64,000 nucleotides of DNA from Archilochus colubris (Eukaryota; Chordata; Aves; Apodiformes; Trochilidae), in contig CM041084.1 in NCBI GenBank assembly GCA_023079485.1, positions 69,225,709 to 69,289,708 on the forward strand, written 5' to 3'. Shown piece by piece: positions 1 to 64,000 of the stretch. The position numbers and the translations under genes were made by a program. The stretch's first letter is position 1. Each line of letters begins with the position of its first letter. A model generated the notes under the pieces. That model saw nothing but the letters and a program-made list of their open reading frames with translations, ran no database searches and had not been told where the DNA came from.

Positions 1-415
1 TTGTTCTGATTCTTGTTGCCTTCTCAGAGCTGTGTGCAGTGGTCAGTGGTTTGTAAGTCCTCATACTTTACAGTTAAGAGATATTTATATAGAATGTTCT
101 TCCTAACACCTTAATATATCTGTATTTTTTAATATTAAACATTAATAAGGTATCAAATCCAACAGCCTTGCATTATTTAAAGAACACTCTGCTTTTCATC
201 TGCAGTTGCTGTTATGCTTATGAAGTTTGTGGAACGATTCATGTGGCAAAGCATGAAGATGTTGAGATTAACGAACACCATAACCATTTGTACTTGGAAA
301 AGCAGATTATGTGTACCTGCTGTGATCTAGTAAAATATGTTTTGTTCCCTTAAATACATTTCATGTAATTTCCTCCTAACAGCTCTGTGTATGTCTTCTC
401 CCCTATTCTAAATAG

Positions 416-2209
416 GAGAGGAACATTACAATTGCATTTCTGCCCTGCATAAATCTATGAGAGGCTCAGATGAAAATGCTTCCCTTTACTGGCTTGCTCG
501 GATGCTTGAAGGTGGTGAGGATCCACTCTATGTGGCAAGGAGGCTGGTGAGGTTTGCAAGTGAAGATATAGGTCAGTATTTGCAGTATTTCATACTATGT
601 TGAATGTTCATATTATATTGAAGACCTGCCAAACTTCTGGTTTCCAAAAATTTGAGAGAAAAAACAACCCCAAAGCTGCTATATGCAAAATAGGTAGAAA
701 ATACTGGAGTGCTTCATATCCAGCAAAAACTTTGTATATGCAGCCAGAGACCTACGTGTGGTGTCATTGTGATGATTGCCTGTTGCAGGAGGAACAAATA
801 TTTTTTAGGTCAGATTTTAGCAGTGTTTTAAATATGGATTCTTTTAAACTCTGATTGTAGGTCACAAGTAAATTTATGTCACAGAGAATGTGTATTATAG
901 GGATGTCTGGTTTTTTAATGACTCTGGAAGGTAAATGCCCACCCTGACTTTCAAACCTCAGATTTCATAGCTGGCTTCCTAGTTGTAAGGCATCTTCTTA
1001 ACTTACCCAGAGTAACAGATGCACATAAATAAGGGGTGAAGGGTTACGAGATCCAGGGAAGCTGTGTTTACATAAAAGCATTTTTGCATTTCTTTTTCAG
1101 TTCCAAGAAGTAAGTGAATTATACACTGCAGCTGCTGCTCAGGCTGCCACCGTGTGGCAACAGGTTCAGTCTGAAAAATACCTATGATTTAAAACTTTCT
1201 TTTGTGCAGGAGATAAGAGAGAATGCTGTGCACTGGGGGACTGTATCTTATGTACTGCAATGTATTGTACCAGAAGCTTCAGCATCTGAGGAAGCAGTTT
1301 TGAAGTGTGCATAGATAACCTTTCAATGTAAAGGAGGGGAAAAAAATAAAAGAAACAATAAGTAAAGTGAACTGACTTTAACCTGCTTTTGTCTGATCCC
1401 TTTTTGCAGGGCTGGCAGATCCTCTGGCTTTAACACAAGCAGTTGCTGCTTATCAAGGCTGTCACTTTATTGGAATGCCAGAATGTGAGGTATAAGCTTC
1501 ATTAATTTGAAGTGCTGATTTGAAAGTGCTGCAAACTGTAAAATTTACCTGTAATTATAATAAGAAATGGAGATTGCTAGGACAAGACAAATTTAGTTAC
1601 TTGTTCATTCTGCACACCCCTTCTTTGAAAGTGAGAGAACACTGTAGTTTGAAATACAATTTACTCCATATTTATTGTTAAAATCTGGTATGTGAACCAA
1701 CATAATTTTCCTATAATTTTTTCCTCTTTGTTATAAAGAAAATAATATATTCGGATATTCTAAGGAAGCTGTTCCTTTCTAATAGTGAAAATCAGGAAGA
1801 CCTGTTTTGTTAAATAATAATATTAATTTAAAAATTTAATTCCTGTCATGCTACACAAACAATTTGAATAATTGACCTTTTCCCAAAGAGCCTAGAAGCA
1901 GTCATTTAACATTTTCCCTTCTCCTGTTTCCAGGTCATTCTAGCACAATGTGTAGTATACTTTGCTAGAGCACCAAAGTCTATAGAGGTGTACAGAGCAT
2001 ATGGCAATGTCAAGGAATGCCTGAGAACACACACGGGACCTCTGCCACCCGTTCCACTGCATCTGAGAAATGCCCCAACAAGGCTCATGAAGAACTTAGG
2101 CTATGGTAAAGGCTATAAATATAATCCCATATACAAAGAACCTGTTGAGCAGGATTATCTACCAGAAGAGTTGAAAGGAACAGACTTCTTCAAGGAACGA
2201 AAAACGTGA
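416..2209 (+). CDS. WRNIP1: WRNIP1, last three coding exons (gene enters from left edge)
   Basis: Werner helicase-interacting protein 1 is a nuclear AAA+ ATPase of the RarA/MgsA family that acts at stalled replication forks. Three exons are visible: 416-571, 1410-1489 and 1934-2209 (TGA at 2207-2209). Each is flanked by AG and GT, and the phases join (E-D-I-G | L-A-D-P, then P-E-C-E | V-I-L-A-Q-C). They encode the C-terminal MgsA/RarA-type oligomerisation part: [19 protein letters not shown], the [13 protein letters not shown] segment, [11 protein letters not shown], and a tail with [12 protein letters not shown] and [10 protein letters not shown]. The match to vertebrate WRNIP1 is residue-by-residue over long stretches. 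The N-terminal UBZ finger and the Walker A/B motifs must lie left of the window. WRNIP1 next to SERPINB1/SERPINB6 is also the arrangement at human 6p25, which supports the serpin assignments. Stretches 1-415, 572-1409 and 1490-1933 are intron with no other gene seen. Confidence 0.97.
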
Positions 2210-2705
2210 CCACCGTGCTTGGAATGGGGTTTGATTTTATGACTCAGACATTTGTACTGGGTTTGAAATTTCCTGTACAGTTTCAGCCATCTATTATTGT
2301 GGTTGAGAGTATTAAGCCACTGAGCCTTTCAGATACTTTTTTATCCTGGTTTTACTGCTGTTATTCTGAAGGTGTTTTGTAAAGCATTGCAGTTAGTGTA
2401 GAAATACAAAAGTAGGATTTATCAGCATTGTGCTCTCACCCTCTGGTTCAAACAAAATGGAGAAGAAATCTGAGATTCGTGTTTCTGGCTCTTTCTGTGA
2501 GGCAAGGAATATTATTATGCTACTTTTTAAAATGAATATATATTTCAGATTCTGAGAATGTTTATTTTCTGGAAAAAAAGTAAATTGTATTCTCTCTGCT
2601 AAAATACAGTAAAAAAAATTACAGTGTAATTCTTGTTCTTACGATGTTCCAGAGATTAATTTTCTACATCATTTATTGAACCAATAAAGCTGTTGAGTGA
2701 TGTCT
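2210..2705 (+). other. WRNIP1: WRNIP1 3' UTR with poly(A) signal
   Basis: AT-rich sequence follows the WRNIP1 stop codon. A canonical AATAAA lies at 2683-2688, followed by a GT-rich stretch (TGTTGAGTGATGTCTGTG) typical of a cleavage/polyadenylation site. The end near 2705 is inferred from that signal. Confidence 0.75.
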
Positions 2706-5627
2706 GTGAATTTCTTTAAATACACTTATGACACCAGTGTGATTTTGAAAGTGTGAGGCCCCTTTATCATCCCTACTTTCCAGAGCAAGTTTAAGTAATT
2801 TGGAAATAAAATAATCATGAAAACAGATGAACGTTGCTAGTTTTTAAAGTTGTGTGACTTAAAATATTTATTATGTGATGACATTTTGGGAAGTGCTTTT
2901 GGAAGGGAGATTCCTGGTAGTGAAACACTCTGATACGTTTTCAGTGATGCTTCAGGAATTCCATTAGCTTTGAATTGGAAAGTGGAGAGACAAATTGACT
3001 TCTGGGTGTTAAGAGAGTTTGGCTTCCTCTTCTTACAGCAAGCATACCCCCATCCGAAATTGCTGTTGACTGAACATTTCAGTAAGTGGAATGTATGGTC
3101 CCAGCAATGCCCTGATGCTGACAGTATTCCTTCACTTATGTGATGATTATTTTTCTTCTCAGACCTTCTTAAGTGTGCAGTGGTCCAGTGAGCTGAAAAG
3201 GCAACAATTGCTAAAACAGCAAATAACTGTGCTAACTTAGGCAGCAGAAGAGGAACATGTTTGGTGAAAATTACAGCAGATATTTAGCAAAGAAGATTTT
3301 TCATTACTGAAATGCTGAGATGCCACTGAGGCAAGTGTCCAGACTTGTCACAGTGCCATAGAATAATCTGTCCACCAGTGATGAGGATGTGTGTCTTGGC
3401 TGAAAATTGCCACTGACACAGCAGAGCAGCACAGTTACAGCTGGATTTGCTCAGTAGCTGCTCAGGATTTACTTGCTACACACCTTATATACCTTTGTTA
3501 CTGGGCCTGTAATGGTTATCTGATGGACTTCAGGGATTTCTGTCCTGATCCTGCTTAATTCATGAAATGTGATGAGGTCCCAATTTAGCACTTTCATATA
3601 GAGCTTCTGATCTTTTTGCTATTTGACTAGGACTGCTGTGGTTCTGCTAAAAGGAGGTGGCTTTGCTGACTTCCCTGAGAGGTGTCAGAATATTACTAAC
3701 TCTTTTCCAAAAGGACTACTTACCTCAGATTTTTTTTAATAATACTAAATATTTGCTGTTGGGTTTTGGTTGTTCTGTTGTTTTGTTTTTTTTTTCTGGG
3801 ATGTGTTGTCTGAACAGAGAGTGGTGCTTCATTTCACCTTTACAGTATTGCATTTAACAGATTTTAAAAGTTTGGATTTGGCAACCTACTTAAATTTGTA
3901 AGTATTTTTGAGCAGAGGAAGAAAACTGGTCTGTGTTGCAAGACAAACCTCTCTTAGGGCAGGGCACTCTGAGGTCCAACAGGTGTTCCAGCAGAAGTGC
4001 ACAAATAGTGCCCTGAGCCTATAGCCCTCAGGACTGGTCAGCCTGGCTCAGTGCTGCTGCTCCAGATCCAACTGACCTCTCTGCTGGCTTGCTCAGGACT
4101 GAGCTGAGCCTGTGCTTCAAGCCTCACCTTTTATTGGCCCCCTAATCCTGCTCATGCGCAGTTGGGGCCCGCCCTAATCAGGCACAGGTGGGCTTAACAC
4201 AAGCTCACGCCCACTGCCTGGTAATTAGTGGCACCTGGTTGCCTCATTGCCTCGTTTCACTACAGGTCTGCTGTGCAGCCAGACTGAGCTCTTTGCACCT
4301 CTCTAGCTGTACATGGGATACAACCCAGCTGCCTGCTATCCAGCTACCTGATACATACAAATTGCAGGCAGTTATTTCTTGATAGCAGAGGTATTTGGTA
4401 CTGGAGGGAGCTCAGATCAGACAGGATGTCACAACTGTGCATGCAAAGTTCTTCCAGAGCAACTTTGACAAACCAGGAAGTTTGTGGTCTGCAGATGTAG
4501 CAGTAAATACAGCTGATTTCTCTTTTCTGTATGCTACAAAATAGATTGTGGACAAGATAGATTGGCCTTGACCAAAGGTTTTCAATATACAACCTAAAAA
4601 ACTTTATACTGACAGTCCATGAAGGAACTCCCCAATTACTGACTACTCTTGTCCAAAGGGTATTTACATCGCAGATAAACTTCACTCTGAGGTATCCCGC
4701 TTGGTAGTTTTCATGTTAAGTTCTTCTGCATGACAGAAACATAGATCTTTAAACAAGGATCATTTACTCCTGGCAACATTGTTTTCATGATGTTCATTTT
4801 AACCAGTATTAATTTTAATTTTTAAGATGCAGAGAACTGATACAAATACCTTTTTTTTAATGGCCTGTGATTTGCAAGCTGGAGTCAGGTTGCAAAACAA
4901 ATCAAATCAATGGGTTGGTAGCCTGAAGATGTTGGATTTTTTTGTCTTACAGGTGTGTAAGAGGTTGGTGTCTTTCCTTTTCATATAACTGGCAGTCAGA
5001 AGTGATGGATTCACGTATTTTGCATTCTTACTTTCTTTAGTACAGCTTTGCTAGTACCCGATAGTTCTCAAATCTCATTCACTATTAGCTTTTACCCAAG
5101 GGAAGCCCCAGAGACTATTTTGCCTGTGATCAACAGAAATCTTCACTGAAAGCCTAAACTTTTATTCAACACTTGATCAGACTTACCTTTGTTACAACAA
5201 ATGGTGTCTGAGAAGTTATAGCAAAAGATGTACAGAAGGTCTGCAGAACAATAATCAAGTGATTTGCCCTCTGTTCCTCTCTAGCTGTCCAGTCTTATCT
5301 AAACAGTGGGTTATAAAACTGGTAGTAGGTTTGGTATCTCTCCACCATATCTGAGGAGGCTCAGAAGCTGTTTGTAGCGATAGTTTTTGAAAGCTTTAAG
5401 CAAAGTATCTTTCTAAAGCAAGTGTTTCTAAAGCAAGCTTCACTTACATAAATGTGCATGGTTTTCATTTTAACCCATAATTCACTTGTGGTGTTTTTTT
5501 CTGTTAGAACTTTCTTGTTTTCTGACACTTTCTGACTTGTTTTCTGACACTTCACAGGACGAGAGCCAAAGTACTAAGGGGATTTTCTCCTAAGTGCCCA
5601 TGGGCTGGCTAATACATAATACAAATG
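2706..5627. other. Intergenic region, no gene seen
   Basis: AT-rich intergenic DNA between WRNIP1 and the first CR1 element. Open frames are short, lack homology I recognise and show no paired splice sites. The only distinct piece is a GC-richer block at 3940-4330, listed separately. Confidence 0.6.
3940..4330. repeat. GC-rich block, possible decayed interspersed repeat
   Basis: The block stands out from its AT-rich surroundings and has the texture of an LTR or other transposon remnant: pyrimidine-rich, with CTAATCCTGCTCATGCGCAG and CCCGCCCTAATCAGGCACAG. I cannot assign a family, and I see no terminal repeats or target-site duplication. Low confidence. Confidence 0.3.
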
Positions 5628-6288
5628 ATAGAATCATAGAATTGGCTGGGTTGGAAGGGACCTCAGAGATCATCAAGTCCAACCCTTGATCCACTACCGC
5701 TGCAGTTCCCAGCCCATGGTACTGAGTGCCACACCCAGTCTCTTTTTAAGTATCTCCAGGGACAGAGAATCCACTACTTCCCTGGGCAGCCCATTCCAAT
5801 GTCTGATCACCCTCTCAGTAAAGAAATTCTTTCTAATATCCAACCTAAACCTCCCCTGGCACAACTTGAGACCGTGCCCTCTTGTCTTGCTGAGAGTTGC
5901 CTGGGAAAAGAGACCAACCCCTACCTGGCTACACCCTCCTTTCAGGGAGCTGTAGAGAGTGATGAGGTCTCCTCTGAGCCTCCTCTTCTCCAGGATGAAC
6001 AGCCCCAGCTCCCTCAGCCTCTCCTCGTAGGATCTGTGCTGGAGTCCCTTCACCAACGTGGTTGCTCTCCTTTGGACCTGCTCCAGGACCTCAATCACCT
6101 TCCTGAACTGAGGGGCCCAGAACTGGACACAGGACTCGAGGTGTGGCCTCACCAGCACTGAGTACAGGGGCAGAATCACTTCCTTGGACCTGCTGGCCAC
6201 ACTGTTCCTGATACAGGCCAGGATGCCACTGGCCTTCTTGGCCACCTGGGCACACTGCTGGCTCATGTTCAGCTTCCTGTCAATCCAA
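5628..6288 (-). mobile_element. CR1 LINE, 5'-truncated 3' end
   Basis: Chicken-repeat-1 non-LTR retrotransposon in minus orientation. The + strand begins with the reverse complement of the CR1 3' terminal repeat (ATAGAATCATAGAATTGG). It then runs back through the C-terminal part of ORF2; the minus-strand frame at 5694-6266 reads as the tail of the CR1 polyprotein, with [20 protein letters not shown] and [19 protein letters not shown]. Only about 660 bp remain, so the element cannot move by itself. Its 5' truncation point matches that of the CR1 at 53418-54078. Confidence 0.92.
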
Positions 6289-7082
6289 ACGTTCTAGACC
6301 CAGCAGTTTTTCCTTGTGGCTGAGTTTACTGCCTAGGCTGGGTTCAGATGCCTTGTGCTCATCCCCTTCCCCTACTCCTTCCTTTCCTTGGAAGCTATCA
6401 GTTGTCTCCTCCCGTGCCTCAGGTTATCTTTTCCAGTGCTGAGGTAAGGCTGAGCAGCCTGTGCTCGCCTTCAGAGGGCAGCACAGCTTCTCAAAATGCT
6501 CTGTGATGCTTTTCCATTCCTCAGCCCCCAGGGGTTTCCCTTATCAGTCCTGCATGAAAAGAAATCGTGCCTCTCAGAACACAGATAGGGCGATTTAATG
6601 CATTACTAAAATGCTGGCAACACCAAGGTTCAAAGGCCCTGTGCCTCCTTCAAAGGCCTAGGGCCTCCTTCCAAGCAAAGTATTATTCACCATTTCCCTT
6701 CCCATCCCTATGATAATTAGCAACATATGACACCGGAAACAAAGCAGCAACAGAGTGGCTGCTCCCTGTTCTCTCCCGTCTCGCTGCTGTTCATTTCTTT
6801 TATATTCTCTTTAAAGAAAGTAATCTCAACTATCTGAAGAACTCCATGCTCCATTAGAAAGTCCTCCAGGACCCGATGCATTCACAAATGCCCCTCACTA
6901 TTTTCTATCACTCTGGAACAGACCCAAGACTAAAGTGTCCATTTCCTGTCAGGATGCTATGTAACATCAGATTGGTAATGCTGCATTCAACAAGCAGAAA
7001 CCAATCTTTCAGTGAAATTGCTTCAAAAGCACAAGATGAAAGAATGAAATGTATTTCTTTGTCTCCTGGCATTTCTGTCCCT

Positions 7083-7118
<36 letters not shown>

Positions 7119-10100
7119 GAGCTCTTTTAAAGAGCAACAATGGTCTCTTCTTAAGAATTGCATGCTGATGTACTGTGGTTATTTATCTAGAGAGTGGAGA
7201 GCTTTACGGAAATACCAGATAATGCAATGTCACCAAAATCTTGGATTAACCCCATCAGGTGACAGTTGCATCTACTGCAAGGATCACCATAAAAATCTAC
7301 CATACTATAATCTCTTTTTGTCTTATATAAATTGTTCTAGTCAGAAGTAACACTGATCCTGTGAAAGGATATGCTCTGTCTTAGGGGATTAAATATATGT
7401 GAGAAACAATTTGTACTAATCATTTCTCCCAAGAGTAACATACTAATGTCAAAGATAACATAATGTCAAAAATATGGATAGCAAGACCAGAAACATTAAT
7501 TAAATAATGCCCCAATTAATTCCACTGCAGTTTTAAAGAAAAATATAAAATATTGTTTCCATTATTTATGTAGTTTGATTCTTGCAGATAAAAAGCTTGA
7601 TGATATAGCTGGTAAGGAGTTATTGCACTTTGATACTAAGTTCTTGCATAACATCATTACTTGCTTCAGTTTCCTTGTGCTGTTTTCCATGCACAAAGAG
7701 TTTAAATTCTCAGTTAACCTCTGAGTTGCACTTCTTCCCTTTTCTATGAGTGTTTTCTCTTGTGTTGAGAGAAAAATTCTTGGCCAAAATGACAGTCCAC
7801 AGTTTCCCATTCTATAACTTAAAACCCAAAGTGATTGTAAAGGCTGGTTGGTTGAAATTCTAGTTGACTTGAAGAGGTAACATCATCTGGCTGATGTGAT
7901 AAATTCATCCAGCACCCACTCTGTGCACTTTCAGTCTGCTTCCAGACAGGCTGTGCTCCCCAGGGATTTGGCTGTGGTTTTTGTCTTTCATTTTTATTAG
8001 GTAGTTGGGGATTGCATAGGCCCCCTTAGCAATATGGATAAGAATGTGTATTTATTTAGTACCGTAAGATGATGTGACAGACCTAGATACATTTGCTGTA
8101 GAAAAAAACATCTAAATAAAAATACAAACAAGAGCCAGTTTCTGATTCCAGTTGCACTTTCTAACTCAGAAGGTTCAAGTGAATTGCACTGGTCTTATTC
8201 CTCTCTAATGAAACCATATTAAAAAAATCAAGACAAATATCTTTCTCCAAGACATCTGGGGCCTTGATCAGGTTTATGTACTTCACTAGGCTTTCAGTCA
8301 TACATAAATACATAAAAATATTTAGCAGTGTAAGTATTACTAAATGTGCTCTGGTATCCATTTACATAAACTTATCTCTAAGACACAAGGACTTAAAATC
8401 CAGAGATAACTGTCTTCCTTATCCCCACTATGATATTTACTTTCAAGGAAGAGCAACTTAAACTGTATGAATCACATAGAAAGATGCCAAATGGTTGTGG
8501 TGGGTGGTGCTTTTTCTTTTTAAATTACTGAAATAAAAGGGCTATCATAAAGATTCTATCTAAGCAGACATCCAAAGTCTGGCTTACTCACCAAATTACA
8601 GTGTGCAAATATTGCTCTGAGTTTTTGATTGTTATAGAGCACAGTCTGCTTAGGAGAGGCCAAAATGTACAGTGAACTCCACCTACTGTAATCCTCTTTT
8701 CACTGGAAGAAACTCACATGTTGTTTTCTCAGAGCAGCAGCCTCTTGCAAATTGGTTTTGAACAGGGAAGTTCATGCTCAGTTACTTACCCATCCCTTCA
8801 AGGAAATTTAACTGCATTTAACTTTGCCATCTCCTAATTTGATACAAAAACTGTATATGGAAAGTACTTTTATCATCTTTTTGGTATATTGTGTGTGGAT
8901 TTATGACTGCTACTCAGGTAAGACTAAGGCTAGGATCCTGATTTTATACTGAGGCTTCTGATGTGGCATTCTCTCATCTTGCATGTTGTATTTCCAGTTA
9001 TTTAAAATTATAGCTTCTTCATTGGTCTTCAAAGCATCTAATACAGAAAAATTACCAAGCTTTGACTACAGTGAGACCTGCATTCATTCAGTAGTTCCAA
9101 AAATAAGTCCTTTGCATGAGCTACTTGAAGCCACATTTTATTTTTGAGAAATGTGACTATTGTTGGCATTCCACTTTTCCCTGTTGGAGGCAGCCCTTGG
9201 CCCTCACTTAGCCTGACAGGACCACAGAAAATAAAGTATTAAGGAAAAATACCCATGATGGTCTTTTTGAGGGACATGAACTGGGGAAGAGCAGGAGATA
9301 CTTGCCAGCAGGTCTGCTGTATTTCTTTTCAAATGGCTGCATGTGAAGCAAATAATGCTGACTTCACTGAGACTCTTATTGCTGAGATTTTGTGTCATGT
9401 ATGGTGGTCATAGCAAACCAAGCACATCTCAGTGTAATAGTTCTGTTTCTGAACACCAAGACCAAAGTTGTACAGGTCTCTTCTTAAAGCTACACTGATT
9501 CATACTGTTGTGTAAGGTTTTATCTTTATTCTGATCACGTGGTTATTACAGCCCTCAAAGCCTTCAGACATCATATATCTTGTATGCACAGACTGAGTTT
9601 AGTGTATAAAGATAAGGATGTAATTACAAGGGAGTTTCTGAGCCTTGCTTAGTCAAAACCCACTAGGGCAGGAGCAGCTTTACTTGCTAAAAGGCTGAAG
9701 ATCACAGCCCAGAAAAATGCACAGTCCAACCATGCAAAATTTTTACATGGGTTTTATGTTAATATTTTTCTCACTTGAAAGCATTTGTTTTTCAAAGCAT
9801 TCACCAGGAGAAGGGATACATTCGTATCTGCACTGTCCAATACATGCTCTCTTTTCCAAACTTACCAGAGCTTTAATAACTGAGGTGTTGTTAACACATG
9901 GAAACGTTTACTAATGTGCAAACCAAGTCCTTGTGTCATTTCACAAAAACCATTTCTCTCCCCCTGTTCCCTGTATGTGCTAGCAGCTGGGATCATTACA
10001 CTTACAGGGGAAGCTGATGGTTCACTCAATCATCTCTTCTACCAAGTACTTTATTTTTCAGTATTTTCACCTCCTCTGAACAAGCCAAGGACTTCATACA

Positions 10101-10478
10101 GAAGATCACACCTGTGGCACCAGTGGTTTCCTTTGGAGGTAGCCTTCAGGTAGATGGGTATCTTTGCACTTTAAAATTAGCTGAAATTCTGTGCAGAAAT
10201 TTCCATTTGAAGAAAAATACTTTTATTTATTGCTTAAAGCCTAAATTTGCAATTACAGAAATTATTGTGCCCTGCCTTGAATTGAGGTTTTACAGGTAAA
10301 TGCTACAGTACCTAGGATATACATGATACAAGCAAATAACCACCAAAAATAAACACAGAACACTATGTGATTACAGTGGCTCCCAGACATAAGGCTGTAT
10401 AGTACAACAGGTTTGTGTATAAAGAGGTAGTGGAAGTCAGCTAAGTAAATGTTGAATCCTTGCACATGAAAAGACATG
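6289..10478. other. Intergenic region, no gene seen
   Basis: AT-rich sequence between the CR1 and the presumed SERPINB1 3' UTR. It has a 30-base T run at 7088-7117, possibly the poly(A) of an old minus-strand retrocopy, but no recognisable body follows. No coding exon or RNA gene could be supported. Confidence 0.55.
7088..7117. repeat. T30 homopolymer
   Basis: Uninterrupted run of thirty T on the + strand. It may be slippage-prone or the remains of a retroposon tail on the minus strand. Confidence 0.85.
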
Positions 10479-11390
10479 TTTATTGCAAATTATACACAGT
10501 CATCCTCTGGGAAGCTGAAGTATTTTTTGAGGATCTGGCCAGAAGCTTCAAGGTAGGTGCAAGAAGACACCCATTAGCTTCAATCACCTAAACCTCCAAG
10601 CCCTGACATCCTTTCACATTTTCAGCATCTGTAAATTGTACCAAACTATAAATTTTAAAACTACTCTTTAAACATGTCACCTAGAGTTGTTATTAATTTC
10701 TTCTGCTCCTCATTCAAAAGCTGTATTGCACGTTTTCTGGCTAATGGTTGGAAGGGGTTACTCTTGTTTAAGTTTCTTAATCCTTTCTCTATTAATAGAT
10801 GTTTCTAAACAAATGTTATCTGACCTTCTCTTTCACAACAGTGTAAACTCAGCTGTTCAGGAACATGCCTCTTGGTGCCTAGAAGTATTTTATTAAGATA
10901 TGATTGAAAAGCAAGACTTAAGGGTAGAAATAGCTTTGGAAAACATCCTTTGCAAATGGCTAGAAATAGCTTTGCAAAACTATAAATGCATAAGGAATGA
11001 CTTGGATTTGTAATTAAATTATTGCAATGGGATTTACAATTAAGGTATCACAACAGGGGGCTGTCAAAACAGAGAAACACATGCAAGGATACATACAAGC
11101 TGATCCTGCACTTTACAAGAAACAAATTTCTTCCAAGAGAATATGTATTGCAAAAGATTTCTTCTGCCTACAGTTTACATCTTCCTAGTTATTACAGATG
11201 AAATAAATCTTAAGAAAAAGAAATTATTCCTCAATTTCTCTGGGAATTTTTTACTGGGAAAGGCAAAATCTCAGTCAAATTTACCAGGAAGTCAAGACAG
11301 GTGCATTAATTTTCTGCATCAAAATCCAACTAATTTAGGAGCAAAGTTTTTACTAAAGCAAGAACTGGTCTGCAAATGCTAAGTTCTGTT
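10479..11390 (-). other. SERPINB1: SERPINB1 3' UTR (inferred) with poly(A) signal
   Basis: Downstream of the SERPINB1 stop codon on the minus strand, the first convincing AATAAA is at 10484-10479. A second possible site lies near 10215. The extent of the UTR is inferred from signal position only. Confidence 0.45.
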
Positions 11391-14300
11391 TTATGGAGAA
11401 GCACACCTGCCAAAGAAAAGTATGCTCTGAGTCGGGTTGTGGCGAATAAAGAAAACGAAAGGATGGTCAGCATTGAAATCCTCTTCAATAGCCATGCAGA
11501 AGTTAGCAATGCCAGCAGTGGCAGCTGCAGCTTCCGTGCCTTCCTCATTCACATCCACAAAAGCTTTGTGGACAACTTTAGAGAGAAAGAGGTCACGAGC
11601 CCCTGACATTGCTGACAAGTCAGCCTTGTCACTGTCAAACACATCCAACAAGCCCATAGCAGCTAAATCTGATTTAAGGTCATAGCTTTCTTCTAGTTTG
11701 AATTTTGGCAAGTGCACATGAACATCAGTGGAATACAGTTTCTCTGGACTTGTCCATTCCTGGAGCTTCTCTAAGGTAAGCTGCTTCTCCAGCTAGAATT
11801 AGAAAGACATCATTACATATAATCAGTGTAGAAATATTTTGTTTCCTGTAACATTTACAAGGATTTGTAGAGAAATAGACAACTACAAAGCAACTACACA
11901 AAAATGTCCTTACCTATATTATTTGATAGCTCCATATAGATCAAATGCTATTAAAATTAATAGCAGTCAGTGCAGTTTTTACTTTACAAAACAATGCAGA
12001 CATTTTCTTCTTGCTGCAGTGCAGAAGGAAAAATATATGCATTGATAGCAACTAAGACTGGTTATTGTTACTGTTTAATGTAACTAAATGGAATTATATA
12101 ATTCAAACCAAGTAACAAAAATAATCAACAGAGAGCTCAAAGAAGCTGGTGTGTTCCTGGTCATTTGATGAAAAACACTCTCACTACTTCAAGGCTAAGA
12201 AACTATAGACTTTTGAAGCTAATGAAACAGAAGTTCTGCATTAAGAACAAACAAACAAACAAACAAAAACCAAAAAACAACAAAAAAACCCCACAAGCAA
12301 AGCAAGTTAATTATCACAGTCAACTTTGTTTTCACAGTCTCCCTCATGCTTCAGTTCAGCAAACCAAGGGACACAAGAACACAAGGTCCAAAAGCAGAAC
12401 ACTTCTCTTCCTGATACAGCACGCACATATATACTTGACTGTGGTGCTAAAAGAGCACTGTCTAAAACTATGCTTGAAAGATACAGGGCTCTGAGAATAG
12501 GAAAAGCATTTTAGGGCTTTAGTTTTGAATGGCCTTTAAATAAATGAATCATTAAATAACTGCACTAGCGTAGACAGGTCACCTTCTGTAGTCCAGTGGA
12601 GCCATCTTCACTGTCATCAGGTAACAGGATGAGCATACTAAGCTCTCTTCCATCGTAAGGCAGCTCTAGAACACGGAGCTTCTCTTCAGGAAAATACCCA
12701 AACTCAAATTTCTTTTTTTGATACATCATCTTCACTGTCTTTCTTTCATTCTGGGTAGATAAAAAGTATCAAAAGTAAAAGCTAATAAAATACTAATTTA
12801 AAGAACTGATAAGAAACAAGGAAGTTGCTAATCTCATTCTTGCAAAAAATCTCTTCCTCCATGCTATCAGGTGATTATTAAACCATCTTGGTCAGACTCC
12901 TGACTTACTGTGTAATAAGTTTCTTCTGAAGACACAATAAATTTTTATTGCATTTCTTTTTTTTTTTTTTTTGCAAAAAATATCTTCAAGTTGCTGTACC
13001 TCTATATTGTTCTAGCCCCAAAAATGATGTTAATAGTCAACAACGATCAACTGTTCAACAGAAAGCAGGTGACTTCATACAGTACCTCGTAAAGCTGTTA
13101 ACATGAACAGGTAGAACAAAAAATGGGGCTTAATAAAAATGTACAAACATGCTAATACTGTTTACCTTGCCTCGCAAACAGGCACAGTTCGTAACCTCTG
13201 AAACTGCTAGCTGGCAAACTCTGATAGGCACAGGCAGGGTCTTAATCTACACATGAGAGTTTCCTCCGATACTTTTCACAGAATCAGCATTATTGAAGCT
13301 GGAAAAGACCCCGGAGGTAATCAAGTCCCGCCTATGACCTAACACTACCACATCAGCCAGACCATGGCACTAGGTGCCACATCCAGCCACATCAGCCTCC
13401 AGGGATGGTGACTCCACCACTTCCCTGGGCCATCCGTTTCAATGTCTGACCACCGTCTCAATGAGAAAATGCTTCCTGATATCCAACCTGAACCTCCCCT
13501 GGGGCAGCTTCAGGCCATGCCCTCCCGTCCTGTCACTCACTGCCTGGGAAAAGAGACCAACCCCTACCTGGCTACAACCTCCCTCAAGGGAGTTGTAGAG
13601 AGTGATAAGGTCCCCCCTGAGTCTCCTCTTCTCCAGGCTAAATGACCCCAGCTCCCTCAGCCTCTACTTATAAGAGATTCCCCCTAGTCCTTTCACAGCC
13701 TCATTGCTCTCCTCTGGACGCACTCCATCGCCTCAATGTCCTTCTTGAATTGAAGGGCCCAGAACTGGACACAGTACTCGAGGTGAGGCCTCACCAGTGC
13801 TGAGTACAGGCGGAGAATTCGATCTCTATTGGCCACACTATTCCTGATACGGGATGCCATTGGCCTTTCAGGACACCTGGGCACACTGCTGGCTCACGTT
13901 CAACTGGTTGTCAACCAGTACTCCCAAGTCCTCTCTGCCACTCCTCCCCCAGCCTGTAGCACTGCATGAGGTTATTGTGGCCAAAGTGTAGGACTCTGCA
14001 CTTGGTCTTGTTGAACTTCATACCACTGGCCCATCAACCCAGTCATCCAGGTCCCTCTGCAGTGTCTTCCTACACTCCACAGATCAATAGTCCTCCCAAG
14101 TTTGGTGTCATTTAATAAGGATTGACTCAACACCCTCATCCAGGTCGTCAATAAAGATGTTGAATAGGACTGGGCTCCGCACTGATCCCTGGGGGACATC
14201 CCTGGTCACTGGACACCAACCAAATGGATGCAGCACCATTCACCACCACTCCCTGGGCCCAGTCATCCAACCAATTTTTAACCCAGCAAAGGGTACACCG

Positions 14301-17300
14301 GTCCAAGCCACAGATGGCCAATTTTTCCAGGAGGATGCTGTGGGAGATTTCCTCCAGTAAGTGAGAGAACAAATAGCTTGCTGAATACAGAGAAATACTA
14401 AAACCTTGGTGTGAACTGGAAACAATCTGCAGGACTTCATGGTTGTTCATTATTTTATCTGTAAGCAAAGCTTCCCTTAAGAACCTCTATTATCTGATCT
14501 CTTTATTAGATTCATACTACTAAGATGTATCTGTATTACCTTATTTAACCGAAATGGCATGTCAGTGGTGTTGGCTTCTTCAAATTTCTCTGCCCAGTTC
14601 CCTTTGAAGTAAATAGCATTCACCAGTACGAGCCTGGTCATGTTATTAACTGAGGCTTCAGACAGCAGATTAGGGATTTTACCTTCAGGAAAGTCACAAC
14701 AAAATCTTGTAAGAAGCTGATGGTGTATAAAACCTGTATGAAGAAACTGATGCCCTAGAACCACTACAGGTACAAAACATTAGTCCATTCCTATAATGAA
14801 TTGTGTTAAAGTATGTCTTTCTACATCACCATACTTTTCAGTAGTACACACTACTACAATTTTGATATAATTTGATGAAAATATATTATATTTAGCTTAA
14901 ACTCATACCATACTTATCATACAAGAACTAGAAAACACTCACTTTTAGGATTTATGGATTTAGAAACACATATATAGTATGGACCATTACTGTCCAAAAC
15001 AAATTCTTCAACTCATGAGTATAAATCTCTGTTTAGATATCTCTCCTGTGCTCATCAGCCTGAACACAAAAAACAGAAGCCTCAGGACTTACAAAACTAC
15101 TTAGATGTCATGCTTAGTTATTTTCTGGGTCTGTCGACACATCAAGAGAATATCCCAGGGCAAAATTAAACTGTTCTAAAGGTGGCAGAAAAAGCCCATG
15201 CCTGCTCCCAGAATTTGAAAGACTACCAGTTACTTCATTAACCAAAGTACTTTACCTTCAGTTTTCTCCTCTACCCACTGGTTAATTTCTTTCCTGGCTT
15301 TATCACAAGCCTGAAGAAAATCAACTGTAGCCAAATCTGCTCCATATAATTTCTGAACATTAGTCAGGAAATCCTAGAATTTAGAATTATAAGAATAGCT
15401 TTCATTGCATGCAGGTTAGAAAACATCTCTTCCTGATGTAGATAGGGTGCATATCAAACAGATTATCACCTGCCCTGAGGTGGGGTTCTAACAGGGCACA
15501 GCCTGGAGGGTTTCAGGGGTTGAGGATTTTTTTTCCCCTCTTTCAGAGTAAGCCTCATCTGCCAAGTATACAGCCGATACTACAGGTGCTTACTACAGGT
15601 GATGCAGTATTTATTTGCCATTCTCCTGGAAAAGGCTAACACACAGCTAGAATAAAACAAAACTCTTTGAAAGAGGTGAAGAGAAAGAAAAATAGCAACC
15701 TAAGTACACACAAGGGTATAATTCACTGGTGAAGAAACATGTTGTTTAGACATGTTGAGCAGCCCCTTCCAAATAAGTACAACGTTTTCAAAGATATTTA
15801 AATAATGTGGTACTGGACCACGGAAAATCCTAAAAAGCTGAATGCAACAGACACAGCTGGTTGCATCCTACATGCAAAAGTTGGTTGCAACAGACAGATT
15901 TATCAGATTTATCTGATTGCATTTTAAAGAGCTGATTGCAACAGAGTGGGATGTTATGGCAGTTACTGTAAATCATGAACCCAGACAAGTGATATTTTTC
16001 TTTTGAGCTGAAAAGTGTAAGAATTGAACAAGCAATGAAAATCCTTTATTGTGTAACATCCTTTAGGTGGGATGCACAGATGCCTGCAGACAGGGAACAG
16101 TTTTGTGTGTGCAACACACAGCGTGCAACACTTTTGCTGTCTGCCCAGTAACATTTAGAAATATGCCTAGAACTATTTCCACTTCATAAATATTCAAAGA
16201 GCTGCATTTTCCCACCAAGTTCCACCACACCATCACAATCTCACCAGCATACCGGCAAAAAGCTGTAGGACTTCTCTCCAAAAAGCCGGTTGGCAAGTCG
16301 TAAGAGATAGGAAGTATTGCTCCTGTTTATATCCATAGTCAGAGTCTGAAGCCTTGAATGAATATCTTCAACTTCATCAAAATGAAGTGTCTGAAGTAAC
16401 AGAAGAGAGAAAGCTGCTGCTAATACTGCCTTGCAAGAACATACAGTACATCCTGAGGGTCAGCCTGATACAGCAGTGAGTAGGTTGAAGAAAGAGAAAA
16501 GAAGAGGATGTAAGGTCTTAGCTCAGACTTCTGTAAACTTCAAAGAATGAATGAAACTCTTTCTTGGTGCTGTGCTACCTGTGTCAACCACTTGTTTTAA
16601 GCTCCTCGTTTATATCTATCTACAGAGGAAGTTGTTGATCATAACTCTGAGTCCTGCCTGTGTGACACCTGCATGCCTCCCCTCCTTGGACCACTGGCCA
16701 TAAGGAATCTTTTCCCAGAGGGCAAATGAAAAGAGAGATGATGACAAACAGACACTTAAGCTTTCTGAGTTTCCCCTGTGGTGCAAGGGAACCTGGGGTT
16801 TTGCTTTTTGGAACATACAATCAGAACTAGCACAGGTGAGGTCTTAAGAAAACTTAGAATAATTATCTTTTACAGCTTTATCAGAATATAACTGCTCATA
16901 TAAATATTAAAAAAAAAACCAAACAAAAAACCTAACAAACCCCCCCCCAAAAAGTGTACCACCTTAAAAAGCAAACTTATCATTGTAGTTTCTCTTTCAC
17001 CTTAAAAAGCAAACTTATCATTGTAGTTTCTCTTTACCAGTACCTACCTCCCCAGAGGCAGACTGGCTAGCCAAAGCTTACAGATACAACAGCAAGATCT
17101 GCCAGACCTCATAGGTTCTCTGATAGGGAACACCAGACCAAAGCAGGGTCAAACTTAAGACATGTTCTTCTCAGTAAGGAAGACTGCTGTGGAACAGTCA
17201 TTGGGTTCAAAGGAAAGCCCTCATTTTTTCCTCACTGGGATTTTCGTCAGGCCTTGCTTGCATCAATCTATGCTGTGTTGCACAGATGAGTAAGTGAGCA

Positions 17301-18608
17301 ATAAATCACTGAGTTAATTTAGATTAGGATTACGATAATGGAAACAATTTTCTATATGCCAGCAAAAGCCTTTGGTGGTTATCAATCACTGCCTCCCTAA
17401 CTAGCTGTGTTTTCATAAGTAAAGCACTATGGTATGGGAGCATACATTATTGAAGCCGAGTGGGCTGAAACACATTATTTTCCCAATGTTCCTTTTGTAT
17501 GATTTCTGATGTCAGAATGTTTATCCTAGGTGGGGCTGTCAGTTTGATTATGTAGTATATATGATCAAAGTCTCTTTGTACAAGTAGTGAGCAGATCATT
17601 TTATTAGCTTATTCAGTAAGCAGAGCACCACTCAGCAATAAAATACTGTTCCTCCTGAAGTCCAGAATACAAAGGTGAAATTATTCAACAGCAAGTACAG
17701 GATGGTGACTGCAATGAGAAATCACACACCCTCTTGCACTTGCCTAACAAAGGTGGAAAATGATAGTGACAAAGCCCCTTCTGTGCAGGAGGCCTCAAGG
17801 AAAAAATGGCACACTCTTACATACACCATTTCTGCAATTTATAGTGAGGTTTCTTAAACTATCATGCCTAAACTAAGGCTACTGGAAGAATGGGCTTAGC
17901 TCCTCTGAGCTATTTAAGTGTCTAAGATACTGGTGCTTTGGTAGCACCATGCATTACCCTAGTTGTTATAATATAAATATATAATATAAACATAATATAT
18001 AATATAAATATATAATATAACATAAATATAAAACTAAGTATTATTGTTGTGTTTCTTACAAAATACACAGCATTATTTGTAAGAAGCATACCATTCATAA
18101 CCTTGTATTACAAAGCAGCTCTTTGCCAAAATGTCTCAAGGGAATTTACTGATGGAAACTCCAGTCAATTTAAGTGGAAACTGGTCAATTAATTACATTT
18201 GTTTCCTGCTTCAAGTACCAACAAGTGAAGTTAGGTGAGAAACAAGGTCATAGGAAATAAGGAAAGAGGGTTCTCGAAAAGGGCAGCCAGGAGGTAAAAA
18301 CAGAATGGAACACAAGGAAGACTCAAGGAGCACAATAAAAATATGACCCTCCTTTCATTTTCCTTCCTCTAAAACACAACAATTTTTAATGTGCATAAAA
18401 TGTAAAACAAAAGAGAATGGGTTTGGTTTGTTTTACTAACCTTCACCATCTGAGCCTCTGTATTACCTCTGGCCCCTAAAAGGACCATGGCCAGAGCAGC
18501 AGAGACACTGACAGGAGAGAAGAAAATGTTTCCTGCTGGGTTGGTCTCATGAAACCTTTGGAAGAGATCAAGTGCAAACCTGCTGTTTGCATTACAGAGG
18601 TTCTCCAT
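11391..18608 (-). CDS. SERPINB1: SERPINB1 (leukocyte elastase inhibitor), complete
   Basis: Intracellular clade B serpin that traps neutrophil elastase, cathepsin G and proteinase 3. Six coding exons, read on the minus strand: 18608-18441, 16390-16253, 15373-15256, 14682-14540, 12750-12583 and 11792-11391 (TAA). All have GT/AG borders and join in frame to 378 residues; human SERPINB1 has 379. The start ATG at 18608 gives the usual ov-serpin N-terminus ([16 protein letters not shown]) with no cleavable signal peptide. Hinge [10 protein letters not shown] is canonical for an inhibitory serpin; counting Gly as P15 puts Cys at P1 and Met at P1' (N-F-C-M), as in mammalian SERPINB1. The C-terminus [19 protein letters not shown] is the serpin signature region. 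There is no CD-loop exon. The introns hold an old CR1 (13276-14358), a 38-bp tandem repeat (16961-17036) and an AT-rich microsatellite (17965-18034). Exon 1 is non-coding, upstream. Confidence 0.95.
13276..14358 (-). mobile_element. CR1 LINE fragment in SERPINB1 intron 5
   Basis: Diverged CR1 in minus orientation. It begins on the + strand with the TCACAGAATCAGCATTATTG type of 3' end and continues through ORF2 C-terminal sequence ([19 protein letters not shown] and, further 5', [13 protein letters not shown]). Many stops and frame changes mark it as an old insertion. It lies between the fifth and sixth coding-exon blocks of SERPINB1 without touching the splice sites. Confidence 0.88.
16961..17036. 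repeat. 38-bp tandem repeat, two units
   Basis: Two adjacent, almost identical units starting ACCTTAAAAAGCAAACTTAT at 16961 and 16999. Intronic (SERPINB1 intron between exons 2 and 3). Confidence 0.9.
17965..18034. repeat. AT-rich microsatellite (TATAATATAAATA-like)
   Basis: About 70 bp made of TATAATATAAATA-like units, almost pure A/T and partly self-complementary. It ends about 60 bp before the left boundary of the duplicated segment at 18096. Confidence 0.85.
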
Positions 18609-19899
18609 GGCTGTACCTAAAATATAAAACAGTCAGTAAGGACACCAGGAGATGGTCTTCAAAAATGTAACCTAACCTTATGTGACTCACAGAGTAGTAG
18701 ATAATCTGGTTTCAACTGGGTACAGAAATTATAAGAATTCGATTGTCAGTCTGTCTTCATTAAAAAAAAATAAAATTAAAAAAAAACAACAACCCAGTCA
18801 CATTGAAAAAGTGTGTTTTTTTCCATACACATTGTATATTCCAACCTTTCATTTCACACTAACTTTAAAGACATTATTTTAAAGAAATCTTTGCCTTCTG
18901 CCCTGATATGGGAAGTATGCATGCTGGCAGGACTACAAGTTAAAGTCTTTCTATCTCACAGACCCAGCACACACTAGAGAGCTCACTTATGCAGCTTCCC
19001 TCCCCCCCCCACGCCAACTCTTCTACCCAAACCCTGCACAGAAAACATCCACAGCTCAAGCAGATAGAGACACCTTTCTGCAGGTTGCCCGTCTTCACAA
19101 CTCAAACTGTGCAACAAAAAAATTTTAAGCCCTGCCAAAGGCTTCAGTATGGGCTTACATCCTGCACTGTAAAGCACCAACCTGCTCTGCTGAGAACAAG
19201 TGACCTACCTGCACGCTGCATCCACGTCCAAACGCACCTGAGACCCGAGAGGGCTGAGCAGCCCTCAAGGGGTTTGTGACCTGCAGGTGACAGTACCGGC
19301 TATGGAAGGCAGAACAGACAAAGCTCCAGGGCTGGCACTGCACAGTGCAAGCAGTGATTCATTCTGGTGAGATGCTCCCTAAAACCCCTTGCAGAAGGGT
19401 TGGGTGAAAGGTGTGAGGGGTGGGTCTGGTGCTACAACCTATGCAAAAGCTAGTGGGTTGATGCTGTAAAACTTTCCTGCCCGCTCACCTCAGAATCCTG
19501 CCCCTTTTTGACTGCTTACAGTGGGACGCTTGGGTTTGGCTATTTCCAGCCTGTTTTCTGAAGCAGTTCCCTTTCAGATACAGGCAGCTGTGCACCTACC
19601 CCCAGCAACAGAGGCAGCAGCACAGTTACAAGCCTGCGAGCTACTGTCACAAGTACTGTCCACACCCAACTAAATGGAAGATTTTGCACCATAATTTTGG
19701 TACAGGGATTACAACATAACACCATTTGTTTCCACTGCCTGATGGATAAACGCTCTACAACTTCACAAGGTTTTTTTTATCTAGCGCTATAATAAATAAA
19801 TAAATAAGTAAGCAAACACAAACCCTAACGCACTTTCACTTTCGTTTCATTAAACCACCACTGTTGCAGGCTTCCTCCACTGAAAACTGAGGACTCCCA

Positions 19900-20300
19900 G
19901 CCCGCACAATAAGGCTGCTCGACAGAAGCCCGACGAACCGCGCAGATGCAGCGGCCGCGGAGGAGGGAAGGAAAATCTTCCGCATTTCGTCCCGCTATCA
20001 CCCAATTCCTAAATAAAACACCCAGACAAGGGGTCCCCAGACTTCCTCCTGCCCCATGGAGTTTCAACACAGCCAAGAGCCGCTGCTCTGCCTACCTGAC
20101 CGAGTCGGCGAGGAGAGGTGCTGAGGAGCCGCCAGGCTGGGCGAGGCTAGGGGCGGCCAGCGGGGAGGGGAGCCCGCAACCGGGTCCGCACGGGAGTCCT
20201 GGAGAAGGCTTCGATTTCCCGACGAAGGGAAGGAGGTGGAGGCCTCGGGAGCGAGGTTAAAAACAGACCCTTCCCTCACCAGAGAGAGAGGATTTTAAGG
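19900..20300 (-). promoter_or_regulatory. SERPINB1: Putative SERPINB1 promoter / non-coding exon 1
   Basis: GC- and CpG-rich island in AT-rich surroundings, 1.5 kb upstream of coding exon 2. A good minus-strand donor, CAG|GTAGGCAG, has its last exonic base at 20096 and could end 5' UTR exon 1, joining the acceptor TTTTAG|GTACAGCC just before the ATG. A second candidate donor (GCAG|GTAGGTCA) ends at 19209. The equivalent stretch is missing from duplication copy B. Confidence 0.5.
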
Positions 20301-21153
20301 AAGGAGGAGCTTGGAGGGGGAATGATGTTGTCCAGTGGCTGGAGGTTACCGGGGGCACCCACGCTAACACACCTCTGCCCTCCCACCCAGCTGCGCTATA
20401 TGCACTCAACACGTAGCTCACACTTCTCTTTATTATTTTTAAAGAAAAAGAGAACAACGGAGGATTTCACCTTTGGTTTAACCCCATGGTTTTTATCCAC
20501 CCACCCTCCATCTGGAGGCCCAGAACACTCCCCCTACATCCTGCCCCTTCTAGCTTTGGGGTTCAGAACCAGCCCTTCAGCTGGAGTTCAAAGCAAATAA
20601 ATTGTTAGGTGGGTCTCCCCTCCGCCCTCTAGGTGATGCTTTTATTGTCTTCAGGTGAGTGAGTGTGCACTGCATGAAGCACAGGGCAATCCAGCACCAG
20701 CTGTGCACACAACAACAGGTAAACCTTGGAGTCCTACCCAGAGAAAAAAACCAAACAAACCAAAACTAAACAAACACTTGGCTTCCAAACCCTTTGCTGC
20801 AAGTCCTTGCATGGCCAGCCCCCAAACTTCCCTCCAGCCCCAGTAAGCACCTCCAGTTTTCATTGTTCAGAAAAGCCAATCTTTAACAATGTATTATGAA
20901 CAAGCTGCACACAAACTGACTGTATCTAATCAAGGAATAGTCTTCTTCATTCTACAGATAAAAGCCATGCATAATTTATGGTTGAACACAAGAGGAAGTC
21001 TTAGAGCATTTAGAATTCTTTTATTATTTCAGGTACAGAAGCAGCAAACCAAGTCACTTTACTAGGACAGCTATTCAGCTATGTCTTTGGTATTAACCAC
21101 ACCATTTCAGAAACTATCAATTGGAAAAATACATAATAGAAAAAAATAAAAGC
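20301..21153. other. Intergenic spacer between SERPINB1 and SERPINB6 copy A
   Basis: No gene seen. The sequence is shared with copy B (31020-31830), including a C-rich stretch near 20480-20560. The open frames here are not conserved as proteins. Confidence 0.6.
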
Positions 21154-21862
21154 TTTATTTTCATTTAAATATTGCATAGGCACCATATGCTTTCTCATTA
21201 CACCCCTTGTTAAAGGACTAATAAACTAGGTGACAGGTAACAAACCCAGGTGTCCTGTGGTGAAAAAAAGAATCATCACCACTCGAATACCCTCTAAGGT
21301 CACTGGTACTAAGCCATACTTCCATTACCAATCTTGTCCAAGTGCTTGTGCAGTTATCCAAGAAAGTCTGTCCACTCAGGATGCTTAGCAAGACTTGGAA
21401 CAGGCTGCCAAATACTCCTACCATCTCTCGGGAATGTATTAAGGCATTAAATCAGTGAGTCAGGGGAAAAAAACCAAAGGTAGGTTGCGGGGAAAAGGAA
21501 CAGGGGGAAGGGGACTAAAGATGAGCTCCAGCCTCATCAGGAAAAGAATTAACTTCTTCCTTTCCAGTGAGATGTTATCCAATCTGCTTCTTGGTGGCTA
21601 CAAAAAGGGAAGTGCAATAATATTCCTTGTGTTAGCGAGAAGTTTGAGGCTTCTGCATTGGAGGCACACAGGGCAAGAGCGTTGCTGTACACAGCAGTTG
21701 CTGCCTATGTCCAAGTGGCTGTGTTATTTTATTCAAGCCCTGGATGAAGACTACAGAAGTGGACTCAGGCACAGTTAAGAGAGACAGTGCAAAAAGAGTA
21801 GCCCTATTCTAAAGAAAATCAATGTTGCTGCGTTGGCAGCTCTACTGCCAAACATCTCCTCT
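21154..21862 (-). other. SERPINB6: SERPINB6 copy A 3' UTR with poly(A) signal
   Basis: A minus-strand AATAAA at 21159-21154, about 700 bp after the stop codon, is preserved at the same place in copy B (31837-31832). The open frame on the + strand at 21455-21778 is an antisense shadow. Confidence 0.6.
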
Positions 21863-24800
21863 TCAGGGAGAGCAGTACCTGCCACAGAACAAAATGCTGG
21901 AAGTTTTGTTGTGCCGGATGAAGAAGAGGAAGGGATGATCAGCAGTGAACTCTGGAACAAACATTGCACATTCCAACATCATCACTGCTGCTGTGGCAGC
22001 TGCTGCTTCAGTGCCTTCTTCATTGACTTCCACAAAGGACTTGTGAACTACTTCAGAGAGCCACAGCTCATTGCCAGCTGACATTCCTGAGAAGTCGGCC
22101 TTCTGAGAGTCAAAAGCATCAGGCATTCCCATGCTGCTCAGGAGGGGTTTCAAATCATAGTTTTCTTCTAGTTTAAATCTGGGTAAAGACACCTTCACCT
22201 CTGTAAGGTCCATCATTTCAGGATTGATCCAATCCATCAGCTTGTCATACGTCAGTTCTCTTTGCAGCTAAAGACAAAAATCCAGTTAGAGAATGAGAAT
22301 GAGAAGAGTGTGTAAAATTTATTTACACAACCAAAAGTAGTGAGTGCTGTGGTTTCTTACATGGTGCAGAACAGGCATCTTTTTTTCCCAGGTTGAGAAA
22401 AGTTAAGCCAAAATTATATGTTATACTTCTGATTAGAGACTACAGCCCCAGCTGAGATCAATACCATGTGCTTTTTGGTAGATAGTGTAAGGACCAGTCC
22501 CTTCCATAGAAAGTCTACTTCTATAAAGCCTGCTACATTGGGATGTTTTACATTTTTACAAATGAGAAGTTAAGACACAGAAGAACAGATTACAAATGCC
22601 CAAGGGAACTGAACCCAGCTCGTCTGTGTCTTAACCAAGGGTTCCTCCTTCAGTTTCACAGGCTGAAGAAAACCTCTTCTCACTATGCCCTGTGCAGTCA
22701 GTGTGACAAAGCCTATCAATAGAATACCTTGTCCAGAGCACACAAAAAGTATTTCCTATCTCCACAACAGAAGAGATGCTACACTTCCCTGTCAGTCTGT
22801 TTCCAGGTGATGGGCCAATCTGCCAGCTGCTCAGAACAGAAAATCTTTGGGACAAGATATAGGACTCCATAAGAGCTCTCCCAAATCCCCTCTCACCATA
22901 TATGATGCCCACCATATTGTGCTTTCACCACAATTACAACTGCTGCCAAGGAAAGTCAGGTTTTCCTTCAGAGCCTCAGGCTAAGGAGGCAGCACACAGC
23001 TTGACCAGCAGGGATACAAGGTATGCCAACCATTCTGGGGGCAGAGAGGTGGTTGCTTTATTGGTGATTGAGCAGCAATGACAAAAACTTTGGAACTGAA
23101 CCACAGCTTGATGCAGTCCCAAACTCTCTTCCCTGGAAGCATACAAACTGTCCTTACATTTAGCTCAACAACTTACACTTTCCAAGCCCGTGGAATCATC
23201 CTGGATTGCATCAGGGAGCAAGATGATCATGCTGAGTTCATTACCAACATAAGGGAGCTCAAGGATTTTTGTCTGGAAGTCCCCAATATAGGTCATGTTG
23301 AATTTATCCTTCTTGAACATCATCTGCACAGGTTTGGTCTCTTTCTAAAAATAAGATGTCAACAGTTAGTACTGAGCTAGCATGCTGGTCTCAAAATACA
23401 AAGCAGATACCCAGTTACTGAGGGCTTTTTAGAATTTGACTGCAGAGAACTAAACATACAACAGACCACTGCTCCACCACAGTCTTTTAGAAAGCAAGAG
23501 GTAAGTAAGGACCCCTGAGGTCACAAAGAAAGTGTTCCTAATAAGAGGAGAGGGTATAAGATATTTCATAGAACCTACCCAACATCACTTCGCTTGAATG
23601 ATACTTTTTTCTTCAGAGTTAAATGTATTCACTTCAGAGTACAACTATATCATCAGCATTTTACTACTTCTTACCTTGTTGATTTTAAAAGGCCTTTCTG
23701 TTGTTCTCTCTTTGTCAAAGTGGTTTTCCCACTTGCCCTTGAAATAGATGGCATTCACCAACACAAGTCTGGTCAGAGAACTGATAATCCCCTCCACCAA
23801 CAGATTCTGAATTTTACCTTTAAGAGAAATAGGGAAAAAACAATACCAAACCAAGCAATTTTTAACAGTTTGACATGCATCAAATTATTATCTAATATAA
23901 TGTCTACTCTGTAATTAATACACAATAGATAAGAGAATTAGGTACCAAGCAGAGCAGAACAAGAAATCAATGTTTGAATTCTTTGTTTTTTAATTAACGA
24001 TATTATAATTTTGTCCAAGCCCTGGCTCCCATTAAGTACAAAAGAGAATTCTGCAAAGCACTCACCTTCAGTTCTTTCCTCTACCCAGCCATTGATTTGT
24101 TTTCTGGAATCCTCTGGAGCATTGATGAAGTCAGTCTGTTCTAGTCCAGCCTGGTAGATCTTCTGACTCGACTCTATAAATGACTAAGATGGACATCCCA
24201 AACAGCTTTTCAGACACACTTGTTACTCTCATTCACCCACAGATAAATCTCTAATGCACCAGGAAAATCCACCTGCTTTCTTCCCCCACCTTCATACTGA
24301 GCTAATTAAGTTTTGCCTGACCCATTCCCATCAGGTTTTAAACTGCCTATTTATATTACGAATTGTATGGTAAGTCAAATGGCTTGCTTAGTATGCTAGG
24401 AAGTTCTACATAATAAGAGTAATGACATGGTTATTTTGGGTTGTTGGTTTTTTTTTTCTTCAATGAGAACATACATTTTTGTAATCTTCATTCCATATAA
24501 ATTTCATTCTTAAACTTTCCAGACCAATAGAAAACTTTATATTCAAACGGGAACTGTTTTTTCTTAGATAGACAAATATATTACTGGACCATGGAAGCCT
24601 GAAGGTTTTGTCTGATGGATTTAATAGTGCTTAGCCTGTGATCTGAATGTACAACTGGTGCAATCTAAAAAGAGCTTCTCCAGAAAATTCAAACAGGCTT
24701 TGGCACAATCTATCACATTGGTGATAGGTAGGTATCAGCCTACACCATGTGGAAAGTAAAGCCCAAAGCCTGCCTTTGGCTTCACAAGGAAATAGCTAGC

Positions 24801-26001
24801 AAGTACATTTTGCTAAAAATTTAAGGGTTACTTACAGAAAGAAACTCAAATGTCTTTTCTCCATAAAGGCGGTTAGCAGTCCTCAGTATATATTGGGTAT
24901 TTTGAGCATTAATTTCAGAGAGAAGTGATGGATACTCATTGTGAGCATCTTCAGCTTTCTTCAGAGAAAGCACCTGGAGAAAGAAACATCCTCAGCAGGG
25001 GCCATGCCTTCCATAAACACTTCCTTCAGCTCCATTTTGGGTTTTTTAGTGACTTAGTTCAACAGCTGCGACTTCAAACCAAACAAGTTTTTATCACACC
25101 TCTGAGCTGAAGCTTGTCATGCAACCCAACTACAGTGCACTCAGCCAAATGTTGTACAAACCCTACATTAGGGTACAGAAGAGTCAGCAGCACTGAGTTT
25201 CCTTCATTAAAGCCAAGCATTAGAGGATCACAGAACAGCTGATGCTGGGAAGGAGCTCTGGAGACTGCCTGGTACAATCCCCCTGCTCAAGCATAGACAT
25301 TTACAGCTTGTAATCCAGGACTAAGTCTACATGGATTCTTTAGTATCTCCAAATATGACAGTAATAGAATATAGCTTCAGAGAAACTTTTATGGATTTCA
25401 ATGAAAAAATACATGTGCTCCTCTTTCACTTTGCAACAAAGAGGAAAACAATAATAAAATTACTGCTTCTGCATTTAGTATTGTAAACTGCACATGTAAA
25501 AGATATGCCAGATAGCATTTGCCACCTGAGCAAGTTTTAAAAATTAAACCGAGGTGCAGCTACCATTTTGATATGTAAATAGGTTGCTTTGGTTTGTTTT
25601 GTTTTTTTCTCTTGGCCTGGTTACATTTTCAGAACATGTACAGCCGTTTGGATGAAGTCCACAGAAAACATAATATTTTATGTAGCTAGGGATTCATCAA
25701 ACCTACAAAAAACCCTAGGTACCTCTTCATGACATAATGAAAGAAGATTTCAGTCTCAAGAAAACCCCCAAAACAATACAATTTGTTGCCAATATGGTCC
25801 TAACGTAAACACACCAGGTTTCCTTAGACATACCTTTGCTATCTGGGCTTTGGTGCTACCTTTTGAACCCAGCAAAATCATGGACAAAGCAGAAGAAATA
25901 CTGAAGGGAGAAAAGAATACATTCTGCTTGCTTTTGTTCTCACACAGCTTTCTTAAAAGGTCAAGTGCAAAAGTGGTATTTGCTGCACAGACACTATCCA
26001 T
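21863..26001 (-). CDS. SERPINB6: SERPINB6 copy A, P1 = Glu, complete
   Basis: Clade B serpin, nucleocytoplasmic. Coding exons on the minus strand: 26001-25834, 24973-24836, 24183-24066, 23817-23675, 23344-23177 and 22267-21863 (TGA). They give 379 residues; human SERPINB6 has 376. Every border is GT/AG. The hallmark segments agree with SERPINB6: [86 protein letters not shown]. The hinge is fully inhibitory. With Gly as P15, the loop reads M-M-L-E|C-A-M-F, so P1 is Glu (codon GAA), not the Arg of mammalian SERPINB6 and of copy B. Glu-Cys at P1-P1' resembles human SERPINB9, the granzyme B inhibitor. The other protein differences from copy B are Ser/Asn, His/Gln, Gln/Pro, Phe/Ile and Leu/Val. 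The reading frame is intact. The non-coding exon 1 probably ends at 27083. Confidence 0.94.
25222..25300 (-). mobile_element. Short CR1 remnant (copy A)
   Basis: AGAGGATCACAGAACAGCTG followed by GGAAGGAGCTCTGGAGACTG resembles the CR1 3' end on the minus strand. It is present at the same place in copy B (35893-35972), so it predates the duplication. Confidence 0.5.
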
Positions 26002-27082
26002 GGTTTACAGCCTGCAAGATAAAACACAAAACAAGAACGGATCAGATTTAAATAAAAACTGACACATTATTGCTGCTTTTTATATTTCCAAGCATGAACT
26101 ATGTTGCAAGTGTCATAATTAGGTTTGAAAATTATCAGCTCACTGGAACACTCATTTGGTGAAATAAGTACCTTAAATCCCACACCAGGCCCTTGAGTTA
26201 TTTTAGGAATTTATTGTGTGCTTTCTATAGCAATCTCAAACTTGTAACAGACAGCAATTCTCACCAGTATCACTCGACTCTTCACTAGGTAAATAATTCT
26301 GCATCTTTTTCATATCAGAATACAGGATATTATTTTTTTAGAACTTCTTAAACAAAGTCTCTTTTGACGTCAAAATTTTTTGCCTTTACAGGAAAACAAA
26401 AGAAAAAAACTTAGGCAGCAGATTTATAAAGTCTTACCTTCTCTAAGTCTGTATATCCTCAGGATAACCTTCAGCTTAGCTGTAATAAATAATAGGATGT
26501 TAACTACAGAGAAGTATCACCAGACATCAGAAGATACCAGTTGTTAGGAAAGGTTTCTGAGCTTTAGTCTTAAGGCAGTGCCTAATTTTTATACAGTGCT
26601 ACACAATACAAAACCAACACCCATTTCGTATCGCTAACCCACTATCAAACAAATAGGCGGAAAAACCAAGTTTCTGCATGCATGATTTTCCGCCTAAAAA
26701 AATTTCTTAGGACAGGGAGGAGCCGCAAAAATATGACACTCTCCCCTGCTAAGGGTTTGGCATTCAGCAGGGCGAAAGCTGAGAAAAAGAGCTAAGAGAC
26801 CCTGTCCCGGCCCCGCACTGGGCTTGGCACCGTGGGACATGTCGGAACTCAGCATTTCTCCTGTGCCCCGTCACCATACGCACAGCTCCCGACACACTGC
26901 TGATGCTCCAGCTGACAAGAGGCAGAAATCACGTCACGATAAAAAGGAAAATAAGAATAAAACCCGCGCCATTCTTAAAAAAAATAAACTGAAAAGTCGC
27001 ACACAAAAGGAAAACCCACAAACGCACGCTTTCTGTAGAAAACGACAATTGCAGCATAACAGAGCCACATCCTCGCACTCAC

Positions 27083-27187
27083 CCAGCCGGGTCCTGTCCT
27101 ACCGGGGCCCTTCCCTTTCCCCGGAAGCATCACCGCATTGCTGGCCTGACAGAAAGGGCGGGAGCTCGGCCCCTCCTCAGCCGTGCT
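27083..27187 (-). promoter_or_regulatory. SERPINB6: SERPINB6 copy A exon 1 and truncated promoter
   Basis: GC-rich stretch ending on the minus strand in a strong donor, GGCTGG|GTGAGTGCGAGG (last exonic base 27083), identical in position to copy B (39245). It would splice to TTGCAG|GCTGTAAACC before the ATG. At 27187 the match to the copy B island stops abruptly and jumps to sequence matching 40041 onward, so about 680 bp of upstream promoter flank is missing. Confidence 0.55.
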
Positions 27188-27453
27188 AGGAAGGGATAAA
27201 AGTGCCGTATCACATAGGGGCTGGGGGACAGAGATCCTCCTGGCGGGCTGGTGTGAATGGACTGCAAGGCATTGTGCACTCCCTGCTGCTGTGGCTGGAT
27301 CTCTGAGGTGGGAGAGAAACATAGGAGGAGCTGTGCTTCAGGCCTTGGGATACGTGGTCTGCTGGAGAAAGGATTGCAGCAGGAGTTTCAGGTTTTGGTG
27401 TTTGCATTTGGGCTGACAAGTGCCTCCTGCTCTGCAGGGTAAGGAGTCACTGA

Positions 27454-28702
27454 CTAGGGTGAGCAGAACCTGCCAAAGAAGAGGATGGTTTGTGATTTGT
27501 TGTGTTTGATGAAGAAGAGGAAAGGGTGGTCAGCTTTAAAAGTCATTGTTGGTACTTTTGACCTCAGCATCAGGACACCTGTGGCAGCAGCTGCCTCAGT
27601 ACCTTCTTCATTGACCTCCACAAAAGCTTTGTGAATAACTTTTGAGATGAAAAGCTTCTTCTTAGCTGACATCCCAGTGAAATCAGCCTGAACAGGGTCA
27701 AAAGCATTTTGTATCCCCATGCTGCTCAAAGAGGATTGCAGGTCATAATTCTCCTCCAGCTTCCACTTGGGCAGGTACAGTTGCACTTCAGCTTTCATCA
27801 TGCTGTCTGATTCGGTCCATTCAGCCAGTTTCTCATAAGTCAGCTCTCTTTCAACCTGCAATGAGTGAGATCAGGCTGTCAGTGGCTTACACTCTGTTTC
27901 CTTAAAGTTGGTAAGCTAACAGCCTGAAGTGTTAGAGTAGTTCATTTAATTTCTTTTCTGGTGTGAGGAGTTTTTTGCAATGTGTGATTCGTAATAGAAT
28001 CAGTAGCCACTTGCTCTGTGTGTATATGGATGACTTTTCTCTTAGTAGTGGTAAATAAGTGGAATGCATGGGACCTCAGTTAAAAATAAAAAGATGTTTG
28101 CCTTAACCTGTTCAGAATCTGAAACTAATGCTGTCTTGGTCACGAGTGGCTGCTCATACCTGCTGGATGAGGGTATTCCACACCTAGTTTATGAAATCTC
28201 ATCAAGTACCAGGTGCAAATCCAGACTGCAAATGACATAAAAATGCATTCATACAGCCCTCCAAGGATAACTGTTGGACATGGAGATTCAGGTTTTGTCT
28301 TTGCTCTCATTGTCCCATTCTGTCAATAGAAAAGAGAACACCAAATAGGCTGAAAGTGGGCATACTTTTTAGGTGTATACCTAAGTAAAATACTATGTTT
28401 TCAATGGTATCATATACCCTGAATCCTAAACTGAGAAATTGTGGTTCATGGAACTCTAAAATGATTTTGAAGCTCATTCTTCCTCACTCAGTTCATCTCA
28501 TAGTATGTATGATACAACAGTAGGTCAGTTTTACCAGCTCCAGACCAGTAGCGTTATCACTGATGTCATCTGGTAGGAGAATGAACATGCTGAGGTCATT
28601 TTCTACATATGGCAGTTCAATGATTTTGCATTTCATGGTTGTTTCATGAAGTATCAGAAATGTATCTCTCAGAATCATCATCTGTAGTGGTGCAGTCTTG
28701 GT
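27454..28702 (-). pseudogene. MENT-like serpin, 3' fragment (last two exons only)
   Basis: Two exons in copy A match the end of the complete MENT-like gene: 28702-28535 (168 nt) and 27855-27454 (402 nt, TAG). The last exon differs from the complete gene's by only two residues (Leu/Met after VERE, Gln/Arg in DPVxADF) and keeps the whole reactive loop and C-terminus. The preceding exon has five amino-acid changes in 56 codons. There are no exons for the first 218 residues: upstream lies the duplication joint near 30080 and then an orphan SERPINB1 exon 2. The 3' UTR is cut short by the deletion at 27187, and no AATAAA is visible between the stop codon and SERPINB6 copy A exon 1. A truncated serpin lacking most of the fold cannot inhibit; treat as a partial-duplication pseudogene unless chimeric transcripts are shown. 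Confidence 0.88.
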
Positions 28703-29009
28703 CTCTGAAGAAAAGTCGGACAAGGTGTTACTTGATTTCTTTAAATGCATAATAAAGATTACTCACTTCATTGATAAGATATCTCAGCAGCATTTTCATA
28801 CTCAGTACCCTTTCCAATACTGGTTGTCTACTTTGCCTCTAAATGATATTTTCTGGGACCTGCTTGCCTTTTCCTCTTCCCCAAACTGTAAAGGACAAGA
28901 TTACTAAATTAAATTGGATTATTCAATAGTCTTTTGAACTTCCATGCTATATTATGTTTACAGAGTTTACATCTGCTACCTTTGCAGGTATTTGCAGGAT
29001 TTCTCCTTT

Positions 29010-29940
29010 GAGGAGACATCAGAAGCTGTCTCCATGTCAAGCAGAGCCAGTTCCATCCAGCTCCAAGACAGACCCACCCCTGACCAAAGCTGAGCCTCTA
29101 CAAAGAGTTAGTGTGCAGTTATGGGGGAAGGAAGGGGAGGAGGTGGTCCAGGAGCTGGAGCAGAGATTCCTGTGGTGAAGACCATGATGGTGCAGTCCTC
29201 CACCCTGCAGCAGCCTGTGAAGATCTGCATGCTGGAACACATGGATGTGTCCTGCAGGATGCCCCAGCCCATGGATGTGCCCACGCTAGAGCATGCTTCT
29301 GGCAGGACTGGTGGCTCTCTGAAGAGGAGCCCACTCAGGAGCAGGTTTACAGGCAGGGGTTTTGATCCCATAGGGAACCACCACTATAGCAATCCATTCC
29401 TGAAGGACTGCTCTCCCTGGTAAAGAGCACCCTGGAGCAGTTCTTGAAGAACTGCAGCCCAAGGGAAGGAACCACATTTGATGTGAGAAGGACCGTGTCC
29501 CATGGGTTGGACCCCACACCAGAACAGAGGAAGAGTGTGTGGAGGAAGGAGCTGCAAAGACAGATTTGACCACAACCCCCATTCCTTGTTCCCCTGCTCT
29601 GCTATGGGTGAGTTGGGAGTGAAGTTTCCTTCTTCCTCTGCTATGGGTGAGTTGGGAGTGAAGCTAAGCCTGGGAAGAAGGGAGGAATGGAGGGATGGTG
29701 TTTTATATTTGGTAATATTTCTCATTATCCTACTCTGACTAATTGGCAGTAAACTAAATTAATTTCCATGAGTTGAGTCTGTTTTGCCTGTATTGGGAAT
29801 TGGTAAATGATCTCCCTGTACTTCTCTCAATCTATAATCATTTTGTTATCTTTTTCTCCTCATCTTGCTGAGAAAGGGGCATGATGGAGTGGCTTGGTGG
29901 GCATCTGCCAGCCACTGCCATGTACCAGGTCAGATCCTAA
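29010..29940 (+). mobile_element. Avian ERVL-type LTR remnant (copy A)
   Basis: The segment runs CCAGCTCCAAGACAGACCCA, then CTGCTATGGGTGAGTTGGGA, then TTGAGTCTGTTTTGCCTGTA, and ends with a GGTGGGCATCTGCCAGCCA-like stretch. This succession matches the LTR of a widespread avian endogenous retrovirus group as I remember it. No internal viral genes are seen, so it is best read as a solo LTR. It is present in both duplication copies. Copy A has an extra internal 37-bp duplication near 29604-29663. The open frames inside it are not credible genes. Confidence 0.62.
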
Positions 29941-30077
29941 TGCTGCATATGCAGTGTAGCAGGTTTTGGATTCACAATCATGCCATTGATGCAATCACTT
30001 CATATTGGCTGGTGTACTAATGTGTTTGTGATTATAATCTCTGTCAATCAAGATTTATGCTTCCACTGACAACTGAT

Positions 30078-30083
30078 CTATAT
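30078..30083. other. Tandem duplication junction
   Basis: Sequence up to CAACTGAT (30077) continues the intron of the MENT-like gene as at 43278. From about 30084 it matches the region upstream of SERPINB1 exon 2 as at 18096. A few bases between belong to neither side, and there is no long homology at the joint. Confidence 0.85.
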
Positions 30084-30424
30084 GAATAACCTTGTTATTA
30101 CAAAGCAGCGTTTTGACAAAATGTCTCAATGGAAACTACTGCTGGAAACTCCGGTCAATGTAAGTGGAAACTGGTCAATCAATTACATTTGTTTCCTGCT
30201 TCAAGAACCAACAAGTGAAGTAAGGTGAGAAAGTCACAGGAAATACGGAAAGAGGGTTCTCGAAAAGGGCAGCCAGGAGGCAAGAACAGAATAGAACAGG
30301 AGGAAGACTCAAGGAGCACAATAAAAATATGACCCTCCTTTCATTTTCCTTCCTCTAAAACAACAATTTTTAATGTGCATAAAATGTAAAACAAAAGAGA
30401 ATGGGTTTGGTTTGTTTTACTAAC

Positions 30425-30592
30425 GTTCACCACCTGGGCCTCTGTATTACCTCTGGCCCCTAAAAGGACCATGGCCAGAGCAGCACAGACACTGACAGGA
30501 GAGAAGAAAATGTTTCCTGTTGGGCTGGTCTCATGAAACCTTTGGAAGAGATCAAGTGCGAACCTGCTGTTTGCATTACAGAGGCTCTCCAT
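30425..30592 (-). pseudogene. SERPINB1: Orphan SERPINB1 exon 2
   Basis: A 168-nt exon encoding 56 residues from ATG ([19 protein letters not shown]...) with an intact donor AAC|GTTAGT. It duplicates 18608-18441 with a handful of amino-acid changes. No other SERPINB1 exons follow on the minus strand; the next serpin exons downstream are the two last exons of the truncated MENT-like gene. The region matching the SERPINB1 promoter island is deleted. By itself it cannot make a serpin. Confidence 0.9.
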
Positions 30593-31831
30593 GGTTATAG
30601 CTGAAATATAAAGCAGTCAGTAAGGACAACAGGAAATATTTTTCAAAAACCTAACCTAACCTTATGTGACTCACCAGATAATCTGGTTGCAACTGGGTAC
30701 AGAAACAATAAGAATTCCATTGTCACTCTGTCTTCAATTAAAAAAAAAAATTCACATTGAAAAAGACTATTTTTTCCATAGACATTGTATATTCCTACCT
30801 TTCATTTCACACTAACTTCAAAGACATTCCTTTAAAGAAGTCCTTGCCTTCTACCCTGATATGGGCAGTATGCATGCTGGCAGGATTACAACTTAAAGTT
30901 TTTGCATCTCACAGACCCAGCACACACTAGAGAGCTCACTTACGCAGCTTCCCCCTCAACTCTTCTACCCAAATCCTGCACAGAAAACATCCACTGCTCA
31001 AGGAGATACAGACACCAGACGTTGTCCAGTGGCTGGTGGTCACAGGGGGCACCCAGGCTAACACACCTCTGTCCTCCCCTCCAGCTGCACTATATGCACC
31101 CAACACTTCTCTTTATTGTTTTAAAAGAAAAGGAACACAAAGGAGGATTTCACCTTTGGATTAACCCCATGGTTTTTATCCACCCACCCTCCATCTGGAG
31201 GCCCAGAACACTCCCCCCACATCCTGCCCCTTCTAGCTTTAGGGTTCAGAACCACCTTCAGCTGGAGTTCAAAGCAAATAAATTGTTCGGTGAGTCTCCC
31301 CTTCCCCCTCTAGGTGATGCTTGTATTGTCTCCAGGTGAGTGAGTGTGCACTGCATGAAGCACAGGGCAATCCAGCACCAGCTGTGCACACAACAACAGG
31401 TAGCCTTGGAGTCCTACCCAGAGAAAAAACAAAGAAAAAACTAAAGAACACTTAGCTTCCTTTGCTATAGAGGTTCTTTGCTGCAAGTCCTTGCATGGCC
31501 AGCCCCTAAACTTCCCTCCAGCCCCAGTCAGCACCTCCAGTTTGCAGTTTCAGAAAAGCCAATTGTTAATGTATTATGAACAAGCTGCACTGAGTGTACT
31601 CTTACCAAGGAATAATTCTCTTCTTCATTTTACAGGTTAAAAAATTGCATAATTTATGGTTGAACACAAGAGGAAGTCTTAGAGCATTTAGAATCATTTT
31701 ATTATTTCAGGTACAGAAGCAGCAAACCAAGTCACTTTATTAGGATAGCTACTCAGCTATGTCTTTGGTATTAACCACACCATTTCAGAAACTATCAATT
31801 GGAAAAATACATAATAGAAAAAAATAAAAGC

Positions 31832-32539
31832 TTTATTTTCATTTAAATATTGCATAGGCACCATATGCTTTCTCATTACACCCCTTGTTAAAGGACTAAT
31901 AAACTAGGTGACAGGTAACAAACCCAGGTGTCCTCTGGTGAAAAAAAGAATCATCACCACTCGAATACCCTCTAAAGTCACTGGTACTAAGCCATACTTT
32001 CATTACCAATCTTGTCCAAGTGCTGGTGCAGTTATCCAAGAAAACCTCTCCAGTCAGGATGCTTAGCAAGACTTGGAACAGGCTGCCAAATACTCCTTCC
32101 ATCTCTCAGGAATGTATTAAGGCATTAAATGAGTGAGTCAGGGGAAAAAAACCAAAGGTAGGTTGGGGGGAAAAGGAACAGGGGGAAGGAAATAAAGATG
32201 TGCTCCAGCCTCACCAGGAAAAGAATTAACTTCTTCCTTTCCAGTGAGATGTTATCCAATCTGCTTCTTGGTGGCTACAAAAAGGGAAGTGCAATAATAT
32301 TCCTTGTGTTAGCGAGAAGCTTGAGGCTTCTGCACTGTAGGCACACAGGGCAAGAGTGTTGCTGTAAACAGCAGTTGCTGCCTATGTCCAAGTGGCTGTG
32401 TTATTTTATTCAAGCCCTGGATGAAGACCACAGAAGTGGACTCAGGCACAGTTAAGAGAGACAGTGCAAAAGGAGTAGCCCTATTCTAAAGAAAATCAAT
32501 GTTGCTGCATTGGCAGCTCTACTGCCAAACATCTCCTCT
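31832..32539 (-). other. SERPINB6: SERPINB6 copy B 3' UTR with poly(A) signal
   Basis: Minus-strand AATAAA at 31837-31832, aligned with the one in copy A. The intervening sequence is nearly identical between the copies. Confidence 0.6.
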
Positions 32540-35500
32540 TCAGGGAGAGCAGTACCTGCCACAGAACACAATGCTGGAAGTTTTGTTGTGCCGGATGAAG
32601 AAGAGGAAGGGATGATCAGCAGTGAACTCTGGAACAATCATTGCACAGCGCAACATCATCACTGCTGCTGTGGCAGCTGCTGCTTCAGTGCCTTCTTCAT
32701 TGACTTCCACAAAGGACTTGTGAACTACTTCAGAGAGCCACAGCTCATTGCCAGCTGACATTCCTGAGAAGTCGGCCTTCTGAGAGTCAAAAGCATCAGG
32801 CATTCCCATGCTGCTCAGGAGGGGTTTCAAATCATAGTTTTCTTCCAGTTTAAATCTGGGTAAAGACACCTTCACCTCTGTAAGGTCCATCATTTCAGGA
32901 TTGATCCAATCCATCAGCTTGTCATACGTCAGTTCTCTTTGCAGCTAAAGACAAAAATCCAGTTAGAGAATGAGAATAGTGTGTGAATTTTATTTACACA
33001 GCTGAAAAGTGGTGAGTGCTGTGGTTTCTTACATGGTGCAGAACAGGCATCTTTTTTCCCAGGTTGAGAAAAGTTAAGCCAAAATTACATGTTGTGCTTC
33101 TGATTAGAGATTACAGCCCCAGCTGAGATCAATACCATGTGCTTTTTGGTAGATAAGCGTAAGGACCAGTCCCTTCCATAGAAAGTCTACTTCTATAAAG
33201 CCTGCTACATTGGGATGTTTTACATTTTTACAAATGAGAAGTTAAGACACAGAAGAACAGATTACAAATGCCCAAGGGAACTGAACCCAGCTCATCTGTG
33301 TCTTAACCAAGGGTTCCTCCTTCAGTTTCACAGGCTGAAGAAAACCTCTTCTCACTATGCCCTGTGCAGTCAGTGTGAGAAAGCCTATCAATAGAATACC
33401 TTGTCCAGAGCACACAAAAAGTATTTCCTATCTCCACAACAGAAGAGATGCTACACTTCCCTGTCAGTCTGTTTCCAGGTGATGGGCCAATCTGCCAGCT
33501 GCTCAGAACGGAAAATCTTTGGGACAAGATACAGGACTTCATAAGAGCTCTCCCAAATCCCCTCTCACCATATATGATGCCCACCATACTGTGCTTTCAC
33601 CACAATCACAGCTGCTGCCAAGGAAAGTCAGGTTTTCCTTCAGAGCCTCAGGCTAAGGAGGCAGCACACAGCTTGACCAGCAGGGATACAAGGCATGCCA
33701 ACCATTCTGGGGGCAGAGAGGTGGTTGCTTTATTGGTGATTGAGCAGCAATGACAAAAACTTTGGAACTGAACCACAGCTTGATGCAGTCCCAAACTCTC
33801 TTCCCTGGAAGCATACAAACTGTCCTTACATTTAGCTCAACAACTTACACTTTCCAAGCCTGTGGAATCATCCTGGATTGCATCAGGGAGCAAGATGATC
33901 ATGCTGAGTTCATTACCAACATAAGGGAGCTCAAGGATTTTTGTCTGGAAGTCCCCAATATAGGTCATGTTGAATTTATCCTTCTTGAACATCATCTGCA
34001 CAGGTTTGGTCTCTTTCTAAAAATAAGATGTCAACAGTTAGTACTGAGCTAGGATGCTGGTCTCAAAATACAAAGCAGATACCCAGTTACTGAGGGCTTT
34101 TTAGAATTTGACTACAGAGAACTAAACATACAACAGACCACTGCTCCACCACAGTCTTTTAGAAAGCAAGAGGTAAGTAAGGACCCCTGAGGTCACAAAG
34201 AAAGTGTTCCTAATAAGAGGAGAGGGTATAAGATATTTCATAGAACCTACCCAACATCACTTCACTTGAATGATACTTTTTTCTTCAGAGTTAAATGTAT
34301 TCACTTCAGCATGCAACTGTATCATCAGCATCTTACCTTGTTGATTTTAAAAGGCCTTTCTGTTGTTCTCTCTTTGTCAAATTGGTTTTCCCACTTGCCC
34401 TTGAAATAGATGGCATTCACCAACACAAGTCTGGTCAGAGAATTGATAATCCCCTCCACCAACAGATTCTGAATTTTACCTTTAAGAGACATAGGAAAAA
34501 ATCCAAAACCAAGCCAAGAGATTTTTGACAGTCTGACATGCATCAAATTATTATCTAATCTAATATTTACTCTGTAATGAATACACAATAGATTAGAGAA
34601 TTAGGTACCAAACAGAACAAGAGAACAAGGTTTGATTTGTTTGTTTGTTTTTTAATTAACAATGTTATACCTTGAAACAGCCTTGGTCAAGCCCTGGCTC
34701 CCATTAAGTACAAAAGAGAATTCTGCAAAGCACTCACCTTCAGTTCTTTCCTCTACCCAGCCATTGATTTGTTTTCTGGAATCCTCTGGAGCATTGATGA
34801 AGTCAGTCTGTTCTAGTCCGGCCTGGTAGATCTTCTGACTCGACTCTATAAATGACTAAGATGGACATCCCAAACAGCTTTTCAGACACACTTGTTACTC
34901 TCATTCACCCACAGATAAATCTCTAATGCACCAGGAAAATCCACCTGCTTTCTTCCCCCACCTTCATACTGAGCTAATTAAGTTTTGCCTGACCCATTCC
35001 CATCAGGTTTTAAACTGCCTATTTATATTACGAATTGTATGGTAAGTCAAATGGCTTGCTTAGTATGCTAGGAAGTTCTACATAATAAGAGTAATGACAT
35101 GGTTATTTTGGGTTGTTGGTTTTTTTTTTCTTCAATGAGAACATACATTTTTGTAATCTTCATTCCATATAAATTTCATTCTTAAACTTTCCAGACCAAT
35201 AGAAAACTTTATATTCAAATGGAAACTGGTTTTTCTTAGATAGACAAATATATTACTGGACCATGGAAGCCTGAAGGTTTAGTCTGATGGATTTAATAGT
35301 GCTTAGCCTGTGATCTGAATGTACAACTGGTGCAATCTCAAAGGAGCTCCTCCAGAAAATTCAAACAGGCTTTGGCACAATCTATCACATTGGTTATAGG
35401 TAGGTATCAGCCTACACCATTTGGAAAGTAAAGCCCAAAGCCTACCTTTGGCTTCAGAAGGAAATAGCTAGCAAGTACATTTTGCTAAAAATTTAAGGGT

Positions 35501-36671
35501 TACTTACAGAAAGAAACTCAAATGTCTTTTCTCCATAAAGGCGGTTAGCAGTCCTCAGTATATATTGGGTATTTGGAGCATTAATTTCAGAGAGAAGTGA
35601 TGGATACTCATTGTGAGCATCTTCAGCTTTCTTCAGAGAAAGCACCTGGAGAAAGAAACATCCTCAGCACAGTCAATGCCTTCCATAAACACTTCCTTCA
35701 GCCCCATTTTGGGTTTTTTAATGACTTAGTTCAACAGCTGTGACTTCAAACCAAACAAGTTTTTATCACACCTCTGAGCTGAAGCTTGTCATGCAACTCA
35801 ACTACAGTGCACTCAGCCAAATGTTGTACAAACCCTACATTAGGGTACAGAAGAGTCAGCAGCATTGAGTTTCCTTCATTAAAGCCAAGCATTAGAGGAT
35901 CACAGAACAGCTGATGCTGGGAAGGAGCTCTGGAGACTGCCTGGTACAATCCCCCTGCTCAAGCATAGACATTTACAGCTTGTAATCCAGGACTAAGTCT
36001 ACATGGATTCTTTAGTATCTCCAAATATGACAGTAATAGAATATAGCTTCAGAGAAACGTTTATGGATTTCAGTGGAATAATATATGTGCTCCTCTTTCA
36101 CTTTGCAACAAAGAGGAAATCAATAAAAAAATTACTGCTTCTGCATTTAGTATTGTAAACTGCACATGTAAAAGATATGCCAGATAGCATTTGCCACCTG
36201 AGCAAGTTTTAAAAATTAAACCAAGGTGCAGCCACCACTTTGATATGTAAATAGGTTGCTTTGGTTTGTTTTGTTTTTTTCTCTTGGCCTGGTTACATTT
36301 TCAGAACAGGTAAAGCCTGATATGAAGTCCAAAGAAAACATAATATTTTATGTAGCTAGAGATTCATCAAACCTACAAAAAAACCTAGGTACCTCTTCAT
36401 GACATAATGGAAGAAGATTTCAGCCTCAAGAAAACCCCCAAAACAATACAATTTGTTGTCAATATGTTCCTAACGTAAACACACCAGGTTTCCTTAGACA
36501 TACCTTTGCTATCTGGGCTTTGGTGCTACCTTTTGAACCCAGCAAAATCATGGACAAAGCAGAAGAAATACTAAAGGGAGAAAAGAATACATTCTGCTTG
36601 CTTTTGTTCTCACACAGCTTTCTTAAAAGGTCGAGTGCAAAAGTGGTATTTGCTGCACAGACACTATCCAT
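32540..36671 (-). CDS. SERPINB6: SERPINB6 copy B, P1 = Arg, complete
   Basis: Same six-exon structure as copy A: 36671-36504, 35645-35508, 34855-34738, 34479-34337, 34016-33849 and 32944-32540 (TGA), 379 residues, all GT/AG. The loop reads M-M-L-R|C-A-M-I, with P1 Arg (codon CGC) and P1' Cys. This agrees with mammalian SERPINB6, whose P1 Arg targets trypsin-like proteases; known mammalian targets include thrombin, plasmin and cathepsin G. This copy therefore looks like the ancestral-function gene. It also keeps the full GC-rich upstream region around exon 1 (last exonic base 39245). The protein differs from copy A at only six positions, two of them in the reactive loop. Confidence 0.95.
35893..35972 (-). 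mobile_element. Short CR1 remnant (copy B)
   Basis: Counterpart of the remnant at 25222-25300, nearly identical in sequence and at the same offset in the SERPINB6 intron. Confidence 0.5.
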
Positions 36672-39066
36672 GGTTTAGAGCCTGCAAGATAAAACACAAA
36701 ACAAGAACAGACAGATTTAAATAAAAACTGACACATTATTGCTGCTTTTTACATTTCTCAGTCTCAAGTATGTTGCAAGTGTCATAATTAGGTTTGAAAA
36801 TTATCAGCTCACTGGAAAACTCATTTGGTGAAATAAGTACCTTAAATCCCACACTAGGCCCTTGAGCTAGTTTAGGTATTTGTTGTGTGCTTTCTATAGC
36901 AATCTCAGACTCTCAGGATAGTATTTTGTTTTCTATTTATTAAACAAGTCTCTTTTGACTTCACAATTTTTTGCCTTTACAGGAAAACCAAAGACAGCAG
37001 ATTTATAAAGTCTTACCTTCTCTACGTCTATATATCCTCAGTATTACCTTCAGCTTAGTTGTATGTGTGCACACTGTGTATTAAACCTAGCAGACAGTCT
37101 GGCAGAAGTCAGCAGAATGAGTTGGCCTACAAGATTAGAAATGAATAAAAGTCATTCAGTCAGCATGACAGATTACTGTAATTCCCTTATGTAGCACAAA
37201 ATAAAAAACTAAAGTCCATTTCAGCTCCATTTTTATTGCCTACAATATGGGAATGCACACCAGAAAAAAACCTACTTACGGGTACCTTTAAGGTACACAT
37301 ACACTTCAACATGTGTAACTTGAAGTCCATCATACCCTATGTACATTATGGAGGCAGTTAACCTACCTGAGATTAAATTATATACCTATAAACGGAGAAA
37401 TATATACTAGAACGTTAACTAGAGAGAAGTAGAGAAGTATCAACAGACATCAGAAGATATCAGCTGGTAGTTAAAGGTTTCTGTGTTTTGCTTTTGTCTT
37501 AAGGCAGTGCCTAATTTTGATACATTGCTACACAATACAAAACCAACACCTATTTTGTATCACTATTTCACTATCAAACAAATAGGTGGACAAAGCAAGT
37601 TTCTGCATGCAGGATTTTCCACTTAAGAAAATTTCTTGCCAGTAGCTCCACAGTAAACAGTAGTAACTTTTCTCCTCTTTCTCTTCTTCCATAAACAAAA
37701 TGGAAAAAAAAAAAAAAGGCAAGCTTAGATGGAAAACAATCCTACAACTCTTCCTGAAACAAATTATTAAACTACACATATTTTACTGTGTAAGCAGCAG
37801 GTATTAGTATTTTTCAGAATTTTCCTACTGCTCTGATACCTGCCAGATGGCTACCAATAAGCCTTTTTTGACACAGAAATCGTGACAGTAGTACTACCTA
37901 GAAAATTTTGTAGGACTTCCATGACAGACAAGAATTTAGAGACAAAAGGACTCAGCTCACTGCTTGCCTACCTGAAAATCAGTGCATTTATCAAATTTTT
38001 AAGTTATATTTCAACACCTGGGACACAAGGCTTTGCACTGTATTCCTATAGTTATCCATGATCCTCACCATAGCTCATGAATAGCAAACTACTGATAACC
38101 TTGTCATCATAGCAGTTTTGGAGGTAATACAGAAAGACTACAATTTAAGGAATAAAAGCCTTATTTTTCTGTCTTTTGTAAACTGTTCACTGCAAGCCCC
38201 TCAGCCATCAGAGGATCTGCCTATAGCAACTCATTCCTCACTATGGTCTCTGTATGGGCTCTGTAGGTCGGTGTTGAGTCTCTTGTATAGAGGTTACTGA
38301 ATGGAATTTGAAGCATCTGGCCGGCATCTATACTTAAGGGAAGTCTTTATACATACCCAGGAAGACTTAACCTGGACTGACAGCAGATACACACCGCAGG
38401 GTCTATCCTAACCACCAGTTTTGCCATGGAGGACCTGGCCAGGGCAGGGTGCAACCTGCCTGGCTGCAGCCTTCTCTAGCCTGTGGCCCAAAAAACACAT
38501 CCCGCCGACACTGCAACATGGATTAGTACCGGGTACCTGCAGATGCCTCACCAGCTCTCCTCAGAAGAGTCAGCCACAAGCCGATTGCTTCAAACACAGC
38601 CAGAGGGGGAACTCGGGGTTACAAAATTTAGGCGATGTCTACCGCCAGAGATGAATCTGCGTCTGTGGCACTAAAGTCCCTTTCCCCCCTTCCCTGAATC
38701 AAAGCGTGCCTTCTTGGGGGAAAGCCCAGGGTCTGGAGTGCTGGGAGTGATGCTAAAACACTTGCAGCAGGGCAACACCCTTGACAGCTCCAGGTATCAG
38801 CCGCCCACCGCCAGCTCTCTGCCCCATACACCTCAGAAAACCAGAGAGGGGCAGGGAGGAGCCGCAAAGATCTGACGCCCTCTCCTTGCCAAGGGTTTGG
38901 CACTCACCAGGGCGAAAGCTGAGGAAAAGAGCAGAGAGACCCTGTCCCGGCCCCGCACTGGCACATGTCGGAACTCAGCATTCCCGCTGTGCCCCGTCAC
39001 CCATACGCACAGCTCCCGACACACTGCTGCGGCTCCAGATGACAAGCAGCAGAAACCGCGTCATGG

Positions 39067-39092
39067 AAAAAAAAAAAAAAAAAAAAAAAAAA
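39067..39092. repeat. A26 homopolymer in SERPINB6 copy B intron 1
   Basis: Run of 26 A on the + strand, about 150 bp downstream (in the direction of transcription) of the putative exon 1 donor. The copy A equivalent (26938-26990) is an interrupted A-rich stretch. Confidence 0.85.
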
Positions 39093-39244
39093 GAAAATAA
39101 TAAGAAAAGCTACGCCATGCACCCTCTGCTTCTTAAAAAACCCAAACAAACGGAAAAGTCGCACACAAAAGAAAGATACACGAACGCACTCTTTCTGTAG
39201 AAAACGACACCTGCAGAATAGCGGAGCCGTAGCCTCCCACTCAC

Positions 39245-39560
39245 CCAGCCGGGCGCCGCGGTCGCGGTCCCGGTCCTCCCAGGGCCCTTCCCTTTCCCCG
39301 GAAGCATTGCCGCATGCCCGGGCTGAGGGACGGGGCGGGAGCTCGGCCCCTCCTCAGCCGCGCCCCGGACTTCAGCCCTCGGCCAACGGCCATTTGGGCT
39401 TCGGCACGGGGATGCGCCGTAGCCCCCGCACAAAATGGCCGCCGCCCACCATCGCAGTACGAGCCTCTGAGGCTTTCCCACCAACCCTTCATACCTCCGC
39501 TGGCCTCGGGTCACCACAGACGGTGATTTTCCAGCTCTGTCTCCCCCTTGTGGCAGAGCT
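39245..39560 (-). promoter_or_regulatory. SERPINB6: SERPINB6 copy B exon 1 and CpG-rich promoter
   Basis: Strongly GC- and CpG-rich island. On the minus strand it ends in the donor CGGCTGG|GTGAGTGGGAGG (last exonic base 39245). Upstream there is a GGGCGG-type box (39332-39340 area) and CAAAATGGCCGCCGCC at about 39430, which resembles a YY1-type element. Most of this upstream half (from 39364) is absent in copy A. The transcription start is not determinable from sequence alone. Confidence 0.6.
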
Positions 39561-39752
39561 GACATAAAACACCACCGTGACGGGCTATTCTTACAGCCCC
39601 TATTCTTATTCTGATAATTACGTTTGAAGCAGGCATTGCCTTGAACAGCAGGGAGGTGTTGCTGTAGATGAGACCATACGGCCTCGGCCCTTTCTCACGT
39701 AACCTAAAAGTCTGAGTGAGGCAGATAGCCCTCAGAGAGGTGTATCTTTTAC

Positions 39753-40320
39753 TTTATTGGGTATTTCTTTTTTAAAGGAATTGGTGCATTGATGTGAACC
39801 CAATTGAAGAAAAAAGTGGGAGCTGCTGAAGTCTTGCAGTTGGGATGAGGAAGGCAGGCAAGGCGTTGGTCACAGGCTGTGGATAGGGAACGTGTGCTTC
39901 AATTTACAATGCAAGGACATAATCAGGGTGCTAAAAAGAAGGAAGGTGAAACTGCAGCAGACTGGAAGTAAGTGCTAGAGTGAGTGCTAACACTATATGT
40001 GAAGCAGGGGCTCTTGTTACTGTACATTACTACACACCACTGTGAAGGGAAGGGATGGAAATGCCATATCAAACATGGGCTGGGGGACAGAGATCCTCCT
40101 GACGGGCTGGTGTGAATGGCAATCAGGACTGCAAGGCATTGTGCACACCCTGCTGCTGTGGCTGGATCTCTGAGGTGGGAGAGAGACATAGGAGGAGCTG
40201 TGCTTCAGGTCTTGGGATACATGATCTGCTGGAGAAAGGATTGCAGCAGGAGTTTCAGGTTTTGGTGTTTGCATTTGAGCTAACAAGTGCCTCCTGCTCG
40301 GCAGGGTAAGGAGTCACTGA
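39753..40320 (-). other. MENT-like serpin 3' UTR with poly(A) signal
   Basis: Minus-strand AATAAA at 39758-39753, about 560 bp after the stop codon and about 190 bp before the SERPINB6 copy B promoter island. The segment holding this signal is deleted from copy A. Confidence 0.5.
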
Positions 40321-43300
40321 CTAGGGTGAGCAGAACCTGCCAAAGAAGAGGATGGTTTGTGATTTGTTGTGTTTGATGAAAAAGAGGAAAGGGTGGTCAG
40401 CTTTAAAAGTCATTGTTGGTACTTTTGACCTCAGCATCAGGACACCTGTGGCAGCAGCTGCCTCAGTACCTTCTTCATTGACCTCCACAAAAGCTTTGTG
40501 AATAACTTTTGAGATGAAAAGCTTCTTCTTAGCTGACATCCCAGTGAAATCAGCCCGAACAGGGTCAAAAGCATTTTGTATCCCCATGCTGCTCAAAGAG
40601 GATTGCAGGTCATAATTCTCCTCCAGCTTCCACTTGGGCAGGTACAGTTGCACTTCAGCTTTCATCATGCTGTCTGATTCGGTCCATTCAGCCAATTTCT
40701 CATAAGTCATCTCTCTTTCAACCTGCAATGAGTGAGATCAGGCTGTCAGTGACGTACACTCTTTCCTTAAAATTGGTCAGGTAGCGGCCTGAAGTGTTAG
40801 AGTAGTTCATTTTTTCTTTTCTGGTGTGAGGGGTTTTTTGCAATGTGTGATCCGTAATAGAATCAGTAGCCACTTGCTCTGTGTGTATATGGATGACTTT
40901 TCTCTTAGTAGTGGTAAATAAGTGGAACACATAAGGACCTCAGTTAAAAATAAAAAGATGTTTTCCTTAACCTGTTCAGAATCTGAAAGTAATGCTGTCT
41001 TGGTCATGAGTACTTTTGATACCTGCTGGATGAAGGTATTCCACACCTAGTTTGTGAAACCTCATCAAATACCAGGTGCAAATCCAGACTGCAAATGGCA
41101 TAAAAATGCATTAGTACAGCCCTTCAAGGATAACTCTAGGAGACAGTGATTCAGGTTTTGTCTTTGCTTTCGTTGTGCTGTTCTGTCAATAGAAAAGAGA
41201 ACACCAAATAGGCTGACAGCGGACATACTTTTCAGGTGTATCCTTGAGTAAAATACTATGTTCTCAATGTTACAAGGTTCCTTGATTTCTAAAGTAGGAA
41301 CTCATGGTTCATGGAACTCTACAGTGATTTTGAAGCTCATTCTTCCTCACTCAGTTCACCTCATAGTATGTATGATAAAACAGTAGGTCAGTTTTACCAG
41401 CTCCAGACCAGTAGTGTTATCACTGATGTCATCTGGTAGGAGAATGAACATGCTGAGGTCATTTTCTACATATGGCAGTTCAATGATTTTGAATTTCATG
41501 GTTGTTTCATGCAGTATCAAAAATGTATCTCTCAGAAACATCATCTGTACTGGTTTAGTCTTGGTCTGTGAAAAAAAGTCGAACACGGTGTTACTTTATT
41601 TCTTTAAATGGATAATGAAAATTACTTGCTTCATTGATATCTCAGAAGCATTTCCATACTCAATACCCTTTCCACCTGAGCAGTATCAGGTGCAACCCCT
41701 CATCAAAGTAATTAGAAATTCTACATAAAGTTGGCATAGGCATGTGCAGTATCTACCTGCTAACCGAATGATATGTGATATATTTCTTATTGTAAAATAA
41801 AGGACTTATCATTCATAAGGAAATAAATAAGTGTTTCTTGTCATCCTCCAAATATTACATTTTTGAAGTGAGGACCTTTATTATGAGGGAAGAAGTGTTG
41901 ACTTCCTTCCTGTGGATGCTCTCAGCTTTTTTTTCTATTTTATACTTCCATGCAATACTGGTTTTCTACTTTGCCTCTAAATGGTATTCTCTGTGACCCG
42001 CTCCACCTTTTCCCCAAACTGTAGAGGACATGATTACTAAATGAAATTGGATTATTCAATAGTCTTTTGAGCTTCCATGCTATATTATGTTTACAAATAT
42101 ATCTGCTCCCCTTTACGTTGGAGTCACACTTGAGTGCAAAAGTTCACCTGGTTTCAGGCTTTCTATCAGGTGCCCTATGAATTAAACTTTCTTTGTGCAC
42201 CAATTTACACAGCCAGGTTTGGGCAGCAGGAGGGCTGCAGGGTTAACTTCTGTGAGGAGACATCAGAAGCTGTCTCCATGTCAAAGCCAGTTCCATCCAG
42301 CTCCAAGACAGACCCATCCCTGACCAAAGCTGAGCCTCTGCAAAGAGTTAGTGTGCAGTTATGGGGGAAGGAAGGGGAGGAGGTGGTCCAGGAGCTGGAG
42401 CAGAGATTCCTGTGGTGAAGACCATGATGGTGCAGTCCTCCACCCTGCAGCAGCCTGTGAAGATCTGCATGCTGGAACACATGGATGTGTCCTGCAGGAT
42501 GCCCCAGCCCATGGATGTGCCCACGCTAGAGCATGCTTCTGGCAGGACTGGTGGCTCTCTGAAGAGGAGCCCACTCAGGAGCAGGTTTACAGGCAGGGGT
42601 TTTGATCCCATAGGGAACCACCACTATAGCAATCCATTCCTGAAGGACTGCTCTCCCTGGTAAAGACCACCCTGGGGCACTTCTTGAAGAACTGCAGCCC
42701 AAGGGAAGGAACCACATTTGATGTGAGAAGGACCGTGTCCCACGGGTTGGACCCCACACTGGAACAGAGGAAGAGTGTGTGGAGGAAGGAGCTGCAAAGA
42801 CAGATTTGACCATAACCCCCATTCCTTGTTCCCCTGCTCTGCTATGGGTGAGTTGGGAGTGAAGTTGAGCCTGGGAAGAAGGGAGGAATGGAGGGATGGT
42901 GTTTTATATTTGGTAATATTTCTCATTATCCTACTCTGACTAATTGGCAGTAAACTAAATTAATTTCCATGAGTTGAGTCGGTTTTGCCTGTATTGGGAA
43001 TTCGTAAATGATCTCCCTGTATTTCTCTCAATCTATAATTGTTTTGTTATCTTTTTCTCCTCATCTTGCTGAGAAAGGGGCATGATGGAGTGGCTTGGTG
43101 GGCATCTGCCAGCCACTGCCATGTACCAGGTCAGATCCTAATGCTGCATATGCAGTGTAGCAGGTTTTGGATTCACAATCATGCCATTGATGCAATCACT
43201 TCATATTGGCTGGTGTACAAATGTGTTTGTGATTATAATCTCTGTCAATCAAGATTTATGCTTCCACTGACAACTGATTCTGCTTGCCTTTGAAATAGTT

Positions 43301-46300
43301 GAAATATATGCATGCAATCAGCTACTGTGAATTGTCAGGGCATGATGGTTTAAATCCTCAATAATCTGCCTTCAGTGTATACTGTTTACATCATCCTCAT
43401 ACACTAAAATTATGAACCCCCGTGAAAATTCCCTCTGAGATTTTATGCAACACCAATGTTGCATGAGGCAGGAGCAGCTCTTTCCTTGAACTCAGAGTTT
43501 AGGATAAGTTTCAAAAGCAGAAAAGAGATGTAGGTGTGTAAATATTGCTGTCAAAAGCATCTCAGTCCCTTTTGAAAATCTGATCTTGGTACATTCAGAA
43601 ATTTCTTGTTGTCCTTAAGCTGCTTAACCACAGTGTTCTCGAGTGTTCTGATACTGAAGAGCTATTAATTAAAGTGAAAATCTTATCCTGGTCAGTATGC
43701 TTAAATAAGATAATGACTGATTTTCACAATTGCCATTCCCACTGAGTTTATACCATGAGCCCAGTTCTGAGTAGGGTTGGAGTGGCACACAAAATGCAGG
43801 TTTAATATTTGAGGTTGTTTTCAGCAATAGACATGTTGACCTATGACAATAGGCATATAGACAAGGAATTTACCTTGCTCAGTCGGAAGGGCACCTCAAA
43901 AGTATTTTTTTCCAGAAATTTCTTCTCCCAGTTTCCTTTGAAATAAATGGCATTTACTAAGACGAATACAGTGTGAGAATTGAGAGATCCTGCAGGCAGC
44001 AGATCCTGGATTTTCCCTTCAAAATCAGACAAATAGGACTGTTATTTCAGTGTGACTGTGTATCTTACTAATTTTAATTGTGCTTTCTTTATGTCTACTT
44101 ACCTAGCAAAAATGTTTGCACTTGTGAGATTTTTTTACTGTACATTTTTCATGGTACACATTTTTTTAAAAAATCACTGCAATTTCAGCAGTAAATGGCA
44201 TTGGAAGGTGGGTAATGTGGGTAAAATGGGGCAGCTTGGATGTTCCATGAAGTTGGTTGCAAGCAGCTGAAGGATACAGAAGTAAAACCCTCACTAATCA
44301 GAGCAGAGTCAGTCATTATCTGCAAAGTCTCCGTCTTAACAGAGATAATTCAGAAGAGTCTATGGCATGGAGAAGAAGGGACTTGTAAGGAGCAACAATT
44401 AGGTTTGGAGAGAGGCATTCTTCAAGGCATTGAAGTGCACTTTCCTCATCACCTCCCCTAAGTTTCCATTTTTTATGGATCCAAGAGCAATAAATAAGGA
44501 AATGTAAATTATTTGAAAGTGAGACAAGAAAAAAGCCATCAGAGTGGTACTTACCCTCTGTTTTTTTTTTAACCCATGAATTGATCAGTGCTCTGGTTTG
44601 TTCTGCAGCTGTCTTAAAGTTTACAGCTTGTGGCTTTGCTTTGTAGTAGCTTGAAATGAGCTGTAAGAATTTCTGAAAGATAGAATTGGGAAATGTATGC
44701 TCATGTATGCTGAGTTATAAAAATGTTAGAATTAATCACTTCAATGTGAAGTGATGGGCCAATGGGCCAATGAATACAATGGGCCAATAAATAACTGAAG
44801 GAAATACAGTTTGTTTGAAATGGGATAACCCCTAGAATAAGGTCTGATCAAACTTCCATCTTAAGTAAACCGATACTTCACATTTTTGTGTTTGAATCCC
44901 ACAGTGCAAATTTGTGATTTTGAAATAACCCATGCAAAAAGCATTTTTCACAGATTTTTTTAATTTCTCAAAATGACATTTTACATAATATATATACACA
45001 TTTCTTGCTTTATGATGTAGAGTTCAGTCCAAGAGGGAAGAACAGTCTCATATAATGTTGAAACAAGGCTTTTAGTTTGCTTCAGAGGTGAGCAGCCTGC
45101 TAAGAGTTTGTGAGGACAATAGAGAATCAGATATCAAGGGAGTGTTCAGGTAGAATAAGTTGTGGCGGAAAAGCAGAATTATGTTTGCATTTCTGTCTGC
45201 TGTGAATCAGTTCATGGAGATTCCCAGCAGGAAATTCTTTAGATTGTCTGCAAAGCATAGGCACATGAGATTATGGAGAAAATTAACAATAAGCGTTCAT
45301 AAAGACAAATTACTGATTAGGAAATAAAGTCCAAGATGAAAGAACAATAAACTCATTTAAAACCATCTTCCAATAAATTTTAAGATGACTAATACAACGT
45401 CAGTTTTAAAAAAGATTTTAAAGATACAGGTAATTACAAACTCATGAGTCTGTGCAGGGTGAATGAATGGCGTAGGTCTAGTGGGCGTATGGATAAGCAT
45501 GACACACTGGGGGAGTGTCAACAGCATTCTGTAATACTAAGTCGTAAATCACAAATCTGTTGGAGTTTTTTGAAGGTGGCAGGAAGCATGTGAGTAAGAA
45601 GGTTGAGCCATTAAAGCCAATTTGTAGTACCAAAAGGCATTTCATAAAACTTCTCACTGAAAGATGGTCAACTGGGGGACCACAGGGACAGGTCTTGTTT
45701 GTAAATGACTGGAAGCCACTAGTAGGCAGGAATAGTGTTTACAGTGAAGACTTGTTACCACTGGACTACTACAGGGATGTGAGCTGGGATCTGTGCTAAA
45801 CTATTTATTCTATAAAATACACATCTCAATATGTTAAAAAATAGCTGTATTAAAACTTTTATAAGTGATCCAGTGAAGGGTATGCTACAGAGAGTGATTA
45901 TTACTGTTCAGGAAAGAGGTGTTAAAGCTATAATGGATGGCTGTGTGAAAAAAAAAATCTGCCTGATAGCAGCCAAATAAAATTTTAAGAGTTACAAAGA
46001 CAGGAGCAGGGAACAAAAGAGAGAATGCTAGCATGTCACGGTGTAAAGCTATGCTGTGCCCAGTGTCCGAGTGCAGCTCCAGCTTACCCAGCCTTGGGAG
46101 TGCTAGAGTATAAAAGACAGAGAGTCACAGGGGGCAAGGATGGTGAGAGGCATGGAGAAGCATTCTTTAGAGGAAAAGTGAAGCATTAATGATACCAACA
46201 AGTAGCTGGCTCAAAAAACATAGTGTCATCCTACAGTGTTCAGCTGTGGAACTCCTGGTGCTGAGGGTTGCAGTAGATTTAAAAGGAAAGTTTGCCATAT

Positions 46301-49300
46301 GTATTTATGTTTATAGATATAAAATGACTTTTACCTGATTGATAAACATTCTTTGGAAGGACTCTGACAGCTCATCAAGGTCTATTAAGTAGACATCATG
46401 CCCTCTGGTTCAGGAAGTCCCTAAGGTGCAGATTGCTTGGGCCAGAGCAGCTGCTGGAGAGGCCTCACTACACAACGTACCTTATTAGTCTTTAGCCTTG
46501 CCTGTCTTTAATACTCAGACCAGCTACTCCCAGGGCATTCAGCCTCCTGAGCTGGAAGATAAATACCAAGAACAGAACAACTGCTCCATAATCCATGAAG
46601 TAGTAGTTAGCAACCTGCTACAGCACCTGGACACTGACAAGTCTGTGGGGCCAAATGGGATCCACTCAAAAGTACTGAGGGAGCTGGTAGATGAGCTCAC
46701 CAAGTCAGTCTGCATTATTTATCAGTGGTCTTGGTAATCAGGGGAGGTTCCAGGTGACCAGAGGCTTGTCGATGTCACACCCATCTACAAGAAGGGCTGG
46801 CATGAGGATCAGGGGAACTGCAGGCTGGTCAGCCTAACCTGGTTACCTGGAAAAATCATGAGTTATCTTGAGTGCACTCACATGGCAAGTGCAGGACAGC
46901 CAAGGGATCAGCCATTATGGATTCAGAAAAGGCAGGTTACTGAGTGCTTCCTCAGTAAGTTCACAGATGACAGCAGGTTGTGTGGGAGTGTTGTGGGTAG
47001 GAAGGCTCTGCAAAGAGGACCTTGACAGGCTGGACAAAAGGGCCAACATCAATACAATGAGGCTTAACAAGAACAAGCATCAGGTCCTGTATTTTGGTCA
47101 CAGGAACACCATGCAATGTTACAGGCTTGGAGAAGAGTGGCTGGAAAACTGCCTGGTGGAAAAGGATGTGGAGGTGCTAGTAGACAGCCAGCTGAATGTG
47201 AGCCAACACTGTGCCCAGGTGGCCAAGAAGACCAACAGCATCAATAATAGTGTGGCCAGCAAGAGAAGGGAAGTGATCATGCCAATGTACTCAGCATTGT
47301 ACTCAGGTACTGTGTTCAGTTCTGGGCCCCTCACTATAAAAAGAACATTAAGTGAGTCCAGAGAAGGGCAACCAAGCTGGTGAAGGGTCTGGAGAACAAG
47401 TCCTGTGAGAAGAGGCTGAGGGAATTAGGAATGATAACTTTGGAGAAGAGGAAGCTAAGGGGTGACCTTATCACTCTCTACAACTACCTGAAAGGAGGTT
47501 GCAGTGATGTCAGTACTGGCCTCTTCTCTGAACAGTGATGGGACTAGAGTCCTATCCTGGCCTGAAGTTGTGTCGAGGGAGGTTTAGACTAGAGATTAGG
47601 AAGAATTTGTTTGGTGAAAGATTAGTCAGGCACTGGAATGGGCTGCCCAGGGAGGTGGTGGAGTCACCATCCCTGGATTCAGAAATCAGTGTAGATGTGT
47701 CACTTCATGACATGCTCTATAGTGGGCATGGTGTTTCTTTCTGGGTTGACAGTTGGACGCAGTGGCCTTAGAGGTCTTTTCCAATTGTGACAATTCTGTG
47801 ATTTCTGTGATTTGTTCCTATACACTTCCTAAACTGCTGACCACTGTTGAGACAAATAGACCTCTTGTCTGTGGAAGGCCAGTTCTGTATGGCTGTCCTT
47901 GTGTTACCACTGAAACTACAGTGCTATCATTTGGAATTTTTTAATTATCTTTTTATACAATCCCTCAATGTCAAAATATTCTCTAGTTAAAGTGTTCAAC
48001 TCACAGGTAGCAATGGGAAGGTCTTTTCCTCATACAGTCGGCTGGCACTCTTCAACGTGTAGGTGCTTCTGGGTTTGTCAATGTCAGACAGTAGCTTTTT
48101 GAAGCCAGAGTGGATGTTTTCAGCTTGCTTGTGCTTAGGATCCTTGGAAAGAAACATTAATTAATATGGAATAATTTTTTTCTGTCTTAAATATTGCACC
48201 TGCTGTGGTTATTTAAAATTACTAGGTTGTTTTAATTTGGAAGCAATTTTAGGGGATGAAGCTCTTTTTTGAGTATTTTTCATGTTTTTGGCACCATGTA
48301 TAAATGGGCAAATGGTTTTCTGTATGTGGAGTGATGATCTGTTTCTGCAGTGCTATGTAGACAGCCTTTGGAAACGTGAGCTGATGGCACACCCAGGAAG
48401 CTGAATCCTCATTTCCGTCACAGTCAGGCCTAATTTTCAGTGTCACAGGGGCTGGTGAAGGCAGCCTGGTGGCTTTTGAGGAGCTGCTTTGTTCTGACAG
48501 ATACTGATGTCAGGGTAGGGATTTACCAACTGTTCAGGTTTCCTCTGTTTCACAATACATTTTGCTGTTGCTGTTTGGATTTTAGAGAAAAGTTGTCCTG
48601 GATGTCGATGGTTTTAGGGAGCATGAGCTTGCTTACCAGCTGTTTCCAGCTGTGGACTTGTGCATGAAGGAATAAGCTGCTACCTGTAAGCTGCTCCCCC
48701 TCTGCTTAGTAACCTGCTACCTGCAGCTGCTTCTGTGCAGCCTCCTCCTCCACAGCATATTCCATGCCCTGCCTGTGAGACACTGAGAGTCTGTGCCACT
48801 GACTCATGGTGAGTTGTCATAAGGCTGGTCAGGTTGAATTCCTTTCTCTGATCTTTTCTTTCTCATACTGAGACATGGGATGCTAGGTAAGGCAACTGGG
48901 AAAGAATTTGGTAACCAGAGAAGACAGGCTAAGAGAGGTTGAGTTTTGCAACAGGGTGGGAACTGACTGAAGAAGTAAGAGAGGAAAATGTGTGAAGTAC
49001 CAGATTAGGTAGACTTTCCTACAACCTAAGTGTAGGAAACCTAAGACTTTCCTGCAGTTCAAAGTCACTGAGTTACTAAAATGAATGCATACGTAACCTT
49101 TTATTTTGACTCATCCCCTGCCACCCAGGGGGAAAATTGAGCTTTCTTTTAGTATTTATGCTAAAAAAACATGGCTTGTTTGAGTGTACAAGACTTTCAG
49201 TGCTTAGGGAGTTAATTTGATGAAAAAGATCTGGGCAGTTCCTCCTAGTGTCGAATCTCTGGGGAGCTGATGAACAAGGGTGAATCAGCATTTGTTAGCT

Positions 49301-50436
49301 TCAAGGGGAACTTTGTTTGCATGGTTTGTCCATGCATGAAAAAGGTAGGAGGGGAGCTTATGGGGTAAGGCTGGAGTCAGGTGTGAATGTAGTTTTTGGT
49401 TTTCATACAGAAAAAAAAAAAAAGCCAACCAGAAGCTGATAAGATACAGAATTGTCCTGAACATATTTCTTGATAACGCTATAGACCAGCTAGAACCAAG
49501 TAACACAGTATTAGGGCCAATCAAAAAGCTGTTACCATCTCAGTTGTGCATTTGAAAGGCCAATTTCATGAGCTTTATGGTAACGTTATCTGCTTGTTTG
49601 TTTTTTCTCTTTCTGTATATAAGTCTGTAAGACAGTAGATACAGACTGAAAACAAGCAAATGTTAGGAGGGTAAAGCAGTAGTTGTGATTAACTATCCCT
49701 TTCTCTGAGATTTTTTTTTCCTCTAAGTCTTTCTGTAATAAATACCATCTTTCTTTTCTTTGGTTGCCGCAGAGAAGGCCTTGTTGTCTCAGATGTACCT
49801 TCTTCTCCTGCAGTCTGGTTAAAATGGAGAACCTGTGGTGATGATGATAAATATTCATAAAGACATCTTATTTTTTGAAGATAAATTTTCTCAATTTTGC
49901 TAGTAAAGCCATGTCTCTGTTACTATTTGAACACTGTATCAGGTGAAGTATTCTGTTCAAAAGGCAATTAAAATAAAAGGTGGGGATCCAAGCAAGACCA
50001 GCAGTAGTCTCTAACGTCAGTAACTTCCCTCTGGCACACCACTTGCAATCTCTGAGAACTCTTAGTGTAAGTTAAATGTAGGGGTGGTGCAGAAGAGGGC
50101 ACTCTTGGAAAGAAATGGAAGAACAGAGACCTGCATGTTATTTCCTGTGCCCAACATCATGTCAGGTCACTGTTCTCCCAAGTTGTTCTTTTCCTCACAG
50201 GCAGAAAAATAATACAATTTATGTGGGAACTACCAGTAAGGTGATAAACTAATAATTTCAGAGCTTACCTCAGCCATCTGGGTTGCAGTGTCACCTTTTG
50301 CACCCAGGTAGACCATGGCAAGAGTAGTTGCAATACTCCAAGGAGAAAAGAAAATGTTTTGGCCTTTGGAAGTTTCATTCAGCTTTCTGTAAAGGTCCAG
50401 AGTGAAGCTGTTGGTTGACTCTGAGAGAGACTCCAT
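40321..50436 (-). CDS. MENT-like clade B serpin (paralogue of MENT), complete
   Basis: Seven coding exons on the minus strand: 50436-50269, 49832-49746 (M-loop), 48142-48005, 44672-44555, 44016-43874, 41565-41398 and 40722-40321 (TAG). They are in frame with GT/AG borders and give 407 residues; chicken MENT is of similar length. Residues such as [18 protein letters not shown] and [14 protein letters not shown] place it beside MENT. The 29-codon M-loop exon starts [12 protein letters not shown] and ends RQPKKRKM, a strong nuclear localisation-type basic stretch but without an RGRP AT-hook core. The hinge GTEAAAATG is inhibitory. The loop continues [13 protein letters not shown] and is one residue shorter than that of SERPINB6; canonical spacing puts Ser at P1 with Arg at P2, although Arg could serve as P1. 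It ends [16 protein letters not shown]. Exon 44672-44555 holds an A10 run, in frame. Intron 3 carries a + strand CR1 and intron 5 an LTR. Chosen ATG: 50436, after acceptor CACAG|GCTGTATCA. Confidence 0.88.
42245..43141 (+). mobile_element. Avian ERVL-type LTR remnant (copy B)
   Basis: Counterpart of 29010-29940, inside intron 5 of the MENT-like gene. It is almost identical to copy A over several hundred bp (including all of 42361-42663) but has a single GAGTTGGGAGTGAAGTT unit where copy A has two. No internal viral genes are seen. Confidence 0.62.
46480..47815 (+). mobile_element. CR1 LINE, internally deleted, + strand
   Basis: CR1 in plus orientation inside the MENT-like gene's intron between exons 48142-48005 and 44672-44555. 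It reads through reverse-transcriptase sequence ([20 protein letters not shown], then [22 protein letters not shown]), the conserved [20 protein letters not shown] region near 47580-47640, and ends in the CR1-type 3' end (GTGACAATTCTGTGATTTCT) near 47815. Frameshifts and missing internal sequence show that it is dead. Confidence 0.9.
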
Positions 50437-53417
50437 TGATACAGCCTGTGACAAATGAGTGTCAGAGAGAGGTGATGGCTGCTCCTTCACTTTTAAAAAG
50501 TACAAAAGCTGATAATGGGAGATTTCCTGCACCCTCTCAAATACAGTGTGAGGGTGTCCCTCTAACAGGGAAAATACTGCATGGAAACCAAGTGCAGTCA
50601 GCTAGTAAGTTTCTTTTAAAGAACTGCATTATTTCTCCTTTCTCATCACTCCTCAATGTCCCCAGCTTTTTTATTCTTTTATTTATTCTTCATCAAATGA
50701 GCACAATTTTTGCTAGAAATGTTTCCAAAGACTGAACTTGTTTCAAAAACTCATTTACTTAAGTTTCAGAGGATTCTTCTGAGGGACTGAAACAGTAATT
50801 TCTGGCTGTTCTGCTATGAAATTTTTTCTGTTTCTTTAAACTTTTTAAGATATTAATTATTTTCTGCTGAAAAAAACACCAAAACCACGGTGAATTAATT
50901 TCAATCACTCTATGTATCTTGAAGGCCGCTAGAGATATGTAGATTTTTATATGTTCTTGGTGTGGATAAAAACAACATTTGGAAGCTATTGCTGGATTTG
51001 TTAATTAATGTTTTTCAAATAAACTGTTGCATCTACATACAATCACAAATAATTCCTGTTTAAAACAACGAATTTTCCTTGGTTTTCTGCTGTCTTATCA
51101 GAACCTGCAGGTTTCCATCCTTGTTCTGCTTCTTTTTCCAAGTATGCTTTTACAAAAGGAAAGCAAACAAAAAAACCTAGCATCGGGATTAAACTGATTT
51201 TCCATATGTGGATTCAGAACAAAACTGTTCTTCTTATTAGCATGTTGCAGATCAGTCCAATACTTCTGACAGTTATTCAGATAGATTCATAAATTTCCAT
51301 CGTCTTCACCTGTATAAGGACTCTAAAATTGACTGGTCAGTGTAAGGTGACATCAGGTGAATGATTAAGCATTAAATCAACTAAAGCAACTGGACATTTA
51401 GATCTACTTCATCTGCATTTTACATGCTTAAATCAAAAACTGAGTCCTCAAAGCCAGCTGCCTTGAAGTGTTATTGATGCTCTGAATTTTGATCCTTGAG
51501 TTTTGATTTCAGAGTTTTCCATGGCTCCACAACACTTTGAAGCATTCACCTCTTGTATGTCAGAAGTGAATGCTTTGCAACCTAGCTCATACCTGAACAT
51601 CTTCATGACCTTCCAATCAGGTATTTCTTACTACGGTGTCTGGAGGTGCTGGTATTAACCAGAGCATAACTAGAGAACAGGGCTGAGCTGAACATTTTTG
51701 CCTGGAGAATTTCAACCTGACATCTCCATCTCCTGCTCCCTGAGAGTACCTGAACTCAATCTGTATAAAGCAATCAAGCGTCTCTCAGGCTTGAGAGAGC
51801 AAACTTACATATTTCTCAGAGATCACTGGTCTACTAGCTCCTTTAGTTATCTGGAAAAGGAAAAGTTTGAATACCTGATCCAGTAGCTATTTAGTACTAA
51901 TAAAGCAGAGCCTTGAACCAGTACACTCCATGCTGAGCATCCAAAACACTGTGCTACAGAGTCATGCTGTCTTGTGTGTTCAATTCCAGAATCAGAATTC
52001 CAGAATCTCTCCCTCAGCTTTTTCTCAGTCCTCTGATCCTACACTGACTGGTAGCCTGGTAGTTAAGGCATCCTTCTCATAGGTGAGAAAACTTTCTGCC
52101 TTCCCAGGTTCTGTAGTTTTTGCCTAACCTGGCCTTAGATTGTGACCGCTGTGCCTTGGCACTGTTTTCCTAAGGGCTGCACATTGTACTAAAAATTGAG
52201 CACTCCTGCATAAATTTCAGACTGTCACCTAACCACTCAGTTCCAAAAATTTAAGAGCAATTTTTAAGACATCTGAAGTAAAGCTAGTTATTTTGATAAG
52301 AATATTTACACTACCTGAAATCCTGAGGGAGAGAAGAGTCAAGATACGTCTTCAGTCAGGATCTGTGGTGGTCTGTGAGGTAGCCTATACATTTTGAAAT
52401 GCAGAAATGTTTGCACTTCCCTTTTCTTCTCTACATCCTCTTCTTGCATTAGTGTGTGTGCTCCCTCTTTTAATTCTAGTTCTCTCTGTCACTTGCTTCC
52501 AGAACTTAGAGAGACCTTGTCAATTCAACGCACCTATTAATGGGTGTATGTCTTGAAACGTGGAGGCAACACTCACAGAATTACTCTATAACCTTAGCAT
52601 TTGACCTGCAAAAACATACTAATTGCAGAAAAGAGTTCAAGCACCCTGCATTTGCAAAGGTCATGTTGAAATAATTTTGCAGCTTCCTTTCGTTTTTACA
52701 AACTGGGGAAATTAATAGAAACTAGGCTCAAAGATATGGCTAGAATTTAAAATGGGCTATTAGTCCCATTCATCCTGTGGTTAAATTTGAGAGGAGAACG
52801 ATTTGAATACTTGACATCCTCGGGTCACATAAAACTCTTTTTTTAAAATATATTTTACTTTTTTGCTCTTCTATTTCAGAAAGTAGATCACAAAGGGAGT
52901 TTAGAAGGGATTTAAATAGTCACCTGGGATGGAAAAATAAGAGACAACACTGGACTCATTTGAACTGATAGATGATTTAGGAAGCTGCTGCTCATAGCAG
53001 AGGAATTCAGCTGAAGGTGCTTCAGGTACCTACAGGCCTTATGCTGGACCAAGCTTAGTGTTACACTGTGATGGATTGAGGGAGTTTAGAATATCCACCA
53101 AAATTTGCAAAACTGCTTGGAAGTTGTATGATTTCTTTTACTGAAGCTGGGGCTTGTATTAGAGTAGAGAGCCAAACCAGCAGAATGTGTAAAAATTGGA
53201 TGTCAAGAAAGGTGTTGCAGTTATGTGTACACACATTTTACTTTGAATCTCTGTAATTAGTTGGTCTGCTGATTCACTCTGCTCATATCTGTGTGACTTT
53301 GATTAACATTCATTGATAAATTTCCTTTGTGATCATTGTGTGTCTTTTCTACTACACCTATGGTTAGTCAGGAATGGTCTCTGCCTGCTGGTATGACACA
53401 TTCAGGGGAAACCAATC
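50437..53417. other. Upstream region of the MENT-like gene, no gene seen
   Basis: AT-rich sequence between coding exon 2 of the MENT-like serpin and a CR1. Its non-coding exon 1 and promoter should lie here or beyond, but I cannot locate them with confidence; there is no CpG island. A weak tRNA-like string near 52047-52115 was considered and rejected. Confidence 0.5.
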
Positions 53418-54078
53418 ATAGAATCGTAGAATTGGCAGGGTTGGGAGGGACCTCTGAGATCATCAAGTCCAACCCTTGATCCACTACCGCTGCAGTTACC
53501 AGACCATGGCACTGAGTGCCACATCAAGTCTCTTTTTAAATATCTCCAGGGATGGAGAATCCACTACTTCCCAGGGCAGCCCATTCCAATGTCTGATCAC
53601 CCTCTCCATAAAGAAATTCTTTCTAATATCCAATCTAAACTTCCCCTGGCACAACTTGAGACCATGCCCTCTGGTCTTGCTGAGAGTTGCCTGGGAAAAG
53701 AGACCAACCCCCCCCTGGCTACACCCTCCTTTCAGGGAGTTGTAGAGAGTGATGAGGTCTCCCCTGAGCCTCCTCTTCTCCAGGCTGAACAGCCCCAGCT
53801 CCCTCAGCCTCTCCTCATAGGATCTGTGCTTGTGTCCCTTCACCAGCCTGGTTGCCCTCCTTTGGACCTACTCCAGGACCTCAATCTCCTTCCTGAACTG
53901 GGTGGCCCAGAACTGGACACAGTACTCAAGGTGTGGCCTCACCAGGGCTGAGTACAGGGGCAGAATCACTTCCTTGGACCTGCTGGCCACGCTGTTCCTG
54001 ATACAGGCCAGGATGTCATTGGCCTTCTTGGCTACCTGGGCACACTGCTGGCTCATGTTCAGCTTCCTGTCAATCCAA
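53418..54078 (-). mobile_element. CR1 LINE, 5'-truncated 3' end
   Basis: Minus-oriented CR1, closely similar to the one at 5628-6288 and of the same length. The minus frame contains [39 protein letters not shown] and [20 protein letters not shown]. It lies between the MENT-like gene and MENT. Confidence 0.92.
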
Positions 54079-56102
54079 TTACCAGCATGAAATCAACCCA
54101 TACTGAAAAATCATCAATATAAAGAGTACAAGCCCGTATTTTGAGCTGGAATTACATTTGTGTGTTTATTTTCACTTTGAATCTGACTGGTATATATGCC
54201 ATACAAGGTTTCAAGAGTTTCATATGTGCCTTTCTTTTATAATGTGTTATGGTTTTGAGTGTGTGCAGTTTTTGTGCCTGGAATAGCCAGCTTATTTTCT
54301 TGTTTCATAAGTTTATTAGATGTTACTATGTTTAGCTCTGTGCTTAAGAAATGTTTCTGCTGTGGATCTGAAACAGCTGTTTACTATTATTTAGCTAAAT
54401 GAACATGAGAAGTGTAAAAGCCAAACAACAGTTAGTGGTGCTACAAGCTACAAAGATTGGCCAAATAGACAGGAAAATGAAGAAAGGGTACCCAAAAATG
54501 TAGACACTCTTTGTGGTATATTCCAGCTACTGCAAGATCCTGTTTAGTAAGAGAAACTCTGTTTTCAAAGGGGACCAAACTGGGCAAAGAAGAGATGCTC
54601 TTGGTTTTGCAGTGCCACGTAGAAATAGTGAGAGGAAATAATGAATTGGTGCAACCAGAATGGTAGAACCAGAGTTTCACAACAATGCCCAATTTATTGA
54701 CCTGAAGCGTATCGACCTCTGAGAAATGTTCATAAAAAGTGTTTTGATGAAACCAGTCATTTTCCTCTGGTATACCAATGAATTAATTTTGGTCCTTTCT
54801 GAAGCCATCTTTCATTCCCATCTTACTCAGTATAGATGTGAGGTTCTGTCTTTCTGCCTGTTTGATTGTTGTAATCCCATACCTGTACTCCTCTCTGAGT
54901 GGATCATTTCAGCATTTCTTGAAGATCAGTTCTTTTACATACAGTAAGAAGCAGCTCAGTTTACAATCTATGCTACACCAAGTACAGTTACAAATTTTTA
55001 CTCTGCAGAAATCCTATTAAGCTATGTCCTCCAGAAGAAAATGAGACCAAATATCACATCTGTTGTGATAGATCTTTAAAGGATTGGACTACAAATAACA
55101 TCTTAAAAGGGGTTTTCTTATGCTGGTTACTAGGGATAAAGTAAACCCCTTAAATTTCATTGCAGTTCTAAAGAAGGGTTTTTTAGTGTATCCTTGTCTT
55201 GAATACTAACTACACCAGCACTGTAAAGTTTGTTGCCTACAGTGGATGAGAATTGGTCTTTGTTTCTCCCTAGAAGAGGTTCAGCCTCACTGTTACTAGT
55301 TGTTGCCTTCCAATTCTTCTTGTTTTGTTTTGTGTTTTTTTTAAAACAGATTTTTTACTTCCTCATGCAAATGCTTGTCTTTCTGAAGCCTTTCATTACT
55401 TCTCTATCCAGACAATAACTTCTCTGTATTTATACTTTCCTTATTGTTCATGACCTTCACTTGTTTGCTTTTCCACACCTAAACAATAAACTTCTAAGTA
55501 AACATGACTCAATAGCAAACAACTTGGCTTCACCAAGTTAGGTCCTGGATTACAGACAGATGAACCCTGAACTACAGGTTACAGGAAGGGAGGTCAGTGA
55601 TTTTAGAAGCAGCACTTTGTATAGGGAAGAAGATGAAGGTATACTTTGCTGGGTGGAGTTGTACTTTAAAATAAAATACCTTTTGTAGAGGTGGAGTGAG
55701 TTGTAATTATGGCTGGAATTTTCCTGAGGGTAGATATCTTGACAAGTACCTCCCTCCTGATTCCAAGATTCAAATCTTGTTACCTTAGATACTGTTCTCT
55801 GACATGTGGTTACTGGGTACCACAATGGCTACAAAACTTTTGTGCTATTTCTCAAGGCCACAGGAAAGCACAACTGCTGCCCTCCCAAGCCAACAGTGGG
55901 AACTGACGCTGCTGCTGCACCATTGCTTGTTCACTGTCGTACACAAGCGGAAGGCATATTTGGGAGCTGCTCTTCTAAGCAGTTCAACTCTAGTCCAACT
56001 TTTTTATTTCTAGTGTGTTGAGACAGGAAAAAACAAATCTCCTGAGTAGGTCCCAGGAGGAGTGATAGTGCAGTAAGCAGGGGTCAAAAATGGGAAACTG
56101 AA
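54079..56102. other. Intergenic region, no gene seen
   Basis: AT-rich sequence between two CR1 elements. Only short, unsupported open frames were found on either strand. Confidence 0.55.
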
Positions 56103-57535
56103 TGAATCACAGAACTGTCATAGTTGGAAAAGACCTCACCGCATCAAACTGTCAATATTCCCTATGAATAAAACAGAGATATATATCAATATCTGTATCA
56201 CCCACTAGAGCATGTCATGAAGTGCCTTGTCTATACGTTTATTAAAAATTCGAGGCATAGTGACTCCACCACCTCCCTGGGCAACCCATTTCAGTGCCTG
56301 ACTAATCTTTCACTAAACAAATTCTTCCTAATCTCTAGTCTACACCTCCCTCAACAAACTTCAGGCCATTCCCTCTAGTCCTATCACTGCTCTCTTGAGA
56401 GAAGAGGCCAGCACCTACATCCCTGCAACCTCCTTTCAGGTAGTTGTAGAGAGTGATAAGGTCTCCTCCCTCCCCTTAGCTTCCTCTTCTCCAAAGTTAT
56501 CATTCCTAATACCCTCAGCTTCTTCTCACAGGACTTGTTCTCCAGACCCTTCACCAGCTTGGTTGCCCTTCTCTGGAGTCACTTAATATCCTTTTTGTAG
56601 TGAGGGGCCCAGAACTGAACACGGTACTCAAGGTGCAGTCTCACTCAGTACATTAGTACGATCACTTCCCTTCTCTTGCTGGCCACACTATTCCTGATAC
56701 AAGCCAGGATGCTGTTGGTCTTCTTGGCCACCAGGCACAGTGTTGGCTCACATTCAGCTGGCTGTCTACTAGCACCCCCACATCCTTTTCCAGCAGGCAG
56801 TTTTCCAGCCACTCTTCCCCAAGCCTGTAACATTGTGTGTTGTGCAGTACAGCTGCATGTTGTGACCAAGATACAGGACCTGTTGCTTGGCCTTGTTAAG
56901 CCTCATTGTGTTGATGCTGGCCCATTGGTCCACCAGTCCAGCCTGTCAGTGTCCCTTTGCAGAGCCTTCCTACCCTCAAGCAGATCAGCTCTCCCTCTCA
57001 ACGTGGTGTCAGCTGCAAACTTACTGAGGAAGCACTCAATAGATGAGCCCTGGGGTACCTCACTCATGACTGGTTGCCAGCTGGTTTTAACTCTGTTGAC
57101 TCTCTGGGCCCTATCATGTAGCCAGTTTCTAACTCTACAAAGAGTATATGTGTCTATGCCATGACTTACCCAGTTCTCCAGGAGAACGCTGGGGGAGATG
57201 GTGTGAAAGCCTTTATGAAAGTCCAGGCAGACAACATCCACAGCATTCCCCTCATCCACTAGAAGGGTCACTTGGTCAAAGGAGATCAGGTTTGTCAAGC
57301 AGGACCTGCATTTCCTGAACCCGTGCTGTCTGGGCCTGATCCCCTGGCTGTCCTGCACTTGCCATGTGAGTGCACTCAAGATAACTCTTCATAATTTTTC
57401 CAGGTAACCAGATTAGGCTGACCAGCCTGCAGTTCCTCTGATCCTCATGCCAGCCCTTTTTGTAGGTGGGTGTCACACTGGCAAACCTCCAGTCATCTGG
57501 AACCTCTCCTGTGTTTAAAATGAGCAGTTCAACTG
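56103..57535 (-). mobile_element. CR1 LINE fragment, about 1.4 kb
   Basis: Minus-oriented CR1 starting on the + strand with ATCACAGAACTGTCATAGTT. Going back through ORF2, the minus frames contain [34 protein letters not shown] (57210-57240) and [20 protein letters not shown], all typical of CR1 reverse transcriptase. Several frameshifts are present. Confidence 0.9.
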
Positions 57536-57796
57536 CCTTGCTAATTACAGTTTAATTTGACGTGGTATGTTTAGTAAATGCTTAGGATATCATGCTGAAT
57601 AACAGTACTTCTGAGACTGCTTGAAGCATAGTGAAAATAAGACACCAAGTCTGTCATTTTTGTCTATGGAAATCATGAGCTGGTTGATTTGGAATGGCAG
57701 AAATTGAAACATGATTCAGCGAGGTACTTTATGCAATACCCTAAGAGAAGGAGGTAAATCTTTATCCTGAATAGCACAAACATAACACCAAGTTCA

Positions 57797-58821
57797 TTTA
57801 TTGGGTAAAAGCCATATCATGGTAAAATTATGAAGTTACTGGTGTTTCTGTCACTACCATTTCTTTGCTAAGATGCACTTAGAAGTTATGTAATCCACCA
57901 TGAATCATTATGTAAATCATACACTGACCAATGATACAGGTAGCAAGGAAACCATGCAGATGTTAGCCAGGAAACAGGCATAATGTTAAAATAAAAAGAG
58001 GAAGCAGATTTGAATTCTAGAAGTTTCAGGTTGCATATCAATAAAATGCAGCAAGAAGCATGTTGCTCATAATTTTCTTGACATTTTTCCTGGTTTGAAC
58101 TCTCAGCAACCATAACCTACAAAGTTTAGAGAAATGAGGAAAAAAAAATGCAAAGTGATTAGAAGTCAGCAATTAAATGTTAAGGGATGGACCATTTTCC
58201 CTTCATTCCTCTTTGTTTCATGAAGCTACAAGGGCAGGAGAGAATTGATTTAAAGCATGTGTATAAAGACAGGGGAAGGTGATGGACCTTTTGAGATTTT
58301 TCTAGGTTTGTATTAAATTTTGTTAAACATTCTTCAAATTTTAAATGGACATAAAGAAACTGCATTGTAACATAAATGCAGATTTCCCAGTGACGAAAAC
58401 AGAGCATATAGATTTCTAAAAGTTTTTGGTTTCTTTCTTTCAGAAATTTTTTTCCCTCTCTGGGAGATGCAAGGGAGTGAACTGCATTTCTCTTACAATC
58501 AGCATTCAGCATGGGGCTAGATGATGGCCTATGTGCAGCAAGGTTTTGCAGCTCCACCTTACTCTTGAACAGCAAAGCCAGCAAAACTCTGCATTCTGTT
58601 TTCCATGGAGGATTATCTCATGAAGGCAATGGAAAATAGTAGTAGAGGAATGATCTTTGAAAATGGTCTCTGTTTGCTGCCTTACTTGGAGGAGGAAGAA
58701 AAATGATGTACACTTTCAGTACATATGGCTACATGGCTTTAAGGAGGAGCTTTTAACTCTGCAGTTCACTGTTTTTCATCAAACAGTGAACCTTGAGTGT
58801 TGTCTGGGGGAAAGTAAAAAC
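57797..58821 (-). other. SERPINB10: MENT 3' UTR (inferred) with poly(A) signal
   Basis: The first clear minus-strand AATAAA after the MENT stop codon is at 57802-57797. The extent of the UTR is inferred only from this. Confidence 0.4.
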
Positions 58822-61800
58822 TCATTCTAGGGGAGAGCAGAATCTGCCAAAAAAGAGGATGGTCTTGGATTTGTTGTGTCTGATGAAGAAGTGAAAAGGG
58901 TGATCAACCTTAAATTTCAGAGCCCGGCTCCCAGGTGGACTTGTTAGTGCAATAATTACAGCAGTAGAAGCAGCTGCCTCAGTGCCTTCCTCATCAACTG
59001 CAACAAAGGACTTGTGAAAAACCTTGGAGATCTGCACATTACCCTTCTCAACCATTCCACTGAAATCAGCATTGCTGCTAAAGGCACTGTGCATCCCCAT
59101 GCTGTTCAGATTATCGCTGAGGTCATATCTCTCCTCCATTTTGAACTTAGGTAGGTACAGATCCACAAGAGTTTTAGTCATCTTCTTGGAATCAGTCCAT
59201 TCAGACAGCTTCTCATACATCAGTTCTCTTTCCAGCTATCATTTAAGAAAGAGAAAGAATTTGATGTTTGCAAGGAAAAGAACAATTTCTTAGCTATGAG
59301 TGAATCAATTTTATGTCAATTTAATTAACCAAAGGGGTTTGAAATGGCAAATTTAACATTTAGCTGAAAGCACAAAATATAAATTTGTTTTACTGCTGAT
59401 CAGAGGCAGACTGTGCAACAAACATTTGAGTCTTAATACTGCAGGGTTTAGAGTACCACCTCTGCCAAATTCATTGCAAAAGAAAAACAGGGCACTCAGC
59501 ACCTGCAGCTGTTATCCCCTGAGGTAGTTCATTTCTCCTTTGAAGGAAATTACTGGGAGATTGCCAGCTCTGCGGGGGCTGGTTTGGTGCAGTTCAGTAG
59601 AAACAGGTGTTAATATTGCTCATATTGCCTGAGCAATTTTACAACAAACTGCTCCCAGCAAAAGATTTCACTGCTACTCTGTGTCCTGCACACCGTGTCT
59701 CAGCTCAAATAACAAGCAATGAATGGAATCCTTGATATCAGAGATGCCGAGAATGCACCAATCTTGCAATGTTAGTAACTAGAGCGGCAAACCTCATTAT
59801 TGTAGTAAATGCAATCTCAACAAAATCCTAGGTTTTAAGACAGCAAATTAATGTATATGTGGCACAAACATCATGAGAACAAGATAGTAAGTAAAATTCC
59901 AGGCCATGGAGAAGAGGTGTAGGTTCCATGCAAGTTACCTCAGGAACAGGCTGTGACTACTTTTGCAGTACTGCCCCTCATGGATGTGCAGCAAAGGGAG
60001 ATTTAAGCCCTTAGAGTAGGGCTGTTGAAGAACTAAGCATCTGATTATGTACAGTATTTAGTCTCTTCATTTCTTACAAAACTAAGGGCATTCAATGTGA
60101 AGGAACTTTCTTGGGATGTGAAGAACAGGGTTAGATGGGTATTAAAATAAATTAATTCAGCTAGGAGATCAAACAGGATATCCTCAGAGGGGGAGATCTG
60201 GCCACCTTTTGTGGGTTTTTTTTAATGACTGGGTGGTGGTACAAAATGGATGTACCATACTTTTTTACCTGTTCGAGACCCGTAGTGCTGTCTTTGATGT
60301 CATCAGGAAGGAGGATGAACATACTGAGTTCATGTTTCACATACGGCAACTCAATAATTTTGAAATTCATTGTTTCCATGATGAGAACTGAAAATGTATC
60401 TCTCATATACATCATCTTCACAGGCTTGGTCTTGTTCTGTAAAATATTTCTTTGCAAGTTAGAAATCATTCCTGGAAAGGAGGAATGACAAAGACCCAGT
60501 GCAGTGGAGGGAGAGGAAACTTTTGTAAGCAGCTTTCACAACAGTGATTTGTTGTTCATTTTGTCCTGACTGGACAATATTGCGTATCTTGACGTTTGCC
60601 CCAGAATATTTTGTTGGGGGATTAACTGACTGATTTTCTCTTCTTCCCAGAAAACACACAGCCCACGGAAGAGAGAGGAAGCTAGTTAAAAATGTCTGCA
60701 AGGATTAGGGGGATGGGGCATCGACATGACATGACCTTACAACACTACAGCAGAGAAACAGCTATGGTTTCAAAGGACAAGTGCTGTGCAGTTTTTCTGT
60801 GATCATCTTTCTCTGGCAATAAAAACTAACTAGCTCGTTGCTCTTTATGTCACAACCTTTAAGAGAGGATAACACTAATGTCTGAGCAAAGGGTTTCATG
60901 ATGAGGGGAGTTACCTTTATAGAAGTATTTAACCTCCCTTAAAATTTAGGTCCCTTTATTCAGTGAAGCAGCCAATGTATAATTGCTAATCAAAAGGCAG
61001 AAGTTACAGTTGGTGGAAATTGCCCAGAGCTCTTGTCTTTTGATGTGAATTTATTGACATCTCTTCTGGAAACATGACATTAATGTTTCTTTTAGTCTTG
61101 CTCATCCATGCACTCATTAAGGGTACCCTGCTGCAGCTCCTATATTTGCCCCTAAGTAGGCTGCGCTGCACAAGAGGCCCAGGTACCATATTCACCAATG
61201 ACATGGCAAGTAATTTCTGTCCATGAGGCTTGGACTCTAAAAAGCATGCTCTTACAGTCTAGCCCTTTTACCAATGTTTTACAAAATGGTCTTAAGTGGT
61301 TCTAATGCTTTTGGAAACAGTAGCTGTTATCTGGAGCTCATGAATATTTACCTGAGCAGCATCTTAATGTTGCAGTGAGCTGAGCACTGACACATTTTGC
61401 TTTAACCAGCTTTTTACAGAGAGTCTAGTTACCAAAGGGATGCCTAAAAGACTTACAAAAGATTTCAGCAGTAGCTGTTGTCACAAGGCTGTTTAATGTA
61501 AGAGGGATATTGGAGGAGCTTACCTTGCTCAGTCGGAAGGGTTGCAGATCTGTTTTTCCTGCCTGAAATTTTGTTTCCCATTCTGCCTTGAAGTAAATGG
61601 CATTTACCAGGATCAGCTGGGTGTATTTTGCCACATCTTGTGAACTCAGCAAATTCTTGATTTTGCCTTTTAGAATGAAAAGAATCGGGCTTTATTTCAG
61701 CCTAGCACAGTGAGGACATGTTTTGATTGTTTTTCTCTCAGTTCAACTCCTTAATGAAAAATTCCATGCACAGTGCCTTACTCCCTAAAATATTCCCCTA

Positions 61801-63457
61801 GCATAAATCAGTCTGTTTACAGTTTCCAAAGCTGTTTGTCACCTAGTTCTCCTGCCTAGCTGAAAGGCATTGACTCCTTTCCAAGGTAACTGGCAAAGCT
61901 CCATGGCAAACAGCTGGAAATAGCCATATGATGCCTCTCCAGCTGGTTATGCCAGGTGAAAGGAGCCCAGCACCTCTGACCAGTCCAGGATGGTAAAGAT
62001 AGGAAGGCATCCCCACCACCTTGGAGCACACCAGTAGCCAGAGGTGTTTTCACCCCGTTTGCTCCGCCTGTGGAACGTGGGTGCACTGCAGCTGAGGACC
62101 AGCTAAAGCAGAGCACACCAGAGTCGGTGGCAGTGTCACCAAGGAGCTCACTGAGATCTGGATCAGTTATTTGAAGCTGCTTAGGTGCTGCTCTTTCTCT
62201 GTAAGCTCAGCTTACCCTCGGTTTGTTTTTGAACCCAAGCGTTGATTTCCTTTCTGGATTGTTCTGGTGCTGTCTTAAAGTTAACTTTCTGTGGCTCTGC
62301 TTTGTAGTAGTTCTTACTGAGCTGTATGTATCTCTGAAAAAATAGGGGTAAAGAACAAACAAACAAAACAACCAAATAAAGAAATAACTTCTAGACTATG
62401 TTGGATTTTCTAGTCCCAAAGAGAATTTGTTAGCTCTTGAACTTCTTGAGAGGTTTCTAGACATAGAGGACTGCAGGACCTTTCTTGTTACTCTCTGTTG
62501 GATTGTGAGTTAAGAGTTACATAACCAAAAGACAGAAAAAATCCATTCTTTTGTTCGGAGAAGCAAGTAAGGCTGTGCATATCCAATGCATGTGCTTATT
62601 TTAACATCTCATTTACAGTTGCATTGAGGGTTCCAATAATAAAGCCTGCATGAAATGGAATCCCTACATTACAAAAGGCAATGCTTCCTTAAATACTTTG
62701 AGCACACCAACTGGTATTTCCTATTTAAGTTCATCACTGGAATCCAGGGCTCTTCATTTGCAGTATTCAGGGTCAGCTCGAAACCTGTTCTATTAATGGC
62801 AAATAATTAAAATGAGAAATGCTTTTTGTACCTTCTCTTACTCCTCTCTGAGGTGTAACTTACAGGCAGTAATGGGAAATTTTTTTCCACATAGATGCGG
62901 TTGGCACTTCTCAGTGAGTAGGTGCTTCTGGGTTTGTTAATGGCAGTAAGGAGCATTTTGAAGCCAGAATGGGTGTCTTCAGCTTGCTTGTGCTCTGGGT
63001 CCTTGGAAAGAGAAAACATACATTCAGCAATTGCATTTTTCCATTAAGTTTTCAAAGCATGCTAAAAGTTATGTGCGTGGGACAGGGATTTGGGTTCCTA
63101 TTTTTTTTTCCAAGTTTACCATCACTGCAATTTGCAGGTCTCTGTTTATGACTGGTTTATACATATAACAAATCTTCCAGACTATCCCAGTGACTTCTTC
63201 CAGCTTCTGAGAGTCTTGAGTGAAAGGAACTGAGCTTAAACTTGATGAATTATCTTGGGTTTTGTACTTCAAAGAGGGGTACAGACAAGAAATACTGGAC
63301 TCCCAAAGCTGTATCTGGACATACTGACTCTGGAGATTCTTTAACTTAGGATTTCAGTTGTGATAGATACCATTTTCCTTCTCTTTGGTTGTCCCCGAGA
63401 TTGTCTGGTCCCAGAAGAAGAGCCTTCATTCCCTGCTGCTTGAGTGAAGTGAAGAAC
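58822..63457 (-). CDS. SERPINB10: MENT (heterochromatin-associated serpin), all but first coding exon
   Basis: MENT is the avian clade B serpin that condenses chromatin in granulocytes and erythrocytes and inhibits papain-like cysteine proteases such as cathepsin L; chicken MENT carries the SERPINB10 symbol. Exons on the minus strand: 63457-63371 (M-loop, 29 codons), 63001-62864, 62333-62216, 61666-61524, 60436-60269 and 59235-58822 (TGA). The protein follows chicken MENT closely: [67 protein letters not shown], ending SPLE. The M-loop starts [12 protein letters not shown] and ends [10 protein letters not shown]; chicken has RGRP at the AT-hook core, here RGQP. The hinge is GTEAAAST; with Gly as P15 the loop reads [10 protein letters not shown]1 Thr with hydrophobic P2. 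The first coding exon (about 56 codons with the ATG) is not found up to 64000 and must lie beyond the window. Confidence 0.93.
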
Positions 63458-64000
63458 CTGCAAGCAGAGTTTACAAAGTTAAGAAACAGACATGAAGGAA
63501 CCAGTGTGGCTTAAAGAAAAATGCACATCAAATAGCTGTCTTGTTTTGCTCCATGTGATAATTCATTGTGCAGCGTGCTGCTTTGGTACCTGGTCAAAGG
63601 GATGCTGAAGCTGTGATACATGTCAGTCCCATACAGGAACAATGAGCAGCACTGTTCCCTTCCCAAAGCATCAATGCAGTGCTCCTGTCTGCACACTGAA
63701 AAGCTGAACCCCCTTCCCACAGCTGTTGCTCTCAAGAATAATAAAGCATTTGTGCATTGTGGGGTGTATTTGTGGGGTGATGCTGCCCACGATGATGGTA
63801 CAGAGGGACCTGAAAGGGAGCGCGGTGACACAGAGGAGAGTGCCAGGCAATGCTGAGCACTACAGCTCCCTTTGAGCCCCTGAGGCAGCAGTGTGACCAT
63901 GCAGCATTAGAGCATGGATTGAGTTGGGCCATGTGGAGCTATGAAAACCCTCCTTATTTTTCTGCTGGATTGCCAGGAGGTTAAGGGAAGTGTAGATCAA
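63458..64000 (-). other. SERPINB10: MENT intron upstream of the M-loop exon
   Basis: In the MENT-like paralogue the first coding exon lies 437 bp upstream of the M-loop exon. No matching 168-nt serpin exon is seen here in 543 bp, so the intron is longer in MENT and runs off the window. Open frames at 63511-63932 do not resemble serpins. Confidence 0.6.

What the first reader, a model, noticed from the sequence alone, without database searches (positions are those of the whole stretch)
21935..22000. SERPINB6 copy A has swapped its P1 residue from Arg to Glu, giving a SERPINB9-like reactive centre
The last exons of the two SERPINB6 copies (405 nt) differ at only 6 bases, and 4 of these fall within 11 bp at the scissile bond. 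The P1 codon is CGC (Arg) in copy B and GAA (Glu) in copy A, so all three bases differ; P4' is ATT (Ile) versus TTT (Phe). Human SERPINB6 has P1 Arg-Cys, so Arg is probably ancestral. Human SERPINB9, the granzyme B inhibitor, has P1 Glu followed by Cys, the same pair as copy A. Three hits in one codon in an otherwise near-identical exon are hard to explain by drift. Inference: copy A has been reshaped by selection towards proteases that cut after acidic residues (granzyme B-like or caspase-like), and may fill a SERPINB9-like role in this bird. The frame, hinge and splice sites are intact, so it is likely functional.
Basis: partly seen in the sequence, partly recalled or inferred. Interest (0 to 1): 0.93.

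Follow-up and report, generated by a model that had tools for sequence, protein, structure and literature searches.

The report
Bird SERPINB6 copy with switched bait
A bird, probably a hummingbird, carries two neighbouring copies of a protease-inhibitor gene, and in one of them the residue that decides which protease is trapped has changed from arginine to glutamate, a mild example of a bait-loop diversification that is much stronger in several perching birds.

Summary
Two intact 379-aa SERPINB6 genes lie in tandem; their last exons differ at 6 of 405 bases, four of them within 13 bp (not 11) at the scissile bond: P1 GAA (Glu, copy A) versus CGC (Arg, copy B), P4' Phe versus Ile. Outgroups settle the direction: swifts, ratites and reptiles have Arg-Cys, so Glu is derived.

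Two inferences weaken. (1) Near-identity does not mean youth: parts of the duplicated unit differ by 8-12%, the noncoding core by 3.2%, which points to gene conversion. Clusters of mismatches like this one also occur in that noncoding core, so clustering alone is weak evidence of selection. (2) A granzyme B role is unlikely: papers report that birds seem to have lost granzyme B and that chicken has no SERPINB9.

Context raises interest. In 21 bird species (20 perching birds) with two or more SERPINB6 models, same-species pairs differ at 49% of 12 loop residues and 4.5% elsewhere. Counting from the hinge, no bird protein listed has an acidic P1; two gar serpins do.

Best reading: a working inhibitor retargeted to proteases that cut after acidic residues; target unknown, selection suggested but not shown.

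The parts
21863..26001 (-). SERPINB6 copy A, coding exons 26001-25834, 24973-24836, 24183-24066, 23817-23675, 23344-23177, 22267-21863; 379 aa
   Evidence: splice borders and open frame; Pfam serpin PF00079 E 5.2e-135
21992..22021 (-). hinge of the reactive centre loop, residues 328-337 [10 protein letters not shown] (P17-P8), identical in copy B
   Evidence: translation; P numbering by my count from human SERPINB6 P1 Arg
21956..21991 (-). variable loop segment of copy A, residues 338-349 (P7-P5'): [12 protein letters not shown]
21971..21973 (-). P1 codon of copy A, GAA (Glu), all three bases differ from copy B
21959..21961 (-). P4' codon of copy A, TTT (Phe)
32540..36671 (-). SERPINB6 copy B, coding exons 36671-36504, 35645-35508, 34855-34738, 34479-34337, 34016-33849, 32944-32540; 379 aa
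32648..32650 (-). P1 codon of copy B, CGC (Arg)
18097..30077 (.). left unit of the tandem duplication
   Evidence: self-alignment
30086..43278 (.). right unit of the tandem duplication
   Evidence: self-alignment
27457..30592 (-). serpin fragments made by the duplication: a SERPINB1-type first coding exon (30592-30404) beside late exons of the 50436-40324 serpin gene (28708-28556, 27855-27457)
   Evidence: tblastn with a recalled human SERPINB6 guide

Best explanation
Copy A is a working SERPINB6-type serpin whose bait residue has changed from the ancestral Arg to Glu. Shown: two intact tandem genes with constrained coding sequence; a divergence mosaic along the duplicated unit that fits an older duplication homogenised by gene conversion in its core; Glu is the derived state. 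Inferred: like other inhibitory serpins, copy A offers its loop as a substrate, is cut after P1 and traps the protease as the loop inserts into sheet A. With Glu at P1 it would trap proteases that cut after acidic residues and give up the Arg-directed targets that copy B keeps. As granzyme B is reported lost in birds, the likelier targets are an inflammatory caspase, another acid-cutting granule protease, or a microbial Glu-directed protease. The change fits a wider bird pattern in which SERPINB6 paralogues share a framework and diversify the loop, which suggests selection but does not prove it.
For: Intact genes and hinge. Coding outside the loop 9/1104 against 124/3836 in the noncoding core, P = 1.4e-6; loop 4/36 against 9/1104, P = 0.0005, and against the noncoding core P = 0.03. 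Outgroups with Arg-Cys. Mosaic divergence 8.3%, 12.3% and 9.6% in three stretches against 3.2% in the noncoding core, longest identical run 399 bp against a shuffle 99.9th percentile of 245. Loop diversification in other birds: 48.8% loop against 4.5% framework in 68 same-species pairs. A changed loop, LTSFAMI, in the hummingbird Heliangelus. Human SERPINB9 shows that a P1 Glu can direct a clade B serpin to acid-cutting proteases (PMC11222584, passages).
Against: Counted as two events, the loop excess is P = 0.045 against the rest of the coding sequence and P = 0.33 against the noncoding core. Similar mismatch clusters occur in the noncoding core. The shuffle behind the conversion claim ignores local mutation-rate differences. 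No expression, protein or population data; no bird protease that cuts after Glu is identified here.
Confidence: 0.55

Rival explanations
1. Relaxed constraint. Copy B keeps the ancestral job, so copy A's loop drifted; the P1 codon arose by one multinucleotide mutation plus one or two other changes, and copy A has no special new target.
For: Triple mismatches at 24008 and 25649 and six clusters in the noncoding core; loop excess not significant against the noncoding core when counted as two events; ignoring multinucleotide changes is known to bias tests toward selection (PMC10336034, abstract). Arg to Glu can be made through Gln with two replacement steps and one silent step.
Against: The rest of the coding sequence of the pair is constrained, the frame and hinge are intact, and loop change without framework change recurs in 16 of 21 bird species examined.
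Confidence: 0.28
2. One reading: copy A was shaped by selection into a SERPINB9-like inhibitor of granzyme B in this bird.
For: Same P1-P1' pair, Glu-Cys; human SERPINB9 owes its rate against granzyme B mainly to P1 Glu (PMC11222584, passages).
Against: Granzyme B seems lost in birds (PMC8537139, passages); the bird genes of the related locus fall in a branch described as tryptase-like (PMC4646688, passages). Copy A has Cys-Ala at P1'-P2', not the conserved cysteine pair described for the SERPINB9 loop. P4' is Phe, the human SERPINB6 state; that P4' matters for granzyme B I know from a reference title only (seen), and its acidic preference is recalled.
Confidence: 0.07
3. Assembly or consensus error at the P1 codon of one copy.
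For: The copies are nearly identical in places, which makes misassembly possible; no reads were available.
Against: The change keeps the frame and sits at the residue that sets specificity; the copies carry many private differences around it; the window has no N; a related hummingbird also has an altered loop.
Confidence: 0.05

Closest known systems
Human SERPINB9 (PI-9)
   Same: Clade B serpin with Glu at P1; Cys at P1' (the Cys position is recalled; the P1 Glu is from PMC11222584)
   Different: Separate gene; cysteine pair in the loop against Cys-Ala here; its main target, granzyme B, seems lost in birds (PMC8537139)
Bird SERPINB6 with the ancestral loop (for example treeswift P0004, swift P0005)
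   Same: Framework 88-89% identical to copy A, same length
   Different: P1 Arg
Perching-bird SERPINB6-like paralogues with diversified loops (for example manakins, tits, sparrows)
   Same: Same-species copies share the framework and differ in the loop
   Different: 5 to 13 of 12-14 loop residues differ in most such pairs, against 2 of 12 here; none listed has an acidic P1 by counting from the hinge, though some have Glu at P2 or P3 (P0112, P0116, P0166, P0172; P0106)
Rodent SERPINA1 and SERPINA3 arrays (PMC12646145, passages)
   Same: Tandem duplication, selection concentrated in the loop, new protease targets
   Different: Clade A, secreted (recalled), rodents; there selection and function were tested
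Mouse Serpinb6a-e and Serpinb9 expansions (PMC3880077, passages)
   Same: Tandem clade B expansion of the same gene
   Different: Independent, in rodents; loops not compared here
Gar leukocyte elastase inhibitor-like proteins P0132 and P0161
   Same: Acidic P1 before Cys-Ala: LECAR and VDCAM
   Different: Fish genes; independent origin is inferred, no tree was built

Membership tests
Serpin superfamily | serpin domain over the whole protein | tested here: met
   PF00079, residues 7-379, 450.9 bits against a cut-off of 27
Inhibitory serpin | conserved hinge with Gly at P15, Thr at P14 and small residues at P12-P9 | tested here: met
   [10 protein letters not shown] in both copies; the consensus is recalled
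Inhibitory serpin | forms a stable complex with a protease | not testable with these tools
   needs protein
SERPINB6 | nearest relatives are SERPINB6 | tested here: met
   copy A matches Heliangelus serpin B6-like 96%, other bird serpin B6 entries in the upper 70s to 80s percent; differs from copy B at 6 of 379 residues
SERPINB6 | P1 Arg followed by Cys | tested here: not met
   copy A has Glu-Cys, copy B has Arg-Cys; so copy A is a SERPINB6 paralogue by descent with a changed bait
SERPINB9 | P1 Glu | tested here: met
   SERPINB9 P1 Glu from PMC11222584
SERPINB9 | conserved cysteine pair in the loop | tested here: not met
   Cys-Ala after P1; cysteine pair from PMC11222584
SERPINB9 | common descent with SERPINB9 | tested here: not met
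   copy A is a tandem duplicate of a bird SERPINB6; judged by nearest matches and duplication, no tree built
SERPINB9 | inhibits granzyme B | not testable with these tools
   needs protein; granzyme B reported as seemingly lost in birds (PMC8537139)
Serpin array with a diversified loop | same-species copies differ far more in the loop than in the framework | tested here: inconclusive
   for the window pair 2 of 12 loop residues against 4 of 367 elsewhere, but only two loop events; clear in 16 of 21 other bird species
Serpin array with a diversified loop | positive selection on loop codons | not tested
   no DNA of other birds at hand

The most novel reading that the evidence does not exclude
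Bird SERPINB6 is a diversifying inhibitor repertoire: gene conversion keeps the framework uniform while the 12 or so residues around the scissile bond are repeatedly replaced, and copy A is a product of this that independently reached an acidic bait in a lineage reported to lack SERPINB9 and granzyme B. In some perching birds, models that share long identical N-terminal parts and differ in the last exon raise the further possibility that the loop exon is swapped by splicing.
Probability: 0.4. Interest if true: 0.72.

Novelty: new variant of a known kind. Interest (0 to 1): 0.5.

Why it matters
If true, it gives a natural pair for the study of protease specificity: two inhibitors that differ at six residues, two of them in the loop, with opposite charge at P1. 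It asks which protease a bird needs to block after acidic residues when granzyme B is gone. And it points to bird SERPINB6 as a clade B counterpart of the rodent serpin arrays; I found no account of that in the open-access papers searched (with the terms used there).

Tried and rejected
Recent duplication as the reason for the near-identity: rejected, because three stretches of the same unit differ by 8-12%. Against a simple picture, two other stretches outside the SERPINB6 genes are as low as 2.5-2.8%.

Template elsewhere in the window for the copy A loop: a 24-nt pattern with up to 3 mismatches found copy A only. Templates outside the window could not be searched.

A strong claim from clustering: tempered after the noncoding control and after counting two events in place of four bases.

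General hypermutation of the loop in this duplication: the last exons of the neighbouring duplicated serpin differ at 4 of 402 bases, none in the loop, so the loop change is particular to SERPINB6.

Orthology of the Heliangelus protein to A or B: it differs from each at 15 residues, so it was not assigned.

Branch-site test: not run. The window's own genome did not complete, so the copy number beyond the window is unknown. NCBIfam gave no family, as may be expected of a library made for prokaryotes. MENT or SERPINB10 identity of the neighbouring genes is a guess by eye.

Full report
What is there. The window carries a run of clade B serpin genes on the minus strand: SERPINB1 (18608 to 11394), SERPINB6 copy A (26001 to 21863), serpin fragments between about 30.6 and 27.5 kb, SERPINB6 copy B (36671 to 32540), another serpin gene (50436 to 40324, SERPINB10 or MENT-like by guess) and part of a further one with a MENT-like last exon (62977 to 58831). 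The guide for exon finding was a recalled human SERPINB6 protein. Copies A and B each have six coding exons and encode 379 residues. The closest full-length bird protein is a serpin B6-like protein of Heliangelus exortis, a hummingbird, at 96%; treeswift and swift follow at 89% and 88%. The window is therefore probably from a hummingbird; this is an inference.

The observation. The last exons differ at 6 of 405 positions; four of the six lie at 21961, 21971, 21972 and 21973, a span of 13 bp. P1 is Glu (GAA) in A and Arg (CGC) in B; P4' is Phe in A and Ile in B. Over 1140 coding bases there are 13 differences; 9 lie outside the P1 and P4' codons, 5 silent and 4 changing a residue.

Which state is old. 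In the 118 bird relatives aligned (120 listed, the fused models P0001 and P0093, from a snake and a frog, dropped) the residue aligned to 344 is Arg in 78, Cys in 11, Gly in 9, Lys in 6, Ser in 5, Thr, Ala and Leu in 2 each; the call did not print the last 3. Arg-Cys is found in ostrich, kiwi, rhea, alligator, turtles, geckos, axolotl and human, and in catshark and other cartilaginous-fish proteins that are named leukocyte elastase inhibitor-like. At 348 the birds have Ile in 89 of 118. Arg and Ile are thus the old bird states and copy A is the changed copy; Phe at 348 also occurs in human and axolotl. Of the other replacements, S154 and H174 look derived in A and V371 in B; Q80 is shared by A and Heliangelus.

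How old is the pair. Self-alignment shows a tandem duplication, 18097-30077 and 30086-43278. Divergence is a mosaic: 8.3% below 21000, 3.4% in 21000-21862, 1.1% in coding exons, 3.2% in introns, 12.3% in 26002-27200, 2.8% in 27201-27855, 9.6% in 27856-28990 and 2.5% in 28991-30080. The longest identical run is 399 bp, mostly intron, against a 99.9th percentile of 245 bp when mismatches are shuffled over the unit. That shuffle ignores local mutation-rate differences, so conversion is likely, not proven. The near-identity of the two genes is therefore no sign of youth, and the P1 difference may be older than the last conversion or have been spared by it.

Is it selection. Scattering 6 differences evenly gives P about 0.001, but the noncoding core is itself clustered: 6 distinct four-in-13-bp clusters and 2 triple mismatches in 3836 bases. 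Among the 482 overlapping noncoding blocks as poor in mismatches as the exon, 2.1% hold such a cluster; among all 3431 blocks, 52% do. The loop (codons 338-349) has 4 of 36 bases changed, against 9 of 1104 in the rest of the coding sequence (P = 0.0005) and 124 of 3836 in the noncoding core (P = 0.03); counted as two events these become P = 0.045 and P = 0.33. The rest of the coding sequence is constrained relative to the noncoding core (P = 1.4e-6). So the proteins are kept, the loop of the pair is freer, and positive selection is suggested but not shown by this pair. The P1 codon needs three base changes; through CGA and CAA these are one silent and two replacement steps. A GC to AA double change, which I recall as a known mutational signature, would shorten the path. 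The neighbouring duplicated serpin last exon differs at 4 of 402 bases, none of them in its loop.

The wider pattern. The three protein searches (each lists only its best 120) gave 176 proteins. For 21 bird species with two or more listed models, 20 of them perching birds and one a mesite, I compared all 68 same-species pairs: loop residues 338-349 differ at 48.8% (gaps counted), the rest at 4.5% (gapped columns left out); 50 pairs in 16 species have two or more loop differences, and 5 species (Empidonax, Mesitornis, Agelaius, Molothrus, Cyanoderma) have no such pair. Averaged over the 68 pairs, the most divergent 12-residue window of the protein starts at residue 338 (5.6 differences, median window 0.44); the top window lies at residues 332-354 in 44 of 68 pairs and elsewhere in 24. 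Between proteins chosen for the ancestral motif (75, so 2775 pairs) the loop differs at 19% and the rest at 14%; choosing by the motif biases that loop figure low. The groups were put together by hand from the names listed; some members are annotated isoforms or gene models, not proven separate genes, and the Buceros and Melopsittacus pairs and one partial Pipra model were left out. Heliangelus has a loop LTSFAMI with one extra residue. This looks like repeated loop replacement on a shared framework, as in rodent SERPINA arrays (PMC12646145, passages). Paper searches for an account of this in birds found none in the open-access library.

Acidic P1. Of 174 readable loops (2 of 176 unreadable), counted from the hinge, two have an acidic P1, both gar proteins: LECAR in P0132 and VDCAM in P0161. 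No bird row does. In several sparrows with lengthened loops a Glu stands at P2 (P0112, P0116, P0166, P0172), and in P0106 at P3; where the loop length has changed the true scissile bond is uncertain, so an acidic bait in those birds is not excluded. The database is clustered at 90% identity, so close variants may be hidden; the Heliangelus entry stands for six sequences.

What it may block. Human SERPINB9 owes its rate against granzyme B mainly to P1 Glu and also acts on caspase-1, while its effect on caspases 8 and 10 is called unpersuasive; mouse Serpinb9, with P1 Cys, still inhibits mouse granzyme B, more slowly (PMC11222584, passages). But granzyme B and the classical chymase locus seem lost in birds (PMC8537139, passages), the bird genes of a related locus fall in a branch described as tryptase-like (PMC4646688, passages), and the ten clade B serpins listed for chicken include SERPINB1 and SERPINB6 but not SERPINB9 (PMC1308813, passages). 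Caspase-1 is active in birds and drives gasdermin A there (PMC10948149, passages), which makes it one reasonable candidate; a microbial Glu-directed protease is another. Both are inference.

Verdict. A true and well-placed observation; its evolutionary argument needs repair and its granzyme B target is unlikely. It is a mild instance of loop diversification in bird SERPINB6.

Noticed in passing
window 30592-30404 and 28708-27457 (-): The duplication junction near 30.08 kb puts a SERPINB1-type first coding exon upstream of late exons of another serpin gene, all in one orientation. The last exon of the fragment is open and differs from its full-length counterpart at only 4 of 402 bases. Whether a chimeric transcript exists is unknown.
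   Followed up: partly
proteins P0053 and P0088 (Cyanistes caeruleus); P0061 and P0071 (Manacus candei): Same-species models share long identical N-terminal parts (255 and 210 residues) and differ in the rest, including the loop. This could be alternative use of tandem last exons, as in insect serpins, or chimeric gene models.
   Followed up: partly
proteins P0132 (Lepisosteus oculatus) and P0161 (Atractosteus spatula): Gar serpins have Glu or Asp at P1 before Cys-Ala, a likely independent gain of an acidic bait.
   Followed up: no
window 5621-6288, 13357-13917, 46941-47726, 53411-54078, 56201-57038: A dispersed repeat family in both orientations, pairs 74-93% alike; probably a retroelement by guess, not searched.
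   Followed up: no
window 23828-24015 against copy B: An island of about 11% divergence inside the low-divergence core, next to a 399-bp identical run; it looks like a gap between conversion tracts.
   Followed up: no
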